From Antennarius striatus (lineage: Eukaryota > Chordata > Actinopteri > Lophiiformes > Antennariidae), in NCBI RefSeq assembly GCF_040054535.1, contig NC_090798.1:2898501-2962500 (forward strand): a stretch of DNA of 64,000 bases. The letters are read 5' to 3'. The position numbers and the translations under genes were made by a program. Below the pieces are notes generated by a model. That model ran no database searches. It saw only the letters and a program-made list of their open reading frames with translations, and was not told the origin of the DNA. Positions 1 through 64,000 of this stretch are shown here, in pieces. Position 1 is the stretch's first letter. Each line of letters begins with the position of its first letter.

Positions 1-161
1 ACCTAAAAACTTACCAAGAGTTATTCTGGTATGATCCGTCCTAAAGTAAACACACAAACATATTAATCCGTTATTACCTTACCCAATATGCAGCATAAAT
101 GATCAACCCTGCTGAGGGACAATCAAAAGACCAAAGCTTATGTGTAACATTCTCACAAAAA

Positions 162-3100
162 AATGCATACTTCACACTGCTGTGACTGGTTCGCAACAGC
201 ATTGGTGGACATGACTGGCTTCTTAGCGTGTTTGCCGTTGGGGTTGCTCAGGTCTGCAAATGGGTGGATGGTCCGCCAGGACTGCAGGTACTGAGACATT
301 CTGACCGATGCACGCTGTCTGTTCTCTACTGGTGCAAGTGTGTCTGGCTGAAATTTATTTTAAAAATAATGTGTTAATTAAAATTAATTCATTAAAACAT
401 GGTAGAACAATCAGTCAGTTTGCAGGTTCAACTGATCCCCATACAAAACATACAAGAGTGAAAGATTTGCAGAGAAATTTTCTGATCTATTAATTTGCAG
501 GTATTTTCCTCAACCCTAACCCTACACAATAAACTCCATTTCTACATTCTTAAACGTGTGCACACCTACCCGTTTAGGTCTCTGGGGTTTGCTGTCAGGC
601 TTGTGGGGATCAATCACCAGATATGTTTTTCTTCCTTTCAGAAAGGGATCCTGACTGCTCCCATTAACTTCCTCCACTTGATATGCTCCATTTAAGTGCT
701 GCAGTGTCTCCTCTGTGATGTGTACACGCCTAAAAACAGGGACAGTATTGTTACAAAGTAGTTAAAAATGATTACTCAAAAAAATGTAGCGAAGCAGCAA
801 AACCTGGAATGCATCTTTTTTACACATTATAAAAAATATATTTTTGAGTAAATCTTCAGTTTTTCTCACCCAGGAAGACCTCCAGACTCCATGTGATTGG
901 CCAATGTAACGTCATGTGACCACACGTCATACTGCCATTTCTGCAAGCCAATCACACCACTGAGGACATTGCCGGTGTGGACACCCACCCTCATGCTGAT
1001 CTCCACCCCTGTCGCTTCTCTCAGTTTACTAAAAGGAGAGGATATAGTTAGAGAGAGATAGTTGTGAGTCGTGTCCATAGAGCTAAAGGAATAAATAACA
1101 AAATGCTAATATTTACTGCTTCATTCATTATTTATAGTTTCAGTTATTATGGAAAAACAAGTGAAATAAAAAAAACCATCAAAGTCACAAGAACATCTGA
1201 CAATCTATAGCAGATGAAGATGCAAATTAGAAGCTCTGAACAGCTTTTGTTCCTGTGGTTGGAAAAGATATAAGAACAACTGACCTGATGGCGGTACACA
1301 TGTCCAGTCCCATCTGAACACAGTTCCTGGCATGAGTAGGGATGGGGTCAGGCAGACCAGACACACAGTAGTAGCAGTCACCCAAGATCTTAATGCGAAG
1401 ACACCCATTCTTCTACACATGGAAAGACATACAGAGGGGTAGAATAGGGAGTTATCAGACCCATAGCTGATACAAAACTGTAGGAAATTAAAAGTCTCTG
1501 TCAGATGCTCACCTTGGCAATGTCATCGAATCTGCCAAAAAGCTTGTTGAGCACAACAACCAGCTCCTCCGGTGTGCAGGTACTTGCAAGTTTTGTGAAG
1601 CCCACAATGTCTGCATACAAGATGCTACACAGCCCAAACCAAAGCAAAGGTTAGGCATATGTTTGTATGACAACAGATTTAGGTAAGATATCTACAGACA
1701 CCGCATGGTGAGAGGCAATGAATGCCAGATTTGCACCAGGTTTCTGAAAGTCAAATATTATATTAAGGCTATGAGACACAATGCCAAAATCCAGAACTTG
1801 TATGACAATCATCCAAATCCAAGGTTTTCTAGTATGAAAGGAATCCTATTTGTACATCAACAGAACATTATAGACATGAACTGGTGAAATGAAAAGCATG
1901 ACATTTAATTTAGCCTTTTTGATAAAACTATTTAAAATCTAAAGGTGTCACTTTGGTACAGGCCGAAGAATTATGAGACCTTTAAGTAGGTCAGAAACTT
2001 TCAGCTCCATCATCCCTCAAACTGACATAAGACGAGGATTAAGCAAGAAATATACAACATGAAAACCTACTCAGCATCCCTTAAATATATGACAACATAA
2101 TCATCACCTGACGCCTTTGTGCTGCCGTATGTAGAGGCTGTGGAAGTTAGAATCACTCTTCTCACTGCTTTTTGGCTCGGACAGCTTCTTTATCACCTCT
2201 GTCTTCAGCTCCACGGCAATATACCGTGGTAACACAGACAGGAGGAGCCGCTCCTGTTGCCAAGGACACAGAGAGGATGAGGACTGATGAGTTGTGAAAC
2301 CTTGCACACCAGGTCAGTGGATTTCTGTTCTCACAGACTATATAAAGGAATAGGCAGCTATCAAAAGCCTCTTTGAAGCGATGCCATATTGACACAGTAG
2401 ATCACATTCCATCTATTTGTTTGCTTGCTGTGAATAGTGTCCGTTTGAGTTTGCGTATTCTATTGCTGCTGGGTTTCAGACGAGTCAATGATTAATTTGT
2501 TGACTCAACAGCCAGAAAAGCACATAGTATCCAAACACTGGTCATCCAGGTAAAGAGCCCTTGAATGGGGGTGATAACACGTAATGATTTTGAATTTGGA
2601 ATGATTTATACAAGCTGCACAAAAGAGAACATTTTAAGAAGTGTGAGTCTATGAAAAGTATACCTTTTAACAGTACCTATGCATTTTAAATAAGCTGCAT
2701 TAAATGCAAATGCAACTAAACCATTAGACTCATTCAGGATGTTAGGCTTGTGAAGTGACCTGAATTGCAAATTCATAAAAGGAGCAGAGCAAATAAAGGC
2801 TAAGTCAAATCAAATGAATTTGTTCAAATAGACAACTCTTGTTTGTATTCAAAGCTATACGGTGTAATAAATAAAAGTTGTTGTTTATACTTGCTGATAC
2901 TTCTTTATTTCCTTCTGTGAGCGTACGGCGCTGAACTCCTCCCTTTTCTGATTGGACCTCCTGCGATCATGCTCGGTCGTCCACAGATGGAAAATCCCGA
3001 CGCAGTTCACACACAGAAACATCACTGCATTGGCCACCAGCTTAGTAAGACGTCACAGAAAACATGATTATTGATGCTTTCATCATTACCCTCTAAAGTT

Positions 3101-5988
3101 CCCAGCAAAGTAACTGAACTATTTTTGTGATAAATCAATCTGTTAATGACAGAGCACTGGAAAACTGATACTGTATTTACAAGAAAATATGACTTGGAAT
3201 GTGTGTGAATATGATTAATGTATTCCATCCTTCATTGAAAGTATTGTGTACAGCCCAGTGATTTATATGTTTTTTTAAGTTTTATTATAGTATTAAGAAA
3301 GATATTTGCTTTTCATTAAGAAAACTTGACTTGTGATTATGAGTTAAGGGAGAACCAAAAAAAAAAAAAGTTTGTTTATCGTTTGTGTTAAATTGTGATT
3401 CAATGCAAGGTATTTTTGCTGCCACTGAACCTAAGGTAGTGATCTAGCTTCATTTCAATAAATGAAAAAATTAATCATTACCTGCACAGCCAGGTCTGGT
3501 GTCTCCGGGCTTGTAACAGGAACGTAGACGCTGATGATGATGATGTGTGAAATGCTTGTCCCGATCCCAACCATCAGAGCCCAGGCCATAGAGAGAGGCA
3601 GCACAGTATACACACTCAGAGAGAGGAAGAGGAAAAAGGCCACCTGAGACGGAAAAGAAAACAGATATGTGACACATCTCTCACAAAACAAATCACATCT
3701 TTCTTTTTTGCTTCTTCCTCACCTGTTCCCAGGCAGTGACAGGTCCACCAGTAAAGATGAAGACTATGGCAGTGATGTAGAGCGTTCCCCAGACGAAGAG
3801 GGCTAAGGCTCCTCCACAGCGCCTAACCGTGGCCAGCCAGGGCAGGCAGACGAGCAGGACGACGCTCAGACAGAGAACCACACACACCACCGACAGAGCA
3901 CCAACATGGACGTCGATGTTCTGTGCACCGACGGGTAAAAACCAGATTAGTGCATAAATGAAAGTGGAACACAGATTCAAGTATCAGGCTGAAGTATCTC
4001 TCTTACCACTGCTTGATGCAGTGGAGCAAATCATTGTTAACCTAACGTGGAATTATTATCACAGACACAAAGAAACACTCAATGTTAATTTACTTTACCA
4101 TTGATCTAGTATAAATTCTTCCAGTTTGACTGTCTAATTTTGCTCTTCAGTAAAATAAAAAAAATACCTTCATTCATCAGACATGAACTCCAGATTGAAT
4201 AGTCTAATTTAGACATGTTTTTTGTGCTTTTATAATATTACAATATAAACGAGGCTGTGCTGTTTGAATATTATGATAGTAAAATATCAATATGTGATAA
4301 TATGGGAAGACCCAAATCAAAACAGAATAACAGCACAAAGACACAAAAACTGACTTCAGCTGTTTTAACCATGATAAAAACATAAAACCAACAGGAATAC
4401 TCAGAGAGCACAAACCTCCACCTGAACAATTAAAAATGTTTTGATCTGAATCCAGGCCTCGATCACTTGTCCTCCTTGGTGTCAATTAAGACTAAAGTAC
4501 AATTAAACTGAGAATTAACCAGATGGATATGATTGGTCCTATATGCCCCCTTTGGAAGGGGTATAAAAAAGAGTTGTTGGGCATAAGTACATCCTACCAA
4601 TTCAAATATTTGTACACCACAGATCCCAAAGTACTGTTCTGAAAGGACTGACGTTCATGCTTTAAGGTAATAAAGTTATCAAGGAAAACACTTTAAGAAA
4701 ACAAAATGAAAGAGGACAGCAAAAGTTGGTCATGCGCTACAACTTCGTTCGCATTAAAACAATACGAATCTGGTGCGTGTGACACAACTTCATAGGAATG
4801 AAATGTGAACTGAGTCCAGAACAAGAATGCAGTGTAGTTTTAGAAGAACAGGTTTGAGGTACAATCCTTGGCTTATGTTGAAGTTGGCTGTCAAGCCAAG
4901 CGCATGTGTTGACAATCACGCTAGAGTATTGGAGGCACATTAATATCCTCTTCGAATTGTTAAATTGTATAGAATCACTCTATTGTTAGTGACAATTTCA
5001 TTGCTTTCTAAATTGCAAAACTGTAAAAATGTTTTTACAATGGCATAAATAGATAAAGACAGCAGATTCACAAACTATCCTCCGTGTGTCTATGCCTCAC
5101 CCTTCCTGTGGTGGGAATGAGGACGATGATGGACACACAGAAGGCTATAGACAGCACCAGTCCAGACAGCATGGCTGGAGTCTCTTCCACGCACTGCAGA
5201 CAAGCTCTGTGGAAAGCCTGGTAGCAGCAACACAATCCTTCTTTCACAGTCTGCCTGGACTTGGTGCTTCGCTGATCCACGTCCTCCTCGGCCCACCTGA
5301 TGTCTATGCTGTCCCTCGTTTGGTAGGTTTCAAAAGAATCAGCAGGAGATAACGGTGGACTGTCGCTTACTGAGTTTTCGGCTTTTCGTTTGACATTCAA
5401 GTCTATGTTGGAAATGTGTCTGTAAAAGACTGGACAACTTCTGTTCGAATGAGAAACTTCTAAATTGGAATCAGAGAAATTGACAGGAGAGGTATTGTTT
5501 GTTTTTGCAAAGGCATTTTCATCTATCTCGGGTCTCTCTTCTTCACAGAGCTCAGTTCTGGACCTACTGCTAGTTAGAGTAGGATTGGATATTGTGCTGC
5601 TGGAGTCTGAGACGATGTCCATTTGCAATGAGGCACTGCTATCGTACGAGCTGGCCGGAGCATCGGGATCTGTAAACTGCAGGGTTTCATCTGTTCTGCT
5701 CAACAAAGAATTGTCCTGAGGATCTTCTGGACTCTCTGGTGGGTTCAACAAATCCACTTCTAAAGGAACCTGGAATTCGCTCAGTCCTGACTGCAAAACA
5801 TTGCTATCACTGTTTTGTTTTGTAGAGTCCACTGTTTCACAAAAACTGTCAAGTTCCAGGACGTTGGTGTCACTGATTGTCTGTCTTCCATCAGTAGAGA
5901 TAACTATTATGTTCGGTACTAAAGAAGCCCCTGTTGCCTCTTCTGCAGGCCTCTCCTTTTTCTGAAAACCTTGTGAATGGCCCGGCAT
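162..5988 (-). CDS. adcy4: Membrane adenylyl cyclase, type 4-like (N-terminal half; gene continues past the left edge)
   Basis: Class III transmembrane adenylyl cyclase of the ADCY2/4/7 group, which makes cAMP from ATP at the plasma membrane under G-protein control. Coding exons read on the minus strand: 5988-5101, 3920-3723, 3643-3482, 3040-2891, 2253-2108, 1624-1513, 1412-1285, 1028-870, 729-570 and about 323-162; phases agree throughout. A possible further 26-base exon lies at 40-15. The exons give the first six-helix membrane block (starting near residue 272), the linker helix and the C1 catalytic domain with the metal-binding Asp motifs ADIVGF and KILGDCYYC and the segment [20 protein letters not shown]1b follows with [13 protein letters not shown]. 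The start at 5988 has an in-frame TAG three codons upstream. About 270 residues rich in Ser, Asp and Glu precede the first helix, far more than in mammalian ADCY4, and end in a Cys-rich patch ([15 protein letters not shown]). The type 4 call rests on sequence plus neighbours; ADCY7 or ADCY2 are the alternatives. Confidence 0.9.
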
Positions 5989-6181
5989 GGTGACCTATGT
6001 GACGATTCTTATCAATGTACTGGTCAACTTTGCGTTTTCTCACGGAAAACAAAAAACACGTTTTTTGTTGTTGTCTTTTTTCAGTTTGATTCACTTTGCG
6101 TGTTTTCCGTGCTCTCCAAGAGCTCTCCTGACAAATGTTCTCTCTGAGGTTACGTAGATCTGTTAAGGTCCCAATGATCAT
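5891..6181 (-). other. Upstream ORF overlapping the adcy4 start
   Basis: A 96-codon reading frame opens at 6181, inside the inferred 5' untranslated part of the first coding exon (acceptor just above 6240), and ends inside the adcy4 coding frame in a different phase. Its ATG has A at -3. The peptide is basic and resembles nothing I know. It is best seen as a possible translational brake on adcy4, not a protein gene. Confidence 0.35.
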
Positions 6182-6659
6182 TTTAAGGAATGATCCTTAA
6201 TGATGGGTGCTTCTCCATGCTGGACTGAAGAATAGTGCTGCTGCCAAAAAAAATAAAGAGACTATTTAAAAAGCTGTGACAGGTTTAGCAGAAAGCAATG
6301 AATAAGCACATAAATTCACTGTTGAACATTCATGTTCCCTGAAAGAGGTTAGTGTCGCCAGCCAAAGTTACAACAGCAACAAACATCTTACCTGTGGATG
6401 GTTTTAATACCAGTTTAATGACAAATCACTCCTCGTCATTTCCTCCACTATGCAAAGAACTTGTTAGTCCAGCTGCAGGTTCTTCCACATTGAAACAAAC
6501 TCATGCACAAACATACAGTTTACACTGTTTAGGCGTGTACCGGAATGGCATACCATGGACGCACCCAGTGCACATTAAAACACTTTGTCCAATCCATGTT
6601 TAATATTGTCTACATACATAGTACTGTTCTACTGTGTTCTTTTAATACTTCTCTTTTAT

Positions 6660-6815
6660 CAGTGTAAAATATCACAGATAAATAGTTAGATACTTTATTG
6701 ATCTTTTTTGGGAAATTCCCATCAGGGAAACACATCCACAGGATGTAGACAAAGACACACGATTTCTGCACCAGAGGAGCATAAACAGAAAAACAGCGAA
6801 GAAAACAGAACATAA
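6660..6815. repeat. Dispersed repeat fragment (fish 'actttattgatc...gggaaattcc' type)
   Basis: The stretch contains tactttattgatc followed by gggaaattcc. This resembles the 3' end of dispersed repeats that are very common in teleost genomes. The copy is degenerate and lies in the first intron of adcy4. I cannot assign the family with certainty. Confidence 0.45.
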
Positions 6816-7061
6816 ACACGGTTCTGCGGCGGGACTGGAAAGACTGGCGTCACGGAAGTTCTAATAACATGGATTCCTTTCTGTGTTTGTTCCTATGCCA
6901 AAGTTAATTTCATGATTAAAACTGCATTTAATCTGCCTCTTCTGCCATATGTACTCAACCGATTTAATACCAAAGTCACACAGGGATTACACAGTAATAA
7001 ATATCATTCTTCCCTTCACCTTGATTGACCTAATGCGGTCCAATGTTAACTTAAATGATGA

Positions 7062-7098
7062 TCTATAAATATAAATCTATAAATATAAATCTATAAAC
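7062..7098. repeat. Short tandem repeat, 14-base unit
   Basis: The unit tctataaatataaa is repeated about two and a half times in a row, in the first intron of adcy4. Confidence 0.8.
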
Positions 7099-7320
7099 AT
7101 AATAGATTACTTGCTATTCAAGTAATCTATTACTGTCTGGTCTCTTATTGCGGTATATCTTTCTTAATTAGAATTCAAGAATGATTTAAGTCAAGTTTCT
7201 TCAGTGTTTTTGCAGTTACAATTAGCCACATTTAATTTGAAATGTCAGTCAGTTGAGTTAAATCTATGACTGCAAATTTCTAGTTAATTCATAGGCATTT
7301 ATTATTCTTATTCTTCTCCT

Positions 7321-7362
7321 TATCATCATCATTATTATTGTCATCATCATCATTATTATTAC
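7321..7362. repeat. Simple repeat (ATC/ATT)n
   Basis: Runs of atc and att triplets, such as tcatcatcatcattattatt, make a trinucleotide simple repeat in the first intron of adcy4. Confidence 0.8.
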
Positions 7363-7705
7363 ATCTAATACAAACAGCAAATATCTAAAAGGGTTTGACT
7401 GAAAATAATTTTTTTAGTAGATCCAGTTCCCCTTGTATAAAAGGTACTTTCCACGCACAATTGGACTATCACACATTTCACAAATACACAGTTACATTTC
7501 CAACATTAAATACGCGCATTTAAAAGGGAATTTAGTTCAGTTATGTTACCATCATCAGTTCAGGAGCAAGATTACATTTTATTCAATAGATATGAAAAAA
7601 GTAAAACGAGTGACAAACTAGAAAACAGTTGACAGCCTAGCATTTAAGAGACAGGAACTTATTGAAAGGAAGTTTAATGTTCATAAAAATAAAAAATATT
7701 CTTAC

Positions 7706-7985
7706 CTCATTGTTTTTACTCTCGACGCTCCGTTTAACGTCACAAACACCGTAAAATTTAAGTGTGAATGACAAAAATACATTTAAAAAAAACCGCGTCG
7801 CCTTTTCGGATCCAGGCGTTCAGCATTCACCGCCCGGATCAGCGCGCGAGACGCTGAGTGAAGCGAGCGCGAGTCAGGCGCGCGACGGAAAGCGAGCAGG
7901 CGAGGACGAGCACGAGCGCAGCAGCGTAGAAGAGAGGAGGGAGAGGTCAAAGGGCAGACCTCAGCGGCAGAGGAGGAAATACTGT
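7706..7985 (-). promoter_or_regulatory. CpG-rich adcy4 promoter and probable noncoding first exon
   Basis: This stretch is rich in CpG, with many cgcg and gcgc steps between about 7790 and 7930, in an otherwise AT-rich neighbourhood. On the minus strand it ends at a good donor (GAG then GTAAG, boundary near 7706), while the exon holding the adcy4 start has an acceptor at about 6241. The simplest reading is that adcy4 starts here with an untranslated exon joined across a 1.5 kb intron. No TATA box is evident. Confidence 0.6.
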
Positions 7986-7999
7986 ATTCACATTCTGTA

Positions 8000-10900
8000 A
8001 TCTGTAAAAGAGCTCTGTAATACGTTACTAGTAAAAATCCTGAAAATGAAAATGTAAGAATGATCAGGAAATGTTGTTTAAATAATTAAAAACAGGAAGC
8101 AGTAAAACGACAAAACAAAAACAAAACTTCATTCAGGCATCAATGTCAATGCAGGATATGTTTTTGACATGTTCAGGTGGAACCAGTTTTTAACCATCTT
8201 AAGACATTAAATCATCATTTATTTCCCCATTATTGATTAATTAGTTGGTTATTTTCTTCAAGATTTCTCTGTGATTGTTTTACTTCTACAAATTAGAAAA
8301 TAAAGATGTATGAACTACAATGAGGCCATATGACACCTTTATAGTAACTGATTTGTCCAGAAAACAAAAAAATACTACAACTAATAATCTAACCTAAGTA
8401 CCATGTAAATGTAAATTACAACAGTAAACAATGACTCAATTAAGATGAAACCATAAATATTATAATCTATATGAATGACTGGAGGATTATCATAATTATC
8501 ATTATGATGATAGTTACATATAGTACAGGGATATTGTCTTTAAAGATGAGGCACTGACTGTTAATTTTAAGGAAATTACATTCACAAAAGAACATGTCAT
8601 AGTGCCCACATTGAGCAAATGCCAAAGAGCACCTTCCTCGATAATCCTACTGCAAACTAGTCTCCACCCAATTGATCTTAAAATGCTGAATCAAAGATTT
8701 TCATTAACTTCATTAAATCGTTTCAGGTTTCTTTCATAGTTTTATTAATAGAACTCCTGGGAAGATATTAAAAAAGGGAACAGGAAATTATAATGTTCTG
8801 CATAGATGTCTTTCTTAATGTCAACATAAAATGCTGTCTTGTCAGTTCTGCCATGTCCCACATTTTTGCGGGGTAAGTTTTAATTAGCTATAAGAATGAG
8901 ACATCATAATCCATGCTTGAGTTATTTTATGACAGATGCTTCATTTCTCTTTCGTGTGTGGTCTCCTTTTTTTAAATTTGCCTTTTCAAATCAAACCTGT
9001 TTATTGGTGCGGTAATAGTTCCCTAAATTGCCAAACAACCCATTTTACAACATAAGCAAACACATAGAGTTATAAACATGGTTTGGCTGCAGATGGTTTG
9101 CACCAGATAGAAGCTATCTACAGCTGTGATGAGCTATATTTTATATTGTCAGATTTATGCTGTGATTCATCCAGAATGATTCATTTATCTGAGCAAGATT
9201 TCTGTTCAGCGGGATTTCATACATACACTCACATTTTCTGAAACAACATTGTGTTTATATACATTTTTTTGAAATTTCTGTCCAGTTCTTTAATTTAGAA
9301 TCTGTTTTTACTTTGAAGAAATATAAGTGCCACATCAAAGTCATTGTGTTACAATAATTTCTTTTGGATTATTATCTTTGCTCTTTTCACATATTCTTTA
9401 TTTTCATGCTGTGAACATTTCCTCTCCTTGACCAATATTTTGCACATAATGTTGCATTAAACACAGTATAAATTGTTTAATGTCTGATTTGGTTATTACA
9501 TATTATATATTATTATTTATTGAATCATGTTCTATTTTCTAATGTTCTATTTCAAGAAACTTGACTTTTAAAAGATTATTTCTTGGGTTTCTTTTCCATA
9601 CTCTGTTATTGTTCACCATAAATATAAATTTAACCTGAATGTAACAGCAGAAGGCTAGGGAGATAAAGAAAATCTACACTTGAACAGGAAAACTAGCAAA
9701 AGCCAAGACAACACTGTGAAGATAAAAGTTTGGTTAACCTCTCTTTTCATCTCTGTCATCAGACTGACTGATTGCCCAGTATTCTGACCGGACTAACTGG
9801 AGGTGATTTGTTCATACCTTTCATTAAGTGATATTTTCAACCCACACATTACAGTTAGATGCATACAATGAATGCAGACACAATACAAAGAATCTATTTA
9901 CAAAGCAAACAAATGAGGAAATGGTAAAAATTAAACTTAAATTAGACATAATGTAAGATAATGATGTAAAATGAAAAAATAGCCATGGGTCTGACCAGAT
10001 GTGCTTCTACTACAAATGCAAATGATGGCATATGAAATGTTGAACTAATGACCCAATAATGCCGCAGGAATATGCGCAAACAGAGAATACTGTTCATAAA
10101 TATGTTGTACTGGTGCATTCTAGGAAGCTTCTTGCAGCATTTTTTCTCCCAGTATCTACATTATATACTTGTCACATTCATTTGGGCACATGTAAATATT
10201 CCATTTTGCCATTTATTAACAAAACATACCAGGTTAGACCCATTTGTGCCTTAGGAATAACATCCCGTAGCCTTTGTTGTTTCTTGCTGTTAGCTGCCTG
10301 AACTTCTCTGTTATCTTTTCAAATGCAAATGTGATAAACTGGTGGCTACCGCCTGCTTGCTCTCACTTTAATCTCCTGCAGAGGTGAATCAGACACCACC
10401 AGATATGCCGAGTATATTTTACTGAGCCTTTAAGCCTCCTGCAAAAAATAAAATAAAAAATGTTGCTTGGAATGTTCCAAAAATAGATGGGTTGTCTTTT
10501 TTCACTGTTTACAGCTCACCCAACCAGTTTAATATGCAGCTATTCTCAGAGACAGGCTTGGTAGATTGTCTTCCGTGAAGTCTGTAAAAGACATAAGTTT
10601 TCCTACATTGGAAATAAACCTTTATCTCTCTGACATCAAAATTTCAGTTTCTACTACCACTTCACTACAGAAAAATGCGGTAGCTGCTGCTTCAAAAACA
10701 TTTGGTATGGAAAGCATAGAAAACATAAAGTATGATGCATTAGTATCATACTTTGCAAAGTATCATGCATTTTGTAGTTTATTCCAGAACATAGAACTGC
10801 AAGTACATCTGAAATGTTTATTTGACTCATTGTCTATTCATTTACCTAAATAACTTTTCACAGTATATTTTATCTATTGCAATTACTCTTGAGGTTTAGA

Positions 10901-11185
10901 AAAGGACAATTTCTGTGAATGTGTCGTTTTGGATGACTGTGATGACATTTCTTGCTATTTTCATTTCATAACAAAATACAGTAATCACTCGGGTTTATGT
11001 GTAACCTGTCAGTCGTTAAAATAAAAAGTATTCTCTCTTGTGGCCATGATACATTACTGCAATGAAACATCCTTGAAATACATTTATAAACACACAAATC
11101 AAATCTTGTTTTCTGTAGTGGGATATTAATCCGATGATTAATTAGGAAAGAGAAATTTGGACACACTCAAAACAAGAACTGCAAA
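8000..11185. other. AT-rich intergenic stretch between adcy4 promoter and khnyn 3' end
   Basis: About 3.2 kb without a convincing gene. Open frames are short, lack splice context and resemble nothing I know; the longest, 10566-10853, is only 95 codons. A small inverted repeat (aaagtatgat / atcatacttt) lies near 10728-10754. Nothing else stands out. Confidence 0.6.
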
Positions 11186-11186
11186 T

Positions 11187-11192
11187 TTTATT
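11187..11192 (-). terminator. Candidate poly(A) signal of khnyn
   Basis: TTTATT on the plus strand reads AATAAA on the minus strand, about 1.1 kb downstream of the khnyn stop. The stretch 11193-12285 is then its 3' untranslated region. No closer signal looks better, but use of this one is inferred. Confidence 0.4.
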
Positions 11193-12164
11193 TTTTTGAT
11201 CCTTTCGAACAAGAAATGCTTTGATAGAGCAGAACAGCTCAGAACTGTCTTAAAAATGTGAATAAACAATAACAAACATCCATTTTCTCAAAGTTGGTGA
11301 ATATAGCAGTTAAAATAAATTACAAAATATAGAAATAAAAACTGAATGTACAGAAACTTGAACAGATTTTTTTAGCAATAGCAAAATGACATTCCTCATC
11401 ATAGCCAGTGGTACGAATATACAGGTTTTATCCAAACCATCTCTTGCAATAACTGACATCAATCATTATGTATGGATGAGCTCTAGAACAGCAGATAAGA
11501 TGATGAAAAAACATACACATTTCAATAAGCCTTTAGAAGACCAGGCAAACCTCCATGAAGCTGCTGAAATGTGTGTGTGGTTACTTTAACATGATAGAAT
11601 GGTAAAATTATCCAATCATAACTAAACACAAAGTACAAATTTTCTAATCAAGGAATGTAGACACGTGTCTGATGTGTCGGAACACTGTGGGTGGAGGTCC
11701 AAACAGCTGTTAGAATCTCTCCCAACCTCCAATTTTCTGATTCAATCCTTTCGACTTGAGTAGATTAAAATTAACACAGTATGCTAAAAACCAAGAGAAG
11801 GATGGAGGTAAGGCAGATGAAGGAATAGTGATGACTGGAAGTTGAAAGGTTGCTTTGGAAAGAGGAGACAGAAACAGTAAAATCAGGTCTGCTAATGGGA
11901 AGCCTTTTACTTGTAAGCAGTCTTTACTAGTTCCTGTTTGGACACTAAACATCTCTAGTTGGGTCTTAAAGCTTTTTGTCGACACGTTTCAAAAAGGCCT
12001 AGTTCTGATGGCTGTTCAATCATTTGTTGTTTTGAAGAACCCATTTAAATTGTTGATATTTTACTGTGAATATAAAAGAATGGACAAACTATTGTTAAAC
12101 AATATATACTTTAAAACTATTATCTGACAACATGGAGGAAAAGAACAGCAACTTGAGATGAAGA

Positions 12165-12199
12165 ACAGATTTTCTTTAGTAAATCTAAAGAAAATCTGT
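12165..12199. repeat. Perfect inverted repeat in khnyn 3' UTR
   Basis: Arms acagattttctttag and ctaaagaaaatctgt are exact reverse complements of 15 bases around a 5-base loop. In the khnyn transcript this would form a stable hairpin about 90 bases after the stop codon. Confidence 0.85.
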
Positions 12200-12285
12200 G
12201 ATACATCGTGGTGGGAACACGTTTGTTTGCCTTCAGCAGGAAAAGTGTGAGTCCGACAAGGTAAAACACCATGAATTCAATAAAT

Positions 12286-15200
12286 CTAGGTCTCCATCTG
12301 CTCCAGGATCAGACCAGACAGCACATTGACATCAGTTTCTTTGGGGTGGTGCAGCAGCACCCTCGACACCATGTGCTCCTGACCCGCAAAAACCAGATAG
12401 AGCTGCTTCTGTAGGCTAGCTGTCTCTTCTACACTCCTGTCCCTTCCAGCCTGGTGCTGGTGTCCTATTTCCCACTCATTGGTTCCCCCTCTAATCTTGC
12501 TGCTTCCTGCTGCTGGATCCACAGCTCCTCCTGGTGTTCGGTCACGGAAGTGCAGGACCTCGGTTTGAGAGCGTGGACTCTTGAAGGAAGGGAAAGTGGT
12601 GGAAACACCCGCAAAGGAGTGGTTCCCTGGTTGAGGAGTACTGAGAGGAAGTAAACATACTATTTTAGAGAAAAGGGAATTATGATTTCACACTCCAACA
12701 AATGATGTACGTGCTTTAATACCTGTGATCTGAGCGCAGGAAGTCGTTCAGGTGAGGTCCCCCTCTGCCTAGTGGGTCGTCTGGTACCATGAAATGATCC
12801 CCAACAAAGGTATACTGCAGGAGTCTGGGAAGCATAGCACTTAATCAGGCTACAAAAAAAAATTGACTGTAGTCCTGGTGGAAAGATTTTCATCCTTTAT
12901 ACAGCGTAAGTTCCACACATTAAAGTTTGAGTACAAATCCTACTTTGAAATGTTTCTTACACAAAACTATAAGAAGTAAAATCAGAAATATGCATTTAAA
13001 ATATTGCAATAATGACTTGGTATATGTATAACATATCTATATCGGTGTGTGACATGAATAATGTCAAATTGAACTGAAAGTCAGTGACTCTTTCACAATT
13101 AGATTTTATTTGGAGAGGAAAAAAACTAAAGACCAGATCTAAAAGAATAGAAAGCAGAAGAGTAAACTGCTCTGTAATTTGGGATTTTTTGTGGTAACTG
13201 ATTTAAAATGTTATTTTGTGCTCCGTGACACATTTGTCATTCAGGCAATAAAAACTACCACATGTCAGTTTGTCTTTTCATACCTTTTTTTGATGATGTC
13301 TCTCCAAACAGGGGTCTCATCTGAAAGATCTCTCAGGTTGTCGTTGGTAACGATCACGCCGTCTGTCTTCTGTGCCAGCTGAAGCATTAATCTGTGGTGA
13401 GAAAACAGAATGTGACAAAGCTCAAATGACGGGAGATTAAAATTTGACATTAGTGGTCGTAAACCCTGGAGATGTGTACTTCCGTTTCTAGTGTTGGCAT
13501 AGAAAATGAAAAAACTAACTCTGTGTGGGATGACTCTCAAAATTTATGTATGTGTGACCCTCATTATTTATCCTGTCCAGTCAATCCAGCCTTAACTTAA
13601 CCTTGTGGGAGCAGTTTAATCAATTAGATAGAAACTTTTTGTTATGTAACTAGTGTGCACACTTCATTCAACTTGCTTGTAGAACTGATGGCACTGTAGT
13701 TTAAAATATACTTGTGTCGCATCCTTACTATTATCATTATATCATGTGGAGAGTTATCTTCAGCTCTTTTTCAACAACATCCTGTTTTTCAACCACAGAT
13801 CACATGTTCTTCTGTTTTAACAGGAGCATTACGCACAACAGGATATTGATCAAAGTTGAATGTGTCACCTAAACGTTGTCTACTGCAAACAAACACAGGA
13901 CATCTCTCGACCTGTCATCGTACGAGATGATCCTCTTGCCCTGGACTTCTCTGGATGGGGTGTAGGAGACCATGCCCAGCTTTTGGAGCTCTTGTAAATA
14001 GTGTTGCTCTAGAAAGAAGGAATGGACAACACTATTTTTAATCTGCAATGAAGGGCAAAAGCAAATTCTCAACCACTATTGTCTGCCTAATTCTGACCTG
14101 CTGCTGTAGGACAAACAGCTCGCCTGCTTAGAACCACAGAGCCCTTTATTAAATCTCTTTATCTTGTGACACCACATTGAAAAAATATAAAAAATAAAAA
14201 TACAAGAGCCCCAGGAAGCAGTACCTGTTGCCTTGGGATTGCTTTTCTGTCGCCACTGTGGAAGAAGGGCGCAGATGTTACGATGACCTCGGTCCCAAAA
14301 GTGCTGGACAGCCAGAGCGATTCCTCGACAGGAGAAGAACTGACTCAAGCCGTGACTGTGGACAACATGGGACAATATTTGTACTATTAGAGTTACACAA
14401 GAGAGTTAAGGTAATTACCATGGCCTCCATCAGTTTCCCCACCTCATGGCCACGTTGCTCCCGTCGATGATGATCGTCCTCAGCTTCGGGTCTCCAGGCT
14501 CGTCGGTCAGCTTCAGCTCAAAAGGCTTCTGCAAGCTTTCGAGGAAACGCTGCTGCCCGGTCACCACCACGGAAGAGGCAGCCGTGACTCCCCACCTGTC
14601 TTTTGCTCTCTTAGAAGAAGACGAGTCTTTACCTGGGAAGGGTTGAGGCTCCCGGAGTGCTAATTTTACAGAGTTAGAAGGGTGTGACTTTGCATTGAAG
14701 ACACCGTCATGCGCTACGCGAGTTTGTTTCGAAGTGGGTGGATGAAGCCAGTGATTGGTTTGACAGTTCTGTTTATTGGATTGTGTAGGTTCTAAAGACG
14801 ACGGATAAGTAGACGTTGGTGGTCCTTTGACTTCAGCCAGGATGTTTTGGTGTGGAGTTTGTGTCGTGGGAGGCTGGTGTAGCTTTGGCTGTGACATATA
14901 CGGAATTGCGTTAATTTGTTGGGGTTTATTAATCCAAGTAAAGAAATCTGGCTCCGGGAGAGGTACATTTAATTTTGGCGCTGCTACCCATCCCTTATCA
15001 TTAGATTCCCTCTTTTCTGCAGGTATGAACAACTCAATTTCTCCTCTTCTTTCATCCTCTACTGGTCCAAACTGTTGTCGTCCTTTACCCAGAACCACGT
15101 CATCCATCTCTTCATGTCTTTCCCTGGAAACATCGTCCTCACTGCTTCCATCTCTCTGCAGCTCCAGGAGCAGCTGGTGAGTGGATCTATCAGGAAACAT

Positions 15201-18200
15201 GTTGTAGGCTTTGGCTACTTTCTGCTCCATGTACCCACAGCTGGCAGCAGCTTTTTTCAACACCCCCAAGACAAAGTCCTCCTCCTGTCCTTCCTCTTTT
15301 TTGTCAATGCTACCATCTCCCTCAAACAGTCTCGTGCTTCCTGGCGCTCCACCTCCCTCTTCGTTGGAAACTTCTCCCTCCTTTCCATTATTATTTAACA
15401 GTTCTGTCATTTGATCACCTTCTCTGTGCTCCATCTCGCAAGGTTGGTTCATCTCACTTTGTTTCAAGGTGGTGCCGGCTTCATTTAGGTGATTTGCCTG
15501 GCTATGGTCAAGTTTCTGTTCCTGGTCACTACGATCCTGCTCCTGCTGAACCAAGTCCAGTATTTGCGAGGCCTCTTTGGGTCCGGTTCTGGTGAGGACT
15601 CGTGTCACAACGTCGTCTGTGTACCCCATGGCTGTGAAGAACTTTAAAAGGAGCAAAAACTGGAGCTTCTGCTCCTCCTCCTCCTCCTCCTCCTCCCGTT
15701 GTCCATCGCGCGCTTCGGCACCTGTAGATGCCACTGATTTCACCTGATCCTCCTCTCCAACTTCCTGTGAAGAAGCCAATCCTTCCTCAGCCCCCTCTGC
15801 GCTCCCACGCGAGACTCCAGATGTGGAAACAGGTTGGAAGAAGGAATCTTTGTTTGCAGAGTCTTTCCTTTTACCTGCTATCATCCCTTCAATCCACCGA
15901 TCAGCAGGGCCATCCCATCTCCTCAACGAATCCTGGTGTGAACTTGCATTTGGATTTTCTTGCTTCAGTGCTAGGTTGGGGTCTGATCCAAGGCCGGTTT
16001 CTTTCACCAAATCCAGAAGGATTTCCTTGACTGAACCTGGTAACACCAGCAGATCCAGGGTGTGCCTGTCATCCCATTTCTCCACAAGAGTTTTGAAGGC
16101 CCGACGTGAATCCAGAGACTCGCCTGAGCCCCTGTCCCCACTCTCAGAGCGTCTGGACTGTGTGCCCTCATACCTTTCCACCAGTTCAGTAACAAGGGAG
16201 TAGGCTCGAACCACTGGCTCCGCAAGGCCTGATATAAGCAAGAAACCTACTGAGCCAACCTGTATTGGTGAGAAGAAAACAAATGACATTTATTTAAGTC
16301 CTTTTTGTGACAGAAAACATCTCAGAAGTGTTATAAAATAGTAATTTGGGTGGTTTAGTGTATCAGCAGAGGTTCCCTGCTAGCCTCCAGGTGTATGTTG
16401 CCCATGAAAACAATTAATACAATTTAAAATATGAGTTCAAACTGAAGCAAAGATAAATAAAAGGGAAAAGAAGGTTGTCAAAATTTATGTTTTCACAAAA
16501 TTTCCAGTGACAGTATTAAATGAGGGCATTGCTACACATGGGGTATGACACATTTTATCAAATGACATCATGGTGATATTGACTAATAATGTAATTTCTA
16601 GGCAGCGTAACAGGAATGGAATTTTGACATATTATCTTATAATTGCACCACCAATAAAATATTGCACATTTTTGAGAGACGCTTATGCCAATGAAGAATC
16701 TGTGAGGGATTACAAATTATTATCTATGGTGACACATGATTATGTTGTCAGTTGTGAAAAATTCTTGAGATTTTTTTAAATTTATCACCAGATTTTCTTC
16801 ACTTTCAGAATTTGCTCCTGCTTAAAGAAAAAGCTAGAAGCTAATTCAACATCATTTTATTTTAAGGAGTAAAAAGTCAGAAGCTTACAAGTAACTAACC
16901 CAAATTTGAAGGCTTTTAATTTTAAATCCTATGATAAGAGTCATAACTTTTGATTCAAAAATCCCTGGTCTAACACTCTCATCTCATTTTTGGTTTATAT
17001 GTTATATAATCCACTTATTAATTTCTCTTTGTCTGGAGGTATGTCAGTACAAAGACCAGCAGACTTCTAATTTCCACTTTTCCCATCATTATTTTTGCTA
17101 AACAAATAAATAAATTCCTATCCTATTTCCTCAGCAACCTTGGACTTAGTAGAAATAAATGGATACAACACTCACCACTATATGTGCTGAGGTGCTTCTC
17201 ATCAGGCAGTCCATGAACAGCCCTCTGGCTCCACAGAAAACACAGTGAAGAACCCGAGGATAGGAAACCTCCTGCTGCTCCTCCTGGTTCAGAACTCCCT
17301 TCACAAACAGCTACAAGAGATACGTATACGGTGTCATTATTGTAGTGTTCTATTTTTACTGAGTAAAATCTTGTTGGAATAGAATATATTTGTATATATA
17401 TATACATAAAACACAACATTAAACACCACACAAACACAGTACAGCACTGTGTTACAGAGGCTGCTATTTCAAAAGAGCAATTTGACAACGAATGTTTGCT
17501 CAGCTGCCAAAAAAAACCGTGAAGCTTAAACATTTTCTTATCATTAATAATAGTAACATGGAACATTTAATCATTTCCAACTGAGAGAACAACGTCTCTC
17601 AGTCACGCAGGTGTAAGTGGACATCTGGCTGAACTGCAGGGCTTTAATAGAAGATTAATCTCACTTGAAAATGTAATGAAAAGTTAATGTGAAAACACTT
17701 CAAACATACGGCTCTGCCCAAATGTGTCAGCAGAAAAGACTGATTTTGAGCACAGCGTGGGTCAAAGTCTCAAATACTCAAATCATGTGATCACTGTTTA
17801 TTTATTTATTAGCTTTCAGACAGAGAAAGACTTGTTTTATGACTTTTATGTTGCCAGTCTGAGACGGAGACTTTAAATCTTTTAAAAACCCTTGGTGAGT
17901 CATTTCTCTCTACCAGTGCCTCTTATCTAAGAACACTGTAGACTCACACTACGCATAATTTCGACTTTTCAAACCGAGGTGTACAAACTGTTACACAACC
18001 ACAGCTGGGCGTGCTAGAAAACACGGAATTCACAACGTACTTTTGCAGCTTTCACACAGTCGCTCTGTCCTCGTAGTTTCAGCCAGATCTGCCCGTTGTT
18101 GCCATGAGACAACTCATCCACTCCGATGTCAAACGTCACCCTGAAGATCCGTTCCACGGTACTGTGGAGGGAGCTCAGGGACCCACGCAGCATCCCAGCA

Positions 18201-18262
18201 CACGCAAACTCATCCACCACCTCGGCTTCTCCTCTGCCTCCATCGCTTCTCTCACCATCCAT
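12286..18262 (-). CDS. khnyn: KHNYN/N4BP1 family endoribonuclease (KH-like plus NYN domain)
   Basis: Eight coding exons on the minus strand: 18262-18041, 17310-17176, 16259-14443, 14355-14225, 14008-13912, 13391-13284, 12824-12723 and 12640-12286. Phases agree and give 988 residues. The N-terminus is the atypical KH-like region (about 30-150; [15 protein letters not shown] matches KHNYN). The large exon holds a Glu run and two UBA/CUE-like helices ([12 protein letters not shown] near 320, [20 protein letters not shown] near 455). The NYN/PIN-type nuclease starts near 711 with [10 protein letters not shown], then [29 protein letters not shown] and MVPDDPLGR; the acidic residues expected at the active site are present. 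The last 50 residues match the NEDD8/cullin-binding CUBAN tail of KHNYN. An in-frame TGA lies seven codons before the start. In mammals KHNYN cuts CpG-rich viral RNA bound by ZAP. It is longer than human KHNYN (678) and N4BP1 (896); the UBA-like part recalls N4BP1, the neighbours favour khnyn. Confidence 0.92.
15670..15697 (-). repeat. In-frame GAG repeat coding a Glu run
   Basis: A (ctc)n run on the plus strand reads as GAG codons in the large khnyn exon and gives a run of about eight Glu residues just before the first UBA-like segment. It is probably length-variable between individuals. Confidence 0.8.
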
Positions 18263-18301
18263 CCCTTGGGTCTTAAATCAGCCACAAAGAGTTGATCATC
18301 C

Positions 18302-20426
18302 TGCAGAAAAAAAAAATTAATTACAAAAAAAATCCTTTAAAGCTTTTGGTGACAATTTTGTTTGGCTTGTGTGTGTTAGTCTTGCTTTCTTTTCTTTCAG
18401 TTCAGTGGTAAATCCTCCAGGTATCTGCTCTCCTCTGACCTTGGTGCTGTGGGGGTAGCATTCTTTTGAGTTTTTACTTTCTGTAATGCCATAAGTTTTT
18501 GTTTGCCTTCCTTCCATTTTAAAATATTTCATCCCTCTCAGCTTTGAGTTCTTCTGTTACTTTTCCAACATTTGTAGTCGTTTTGTTGTCTTTGGTTTTT
18601 AGTTCTGCTCCCATTTATGTAAAAAAACCCCACCAGATCAAATGTGCCATTTACTGACTATTTCATTCCTCCACAGGTTATTTTGTGCCACCTGTTCAAA
18701 CACTGTTGGATATTTTTGCATCACTAGTTCAGCAGGAGTTATTCCTCCACTCTGTTTGCTCAGGTTAACTCCCATTGTCTCTTCTTGGTAACCAGCCAGT
18801 GCACAGTGACCTAAATAATGTAAAACAAAAATCCCTACCTTACTCTGTGGGTTTATTCCAATGACTATTCACTGAGTTCCACTTTCCTGCCTCACTTTCT
18901 CTATCTCTGTATATTTTATCGCACTCCAAATCAATGCCGCTCCCCATACCATACACACTATCACACACACGCTGATTATCACATTGAAAATAAGCCTTTT
19001 CCATCTGTCCATATTCCATTAACACATGCTTTTCACTTTTCCTTAAGTCTATTAACAGGACAGACATACATTAACTTGGAATATCTGTTTATTTTATTCA
19101 TTTACCTGTAGGTTTGGGCCGGGAGGAGTGGCCAGCATTATTCAAAGTAATAAAAATAACAAAACCATCTTATGTCAACTGAAAGGTGGATGTTTGGGGC
19201 TCCTAGAACTCCGCATTTCATCTCCTGCGAGTCCTTCTCTGCAGGCCTCATTGACCTCCTGGCTGACCTCACAATCAGCAGCACAATGGCAGTTTCATAC
19301 AGATTTGTATAACACAAATGCTCCCTTTCAGCCCATCCCGCACCTTCCGTCTTCTGCTACTACGGCCATCTGTGAGTTTGTGTCTGCTTCAGTGTGTCTC
19401 TGCTTATCTCATAGTGGAGATAGTGGAAGGCCGTGAACCATGTCAGCTCAATGGATTTTCTACAACATTATGATAAAATTCTTCTCAAACTGGTGGCTAA
19501 ACCTAATAAATTCAACTCTCTGAGTCACATGAAGTCTTGGTTATTATTGGAATAGAAGGGATTTGATATAAAAAGCTACTTTTGGACTTTTGTAATGCTT
19601 GTGTGTTTCTTCACAACATTTTTTTCTGTTATAAAGCAACTGGGTTTGCTTCAGTGTGACAACAATATGCCTTGGCGGTGACCTGCATTTTACATATTTA
19701 GTATATATTCATAGCAGTATTTATGGTGAGATTTTGTATTCAGTGCTTCATTTACTTCAGATCTACAGCCTTTATTTATATTGGTGTTAAAATTCAAAAT
19801 ATATGACCAAAAAAATGAGTTTAATCCCTATCTTTGAATACCTTTACTGCTACAGAATGAATGTAGATCAAATCTGAGGCTGTACCTGATAGTCTGAGAC
19901 AAAAAAAAAAGAAACAGACAGTAACATAAAGTAACGGGTGCTCCGTTTTTAACACCCACAGAGTCAGTGGTGCGACTGCCCCTTTTTATGTCCACTGATC
20001 TTCCTACTTTTACAGCAAAATCCATCAATTTTCCACCATTACCTCACCGACATATTGATTAAACATGCATGGCAAATAAATATCATCTTTTTCAAAACTA
20101 AACAGAGCAGGTACCATCCATGCACCCTCCCTCCAGAGAGAGGACTACAGAGTTTGCACGTACAGAATGCTCATATTATGCTATGAATACAGTACATTGA
20201 CGATATTATGGGATGTAGCCCCATTAACACGTGGACCTCCCCAACATTGGCTTGTGAATGACATCACCATTGCAATGATGTCATCAGGTGTTGTGGAGCA
20301 TTCCACACCTCTACCAGTCCTGCTGCATCATCCTGACTTTTCAATAACGTGTTGCTTCATAAAATCAAAATATATATACATATATATACATATAAAATAT
20401 ACAGTATATTATATATATACACAGTG

Positions 20427-20467
<41 letters not shown>

Positions 20468-20545
20468 TTATTGTTGTATATAATATATACTACATTTATA
20501 CACTGTTATAAACTTTTTAGTTCTCGCCGTGACGTCAATCCTACC
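18302..20545 (-). other. Inferred khnyn first intron, no coding content seen
   Basis: The first coding exon is preceded by a good acceptor (pyrimidine run then ctgcag, boundary at about 18301), so the 5' end of khnyn lies further right. A candidate donor for an untranslated exon lies near 20547 (minus-strand CCGAAG then GTAGG). The intervening 2.2 kb holds short unconvincing ORFs, AT-rich DNA and a small dyad (tgacatca / tgatgtca at 20259-20283). Confidence 0.45.
20370..20466. repeat. (TA)n-rich microsatellite
   Basis: An imperfect (ta)n and (tata-c)n tract ends in about 15 uninterrupted ta units. It lies about 70 bases left of the CpG-rich promoter region. Confidence 0.9.
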
Positions 20546-21075
20546 TTCGGTTTATTATAATTCTTTCTTGTTGATCGTTGCCATCGCTTTCGTTCACCGA
20601 CGCAGTTGCGAAGTTGCAGCAACGAGAAAGAAAAAGAAAACCCGACATCTCAGCTGAAGTGATTTTGGTGTAAATAAACCTTTCCTGGAACACATGGAGA
20701 CCGACACATCGCTTTAGAACCGATCGGAACACGCGATAAAACGACCCCCTCCTCCCCCCGAGTGGATCGCACCGTCTCCGGGTCGGTCTGCTTACGTTCG
20801 GTTTGCTCGCTTCCAGTTTCGTTTCCAGCTCCGGACAAAAACAGTTCAAAACATGCTGTTGATCCACGACACGATCGCCCGAGGGAATGTGGGCACCCTG
20901 TGTCGTCTCCGATGCCGCTGCTGCTGCTGCCGCTGCCGCTGCGCCGCCGAGCGGATGAGGAAGTCGGTCACCGGTGGAAAGCCCGACGACCGAACCGAAA
21001 CTAAGCCCGACATGTCGACCGGACGACGGGCAGCGCTGTCGGTGACATGTCGCTCACTCCGGATGGTGTGACGAA
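20530..21075. promoter_or_regulatory. CpG-rich shared promoter region between khnyn and ripk3
   Basis: From about 20,570 to 21,060 the DNA is dense in CpG, in contrast to the AT-rich flanks. It sits between the divergent khnyn (minus) and ripk3 (plus) genes. A perfect cAMP-response palindrome TGACGTCA is at 20530-20537. khnyn probably starts here through an untranslated exon. Whether ripk3 uses the same region is inference, because its first coding exon is 2 kb to the right. Confidence 0.55.
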
Positions 21076-21164
21076 GATAATGATCAAAAGTTGGGACGTT
21101 TTAAAAGTGTATGTTTAATAATATAACTGGGAAAACGGTTTTGTTGACATCGGGTTGGAGATTG

Positions 21165-21200
21165 GGGGTTTTCCCGTGACGTCACAAGTGGGGGTTTTCC
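21165..21200. promoter_or_regulatory. Two kappaB-like sites flanking a CRE palindrome
   Basis: GGGGTTTTCC occurs at 21165-21174 and again at 21191-21200; it fits the NF-kappaB consensus GGGRNNYYCC. Between the copies lies a perfect TGACGTCA at 21177-21184. The cluster is next to the CpG-rich region between two innate-immunity genes, which makes an inducible enhancer plausible. Binding is not shown by sequence alone. Confidence 0.45.
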
Positions 21201-23123
21201 TTCTTTATAGACGAACTCATGGTTTTCAGGGACAGGCCTGTTGGTGGAGCCGCACATTCCTGTCTTCTCTGAGTCCTCAGAAATCAGACACCAGTGTGTT
21301 TGCTTTACTGACAAGAAAGAAAAAGAAACTTTTTCTTGTAAATTTACCTGTTTGAAAAATTTACAGATTCACTTCACACAAAAACTCCCTTTTTTTTCCT
21401 TTCTTTTTTTCTGCTGTTAGGATTTGATCAAAACCCACTGGACCTCGTCTCATCACTCTTGACAGGTGATGTGTGTTTGTTAAATCCAGAAATGGACACA
21501 AGACAACATTTTCAGTTTCCCACTGCTACGAATAAGGAAGCCCCCAAAGAATTATCTATGGGTCTGGTTGGTATTTATGTTTTCACTCCCTCATGCTGGA
21601 TATATGACAGTAGCTTTGAACTTAAAAACGTAATAGATTTATAAGGCCGGACTCCTTTATACCAGCTCAAAAGTGTAGTTATAACATGAATAAGATGATC
21701 ACATGATTGAGTTAAGATTTTAACACTTTTTTTTTGTTTTCTGACTGTATTACTAAAAAAGAAATACACGGATCATTACTCTAATCTTACACATTTATAG
21801 ATTTAAGTGTTAAGTTTAATAGTTTATAAGTAATTACTGTTTACTATATATGAACAATGTGTAAACCGATTGGCAACCTGGATTTTACTGTTACAACAAC
21901 TTTCCAGTCCTTTAACATGTGTTTAAAAAGATTTTTGTGTGACATCTGCAGTTTTTATTGACCAATATTTGCTGCAAGGTTATGAACATTTAGAGTCAGG
22001 ACCCCTTAGGGTTAAAAATGATCCCCAGGTCACATTTCAACCTACATTTATTTGTTCCTGGCCATTTATTTGTTTCTACAGATGTATCTTTAGAAACACC
22101 AATGCAGATCACAGTCACTGTAGTGGAGCAGCTGTAATAGAATGCATTCTGCGGTCTTTTGGTCTAAGTCACTGATTCTATTCAAACCATCCTTTTACTG
22201 TAAGTCATTTTGCAAGTAAGATCCTCCTTTGTCAACATTCAAGAGAGTCATGTGATCTAAAATGAAAAATTGATCCACACTAAATAAGAAAAAGAAAAAG
22301 AAAAAAAGATGCCTTCTAAAAGTTTGATTCAGTTTTGAGTCACGTCAGGAAAGCCCCACTGGTGAATTAGAAATTACAGTGACTTAAGCAACTCTAATCT
22401 CAGCAAATCTGATCAAGGAAAGTGCTAAATTTAACTAGCAGGTTTTGTCACCACACTGTGCAATCCAGAAGCAGAAGTAAAATAAGGGTTGTTGGGATGT
22501 AGGCTTTCACTTCTGCTTTTGCTTGCTTACAATGAACCAGAGATTGTACATTCACCAGAAACCCAACAACCATGAGGCTTCTCAGGCTCTTTTACCTTGG
22601 TTGGTAGAGTTGAATCATGAGGAAGAAGAGTATTTCCCTAAGGGTGAGTTCTTTCCCTATTTCAATAATTGTCATTGTTTTTACGATAGCATTTTTAAGG
22701 GTGATATTCATTTGATTATAACATTGCTCTTTTTATTGGATTCAACCGTTTATCCTGTTATCAGTCTAGTCACATTAGCTACATAAAATGAGTCTGTTGT
22801 GTTAAGATTGTAACTTCAAGGATATCTTTTTTATTTTGAAACTAAAACGAGAACAACAAAGTCGTGAGAGCCTTTCCGGTCTAAAATCAATGAAATGCAA
22901 TCAAGGAAGAGCAACTTGTGATTATTTTTTAAGCCACTTCAAGTCCTCAAACCCACTCTGTTGCAGAGTTGTCCTTCTATTATTCTGCTAAATTCAATAT
23001 CGTTACATGAGGGGTGTCTCAAAATGAAGGAAAAATTGCTAAAAGGATCTTTTTTTTTTAAGGCAAAAAAATCAGATGTGTTAGAATTTAATAGTCATGA
23101 TACATCTCCTCATCCAGTGAGCT
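21201..23123. other. ripk3 upstream region
   Basis: About 1.9 kb without a recognisable coding exon. A short open stretch ending at a possible donor (GGTGAG near 22644) could be an untranslated first exon of ripk3, but I see no support beyond the splice-like sequence. Confidence 0.4.
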
Positions 23124-26100
23124 ATGGAACTATCCAGCTACCCAGCTCTTCACGTCGTTGAAGACACTTCCCTGACGGAGTGGGAAGTCATTGGCTCTGG
23201 AGGTTTCGGACAAATTTACAAAGCTAGGCATCGAAAGTGGTGCTGTAACGTGGCCATTAAATTGCTTTACCACGATAATGGGTAAGTATTTTCAAAGATC
23301 ATCTATGGACCTCCAAACAGAATGTGAGATACTCATGATGCCGATGATCCCTCACAGGAATAGCACATCATTGCTGCGTGAGATCCAGATGATGTGTCAA
23401 GGAAGCTGCCCGTATGTTATTCAGGTCCTCGGGATGTTCAAGGGTCGACTGCCTTCCTCTGGTCCCTCAGTACAGCTGGGTCTGGTCATGGAGGTCATGG
23501 AGAGAGGTTCACTAGCCTCCCTACAGGTAGCCGCATGTCCTGCATTCAAAACTGGATTTATTCTTTGATTTATTTTTCGCATTCTGTATTCAAGCTTTGA
23601 CCATACAACTTCAACTACTAAACTACAGAATAAATATTGCATGATAAGACCAAGGCTAAACTTTATTTGTGATTGAACAGTAATTTATGTTTTGGAGAAG
23701 GATCAGGAGCTAGCGCATATTCCAATATTTTCGCCTTTATTGTCAGTTTTTTTTTTAGCTTGTACAGAAAGTCCTCATAAAAGACTCTTTAAAGGCCACA
23801 AATGATCTGAAATCAGACATTACATTGCCAGCATTAGTTTGCAACAGCTAGCGACACGATTTATCTCAAGGGATAAATTCCATGGTTTGCTGTTAGACGC
23901 GTGTTTTGTTTACTCCTGCATGAGACTGACCTGTATTTAAAAAAGTGCAAAAGGATGGAAAATTCCAACGGTTCAGAGGAAGCTAATAAATAAATAATTG
24001 TTAGTCACTTGTTTGTTGTAAATCATAAGTTTTAAAAGCTAATTCCAATCATTTTCTCATTTTAAAATGTTAGGGTGCTAATACTTTGCTAACAACAATA
24101 GTGAACAGAATTTTTTGGTAAACAGCAGCTGTTCCTTTCATATGTGCTCTCGGAGCTGCTGACATGCTATTTTTTTGTCTTGTCTGCATTTGTGTCAAGA
24201 AAGTTTCCAAAAAACAATATTATTTTTGTTTTTCCAATGCATAGTTAATTCATAACTCTTCTCAAAGGCTCTTGTACAATCACCACTGGCTGTTTGTGTT
24301 CTAACCGTGGAACCAATCTTGAATTTCCCTGTCAGGACACTTTACATGGAACACCACCGTGGCCGCTGGTCTACAGACTGGCTCACCAAGTGGCTCTTGG
24401 TATTAACTTCCTCCACAGTCTTTCTCCTGCCCTGCTCCATCTGGACCTGAAGCCCAGCAACGTGCTGCTGGACTCCTACATCAACGCCAAAGTGAGTCCA
24501 GGAATGAAGGAACATTCAAGCTGAATTGTACTTTGTGTTCGGTTTCTCTTCCACTGACTTCTTCCTTCCTTTTTGATAGTAATTTCTTCTCCTTTTACAA
24601 TTCACCCCAGCTCACAGATTTTGGCCTTGCTCGGTTTTACCACAGCGTCACACGGGCTTCTAAAAAAGACAGCGAAGACGAAGGGGGAACAATCAGCTAC
24701 ATGCCACCAGAAGCCTTCGACATATCGTACAGCCCCACCCGGGCCTCTGATATCTACAGGTACATTACCAGCAAACCTGTTCTTCAGTAATATTTATTGA
24801 TCATATACATGTACATACATATCAAAAAAATGTAATATAGTGAAAAAGTTCCATATTTTTTTTGTCATTCATTCAGAACGTGAAGCCAATGTATGTTACT
24901 GATTCATTTCACATGGCGTGAAATATTTCAAGCACTTATTTCTTTAAATTTTGATAATGGCTTACAAATAAGGAAAACTCAAAATTCTGAGTCTCAAAGA
25001 ATTATTAGAATATCACATAAGATCAATAAAAAAGTATATTTTAAACAGAAATGTGAGGCTTCTCTCAGATGAGAGCTGATCATTAGCAAAAAAATGCAGA
25101 CTATCTAAATAATAGACTGAAAATGTCTGTCTCTCCTACAGTTATGGTATACTCTTATGGTCCATAGTCACAGGGAAACAACCATATGCAAGTACGTGAC
25201 TATTTCTTTTTTCTTTCCACCTGTCTCAGACTCATTCTAAACTAAAAAACTTGTCATGCTGATGCAAAACATAATCCGCTCTCCACTGCAGATGTGTTGT
25301 CCAGCGTTGTGCGCTTTCGCATCCCACAAGGAGACCGTCCATCGCTGGATGAGATCAGTAGCCAGGTTGCAGGGATTGCAGGGTTGACTGGACTGATGAA
25401 CCTCATGGAGAAATGCTGGGACTCAAAACCCAACCAGAGGCCCACGTCCTATGGTGAGACAACATGTTTACCGTGATAAATTATGGGATTATTGCTAGTA
25501 TATTTAAGACTTAGATAAGCTTTTCTACCCAATATGTAGAATAGAAAAAAATCTGTAAGAAGTCATGACATCAAATGTCTTAAACTTAAGTATTTCTATT
25601 GTAACCTTCTTTTCCAACAAAAAAATAAGTAAAAGACAGATATCAGGAAAGGGGCACTTCAGGGACCAATCACATTTCAGCTGATCTCCCATGTATCCCA
25701 TTGTCCAATAATTTATGATCAAATACTTGAAAAAAACAAACAATAAAAAAACTGTTGAGATCCAGCCAATGACATTTTGGCTTTGTTGTTTTGAATTTGC
25801 AAAATGCCTATTAGAAAAAAAAGGAAATAGGAAAACTGATAAGAAAGAAATCAAAATAATTGTTACTAGCTAGAATTTATCCCATACATTTATTCATGTT
25901 TTGCCACAGTTTTGATCTAATCAGAGGTGTGTGGACAACACAGAAACCAGACTATTTAAAATGACGACTTGACACATATAACTAGTTTCTGAGTCGTCGC
26001 CCTCATGTTACGTTTTTCCCTTGTTTACAGTGTGCACAACTGAGACAGAGGAACTGTATAAAATGCACAAACATTCAATCGTTGACGCAGTCCATCAGGT

Positions 26101-28964
26101 GCTAAAGAAAATGGTAAGGGACAAGTCTCCTCATAAACACATTAGATATGCTGACACGCTGAAGAATTTTGCCATGATCCAGCAGTTCATCGGTGTATGA
26201 CACTGCCTGAGTCACTTTTTCACTTCTTCTTTCCAGGATGAGAGGGAACGAAGTTTAACACAACAGGTTCAGCAGATGTGTATCACTGGGGCCTCAGGTC
26301 AGTTTTTATAATAAATGTGTTCCCTTATTTTTAAGATAATTCATATCTGAATCCTACATCCTGTATTTGTATTTTTGCATATTGAATTTATTAGCTTGTT
26401 ATAAGTTAGTGACACAAGATCACAAAAGTTTGACTACATAAACTCTTCTATTATGCTTTGTTTTGTTAAACTGAGGAAAATAAGTAAACTTTTCTAATAC
26501 CAAAAGTCAACTTACTAGGTTTTGGGGAACTTTAAAGTGCATGACAGAGTCATATTGTTGTAAAATATCTAAATAGTCTTTTCTTAATCCTGCTACAAGA
26601 CATTTTATATTTAATTTTCAAGCATTAGGTTAAATTATTGCAATTTGGTTTGGGTTTTTTTAGCAGTGAGTATGAGGCTTGAAGCTGTAAATATCTATGA
26701 CGTACCAACAGGACGCCCACCAGTCCAGGTAAGATTCAGATATTTTGGCTCACAATGTGATGTTGTGAAATGCTGTCTTTTTTTTTTTTGTCAGAAATTT
26801 TTCAATGCTGTGGTGTTTGTGCATGAACGTTTTTTTTCTACCACAGGAAATTTTTTTAAAGCAGTCACATCCTGCCGCACCAGGGGAATTTTTAGACGTA
26901 ACTACTTCAGTTTTACAGTATTAGATTACCGTTCATGACAAAATATTTTTAAAAAAATCTGCCGAGAGGTTGGTCGTATATTTGATTAGTCAGCATAATT
27001 CCCTTTTTAAAAAAAAATCTCATTCAAAACTTGCAGAGCTGATCACGGATAATATCCAAGCCAGCTTGTTAACTCTGTGGTAGCTCTCATACTGATAGCT
27101 CTCATAATAATAATAATGATTGTAAGACACAAATTTTGCATTTTGTTTAGTTTTAATATCTTTAAGTAAGGAATACCTTGCTCTAGAGCTAAATTTGATG
27201 TCAGAGAACCATAATCGATTGATTTCAAAGATAGTCCAGGAACATACTGTAGGATGGTGGTTCATATTTTCTCTATTTTATTGCAGGAAATGGTAGCTGG
27301 TTGGATGACAAGTCAAGAAGACGTATTCAAAGGTAAAATGGAAGCTTGTGTTGAATCTGCATGGAAGCCCCCAAAGAACACATCAAACACACCATCTGTC
27401 ACTGGTTTTCCCTTTCATAATAATGGATTCTGATTCTGATTTCAGATTCACATTCACCTCAACCTCCAAGCTTGAATGATGTTGACCTGGACAGAGCATC
27501 CACTGACCACAGAGTTAAAGTATCATCTGTCCACCCCATTCACTCATCACCTTCGACCAGGAAATCATCTGAAGAGAGAGCAACCCATATTTCCCAGCAG
27601 GCTTTTAGGTCAGACCAACAACACGTTCAACCTACAGATTCCAGGCTGAATGAAGCGTTACCTCAAAATGCTGGTAAACATGGTCCAGCACACTTTGAGG
27701 TATGTTCTCTCATATTAGGCGAGTACAGTATTTTCCACACTATAAGGCGCAGTTAAAAGCCTTTAATTTTCTCAAAAACCAACAGTGCTCCTTATAATCC
27801 AGTGCACCTTATATATGAAAGCTGTTTTAAAGTAGGCCATTCATCAAAGGTGGACCTTACAATCAGATGCACCTTATAATCCAGTGTGCTTTATACTGTA
27901 TATGAACACGTTTTAGAATGGGTCATTCATTGAAGGTGCACCTTATAGTCCGGTGCGCCTTAAAGTATGAAAAATACTGTACTTTAGAAAGTTGCCGAAT
28001 CGGTAGCGATGTGTACCCAGTCACCATAGTTTCCAGTTGTTTCAAACGTTTTGGACTGAATGTGCCTTTAATCTCATTTTAAATGAGCAAAAGATCCAGG
28101 AGTGATGTTCCTCTTGTTTCTTTCATTAAAGGACTTTTTTTACTTAGTTTTGCAAAACATCATGCACTGACGTCCAGAAAAAAGGAACTAAAGTGATTGG
28201 GCAAGCCGAAAACATCTGTTGAATTGTTCTGGATTGGTGAGGCATCCTTATTCAATTTGCATAACTGCATTAAAGATTGTGTTAAAGTGGGAAAAATCTC
28301 ACAAGGGTTTTTTTTACAGTTTAAAGATTTCCGAGTTATAATCTCTCCATTTCTTGGTTACTTTAAATCTTTCTGACTCCAAAACAGCATTTTATAATTT
28401 CTTCTCGATAAGATTAAGAAACTTAAGAAACAATCTCTTCTGATGCAGTCAGTGTTGTTACGATAATTTATTTAATAAAAACACCAAATTTAACCATTTC
28501 CATCACTATTTACTTTTGTTAAAAGTATTAGCACATGTAATTATTTAAAAACTCATATTATTAAATTATAACTTACTTAATAACTGCAGCTGATTATCTT
28601 CATCAGGAAACCTTGACATCACTGAGCTCCCTCCCATACTATGGACTCCAAGATGCCTGCTTTAATTCTTTTATTCATCTTTACAAAAGTGATTTTTTAG
28701 TGTACTTTGTGTCTGAGATCAATATTGTTTATACAGCGACAGTTCTCCAGCCCTGATGCCCTCCCCTGCCATCAATCTCCTGCACTTGGAGTCCACATCC
28801 ATCTGAGCAACGTGACTGGATTCCAGCATGGGAACAACAACACCATGCACATCTACGCTGCAGATTCCTCAGAGAGGAAACGCCACCCAACAGCACCATC
28901 CAGTGTTGACCTTCCACCGACACACTCACGAAACAGGAAGGAGAAGACCGGAGGCCTTGGATGA
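23124..28964 (+). CDS. ripk3: Receptor-interacting serine/threonine kinase 3 (necroptosis kinase)
   Basis: Twelve coding exons: 23124-23281, 23358-23526, 24336-24491, 24611-24759, 25142-25191, 25292-25453, 26031-26113, 26237-26297, 26664-26728, 27287-27332, 27446-27699 and 28737-28964. Phases close exactly to 526 residues (human RIPK3 is 518). An in-frame TGA lies two codons before the ATG. The kinase domain fills about residues 18-290: glycine loop GSGGFG (24-29), VAIK lysine 46, helix-C Glu 61, catalytic loop HLDLKPSN (144-151), DFG at 164-166 and a C-lobe matching RIPK3 (CWDSKPNQRPTS). The linker is low in complexity, and the last exon carries a RIP homotypic interaction motif, VTGFQHGNNNTMHIY (477-491). 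In mammals this motif pairs with RIPK1 or ZBP1, and the kinase then phosphorylates MLKL. The usual HRD reads HLD here and the RHIM core is F-Q-H-G. Location beside adcy4 and khnyn supports orthology. Confidence 0.95.
24805..25030. repeat. Degenerate dispersed fish repeat in ripk3 intron
   Basis: The order of landmarks (ttcatttcac, gtgaaatatttcaagc, atttctttaaattttgat, aatggcttac, aattattagaatatcac) matches an AT-rich dispersed repeat that is abundant in teleosts. The copy lies between ripk3 exons 4 and 5. I do not assign a class. Confidence 0.5.
27724..27982. mobile_element. Short TIR DNA transposon (MITE), copy 1
   Basis: About 255 bases with terminal inverted repeats: left CAGTATTTTCCACACTATAA, right end the complement with a few changes (GAAAAATACTG). 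TA dinucleotides flank both ends, as expected of Tc1/mariner-type insertion. The inside is built from repeats of the phrase ccttataatccagtgcacc. It sits in the last intron of ripk3. A relative is at 52111-52279. There is no coding capacity. Confidence 0.75.
27983..28736 (+). other. Rest of ripk3 last intron
   Basis: AT-rich intron sequence to the right of the small transposon. I see no exon or RNA gene in it. Confidence 0.6.
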
Positions 28965-29737
28965 GTTGACTTTAATAGTTCTCAAATTTCATTTGTTTCA
29001 ATCGTCACTTCTCAGAGGACAGGAAGGTCCCTAGGTTGTTGCTATGTTTTGTTTAGTTTTTTTAAAAATCCTTTTGGTTTTTGCTTTTTCAGATCTGAAG
29101 AAGTTTTTATTTTAAAATTACGTTTTGATATTTTTTTTAACAGCTTTTACTTTGCCACTCTACTTAATGTGCAAACTGCAGAACAACTTCTTCGCAAATA
29201 ATTTTTATTTGTTCATAATGTGCCTTGTGCACATTAGTAGAATTATTAATATGAACCTGTTCATACTTTCTGTTGGTTTAGACTTACAGAACATGTCAGT
29301 CAGGAAGCACATTAAGACATGTAACCATAGAAATATATTCATTTTATAGACTTTTTTTAATATGTTTTTTAAATATAATTTTTTGAGATAATTTTTCAAC
29401 AAACATGAGACGGAGTTTGAACAGAACTGTTTACACATTGATGCTGAAGACATCCAGAGATTTACAGTTGATTCAATGGTGCTGCCATGAAGCAGAGTTT
29501 TCTTGAATACTTCACTCAAAGGAGCATGATGTATCTTCAATGAAGTGAATGGACAAGCTTGTAAGGAATATTTATGCATTGTTTTTCCTTATGGTGAAAC
29601 AACTGTATTGTTATGTGATGCTGTAAAAAAAAAAAAAAAAAAACGTAAAAAGGCCCAAACAATCTTATTTCAATACTTCATGATTTCCCATCCTGTTTGC
29701 CCTAATTAGAATATAAATCATAAAAAACGGCTTGCAA

Positions 29738-29743
29738 AATAAA
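29738..29743 (+). terminator. Candidate ripk3 poly(A) signal
   Basis: AATAAA about 780 bases after the ripk3 stop codon, making 28965 to about 29760 the likely 3' untranslated region. An uninterrupted A run of about 19 bases lies inside it near 29625. Confidence 0.4.
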
Positions 29744-29810
29744 AATGTCTGCACTCAGAGCTTCCAGTCCACCGGTAAAAATTTTGATGATGTGCCGTTT
29801 TAAAATTTTA

Positions 29811-30332
29811 CAGGCAGTCCTCAACTTACAAACATTCGACTTACAAACATGCGGAGATATGAAGAAACCACATGCCAACATATCCGACTATGAGTTCAAA
29901 ACATTCATGCCAATTACGAGTGATGCTTAACTGTAAATATTGGAAAAATACGTATGCATTTTGATATTATTATACATTTTTATTCTTATTTATTTTACAG
30001 TCACATGGTATTATGTATACCATTATATTTTAATGGTTTTCTAGTGATTTTGAGAGTCCAAAACTGTATTATTTTGATTATTATTTTTCCGTCTATTTTT
30101 TAAAACCATTGTAGAATCGAGAACGACTTCATTCAAAACGATATGTACCTGTATTTTATTCCTTGTTTCTGGTGACTCTTAGGGAATAGTACTCACGTAT
30201 TTAGAGTAGTAATGATATTAAATGACCTCAAATGGCGATAACTGATCAAAGTGTAAAAATGACTTTTATGAACAATTCACCTTCAAACAACCTCTCAGAA
30301 CCAATTGTGTTGGTACTTTGAGGACAATCCTG
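29811..30332. mobile_element. Nonautonomous TIR DNA transposon, 522 bases
   Basis: The left end CAGGCAGTCCTCAACTTAC and the right end (complement CAGGATTGTCCTCAAAGTAC) form terminal inverted repeats, and TA flanks both sides. This fits a Tc1/mariner-class (Tigger or pogo-like) insertion. The subterminal phrase cttacaaacattcgacttacaaac is repeated in inverse form near the right end. No transposase is left. Confidence 0.7.
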
Positions 30333-30334
30333 TA

Positions 30335-31325
30335 TTGATCATTTCTATAGTTTCATGTAATTGTTGATTGCTTCAAAGCGCTTCATTCTGTCACACATTC
30401 TCTTTTATTTTTAAAAGTCTTCGGTGTTTCACACTCCAGAAAAGAATTCACAAAGTGTGAACACAGGCCTCTACTGTGCATCACAGTATGGTGACAAATC
30501 GGATGTGATGGTCCAGTATGAGCTCTGCAGGCTTCTGGCGAAGGATAACTTCTTTCAATGCCAACCCTCCATCTGGCATCAAGTCCGCTGCAGAGAAGCA
30601 TGATCGCTGTGCGTCAATAGGACGACAGGAGATACAGGTTTCATTTTAAGGTTAAAGCTGCAATTTTAATACTGAGATTATACTTACATGTGATCCTGTA
30701 GTCAGGAAACTATCAGTACTAAAGTGTGGATCTGTGGTTTTTCTTTGCAAAACCTTTTATATAATGTTTTATGCACACAGCAGGGATGCATCCTATTTTC
30801 AGAACACCGTCTGTCTGTATCAAGTGATTTATAGAGCTCATTTACAGTCTAGTAGACGTGGTTTGGACGCCATGTTATCAGGATTAAACAAAGACATGTT
30901 TCAAGCATGTGCATGTAAGAAAATGTGAGAGAAGTAACAGTAACAGACAATGCTACTGTTGGAACTTGTTTTGTCAAAGATTATTTCGGGATTTAAAGGT
31001 TTGCTGTAAAATGATAAACATGCCAAAGATTTCAAAGTCAATTCTCAAATGATAACAAGCTGCAAAACTGAAAAAAAGGAATAATTTAAGACTGCATAAA
31101 AAAAGTACTTTTTTAAAAATCCAATACATTTTTTCATATTTTACCGTAATCCAGGTGACAAAGCTGGAGAAATGTTGCCTTAATTTTTCTTTTTCTCTAG
31201 TCTCATCAAAACATATTCAACCATTTTTGCATTTTTTTTTCATAAATGCTAGTTAGCTAGTTTTTTAAAATATTTTAAATGTAAAAAATGACATGTTAGA
31301 TGTGGAAATGTGGCAGACAAAACTT
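30335..31325. other. Gene-free DNA between ripk3 and the cerebellin gene
   Basis: About 1 kb of AT-rich sequence with only short ORFs of no recognisable kind. Confidence 0.6.
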
Positions 31326-31331
31326 TTTATT
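31326..31331 (-). terminator. Candidate poly(A) signal of the cerebellin gene
   Basis: TTTATT on the plus strand is AATAAA on the minus strand, about 550 bases past the cerebellin stop. Use of this signal is inferred from position. Confidence 0.35.
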
Positions 31332-31882
31332 AATTAAAGTATTCAATATATTTTTGTGCAGATCTTAAGACGTGTAATTATTTTGTAACTGCTGCTTGTC
31401 CATGTAGACCATAAAGTAGAGTGATTTATAAATGGCTTCAGGGAACGGACTGATGCAGCAACACGTCTGGGAAAATATCTCAAAGTCTAAAGCTTTAAAA
31501 TTCAAACAATGACAGACATGTTCAAGGCGAGCAATGAAATTCAACACGTTTCAGTATGTTGTTAGTAGTTATCGATCGCACCAGTCAGAGGAAGGGACAT
31601 ACCAACTTGGAGAATGGAACCGTCTGAAGGATTTATCTGTATTTCATGCATTAAAGAAAATATGCAAACCTCTGACAGGCTGACAGCTGGTGTGAGCAAG
31701 CATAGACGACACATTACAGTAGGAAGAACCGAGTGACAGGAAGTCATGAATGGGAAATTTAAATGGAAATGACATTTAGGATTATTCAATACATTCATTT
31801 TGACGCCGCTTCCAACTTCCATGTCTTTATCTGTGGCATATTTCTTCCTGCCCTCGGCTCTGATAATGACCATCAATCTGGA

Positions 31883-38850
<6,968 letters not shown>

Positions 38851-38854
38851 ATTT

Positions 38855-39115
38855 CAGATCAGAAGCAGAAAACTTTATTGCCAAGTAAGTTTACACGCAC
38901 AAGGATTTTTTTATTGGTTTTTTTTGGTGCTTAACGATAAACATGCATTAGAGGACAACATCAAAATACACATAAAAACAAGTAATAGGTAAATATAAAA
39001 ATATAAAATATAAAATGGCATAGAAATGTAAGTGTTGTGAGCAATAAAGAGAACACTGTACATTGGGTGGGATAGTCTAAATAACAGAGAGAAAACTGAC
39101 AAATTAAATAGTTCA
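38855..39115. repeat. Dispersed fish repeat ('actttattgccaagtaagtttacac' type)
   Basis: Starts at aactttattgccaagtaag and runs through gtttacacgcacaagg into a poorly conserved AT-rich body with aaatataaaaatataaaatat. This head is typical of an interspersed repeat found in many teleosts. I do not assign a class. Confidence 0.5.
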
Positions 39116-39688
39116 GTGTCCAAGATATGTGGCAGGTGAAATGTTCAGAACGTTTTGATTGTCATTTAGTAGCTAATATGAGCCTTGAGTATTTATATAT
39201 AAAAGGGAAGTAATTCATAAATTAATCTTGAAATAACATATGTTCTGGATTCATTACTTTAAAACAGGAAGTCAAAGATTTCAGGCTTGCAATACAGGGT
39301 AAACTTTTCTTGACATCAGCTCCTTGGTTAAGTCCGCCCAGGATTGAACTGGTGTGACTGGCAGCCTATCTGAATCTACCATGCCTCCCCCCTCAGTGTC
39401 TTTGCAGCTCTTAAATATCACCTTAAGAAGTGTTTTTCCGTTGGTAAAGGGGAGTTGTTACACCAGTCTAATGTTGTGGTTAAGTTCTGTCTGAGGTGTA
39501 GGTGTGTCTCAAGTGTTACCCAGGGAAACAATGACTAACGCACCAAACAATACAAAGTGACTGACAGGTGAATTTCAGGAGATCAAACCCCTCCTGTACT
39601 GAATATTCTTTATTTCTCCATGTGGATCACCTAAACCTCCTTTTTTATTTTTGTTACTGTTCTGCAGACAAACGCCTCCTCAGACAAC

Positions 39689-42600
39689 ATGTTATCAGAA
39701 AAACATCTTCAGTGCACCATCTGTCAGCAAGTATTCACCGACCCGGTCACCACTCCCTGTGGACACAACTTTTGCCAGACCTGCCTCCAGAATACATGGG
39801 GCAACAATGACGTCTGCGAATGCCCTACCTGTAATAAAACATTCAGTCCCAGGCCTGAAATGAGCATCAACACAGCCTTCAAAGAGCTGGCAGACGCCTT
39901 CAGGAATATTATAGTCTGCTCTTCAGCCTCATCGTTGTCTGCGGCCGGACTGCATGAGGTGGTTTGTGATGTCTGCGCCGCGGCGTCCCTGAGGGTAAAG
40001 GCGATGAATTCCTGCCTGGTGTGTCTGACCTCGTACTGTGAAACTCACCTGGAGCCTCACCACAGAGTCGCCACCTTGCAGATCCATAAACTGATCGCGC
40101 CGGTGAGGAACCTGCAGGACAGGATGTGTGACAAACACGAGAGACTGTTGGAGATGTTCTGCAGGGACGAACAGAAGTGTGTTTGCCTGTTCTGCACTGA
40201 GACGGAACACAAAGATCATCAGGCTGTTCCCCTGGAGGACGAGAGCAGGATGAGGAAGGCGTGTAGAGTCTAGGGGTCTCATCTTGAGGTGGTGATATAA
40301 AAACCATAATCACAAAATTCTCTTCTGTCTGCTTAGATCCAAATAAAGGCGACCAAGGAAGAGTTTCAGCAGACAATCCAGGAACGACTGAATATTATAG
40401 AAGATATTAAAAAATGTCTGCAGCTCAGCACAGTGAGTTTGGATTCAGTTTGGAGCATTTTATTGAAGTTATAGCTGGAGTTGAAGCAGGAGAAAAATGA
40501 CTGGAGGAAACAGTCCCTTCTTGGTGCCCCCATGTAGAAACATGATAAAGAGCCCTGTCATTGTACCATGATAGCTTCACCCTCAAGAATAAAAAAATAA
40601 TAAAAGATGGAAATTGGAATCACGTTAGAGCCATCATGAGTTTGGAAGCTATTCAAGATAACCTACATTTTAGATATAGCACTAAATCTTTTGAAGATGG
40701 ATCAGAGTAGTTCTGGCAAACAAGCAAACAAATAAGCAAACAAACAAACAAATGCAGGGGAAAAAAATCACCTCCCTGTGTTTTTATGATCTAAGATCTA
40801 ATTAATAAGAGCTTAATTTCATCTTTCTGCATCCTGGTGCTGTCCTGTTTCTTTGATTAATGTCATGCGGCCCCAATGTCTTGCACCCCCACCAACATAT
40901 CCACCTGTAATCAGTCTGTAAAGTTGTTTTTATTCATCTGAATAGCCATTTACTTAAATATGAATACCCTATCTGCAAGTCTGAGTGCACTCTATGTATT
41001 TTTTAATGTCATAAATTCATCAACATGTCTTTTCCTGGTGTAGATGAGTGCAGAGCAGGAGATGAAGGAGGGCGACCGTCTCTTCACCTCTTTAATTCGC
41101 TGCTTGGAGGACGGCAAAACTGAAGTCAGCGCTGAGATCATGGAGAAGCAGAAAGCAACCAGCGAGCATTCAGAGGTGGTCATCAACGAGATGGAGCAAG
41201 AAATCGCTGAACTGCAGGGGAGAAATGAGGAACTGGAGGAGCTGCTTCACACCGAGGACCATCTGCACCTCCTACAGGTTGCAATCAACCTCTACACTTC
41301 AGAGACTATCAACGCCTGATTTAAGATGAAGATCAATAATCACAGCAACATTATATTCACACAGCCACGCTCAAAAGTCTTCATTGTGGTTTCCTCTGGC
41401 AGAGTTTTCCTTCTCCCACTTCACCTCCACCCACCAAGGACTGGAGGGAGACCGTCTTCTACCCTGAACTCAGCGTGGGGACGTTGAGGAGAGCTCTGTC
41501 TAAAGTCAATGACACTCTGCAGAATGAACTAGACAGTCTGAGGAAGGAAGGTAAAGCAAGCAAGAAAAATTTTCAATTAATGACATTATGTGAGCTGAAA
41601 AATATTTTTATTTTCTTGACAGAGATGCAAAGGATGCAGAATTATGCAGGTAGGATCCTCCTTTGTGTTATTTCAAAGCAGCGGTGTTTCACTTGAGTTG
41701 CTTTCTTATTTAGTCACTGAAAGACCATGAATAATGAAAAGAGTTAAATAAATACCTGTTTTTCAGGTGGATACAAATGCAAAGGTTGCAGTAAAAGTAT
41801 GCTAGTACATGTTCCTGCTGGTTGTTTTTCAGAAACTACAAAGAAAATCTGTTTGCGAGGAGTTTAGATTGGGATTGGAAACCATTTTTTTTCTTTGTTT
41901 GCTCATCTGATGTACAAATTAATCTCATATCAGAAGAAAAACAACAAAGATATTCCTAAAACTTGTTTTATGTGGTGTCGGAGCAAATTGAAAAGGTACT
42001 TCTTGAAGTCTCGGAATCACCTCCATGTCGTGTTGGACTGGGGAAAGAAGCTAAGAGGGGATGTGTTTGTGTTCGCAGTAGCTTCTGTAATAATTTCTCT
42101 CCATCTTATCCGTCTAGTTGACGTGGTTTTAGATCCAGAGAGCGCCCATCCGAACATCCTCCTGTCAGCTGATGGAAAGCAGGCCGGTCGTGGTGAGCTG
42201 CTGGCCGTCGTCCAGGACAACCCTCAACGCTTCGATCCGGTTATCTGTGTTGTGGGCAGCAGGGGTTTTGTGTCTGGGAGGTTCTACTTCCAGGTAAATG
42301 TCTTGCTTCATGTCAGATTAATTTGTTATAAATTACATTGAGAGCTAAAACTGTATTGATAATCCATTTGTATTTCCATCTCTGATCAGGTTGCAGTGGG
42401 TGAAAAGACCTTCTGGGATATTGGCGTGGTGAAAGAGTCCGCCAACAGGAAGGGAATGATCACCTCCAAGCCAGAGAACGGCTTTTGGACTGTCAGGCTG
42501 AGATGTGGGGATGAGTATCGGGCTTTGGACTCGCCTTCGGTCCATCTTTCACTGAAGGAGAAGCCAGAGACTGTCGGTGTATTTACAGACTACGAGGAAG

Positions 42601-42761
42601 GCACCGTGTCGTTCTTTAATGTGGAGGACAACTCTCACATTTACACCTTCACCGGGTGTTTGTTCTCCGAGAGGATCTTCCCCTTCTTCAGCCCAGGTGT
42701 TTGCGACGAAGGGAGGAACACAGCGCCTTTGGTTATCACAGATGTCAAACTGGAGATGTAG
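39689..42761 (+). CDS. Class IV TRIM E3 ubiquitin ligase (RING, B-box, coiled coil, PRY-SPRY)
   Basis: Seven coding exons: 39689-40267, 40337-40432, 41044-41277, 41403-41550, 41623-41649, 42118-42293 and 42390-42761, in phase, giving 543 residues. The 96-, 234- and 27-base exons are the layout usual for TRIM genes. RING finger at residues 9-48 (C-x2-C, PCGHNFC, CPTC). Two Cys/His clusters follow: a B-box1-like one (CDVC to about 124) and a B-box2 (CDKHERLLEMFC to about 180). A coiled coil covers about 194-340, and a PRY-SPRY domain runs from about 362 to the end (LDPESAHPNILLSADGKQ, FWDIGVVKESANRKG, VGVFTDYEEGTVSFFNV). Such proteins ubiquitinate targets chosen by the SPRY domain; many fish members are expanded, virus-responsive families. 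It resembles the bloodthirsty/TRIM39-like group, but I cannot name an orthologue. The donor of exon 1 (AGA then GTCTAG) is weak and could be a few bases off. Confidence 0.9.
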
Positions 42762-42907
42762 GTCAATGCTGGGTCCGCAATCCATGCCGGTTTATGAGCC
42801 AAAACTGGTTCTTGAATTTATAAGCAAATCAACGCCATGACGTATTTTAGTGTAAAAAGTGGCCCCAGTGTTGTTAAAGTAAAAGACAGATCAGTTTGAA
42901 GTCATTA

Positions 42908-42913
42908 AATAAA
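42908..42913 (+). terminator. Poly(A) signal of the TRIM gene
   Basis: AATAAA 147 bases after the TRIM stop codon, in a short 3' untranslated region. Confidence 0.6.
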
Positions 42914-42985
42914 CCATCACAGCTGTAAAACAGGACACTTAACATGTTTGAAGTTGTTAACTATGCAGAAAAAGCGGGTATACAC

Positions 42986-43026
42986 AATGAATGAATGAAT
43001 GAATGAATGAATGAATGAATGAATGA
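42986..43026. repeat. (AATG)n microsatellite
   Basis: About ten uninterrupted aatg/gaat units between the TRIM and lectin genes. The stretch from here to 43660 is otherwise without recognisable features. Confidence 0.95.
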
Positions 43027-43869
43027 ACACAAAATGTCAGGAGGTGCTTAGTGACTTTTTCAATGATAAAAAAAAAGCTTTGGGTCCATCAAAAATGTTA
43101 TTAGGATGATTTCTTCATCCTCGTGTGTCAGGTGATTCTGTGATTTGTTTCTTGAATAAAGGATTACGGGTTTGACTTGACTGGAAAAACATTTCTGCTG
43201 AGCAAAACCTTTGCATCCGTCCAGACAAACCTTGCAAGTTTCCATCTGCTTTGCATTCTTAGAGATCATTTTACCAACCAGGCAAGAAACTGGAACCTTC
43301 AGTAGGAACCTTAAATTAACATTGAGCAGCAAAGTGTTAATATTTTTTAAATTTTATTTAATATTTAGGCCACTTGGAGGCAGTAATCAAAACTGAACAC
43401 ACATTATAACCATATACATTTCTTATTAAGTTATTACTAATGTACATTGAATACTTTATTTGCAAACTAAATTTAGTTATATATAACATCTGGTCACTTT
43501 CATTACAATTAAACTCCACTTTCTTGTGCTTTTTTCTGAATGCTTGAAAGCTGGCTTTCAGACAAAGTTTACTATTTCCTAATCATGTTAATTTCCATTG
43601 ATTTGGTAGTATAGGGAAATGAGAGAGAAGTTGCAGACCTCCTGTTTTGAATACAAAGGGTGTGTAAACTTAAAAGGCAGAACAGAAGAAACAAGAGAGG
43701 ACTGCACACAGCCTTTCACATAAGAAACCATCAGCTCTCTCCGTCAGATGTGAGTTTCATTATTTTAATAACATGATGAAAATACCAATAATGGTTAAGA
43801 ATGGTGTCTTACAAATGTCTTGAATTTTCCTCCTGTATGCTTTTTATTTCTTCATAGAAACCAGAGATC

Positions 43870-45515
43870 ATGGATAAGGGGATGTTTAGTATTTTGGTTT
43901 TCTCAGGTGACAAAAATTTTCTTTTCATTCTTTTAAACTGAGCTTAAAACCATGGATGAATAACATAAATTAAAGCATTGATTTTGTTTTCTGCACAGGT
44001 CTATTCAGCTGTGCACTCCATGCAAAGGATCATGTGTATCACTTCATCCAGGAGGCAAAAACTTGGTCTGAAGCCCAGCAGTTTTGTAGAAAGGCATACG
44101 CCGATTTGGTCTCTATTGATAGCATTCAGGACCTGAAGAGATTAGAGCAGCTGGTTGACGTTAATAACTCCATGGTCTTCCTAGGGTTGCACAGAGAATG
44201 GCATTGGTCACTGTCTGACCATATCGACTTCACACAAGGAGAAAAGCCCTACTTGAACTGGGCCGATGGACACCCCACAAACCAACAATGTGCGTTCATG
44301 GGCCTCGATGGAAAAATGTTTTCTGGAGACTGTAACAGCAGAATGAGGTTCTCCTGCAACAATGGTGAGAAAACTTGCATAGTTTTTCATTTATCACCTG
44401 AAATCATTGTCTGATGTCCCTAAATGAGGATTGAATGTTCTACCCATTCTCTGAATATTTAACAAACAGCTGATGTTATTTGCAGTGGATCCTAATAGTA
44501 TTGAGAAGTATACTTACGAGGAAAATTCCAAGACCTGGAACGAAGCTCAGGCTTACTGCAGGAGAATGGATACAGAACTTGCCATAGTGCGGAACCCGCT
44601 TGAAAATAACGAGCTGATAGGCCGTGTGACCCATGTGTCACCCTTTTGGATTGGGCTGAAGAAGATGCTGTGGATGTGGTCCGATGGAAGTTATCCCTCA
44701 TTTGTACACTGGGATCCAGCCCAGTCCCTGCCTGCATCTTTGGATTGTGCGCTACTTGATGTCAGGAAAGTTTGTCTTGGAATGGAAGAAACAGACTGCA
44801 ATAATGCATTTCCTTTTCTTTGCTACAGTGGTAAACAACCTCTATGATCTTTACTAGAGAAACTTCAGTCAGATAGTTTCTAATTAGAAGAACCACTAGA
44901 TGTGCCCTCATGGAAAACAAGGCTGCAAAAATGAATCCCTGAATTACTTTTGAAATCCTGGCAGCCAATCAGAACGAATTTCTACTTTGGAATTTCTGTG
45001 ATGTGAAATAGATACTAAAAGTAAAAATGTTAAAAAGTAAATGTAATTGCTTTTCTGATAATATTGACACTCTTGTTCTTGTCTCGTAAATCTGTAGTTA
45101 CAACAAAAAGATGGTTAGTGTAAATTTAAAATGAACCCTAAATCTATTGTTTGCACTTCTTTGTAGTTCCAAAGTGGAAATACACCGTGAGAGTGAAGCT
45201 CTCTCCTAACAATTCCTTGCTGAATATGACTGATGTGGATGTGAGGACTTCAATCTTAGAAATGGTAACAACCACTTTCTACATATGATGTTTAGTATAC
45301 AGATCACCAAATAACACAGTTTTTAGCTCAATCAGAGGCCAAGTTGTTGTTGCTAAAAATGTCTCATGTGACCGTTATGCGTTCTTTCTGTTGCACAGGT
45401 GAAAGAACGACTGAAAAATAATGGAAACGAACCTATGAGCGTGGACTGGGTGAGGGTTCCAGAGAAGGAAGACAATCAGCCTCGTGAAATAATAGAAGAA
45501 GGGTGTCTTAAGTAA
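43870..45515 (+). CDS. Secreted protein with two C-type lectin domains
   Basis: Five coding exons: 43870-43906, 43999-44364, 44486-44830, 45167-45264 and 45399-45515, giving 320 residues. The first 21 residues are a signal peptide (FSILVFSGLFSCALHA). Exon 2 encodes one C-type lectin-like domain (TWSEAQQFCRK, FLGLHREWHWSLSD, LNWADGHPTNQQCAFM, FSCN). Exon 3 encodes a second (TWNEAQAYCRR, FWIGLKKMLWMWSDGS, DCNNAFPFLCYS). Exons 4 and 5 encode a 70-residue tail (KWKYTVRVKLSPNNSLLNMT, VKERLKNNG) that I know from other teleost lectin-like proteins. The cysteines of the fold are present, but the sugar-binding EPN or QPD triplet is not seen in either domain, so calcium-dependent sugar binding is doubtful. 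An untranslated exon probably ends near 43748 (AT then GTGAGT), with its acceptor at about 43858. The role is unknown; secreted immune or plasma recognition is the usual guess. Confidence 0.88.
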
Positions 45516-46160
45516 CGCAGATAATTTAAGTTCTAGAAGTCTAGATTTATGTTAAACGCTGTACATTTTCACACTGATGCTCATTTGCATGGAAATCTAA
45601 ACTTATGTTACTTGTTAAAATTTGCAGTTTTTGGAATTTTTACGCGGATAATGTCAATTACAAGTATGACTTATATATTTGCCCTTTTAACTATTGGAAC
45701 ATAGTGAAAGTGTTTTTTTCTTAAAAGTTTTGAAAAAGAGAAAAAAAAAATCTAGTGGATATCATGAAATTTGTAAATTAAGAATTGTTTTTGCCAAATA
45801 TCTTAGACAGTTTTATCTTATTTGTCCAGTCAAGGAGAGAAGTTGTTATCAAATTAGGAGCTTAGCATCGTCTTTGCATCCTGCTAACATTTCCATGTGC
45901 TTTGCATCCTGGAGGATTTCTTCTAAATCACCCATGACTGTGTAAGTCGTCACGCTCAAAGACTGGCTGCTTCTGGACGAAACATGAACTGACTTAGAAT
46001 ATCGCCTGTGATCACAGGATAATAGCAGAATCCAAATAATCATCTATACTTTTGCCGTTTTCACGACATACAAGTGGTTTGGCAACTGTTACACAAAGTG
46101 AGGACTTTCGGAAGATGCTGTATGTGCTGTTACGTTGTAAAACTAAATTAATGATCCAGC
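45516..46160. other. Lectin gene 3' flank meeting the edge of the C1q array
   Basis: No further gene. From about 46,080 the sequence begins to match, in decayed form, the 3' flank of the C1q units (ctgttacacaaag, then ttacgttgtaaaac). The ancient duplicated unit therefore starts there. Confidence 0.5.
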
Positions 46161-46180
46161 ATTCAGAGTCTCCTTATATG

Positions 46181-46186
46181 TTTATT
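46181..46186 (-). terminator. Poly(A) signal, C1q gene A
   Basis: Minus-strand AATAAA inside the array-wide motif gcaaacaataaa, 135 bases after the stop of gene A. In genes B, C and E the same motif lies about 505 bases after the stop and in D about 395 bases. Confidence 0.6.
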
Positions 46187-46320
46187 GTTTGCAAGAAAAA
46201 TCAGCGTTACATAGAAATGACTGTGAGGAGACAATTTGATTTGAATTGAATGAATAGTAATTATATAGAGGCCTCATAGCTCTCATATGTTGGATTCATC
46301 TTTCTGGAGTCATCAAATTC

Positions 46321-47222
46321 TCACATTGGAGCGACCATAAAACCGCTGAAGCTGGTCGTGCGGTCTGAAGCATAAATGCGACATTTGGCAGGCAGGCGCA
46401 CATACACCCTGTCTCCTGCGTTCAGCTGCAGGAATGCTGCGTTTCCTGCATTGTCACAGATGTTAGGACCTGGTTTATTTTCATCATAAGCCTTGATGAC
46501 GATTCTGTCGTTCTTTATCAGTGTCAGTCCTGACATGTCTTCTTTCTCAGCATGATAGAAAAAGGTGAAATAGTAATAACCAGAGCTGGGAGCTGTGAAC
46601 TCGCCTGTGGGAACACAAGACAGCTCATCAGATATAAAGGAAAAGATTTGGGAAAATGTTCAAAACGAGTGATAAAATGTAAAGTTTCCTCTTTCCATGT
46701 AATCATGGAAATTTGAAAAAAATTCCTTCACAGACATTGATCAGCTTGGGGTTACTACACCTAGAATTACTCAGCTGGTTTATTCCATAAATAACATTCA
46801 ATAACTCAAACAAACAACACAGCTTGTGCTTCTCATTCTCCTCATGTCCTGTAGTTTCAGTATATAACTAGGTAATGTAATTTAAACAGGGGATTCTGTT
46901 CACCTGAAGTTTTATCATAGCCTCCACCAACGTTTGTAATCGTGGTGTTGAAAACCAGAGTTCTGTCTGAAGGGAAGGGTCCATATTTCCCTCCTTGGTC
47001 TGCCACAGCAGTGAACATCACCTTTGAGGCTTCATGAAAAAACACAAAAGAAATTAAAGTCATGTTATTCAATCAAAATACTTTACATTCTTAAATAGCA
47101 ACTCATGCAAATTTAAAGTGGAATTAGATCAATTGGATTCCTATCAGTCAGGGACAAACTGTCAGAACAGGAGACAATTCAAATTCAAACCTTTCCAACA
47201 GAGTTCAGCTGTACGTACCCAT
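46321..47222 (-). CDS. Leaderless C1q-domain protein, array gene A
   Basis: Three coding exons on the minus strand: 47222-47219 (only ATGG), 47029-46904 and 46604-46321, giving 137 residues. The product starts MASKVMFTAVADQGGKYGPF and is almost only a C1q globular domain: GYYYFTFFYH, CDNAGNAAFLQLNAGDRVYV and the end FSGFMVAPM. No signal peptide, collagen stretch or membrane segment is present, so the protein should be cytosolic or leave the cell by an unusual route. This fits the group called cellular ghC1q. A TATA-like TCTATATAAA lies about 100 bases upstream of the ATG. The function is unknown; C1q domains form trimers that bind proteins or pathogen surfaces. Confidence 0.87.
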
Positions 47223-47320
47223 CTTGGTGTTTCAAGCTCTTGTGTTGGGATGGAAGGTTGGCTTTGAGTCGAGTCTGTGCTTCTTCTCCAAAGCTGTGAT
47301 GTGTAGGATCCCTGTTGCTG

Positions 47321-47330
47321 TTTATATAGA
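47321..47330 (-). promoter_or_regulatory. TATA box, C1q gene A
   Basis: Minus-strand TCTATATAAA, about 100 bases before the ATG. The same box at the same distance occurs before genes B, D and E. Confidence 0.65.
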
Positions 47331-47909
47331 GTCCAATCCATGATGAAATTCTCCAGAATCTGCTGATAGGAACAGGTGATACTGACTGATAAGATTCTGA
47401 AGAAAATTCTCAGGAAAATGTAGATCCACCTTTTACCTGGGTGTGTAGTGATTGTAGAGATTTAACAAGACAATAAACTATCTTCAAATTCTTTTTAAAT
47501 GGACAGGAAATAAAAGGAAGACCAACATGAATGACTGATGCAGGGATTTGTTTCTGTTGTATTTCATTTCTATTCTGTGACCTTTGAGGATTTCCCAGTG
47601 ATTTGTGTGTGTTTGAACTCATCTAGTATCTAACGTCTTGAGGCACTCTGAATGATCGTAGCCCTGATTAGCCTGTCGTATAGTCTAGAGGTGAATCATA
47701 CAGTCTCTGATAAGCTACAGTATAATACACACCTTTGAAATGGCCTAAAAAGAGGAATTCATATAACACAACCTTGTGCTTTTGTTTGTGTGTGTGATTT
47801 GTTGAACAGGAGAGGTAAGTGTGTAGACAATAGTACATCCTCCATATTTGACGGGTGGAAGTAGGACAGAGACAGACAGGTGACTGTCACAGTAGTCTAA
47901 TAGTTTAGT

Positions 47910-48130
47910 GCTGGAGTCTGTCCCGGCTGGCTATGAGCGAGCGGTGGGGCACACCCCGCATGAAACGGCAGCTCATCAAAGGGCGACACAGAACACACCA
48001 CTCACAGTCACACCCAGCACGATTTACAAAATCCAGTTCTCTTAAGTTATATGTATTTGAAGGTTGCAGGAAGACGGAGAACCCAGAGAAAACACACACA
48101 GACACAAGGCGAACAGAAAGCCTCCGGTGG
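47910..48130 (+). repeat. Decayed dispersed teleost repeat
   Basis: Contains ctggagtctgtcccggctgg, gagcgagcggtggggcacac and gcaggaagacggagaaccca in the order of the common fish repeat also seen at 32505-32800. The (A) to (B) spacer carries this copy inside the duplicated flank. Confidence 0.55.
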
Positions 48131-48605
48131 AATCACAACAACACGACCCCCTGGTCCAACGCTCTGCCCCCAATCCTCTGTGACAGTCTGAGCATCATAA
48201 ATACTGACTTATTTCCTGAGTGCTCTATTATGGTTCCATTTCATTTGAGTTCATTAAAACTTTAAAACAATATGATTTACATACTAACTAGTCAGCATCA
48301 AGACCATCCCTGTCCTTGTTTTTGTTTGCACCACCTTCATCCCAAACCTGAATCAAATCTTTGTACTTTAACCTTCATAGTAAAGTGTTTTGGCTCCTGT
48401 TACACAAAGAACCTTAGGATGATAATTTATTATTACGTTGCAAAACAAAATAAAATATTCCTATGAAAGTTGATATGTATTCATGGAAGAAGACACTGAT
48501 AAACTACAAGTACATCAGGAAACTCACCAGTCAGTTCTTTACCAACACAGATGAGAATTGGTTCTCAGACACCAGATAATCCAGGAGTCAGATTCTCATT
48601 ATATC

Positions 48606-48611
48606 TTTATT
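48606..48611 (-). terminator. Poly(A) signal, C1q gene B
   Basis: Minus-strand AATAAA within gcaaacaataaa, closing a 3' untranslated region of about 510 bases. Confidence 0.6.
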
Positions 48612-49116
48612 GTTTGCAAGAAAAATCACCATTGAATAGAAATGAGGAGAGACGGTCTCTGCTAAGAGCCGACAGCACATCTGAGATCAGATACATTTAC
48701 TGTAGCCAAAAGCAGGACGTACATGATTTTTCACTGTTTGTGACACAGAAAGACGTTTCAAACTCTTTCAGGTAAACTCCTTTATAATGAGTTCATTTAG
48801 TTTCCCAACAAAATACATGTGATCATAGTTGCAAAAGCACAATTATATTGGTAAGAAAGGAAATAACCTCATACATGACATCAGTGATTATTTTCTAAAT
48901 ATGTGGGCTGTTAAATGTAACTGGTTAATCTTTATTGTCACCAAAGTAAAGTCACACAGCCAATGGGATTCAATTAACATTTCAAAAAAAAGTCTTAACT
49001 CAAGGTAGTTTTTTTTCATGACATGTGTTTCAGATTCGACTTGAATGGGTAGTAATTCTATAGAGGCCTCATAGATCTCAGGTGTTTGGATTTATCCTTC
49101 TGGAGTCATCAAATTC

Positions 49117-50037
49117 TCACATTGGAGCGACCATAAAACCGCTGAAGCTGGTCGTGCGGTCTGAAGCATAAATGCGACATTTGGCAGGCAGGCGCACGTA
49201 CACCCTGTCTCCTGCGTTCAGCTGCAGGAATGCTGCGTTTCCTGCATTGTCACAGATGTTAGGACCTGGTTTATTTTCATCATAAGCCTTGATGACGATG
49301 CTGTCGTTCTTTATCAGAGTCAGTCCTGACATCTGTTCTTTCTCAGCATGATAGAAGAAGGTGAAATAGAAATAACCAGAGCTGGGAGCTGTGAACTCGC
49401 CTGTGGGAACACAAGACAGCTCATCAGATATAAAGGAGAAGATTTGGGAAAATGTTGAAAACGAGTGATAAAATGTAAAGTTTCCTCTTTCCATGTAATC
49501 ATGGAAATTTGAAAAAAATTCCTTCACAGACATTGATCAGCTCGGGGTTACTACACCTAGAATTACTCAGCTGGTTTATTCCATAAATAACATTCAATAA
49601 CTCAAACAAACAACACAGCTTGTGCTTCTCCTTCCCTTCATGTCCTGTAGTTTCAGTATATAACTAGGTAATGTAATTTAAACAGGGGATTCTGTTCACC
49701 TGAAGTTTTATCATAGCCTCCACCAATGTCTGTAATCGTGGTGTTGAAAACCAGAGTTCTGTCTGTAGGGAAGGGTCCATATTTCCCTCCTTGGTCTGCC
49801 ACAGCAGTGAACATCACCTTTGAGGCTTCATGAAAAAACACAAAAAAAACTAAAGTCATTATTCCATCTTAATACTTTACCTGTAACATTTCATGACAAT
49901 ACATTCTTAAATATCAATGATGCAAATTTAAAGTGGAATCAGATCAATTGGATTCCTATCAGTCAGGGACAAACTGTCAGAACAGGAGACAATTCAAATT
50001 CAAACCTTTCCAACAAAGATCAGCTGTACGTACCCAT
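49117..50037 (-). CDS. Leaderless C1q-domain protein, array gene B
   Basis: Coding exons 50037-50034, 49825-49700 and 49400-49117 give 137 residues. Exon 2 reads PFPTDRTLVFNTTITDIGGG, as in gene C, whereas exon 3 (KEQMSGLTLIKNDSIVIKAY, LPAKCRIYAS) is nearly that of gene A. As in its neighbours, the protein is a bare C1q domain without a leader. The frame is intact and splice sites are good, so it should be functional. Confidence 0.87.
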
Positions 50038-50135
50038 CTTGGTGTTTCAAGCTCTTGTGTTGGGATGGAAGGTTGGTTTTGAGTCGAGTCTGTGCTTCTT
50101 CTCCAAAGCTGTGATGTGTAGGATCCCTGTTACTG

Positions 50136-50145
50136 TTTATATAGA
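50136..50145 (-). promoter_or_regulatory. TATA box, C1q gene B
   Basis: Minus-strand TCTATATAAA about 100 bases before the ATG. Confidence 0.65.
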
Positions 50146-50769
50146 GTCCAATCCATCATTAAATTCTCCAGAATCTGCTGACAGGAACAGGTGATACTGA
50201 CTGATTAGACTTGTGAAGAAAATTCTCAGGAAAATGTGGATACACCCTTTACCTGGGTGTGTAGTGATTGTAGAGATTTAACAATGCAGTGAACCTCCTA
50301 CAATCATTTTTCATTTCTTTTCTGTGAGCGTTGACGATTTTCCAGCGGAATGCATTATGTGTGAACTTCACTAGAAATCTAACGTCTTGTTGCACGCTGC
50401 ATTAATATCCTGATTATTCTGTCACACAGTCTACAGCTGAATCCTAGTCTCTAATCAGATAGAGTAAAATCCTCAGATTGAAAATCAATCATCAGCAGCT
50501 GTGATGTGATTCTGTTTAAAAATACAGAAACCGATATGTGTTATTTGTACTTCACACACACATTGATCATGCTTCAAGATCATACATACTTATTGCATCA
50601 CCTGTGTTTTGTAAAGGCACAGACTTAAATAGACCTCATACGGAGGGGTTTAACTGTCCAACATACATCCAGACCAGAAACAACAGAAACAGATTACACA
50701 GACGCACAAAAAACCAAAATGACAAAATGAAGAAAATGAAGAAAATATTTTGAAATTGTTTATTAAAGA

Positions 50770-50965
50770 GGAATTCACAAGTCACAACTCTGTCCTGTGA
50801 TTTATGGGATCCCCATTGCTCCTTTTGTAGAGTTCGAAACAGGATAAGCTTCTATAGAATCTGCTGACAGGATGACGTGATCTGAAGTGATTTCTGAAGA
50901 AAATTCACAGGAAGACGTGGGTCCACCTTTTATCTGGGTGTGTCGGGACGACAGAGGTTTACCTA
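50770..50965 (-). repeat. Relic promoter of a lost C1q unit
   Basis: The order tgatttatgggatcccc, gtagagttcgaaac, atagaatctgctgacagg, gaagaaaattcacaggaag and ccttttatctgggtgtgt parallels the promoter and 5' flank of genes A to E. No exon of a C1q gene lies to its left, where the coding part should be. It looks like a truncated or deleted sixth minus-strand copy, older than A to E. Confidence 0.6.
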
Positions 50966-51049
50966 GGCGTTAAAGAAAACATATCTTCACATACCTTCAT
51001 GCAAGTGCTTAAAACTGATGCAAAGATTTGATCTTCAGTTGCCTCCTAA

Positions 51050-51250
51050 AAAATATTGGTCGCGGGTATTGCTTGAGTGTATAACATTTTGCCACGGGCC
51101 AGAGGTGGGTTGCACCCCAGATGAGATGCCATCTCATTGCATGGCCACGCAGAAGACGTCATTCAGCCCGAGACCCCACAGAAAACCCATGCAGCCACAG
51201 GGAGAACAAAGAAACTGCACAGAAAAGCCTCAGGTGGAATCACAACAACA
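51050..51250 (+). repeat. Decayed dispersed teleost repeat
   Basis: ttggtcgcgggtattgcttg, gggccagaggtgggttgcac and cagccacagggagaacaaag follow the landmarks of the fish repeat seen at 47910 and 57450. The copy is diverged. Confidence 0.5.
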
Positions 51251-52110
51251 CTGTCACGATCTGTTTAAAGAGAGCCACAACCCAGATGCAGACGCAACGC
51301 TGAATGTAGATTTATTTAGAAAGTTCAAACAGAAAATGACCTTTCAGGAAAAATACTGTTACATAAAGTAACAGAGAAGCACCACTGTGTGCAAAGTAAC
51401 AAATAAACACAAAATCACGTCTAAGTAGTGATATTCCCTTTGACACGGCGCTCCGAACCACACCCCAGACTCGGTAGTGTTTTTTTCTGAACCACTGTTA
51501 TCGGAGCCTGCTTCACACATGGAAAAACCATGTGACCGACGACATTTGAACCAGTCAAGTGGTTTGTTCGCCATCTGAACCAGTTTAGTGGGTCAGATCA
51601 ATGATGAAACATTGAGGCGCGCTGCCTATCGGGTCAATACCTTGTGGATTGATTTTATTAGCTTTTGGATTGCATAAGAATATACTGTAAATATACTCCT
51701 ATAAATAATAATGGGAAGCAAGTCAGTTCTGAGATTAAAGTCACAATTCTGACTTTTATCTCACAATATAAACCTTGTTTTTCCAGGAGACCTAATCCTC
51801 TGATGTATGACACATATTATGTATTTTAATATACGTATATACATGCAGGAACATGTAATCTATACCTACTATTGCTATACTGAACTCTGCAAGAATCAAT
51901 AATCATAAGTCAATTTCATATAATGTATGGCTATGATAAACCAAACAACGATTACTACATTCAATTAAGTTATATTCCGTTTTATTTAAAAATGTATACA
52001 GTACAGGAAACCCCAAAATGCTGTTTTCTAGGGCCATTGACCATTGTGTGACTGCAGTACAGCCAGCCTCCCAGCAGAGGGTACTAGTGTTCTCAATGAA
52101 TGAAGTTTTG

Positions 52111-52279
52111 AGTATTTTCCGTACTATAAGGCGAACCTACAAGCCTAAAATTTTCTCGTAAGCCTACAGTGCACCTTCAAATCCGGTGTGGCTTATATAT
52201 GGAATAAATTACAAAATAAACATTTCATTAAAGGTGTGCCTTATAACCCAGTGCGCCTTATAGTGCAGAAAATACTGTA
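52111..52279. mobile_element. Short TIR DNA transposon (MITE), copy 2
   Basis: agtattttccgtactataag at the left and the complement tagtgcagaaaatactgt at the right are the ends of the element also found at 27724-27982. The inside again carries ccttcaaatccggtg-like phrases. It is shorter than copy 1 and its left tip has diverged. Confidence 0.7.
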
Positions 52280-52467
52280 ATGAACCAGTTTTCAACACAA
52301 TTTCCAAAGGGGTTTGAAGCTTCATGAAGCCCCACTAAGCACAAGAAACCAGAGGAACAGGAAACAGGAGATCAAGTCTAGAAAATCATGTGTATCACAA
52401 CCGGAAACTTGTGACACAAAACAACACGAAGAGACGGCCTAAAAAGCCTCAGGCTAATCAAACTGAG

Positions 52468-52519
52468 GGGGCACAGGTGTGGAGATGAGGCACAGGTGTG
52501 GAGATGAGGCACAGGTGTG
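52468..52519. repeat. Tandem repeat, 19-base unit
   Basis: ggcacaggtgtggagatga is repeated about two and a half times near the right end of the composite transposon. Confidence 0.85.
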
Positions 52520-52632
52520 ACACTGATAAACTACAAGTACATCAGGAAACTCACCAGTCAGTTCTTTACCAACACAGATGAGAATTGGTTCTCAGACACC
52601 AGATAATCCAGGATTCTGATTCTCATTATATC

Positions 52633-52638
52633 TTTATT
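52633..52638 (-). terminator. Poly(A) signal, C1q gene C
   Basis: Minus-strand AATAAA within gcaaacaataaa, about 505 bases after the stop of gene C. Confidence 0.6.
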
Positions 52639-53141
52639 GTTTGCAAGAAAAATCACCATTGAATAGAAATGAGGAGAGACGGTCTCTGCTAAGAGCCGAC
52701 AGCACATCTGAGATCAGATACATTTACTGTAGCCAAAAGCAGGACGTACATGATTTTTCACTGTTTGTGACACAGAAAGACGTTTCAAACTCTTTCAGGT
52801 AAACTCCTTTATAATGAGTTCATTTAGTTTCCCAACAAAATACATGTGATCATAGTTGCAAAAGCAAAATTATATTGGTAAGAAGGGAAATAACCTCATA
52901 CATGACATCAGTGATTATTTTCTAAATATGTGGGCTTTTAAATGTAACTGGCTAATCTTTATTGTCACCAAAGTAAAGTCACACAGCCAATGGGATTCAA
53001 TTAACATTTCAAAAAAAGTCTTAACTCAAGGTAGTTTTTTTCATGACATGTGTTTCAGATTCGACTTGAATGGGTAGTAATTCTATAGAGGCCTCATAGA
53101 TCTCAGGTGTTTGGATTCATCTGTCTAGAGTCATCAAATTC

Positions 53142-54081
53142 TCACATTGGAGCGACCATAAAACCGCTGAAGCTGGTTGTGCGGTCTGAAGCATAAATGA
53201 CACAGTTTGCAGGCAGGCGCACGTACACCCTGTCTCCTGCGTTCAGCTGCAGGAATGCTCCGTTTCCTGCATTGTCACAGAAGTTGGGACCTGGTTGATT
53301 TTGGTCATAAGCGTTGACGATGATGTTGCTGTTCTTCATCAGGGTCAGTCCTGACTTCTGTGCTTTCCCAGCATGATAGAAGAAGGTGAAATAGAAATAA
53401 CCCGAGCTGGGAGCTGTGAACTCACCTGTGGGAACACAAGACAGCTCATCAGATATAAAGGAAAAGATTTGGGAAAATGTCAAAGTTGATAAAAGATGAA
53501 ATCATAGCAATCAAACCAATCATGGAAAATTGAAAAAAATGCTTTGAGACATTGACCAGCTGGGGGTTACTACACCCAGAATTACTCAGCTGGTTTATTC
53601 CATAAATAACATTCAATAATTCAACTTAACAGCAAGAAATCAATACATAGATCCACATCACAGCTTGTTTTTCTCCTTCCCTTCATGTCCTGTAGTTTCA
53701 GTATATAACTAGGTAATGTAATTTAAACAGGGGATTCTGTTCACCTGAAGTTTTATCATAGCCTCCACCAATGTCTGTAATCGTGGTGTTGAAAACCAGA
53801 GTTCTGTCTGTAGGGAAGGGTCCATATTTCCCTCCTTGGTCTGCCACAGCAGTGAACATCACGTTTGAGGCTTCATGAAAAACACAAAAAAAACTAAAGT
53901 CATTATTCCATCTTAATATTTTACCTGTAACATTTCATGACAATACATTCTTAAATATCAATGATGCAAATTTAAAGTGGAATTAGATCAATTGGATTCC
54001 TATCAGTCAGGGACAAACTGTCAGAACAGGAGACAATTCAAATTCAAACCTTTCCAACAAAGATCAGCTGTACGTACCCAT
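53142..54081 (-). CDS. Leaderless C1q-domain protein, array gene C (divergent exon 3)
   Basis: Coding exons 54081-54078, 53870-53745 and 53425-53142 give 137 residues starting MASNVMFTAVADQ. Exon 2 and the upstream flank are close to gene B. Exon 3 is the most divergent of the five minus copies (KSGLTLMKNSNIIVNAYDQN, FCDNAGNGAFLQL, ANCVIYAS) and in places resembles the plus-strand genes F and G (SGLTLMK). The TATA-like box is altered (TCTATTTAAA). The frame is intact. Confidence 0.87.
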
Positions 54082-55118
54082 CTTGGTGTTTCAAGCTCTT
54101 GTGTTGGGAAGAAAGGTTGGTTTTGAGTCGAGTCTGTGCTTCTTCTCCAAAGCTGTGATCTGTAGGATCCCTGTTGCTGTTTAAATAGAGTCCAATCCAT
54201 GATGAAATTCTACAGAATCTGCTGACAGGAACAGGTGATCCTGACTGATTAGACTTGTGAAGAAAATTCTCAGGAAAATGTAGATACACCCTTTACCTGG
54301 GTGTGTAGTGATTGTAGAGATTTAACAATGCAGTGAACCTCCTACAATCATTTTTCATTTCTTTTCTGTGAGCGTTGAGGATTTTCCAGCGGAATGCATT
54401 ATGTGTGAACTTCACTAGAAATCTAACGTCTTGTTGCACGCTGCATTAATATCCTGATTATCCTGTCACACAGTCTACAGCTGAATCCTAGTCTCTAATC
54501 ACATGGAGTAAAATCCTCAGATTTAAAATCAATCGTCAGCAGCTGTGATGTGATTCTGTTTAAAAATACAGAAACCGATATGTGTTATTTGTACTTCACA
54601 CACACATTGATCATGCTTCAAGATCATACATACTTATTGCATCACCTGTGTTTTGTAAAGGCACAGACTTAAATAGACCTCATAAGGAGGAGTTTAACTG
54701 TCCAACAACTGTCCAGTCTGAGAATCGTACAGATTCATTTATATCCTTAGTGCTCTTTTGTGGTTCCATTTTATTTTAGTCCATTAAAATTTTGAAAAAA
54801 ATTATTTACATACTAAGCAGTTGGAATCAAGACCATCCCTGTCCTTGTTTTTGTTTGCACCACCTTCATCCCAAACCTGAATCAAATCTTTGTACTTTAA
54901 CCTTCGTAGTAATGTGGTTTGACACCTGTTACACAAAGTAAGGATTTCATATAGATACAGTATTATGACATTACAAAACAAAATAAAAATTTCATGTGAA
55001 AGAAGACACTGATAAACTACAAGTACATCAGGAAACTCACCAGTCAGTTCTTTACCAACACAGATGAGAATTGGTTCTCAAACACCAGATAATCCAGGAT
55101 TCAGATTCTCATTAGATC

Positions 55119-55124
55119 TTTATT
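55119..55124 (-). terminator. Poly(A) signal, C1q gene D
   Basis: Minus-strand AATAAA within gcaaacaataaa, about 395 bases after the stop of gene D. The 3' untranslated region lacks about 100 bases present in B, C and E. Confidence 0.6.
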
Positions 55125-55517
55125 GTTTGCAAGAAAAATCAACATTGCGTAGAAATGAGGAGAGACGGTCTCTGCTAAGAGCCGACAGCACATCTGAGAT
55201 CAGATACATTTACTGTAGCCAAAAGCAGGACATACATGATTTCCCTCATGGTGTTTTTCACTGTTTGTGACACAGGAAGACGTTTCAAACTCTTTCAGGT
55301 AAACTCCTTTATAATGAGTTCATTTAATTTCCCAACAAAATACATGTGATCATAGTTCCAAAAGCTCAAATATACTGTAAAGAAAGGAAATTATCAGTGA
55401 TTATTTTCTCAATGTGTGAGCTGTTGAATGTTTCATTAAAGTTTATTATTTCCAAACTAAAGTCACACAGCCAATGGGATTCAGTTAACATTTCAACAAA
55501 AGTCCACACTCAAATTC

Positions 55518-56380
55518 TCACATTGGAGCGACCATAAAACCGCTGAAGCTGGTCGTGCGGTCTGAAGCGTAAATGCGACAGTTAGCAGGAAGGCGCACGT
55601 ACACCCTGTCTCCTGCGTTCAGCTGCAGGAATGCTGCGTTTCCTGCATTGTCACAGATGTTAGGACCTGGTTTATTTTCATCATAAGCCTTGACGACGAT
55701 GCTGTCGTTCTTTATCAGAGTCAGTCCTGACATCTGTTCTTTCTCAGCATGATAGAAGAAGGTGAAATAGAAATAACCAGAGCTGGGAGCTGTGAACTCG
55801 CCTGTGGAAACACAAAAAAGCTCGTTGGATTCCTTCACAGACATTGATGAGCTGAAGGTTACTACACCCAGAATTACTCACCTGGCTCATTCCATAAATA
55901 ACATTCAATAATTCAACTAAATAGCAAGTAAACAATACATAGATCCACATCACAGCCTGTGCTTCTCCTTCTCCTCATGTCCTGTAGTTTCAGTATATAA
56001 CTAGGTAATGTAATTTAAACAGGGGATTCTGTTCACCTGAAGTTTTATCATAGCCTCCACCAACGTTTGTAATCGCGGTGTTGAAAACCAGAGTTCTGTC
56101 TGTAGGGAAGGGTCCATATTTCCCTCCTTGGTCTGCCACAGCAGTGAACATCACCTTTGTTTCTTGAAAAAATAATAAAAAACAAAGAAGTTAAAATCAC
56201 GTTATCCCATCAAAAACCGTTAGCAGTAGCATTTCATGACAATACATGCTTAATATCAATTCATGCAAATTTAAGGTGGAATTAGATCAATTGGATTCCT
56301 ATCAGTCAGGGACAAACTGTCAGAACAGGAGACAATTCAAATTCAAACCTTTCCAACAAAGATCAGCTGTACGTACCCAT
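55518..56380 (-). CDS. Leaderless C1q-domain protein, array gene D
   Basis: Coding exons 56380-56377, 56162-56037 and 55801-55518 give 137 residues. The start of exon 2 differs from the other copies (METKVMFTAVADQ rather than MASK or MASN), because the acceptor region has been replaced. Exon 2 reads NTAITNVGGGYD, closest to A; exon 3 (KNDSIVVKAY, LPANCRIYAS) is nearly identical to E. The intron between exons 2 and 3 is about 235 bases against about 299 in A, B and E. The frame is intact. Confidence 0.86.
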
Positions 56381-56478
56381 CTTGGTGTTTCAAGCTCTTG
56401 TGTTGGGATGGAAGGTTGGTTTTGAGTCGAGTCTGTGCTTCTTCTCCAAAGCTGTGATGTGTAGGATCCCTGTTGCTG

Positions 56479-56488
56479 TTTATATAGA
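56479..56488 (-). promoter_or_regulatory. TATA box, C1q gene D
   Basis: Minus-strand TCTATATAAA about 100 bases before the ATG. Confidence 0.65.
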
Positions 56489-57449
56489 GTCCAATCCATG
56501 ATGAAATTCTACAGAATCTGCTGACAGGAACAGGTGATACTGACTGATAAGATTCTGAAGAAAATTCTCAGGAAAATGTAGATCCACCTTTTACCTGGGT
56601 GTGTAGTGATTGTAAAGATTTAACAAGACATTGAACCTCTTCAAATTCTTTTTAAATGGACAGGAAATAAAAGGAAGACCAACATGAATGACTGATGCAG
56701 GGATTTGTTTCTGTTGTATTTCATTTCTATTCTGTGACCTTTGAGGATTTCCCAGTGATTTGTGTGTGTTTGAACTCATCTAGTATCTAACGTCTTGAGG
56801 CACTCTGAATGATCGTAGCCCTGATTAGCCTGTCGTATAGTCTAGAGGTGAATCATACAGTCTCTGATAAGCTACAGTATAATACACACCTTTGAAATGG
56901 CCTAAAAAGAGGAATTCATATAACACAACCTTGTGCTTTTGTTTGTGTGTGTGTGATTTGTTGAACAGGAGAGGTAAGCGAGAAAACAATAGTACATCCT
57001 CCATATTTGACAGGTGGAAGTAGGGGAGAACAAATGAACAAACTGCACAGAAAAGCCTCCGGTGGAATCACAACAACACGACCCACTGGTCCAACGCTCT
57101 GCCCCCAGTCCCCCATGACAGTCTGAACATCATAAAGACTGACTCACATTTATTGCTCTATTGTGGTTCCATTTTATTTGAGTTTATTAAAACATTAAAC
57201 AATATAATTAAACAAAATTAATGATGATAAATCATTCAGTATGGATGTCTATTGGTTGATAAAAACATGACTTTTTGAATAATTTAGAGGAGTTTCAGGG
57301 TTTCTTACAAGGCTGCAACAGGTTAAAATGAGTTGTTTGAATCACAAGCTCAGTCCCAGAAATAATTAAACTCCTTTCTCAAGGTACTACTGTATCACGT
57401 TTTAAGATCAGTTAAGATGGCCTTAAGAGTTGAACCAATAATCAAGTCA

Positions 57450-57620
57450 TTCATTCATTTATCTTCTTGAAGATGAAACAGTCATAATCATTTTGTCTTC
57501 AGCTGCTTCCCAGAAGTGCTGGTCGCAGGTTTTCCTGGAGTCTAATCCCATGTGGCTATGGGCAAGAGGTGGGGTACACCCTGGAAGAGACGCCAGCTCA
57601 CTGCAGGGCCACATGGAACA
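57450..57620 (+). repeat. Decayed dispersed teleost repeat
   Basis: gtgctggtcgcaggttttcc, gcaagaggtggggtacaccc and ctcactgcagggccaca are the landmarks of the common fish repeat seen elsewhere in the window. It lies in the D to E spacer. Confidence 0.55.
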
Positions 57621-58081
57621 CACCACCGCTCTACTGTTCTTCACCCAATCATTCATGACAGTCTGAGCATTATAAATACTGACTTATTTCCCGAGTACTC
57701 TGTTGTGGTTCCATTTCATTTGAGTTCACTAAAAACTTTAAAACAATATGATTTACATACTAACTAGTCAGCATCAAGACCATCCCTGTCCTTGTTTTTG
57801 TTTGCACCACCTTCATCCCAAACCTGAATCAAATCTTTGTACTTTAACCTTCATAGTAAAGTGTTTTGGCTCCTGTTACACAAAGGACCTTAGGATGATA
57901 ATTTGTTATTAAGTTGCAAAACAAAATAAAAATTTCCAATGAAAGTTGATATGTATTCATGGAAGAAGACACTGATAAACTACAAGTACATCAGGAAACT
58001 CACCAGTCAGTTCTTTACCAACACAGATGAGAATTGGTTCTCAGACACCAGATAATCCAGGATTCTGATTCTCATTAGATC

Positions 58082-58087
58082 TTTATT
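58082..58087 (-). terminator. Poly(A) signal, C1q gene E
   Basis: Minus-strand AATAAA within gcaaacaataaa, about 505 bases after the stop of gene E. Confidence 0.6.
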
Positions 58088-58592
58088 GTTTGCAAGAAAA
58101 ATCAACATTACATAGAAATGAGGAGAGACGGTCTCTGCTAAGAGCCGTTAGCACATCTGAGATCAGATACATTTACTGTAGCCAAAAGCAGGACGTACAT
58201 GATTTTTCACTGTTTGTCACACAGAAAGACGTTTCAAACTCTTTCAGGAAAACTCCTTTATAATGAGTTCATTTAGTTTCCCAACAAAATACATCTGATC
58301 ATAGTTGCAAAAGCAAAATTATATTGGTAAGAAGGGAAATAACCTCATACATGACATCAGTGATTATTTTCTAAATATGTGGGCTGTTAAATGTAACTGG
58401 TTAATCTTTATTGTCACCAAAGTAAAGTCACACAGCCAATGGGATTCAATTAACATTTCAAAAAAAAGTCTTAACTCAAGGTAGTTTTTTTTCATGACAT
58501 GTGTTTCAGATTCGACTTGAATGGGTAGTAATTGTATAGAGGCCTCATAGATCTCAGGTGTTTGGATTTATCCTTCTGGAGTCATCAAATTC

Positions 58593-59515
58593 TCACATTG
58601 GAGCGACCATAAAACCGCTGAAGCTGGTCGTGCGGTCTGAAGCATAAATGCGACAGTTGGCAGGAAGGCGCACGTACACCCTGTCTCCTGCGTTCAGCTG
58701 CAGGAATGCTGCGTTTCCTGCATTGTCACAGATGTTAGGACCTGGTTTATTTTCATCATAAGCCTTGACGACGATGCTGTCGTTCTTTATCAGAGTCAGT
58801 CCTGACATCTCTTCTTTCCCAGCATGATAGAAGAAGGTGAAATAGAAATAACCAGAGCTGGGAGCTTTGAACTCGCCTGTGGAAACACAAAAAAGTTCAT
58901 CAGATATAAAGGAAAAGATTTGGGAAAATGTTCAAAATGAGTGATAAAATGTAAAGTTTCCTCTTTCCATGTAATCATGGAAATTTGAAAAAAATTCCTT
59001 CACAGACATTGATCAGCTCGGGGTTACTACACCTAGAATTACTCAGCTGGTTAATTCCATAAATAACATTCAATAACTCAAATAAACAACACAGCTTGTG
59101 CTTCTCCTTCTCCTCATATCCTGTAGTTTCAGTATATAACTAGGTAATGTAATTTAAACAGGGGATTCTGTTCACCTGAAGTTTTATCATAGCCTCCACC
59201 AATGTTTGTAATCGTGGTGTTGAAAACCAGAGTTCTGTCTGTAGGGAAGGGTCCATATTTCCCTCCTTGGTCTGCCACAGCAGTGAACATCACGTTTGAG
59301 GCTTCATGAAAAAACACAGAAGGAATTAAAGTCATGTTATTCCATCAAAATACTTTACCTGTAACATTTCATGACAATATATTCTTAAATATCAATGATG
59401 CAAATTTAAGGTGGAATTAGATAAATTGGATTCCTATCAGTCAGGCACAAACTGTCAGAACAGGAGACAATTCAAATTCAAACCTTTCCAACAAAGATCA
59501 GCTGTACGTACCCAT
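58593..59515 (-). CDS. Leaderless C1q-domain protein, array gene E
   Basis: Coding exons 59515-59512, 59301-59176 and 58876-58593 give 137 residues starting MASNVMFTAVADQ. Exon 3 opens with FKAPSSGYFYFTFFYHAGKE and is otherwise nearly that of D. Exon 2 has NTTITNIGGG. It is the last minus-strand copy and stands head to head with gene F. The frame is intact. Confidence 0.87.
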
Positions 59516-59613
59516 CTTGGTGTTTCAAGCTCTTGTGTTGGGATGGAAGGTTGGTTTTGAGTCGAGTCTGTGCTTCTTCTCCAAAGCTGTGATGTGTAGG
59601 ATCCCTGTTTCTG

Positions 59614-59623
59614 TTTATATAGA
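59614..59623 (-). promoter_or_regulatory. TATA box, C1q gene E
   Basis: Minus-strand TCTATATAAA about 100 bases before the ATG. Confidence 0.65.
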
Positions 59624-59939
59624 GTCCAATCCATGATGAAATTCTACGGAATCTGCTGACAGGAACAGGTGATACTGACTGATATGTCTTCTGAAGAAAT
59701 TTCTCAGGAAAATGTAGATCCACCTTTTACCTGGGTGTGTAGTGTTTGTAGAGATTTAACAAGACATTGAACCATCGTCAAATCTTTTTAAAATGGACAG
59801 TGAATAAAAGAAAGACCAACATGAATGACTGATGCAGGGATTTGTTTCTGTTGTATTTCATTTCTATTCTGTGACCTTTGAGGATTTCTCAGTGATTTGT
59901 GTTGTGTTTGAATTAATCTAGTATCTAACATCTAAATGT

Positions 59940-60620
59940 AACGCAATGCAATGTAAAATAAATTGAAGTATCCCCTTATGTTAAACAACTCTGAATTTAT
60001 TGCTTATTCAAGTTACAAACATTACAGTTGCAAAGTAAAAATAAGTTTGCTTGTTTCTCTGTTATATCATAAATCATAAAATTTTAATTTGTCATGTTAT
60101 GAACCCAGAAAGCTCCATCAATCAAGGATCAAACTATCCAATGAATAAAGAAAAAGGATTTAAGTTATTAATTAAGTGATAAATAGTTGTTAAAAATCTA
60201 ATTCTAATGCTAAGTACAGTAATTCCACCGAAGCTGCGTCTCTGATTTAATGTTGAAATAGTGTCAATGTCCTTTTCTCATAGAGGTAAAGTAAACACTG
60301 TCAGATTCTCATGAATCACTAGAGATATACAACAAAAAATTCCTTTCTGCTTATCATTCGTGTTTAATTATTGTTGTTGAATTTCTATAGTAAAAATATC
60401 CTACGATATAGTTCAAACATTCCTCAAACAGTCACAGAGTGTCGATACAATCAGTCAACAGTTCTTGTACTATTGTAATGGTCTTTCTGACATTCATTTA
60501 TAACATAGTTCAACGGCTGGGAAAAACAAAAAAACTTTCAACACTGGTGGGGGGTGGATTCATAATTCCTGTGAAACTTGAGCCAGCATGATGTGTAACG
60601 CTCTGGAGTTTCTGCACGCA
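59940..60620. other. Spacer between head-to-head C1q genes E and F
   Basis: AT-rich, with no gene seen. The similarity to the flanks of A and D fades near 59,930, so the duplicated block ends there. Confidence 0.55.
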
Positions 60621-60626
60621 TTGAAG

Positions 60627-60636
60627 TCTATAAAAG
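60627..60636 (+). promoter_or_regulatory. TATA box, C1q gene F
   Basis: TCTATAAAAG about 90-100 bases before the ATG at 60724, the spacing seen in the minus-strand copies. Confidence 0.6.
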
Positions 60637-60723
60637 TAGCGACAAGGATCCTGCATATCACAGCTTTGGAGACACCTCACATAAACCATTTGCCATTCCA
60701 GAATCAGTCATCAGGTCAAACAG

Positions 60724-61481
60724 ATGGGTAGGTACAGCAAAAGCTCATCTATAAAGGATGCAATGGAATTTAGGGTGATTCTCTCGATTTATTATTATAT
60801 TTATATTTTATTTTTGACAATGTGCTGTCTTTGATGCATGAATAATTGGTAATACAGCCTGCTAAGACAATAGTACATGCATTTAAGTATTGAACAAAGT
60901 TTAATAAAGTGTGGAGAGAGAATAACATGATGACAATTTTTTGACTTATAAAGGGTCGGAGGCATATTTCACTGCAGTAGCAGACCTTGGCGGGAACTTT
61001 GGACCCTTTGCTGAAGAAAGAACTCTGGTTTTCAACACGGAGATCACAAACATTGGTGGCCATTATGACTGCACTTCAGGTAAATGCATCAGATTTAGTC
61101 ACACATTAATAGTAATATAATTACAGGTGATTATACTTTTAGTAACCTATACAGGAGTAAATACATTAACTCACTTTTGTTTCCACAGGAATCTTCAAAG
61201 CTCCCGTTCCAGGTTATTACTACTTCACCTTCTTCTATCACGCTGGAAAACAACATCAGTCAGGACTGACTCTGATGAAGGACCACGATGTCATTGTCAG
61301 GGCATTTGATAAGAATCAAAAAGGCGCTGAATTCTCTGACAATGCAGGGAATGCAGCTTTCCTGCAGCTGGATAGGGGAGACAACGTGTTTGTGCATCTG
61401 CCTGCTAATTGTCATGTTTATGCCTCCAAAAGCACAACATCCTTCAGTGGTTTTCTGATCAGACAATTGGGGGAATTTTAA
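60724..61481 (+). CDS. Leaderless C1q-domain protein, array gene F
   Basis: Coding exons 60724-60727 (ATGG), 60954-61079 and 61189-61481 give 140 residues starting MGSEAYFTAVADLGGNFGPF. The domain carries NTEITNIGGHYD, PGYYYFTFFYHAGKQHQSG, SDNAGNAAFLQLDRGDNVFV and FSGFLIRQLGEF. It has the same four-base first exon and bare C1q layout as A to E but clearly different sequence, so it split from them earlier. No signal peptide is present. Confidence 0.87.
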
Positions 61482-61923
61482 TTTTAATTTTGGTATTTTT
61501 TTTAATATTTCTTTTTTTTTAGAATTTGATGATTCTGTGATGATTCCAACAATCTGACTTCCATCATTCTTTTTATATTCTCATTAAAATTTAAATTCAG
61601 ATCCTTTTCAGAGAGGCTCCGACTGGTTTACCTTGATTTGACACTTTTATGCATTTCTTTGCCTACAAATGTGTTCTTTTTCAGTGACAATAACATTGCA
61701 TCATATAAATTAAAGCATGAACATTATATATACAATCACTGACATCACATTCCTATACTTTTTATGTGTATGCTTTTACTCATCTAAATGCATGTGTCTT
61801 CTTGAGTAATTCAACTGAATAAAAAGTAGTTAACCTCCTTCAATATTGAAGTAAATGAATTACCTGGTGGTGGCCTCCTTTCAGTCATAGCTGTAATGCT
61901 GATGGTTCCACTTACCGGCAAAC

Positions 61924-61929
61924 AATAAA
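61924..61929 (+). terminator. Poly(A) signal, C1q gene F
   Basis: AATAAA inside gcaaacaataaaagtctcat. This context matches the 3' ends of the minus-strand copies, which shows that the 3' end was part of the ancestral unit. Confidence 0.6.
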
Positions 61930-61959
61930 AGTCTCATGAGAATCTGAATATTTTGTCAT

Positions 61960-62680
61960 CTGGTGTTTTAATACCAACTCGACAAGAAGATATCATAAAT
62001 GAATATAATATATATTAAAAGTGGATGTGGGAGTACACAGAGTCTAACAGACAAAGAAAAGACAGAAGAGTTTCCATGGACCGTGGTGTCCGCAGACAGT
62101 GACTCACAGTGAGAGTAGAGAGAAAGTTTAGACAGGAATGAAAGTGTCTGTTCAGTGAGGGCGATGCAGATGCAATAAATGGGAAATATTTATGACCAAC
62201 ATTATCACTATTTTCCGAGCATCCAAAGGTTTCTGCCTAGCATGTCAGACATAATTTACGATAAACAAAATGTTTAAAGTTAATAATGCATTATTGAAGC
62301 TAGCATTTTGATCTGAATAAAGATTTTTTTTTTTAGAATTTATATATGCAAAGTAGTTTCACCTTATAAACTAATAGTCGTCTAATATTTAACTACACTT
62401 CATTAACCCCCAGTGAAAAAATTATTTTTCCAAAATGCACACAAAGTCAACAAAGATATGACTCACATTAAATGTTTGCACTACAAATGCAGGGTGTGCA
62501 CACACTGACTTGAAGAATTTCTTCAGAAATCAAGAACCACTGTGATAAAACGGATTCTCCAGAACTGGGAGTGGGCCACCTTAAATGAGACTGTGTAAAA
62601 GCAGGTGCAACGTCTAACAGCTTTGTTTGAAGAGGAAGAGCAATTCGTTAAACCGCCTGTCGATACCAGCGACTGAACCA
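61960..62680. other. Spacer between C1q genes F and G
   Basis: AT-rich, no gene seen. The promoter of gene G should lie near 62,590 (gtgtaaaagcagg), without a good TATA box. Confidence 0.5.
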
Positions 62681-62685
62681 CAGAG

Positions 62686-63808
62686 ATGGGTAGGTTGGAT
62701 AAGAAATTCAAACATAAAACATTTTAGGATGAATTGTTTAATTATCATAACAGAAAATATTCAAAAATTGGATACGTGAGACAAAAAAATATGCCTGCAA
62801 GGCATCCAGTTGATTCCATTGTGTTGGAGAGTTCATGCATGTTGTATTACAAAGTTAGACTGAAATTGCTGCAACAAATAACATGATGGGTGTGTTTTGT
62901 TTTATGGAGAAGACGATGTAATGTTCACTGCAGTGGCAGACCATAGTTGGAACTGTGGACCCTATGAAGAGGACACAACGCTGATTTTCAACAAAGTGAT
63001 TACAAACATCGGTGATGGCTACGACAACATTTCAGGTAAATACACCAGATACAGTCGCTGATAATTACCTGTCGATCACCAGGTTTACAAACAGTTAACT
63101 CTGTAAAGCTAGAAGTTTAACCACATTTTACCTTAATTCCATTGTTCATTTGAATAATTCAATTTATTGACTCTTATTTACTTTTTTGTGCTTTCAAGTA
63201 TTGCTATTACAATACATACCTTAAAAATAATTACAAATTGACATGTCAGTTCATAATAACACATGTAGACATGACTGTAGTTTGACTGACATTGCTTGCT
63301 TTACAATAATCATGGTATATTCAATATGTCACTATAATTTTAACTTCATTAAATTTTGTTTTTGTGTAATGACTAATAAAAAAATTGCACTTTTTGCCAT
63401 GAACTTTTTTAAAAAAAATGCAACATTTTAATTTTACTAAGTGTTTTTGATTAACTTTTTATTTTTATTTTTACAAAATCCGTTAAATCCTTTAAAATCA
63501 ATAAGTAGCATTTTGTTCCCGCAGGACTCTTCACAGCTTTTACTTCAGGTTATTACTATTTCACCCTCTTCTACCATGCTGGAACAGAACATGTATCGGG
63601 GCTGACTCTGATGAAGAACAGCGAAGTCATCATCAATACATTTGAAGACTTTGAGAATGGCCCTGGCTTCACCGATAATGCTGGAAACTCAGCGTTTGTG
63701 AAACTCGAGAGAGGAAACGTAGTGTTTGTTCGCCTACCTGCTCACTGTCAGGTTCATGCATCAGACAGCACGACCACCTTCAGTGGTTTTCTGGTTAGTA
63801 AGACATGA
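62686..63808 (+). CDS. Leaderless C1q-domain protein, array gene G
   Basis: Coding exons 62686-62689 (ATGG), 62913-63035 and 63525-63808 give 136 residues starting MDDVMFTAVADHSWNCGPYE. Core motifs are GYYYFTLFYHAGTEHVSG, TDNAGNSAFVKLERGNVVFV and FSGFLVSKT. Exon 2 is one codon shorter than in the others. It is the most divergent of the seven and has a longer second intron (489 bases). No signal peptide is present. The 3' end runs toward the right edge. Confidence 0.86.
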
Positions 63809-64000
63809 CTCCAGGACCACATCTATCAAGCATCATCTATGTTAACAAATTTAAAATTTTAAGTTTGATTGCCCTTGCTTTTTTGAGCTTTACACCTGTT
63901 AATTTGCACTAATCAAACTTATAAGCCACACTAAAAAACATTTGACTACTAAGCTCATTTTTGTTGGAAAACTAACTACTGTAAATGGTCTGTCCTGATT

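Follow-up and report, generated by a model that had tools for sequence, protein, structure and literature searches.

A seven-gene array of apparently leaderless C1q domain proteins in Antennarius striatus

A cellular globular-head class of C1q proteins (cghC1q) was reportedly set out for vertebrates too by Carland and Gerwick in 2010. Proteins of this class consist of a single C1q domain with neither a collagen stalk nor a signal peptide, and a review separates them from the secreted forms (PMC10672478). The examples in the passages compared from that review are invertebrate and include mollusc and leech C1q proteins without a signal peptide. Some leaderless invertebrate C1q domain-containing (C1qDC) proteins are there considered probably secreted, and for others an intracellular location or an inaccurate leader prediction is proposed. 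The leaderless C1q proteins claimed in an earlier note on the locus described here are therefore not without precedent, since they correspond to a named class. Tandem C1qDC arrays have been reported in oyster (PMC6835236), the zebrafish has 52 C1q genes as cited in PMC10623068, and several C1q-like genes changed with gill health scores in a salmon gill study (PMC7316992). Among the papers listed in a literature search, no title or beginning of an abstract mentions a leaderless vertebrate C1q array.

Caprin-2, a cytoplasmic activation/proliferation associated protein, carries a C1q domain that forms a homotrimer, and according to the parts of the source compared its trimerisation supports LRP5/6 phosphorylation (PMC11480233).

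The window investigated here is a stretch of 64,000 nucleotides from contig NC_090798.1 of A. striatus (positions 2,898,501 to 2,962,500), and all coordinates below are positions within it. A tblastn search was started from a single last exon and repeated with the exon peptides as queries. It yielded seven last exons, each with a corresponding second exon; five of these pairs are encoded on the minus and two on the plus strand. The resulting genes, numbered g1 to g7 by position, are as follows:

g1, 46321-47222, minus strand: exon 1 coding part 47219-47222, exon 2 46904-47029, exon 3 46321-46604; 137 aa; splice model, C1q domain at 82.1 bits
g2, 49117-50037, minus strand: exon 1 coding part 50034-50037, exon 2 49700-49825, exon 3 49117-49400; 137 aa; splice model, C1q match
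g3, 53142-54081, minus strand: exon 1 coding part 54078-54081, exon 2 53745-53870, exon 3 53142-53425; 137 aa; splice model, C1q match
g4, 55518-56380, minus strand: exon 1 coding part 56377-56380, exon 2 56037-56162, exon 3 55518-55801; 137 aa; splice model, C1q match
g5, 58593-59515, minus strand: exon 1 coding part 59512-59515, exon 2 59176-59301, exon 3 58593-58876; 137 aa; splice model, C1q match
g6, 60724-61481, plus strand: exon 1 coding part 60724-60727, exon 2 60954-61079, exon 3 61189-61481; 140 aa; splice model, C1q match
g7, 62686-63808, plus strand: exon 1 coding part 62686-62689, exon 2 62910-63035, exon 3 63525-63808; 137 aa; splice model, C1q match

The seven intact C1q genes that the earlier note had placed at 46321-63808 were confirmed as seven open frames in which 14/14 introns are GT-AG. 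Its limits were exact: the interval starts and finishes with the final base of a stop codon, that of g1 at 46321 and that of g7 at 63808. Genes g1-g5 are on the minus strand and g6 and g7 on the plus strand, with g6 head to head with g5; the array may extend beyond the end of the window, which lies 192 nt past g7. All seven genes share a plan of three exons. The coding part of exon 1 is ATGG only, followed by a donor starting GTA[CG]GT; exon 2 (126 nt) codes for the first third of the protein and exon 3 for the remainder. Both junctions are in phase 1 in every gene, the inner intron being located at TSG/EF, and the introns measure 189-226 nt (intron 1) and 109-489 nt (intron 2). The predicted N-termini of g1 to g7 are MASK, MASK, MASN, METK, MASN, MGSE and MEDD. 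Gene g4 is odd among g1-g5 both in its METK start, where the others have MAS, and in its intron 2 of 235 nt, compared to 299-319 nt in g1, g2, g3 and g5. Being interrupted by introns, the genes appeared only in pieces in the open reading frame lists: two last exons were present in the ATG-to-stop list (≥80 aa), and the stop-to-stop list (≥70 aa) held the last exons of all seven genes and second-exon pieces of g1, g2, g3 and g5. Half-domain genes starting within an intron, as the open reading frame list suggested, were rejected, since exon 2 supplies the missing part.

The Pfam C1q domain (PF00386) was detected above the cutoff in all seven proteins (74-91 bits against 23.7), and g3 gave an additional TNF match below its cutoff (17.7 against 23). 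By sequence the proteins belong to the C1q/TNF superfamily. The Pfam match starts at residues 20-22, but in a phmmer comparison with cerebellin-1 the C1q alignment of g2, the one sequence tried, spanned residues 3-137, and the domain is therefore taken as complete. With only a few residues preceding the first aligned C1q strand in 7/7 models, there is no collagen or coiled-coil stalk, and the claim that the genes encode a C1q domain and almost nothing else holds for every copy, each being essentially one C1q domain of 137-140 aa. Complement C1q chains, in contrast, have a collagen region before the globular domain. The fish plasma proteins C1q-LP3 (256 aa) and TCBP1 (245 aa) share the C1q domain and membership of an expanded family with the array, as do the oyster genes, which also share tandem duplication, but these two plasma proteins are longer and have leaders in the descriptions compared (PMC10623068, PMC6835236). 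One globular domain, no stalk and no signal peptide are likewise the features of the cghC1q class, to which the array proteins are assigned by their gene models. Compared with the invertebrate examples in the review passages (PMC10672478), the class would here be represented by a seven-gene fish array with a first exon coding for little more than the start codon. Such an exon was not met in the C1q literature passages compared; the leaderless class and tandem arrays were already known. Relatives were also searched for by pattern, giving 168 matches in prokaryote contigs and 488 in viral contigs, none of them confirmed; as the contig sets were prokaryotic and viral, this says little about fish.

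No strongly hydrophobic N-terminus was found in any of the seven gene models, in agreement with the claimed absence of a signal peptide. The highest hydrophobicity over 8 residues within the first 35 was 1.23-1.56 in the seven proteins compared to 3.04 in the leader of a cerebellin-like gene in the same window, which served as the single positive control. Nor does an upstream ATG extend the frame, as had also been stated: ATGs in the preceding 160 nt are all out of frame in the seven genes, and an in-frame stop precedes the start codon by 12 nt in g1-g5 and g7 and by 42 nt in g6. A signal peptide might still be supplied by a missed upstream exon spliced in phase 1 to exon 2, the ATGG exon then being a minor or alternative start. 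Each gene was scanned upstream of exon 2, as far as the next gene, for leader-like open reading frames ending at a phase-1 donor; this was a simple scan with cut-offs and a splice matrix set by us, which weaker or more distant exons may escape. Three candidates were found: g1 (47838-47732) and g4 (57004-56889) are each preceded by one with a strong donor, and g6 by one whose donor is weak. About 3.5 were expected by chance from a Markov model summed over the seven genes (0.33-1.1 per gene). The stretches at 47732-47838 and 56889-57004 on the minus strand, each with a hydrophobic open reading frame and a strong phase-1 donor, are copies of one duplicated upstream stretch, so that the g1 and g4 candidates share one origin. 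The same scan found none for g2, g3, g5 and g7, and in 7/7 genes the ATGG exon itself is accompanied by a promoter-like block and a donor start that are both conserved. We therefore regard a missed leader exon as quite improbable. Gene anatomy, as distinct from transcripts or proteins, gives good support to the leaderless reading through the upstream stops in all seven genes, the conserved start-site block and the chance-level number of leader exons; a gene model cut short by error does not seem to account for the start.

The start-site block was identified in the promoter alignments. Three promoter stretches are listed here:

47223-47468, minus strand: g1 core promoter and 5′ UTR, with TATATAAA at −106 and, about 30 nt past it, the conserved TCACAGCTTTGG block
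60620-60672, plus strand: 53 nt of the g6 promoter, from the TATA region to the 5′ UTR, with 81% identity to that of g2
50795-50961, minus strand: promoter-like remnant of an eighth unit, sharing 72-78% identity with the promoters of g1-g5

A TATA-like element precedes the ATG by 91-106 nt and takes the form of TATATAAA in g1, g2, g4 and g5, TATTTAAA in g3 and TATAAAAG in g6. The block ACAGCTTTG is invariant in the seven aligned promoters, about 30 nt past the TATA-like element in six and closer to it in g7. Stretches homologous to the g1 promoter precede g2-g5 and, in shorter form, g6, and the likeness between the g2 and g6 promoters has been kept despite a dS of 0.60 between the genes. The g7 promoter had no blastn match other than itself. 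The TATA boxes and poly(A) signals that the earlier note had ascribed to each gene were thus recovered for six of the seven: g7 has only a weak GTAAAAG in place of a clear TATA-like element, and poly(A) signals were found within about 600 nt in 6/7 genes, none being present for g7 in the remaining 192 nt of the window. The proposal of a defence or mucosal gene family gained no support from the promoters. Of nine motifs scanned for in the 600 nt upstream of each gene, six were listed in the result, and of these only AP-1-type sites were matched, in g7, so that the scan says little.

Continued duplication, on the other hand, was supported. Genes g1-g5 repeat at intervals of 2.4-4.0 kb and share 83-96% identity over stretches of 0.8-2.2 kb. 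The closest copy changes along the unit, which suggests sequence exchange among g1-g5: g4 is 100% identical to g1 in the 150-column block lying farthest upstream, but in the exon 3 blocks g2 and g5 (97-98%) are as close to g4 as g1 (94-96%) or closer, and g2 and g3, which share 95-99% from the upstream region to the end of intron 1, fall to 81% in one block of intron 2. Judged by divergence, g1-g5 are younger copies than g6 and g7, which are separated from the others by dS values of 0.60-0.82 and from one another by 0.75. Exon layout, phases and start context are the same in 7/7 genes despite these distances. Among g1-g5, 25 positions are variable, 11 of them through g3 alone, which is the most diverged of the five.

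dN/dS was 0.38-0.50 in the 11 pairs that include g6 or g7, and per site replacement changes were significantly rarer than silent ones in the three older pairs given a Fisher test (g6-g7, p = 2e-5; g2-g6, p = 0.001; g2-g7, p = 0.002). Among g1-g5 the ratio was 0.46-0.99 in nine of the ten pairs and 2.06 in g2-g5, where it reflects 1 silent and 7 replacement changes (p = 0.69). Replacement changes did not significantly exceed silent ones in any of the six pairs tested out of 21, a comparison of low power for the young pairs. The rapid evolution proposed in the earlier note is thus supported only in part: the young copies g1-g5 have a mosaic look, but none of the six pairs shows a significant replacement excess, and purifying selection acts on the three older ones tested. 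That the array consists mostly of dead or unexpressed copies would fit the few changes and the range of dN/dS (0.46-2.06) among g1-g5, and units do decay, as the relic promoter at 50795-50961 illustrates. No C1q exon match was found near this relic on the same strand, nor an ATGG/GT donor downstream of it in the printed sequence, as read by eye. Seven open frames, 14 intact introns and the purifying selection in the older pairs argue against this interpretation, and we consider it very improbable indeed.

Other genes were detected in the window. The gene at 31883-33858 on the minus strand, which we take to be cerebellin-1-like from its similarity to a query peptide, has at least three exons and a hydrophobic leader; no Pfam domain was matched by its first exon when taken by itself. 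It lies in the same neighbourhood as the array, and the C1q domain alignment of g2 to cerebellin-1 runs from residue 3 to the end. However, the cerebellin-like gene has a leader and introns after FDQ and TIQ (by eye), whereas the array genes have no leader and an intron at TSG/EF; the cerebellin N-terminal region is absent from them as well. An origin of the array as recent copies of this neighbour was rejected, since the intron positions differ. Two adjacent C-type lectin domains are encoded beside the array at 43974-44847 on the plus strand, and a TRIM-like gene is located at 39635-42761 on the same strand (RING and B-box 39635-40273, SPRY 42363-42761). Further away are a large exon of an N4BP1 homologue with KH, UBA-like and DUF7070 domains (14430-16289, minus strand), kinase-domain pieces with weak Pfam matches, both below the cutoff (23176-24524, plus strand), and a piece of an adenylate/guanylate cyclase catalytic domain (869-1105, minus strand).

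The best single-domain match among PDB chains was Caprin-2 (4ous), with 53 bits by one sequence and 62 bits by profile, and its lead over the single-domain chains of C1q-related factor, C1ql and cerebellin is small. Higher ranks went to three-domain fusions of cerebellin-1, C1q and adiponectin, whose scores sum their domains. Like Caprin-2, the array proteins would combine an intracellular location with a C1q trimer, which is here expected from homologues; the HR1 and HR2 regions preceding the C1q domain in Caprin-2, as described in the parts of the source compared (PMC11480233), are absent from the array proteins.

The array may be explained as follows: on the evidence of gene anatomy, each gene, with its own promoter-like start and ATGG first exon, forms one complete gC1q jelly-roll from two further exons, without leader or stalk. 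Judging by the family, the protein would most likely fold in the cytosol into a trimer of about 45 kDa, made of identical or mixed chains. Only single trimers are expected, because the proteins have no stalk. Such a trimer could act as a three-fold binder, or as a scaffold that clusters a partner in the way the Caprin-2 C1q domain does in LRP5/6 signalling, and the Caprin-2 precedent indicates that a C1q trimer can work in an intracellular protein. Tandem duplication and the apparent exchange seen as a similarity mosaic in g1-g5 would then yield slightly different subunits. We think it somewhat more probable than even that the genes encode cytosolic gC1q trimers serving as multivalent binders or scaffolds, as cghC1q proteins of ray-finned fish.

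The cysteines are consistent with this location. C118 is common to all seven proteins, and the second cysteine shifts from C93 in g1-g5 to C41 in g6 and C17 in g7, so that no intrachain disulfide is conserved; an invariant cysteine without a constant partner would be compatible with a reducing compartment. Sequons occur at N29 in 4/7 proteins, at N75 in 3/7 and at N41 in g7 only, g6 having none, and are weak evidence either way, being idle in the cytosol yet not conserved. The lack of a conserved sequon or disulfide also speaks against leaderless export, by which trimers made in the cytosol would, as galectins do, leave by a non-classical route or when cells are damaged, and would attach to microbes or cell surfaces as the secreted C1q lectins of fish and bivalves do. 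We know of no export motif for the C1q family. In favour of such export, the passages compared from the review (PMC10672478) list leaderless mollusc C1qDC proteins whose expression and role in immunity are taken to make secretion probable, and the tandem-duplicated C1qDC genes of oyster are called lectin-like (PMC6835236). Export ranks second to the cytosolic binder or scaffold and is, in our judgement, rather unlikely. A more specific form of the cytosolic reading, in which stalkless, leaderless C1q domains expanded in a vertebrate lineage into a trimeric recognition family that, with mixed, near-identical subunits, senses or clusters intracellular targets such as microbes reaching the cytosol, is more doubtful still.

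C1q proteins are usually taken as extracellular, and the array comprises a constrained and repeatedly duplicated set that appears leaderless from the promoter onward. It thereby offers a clean genetic system for asking what role a C1q trimer may have inside a vertebrate cell.
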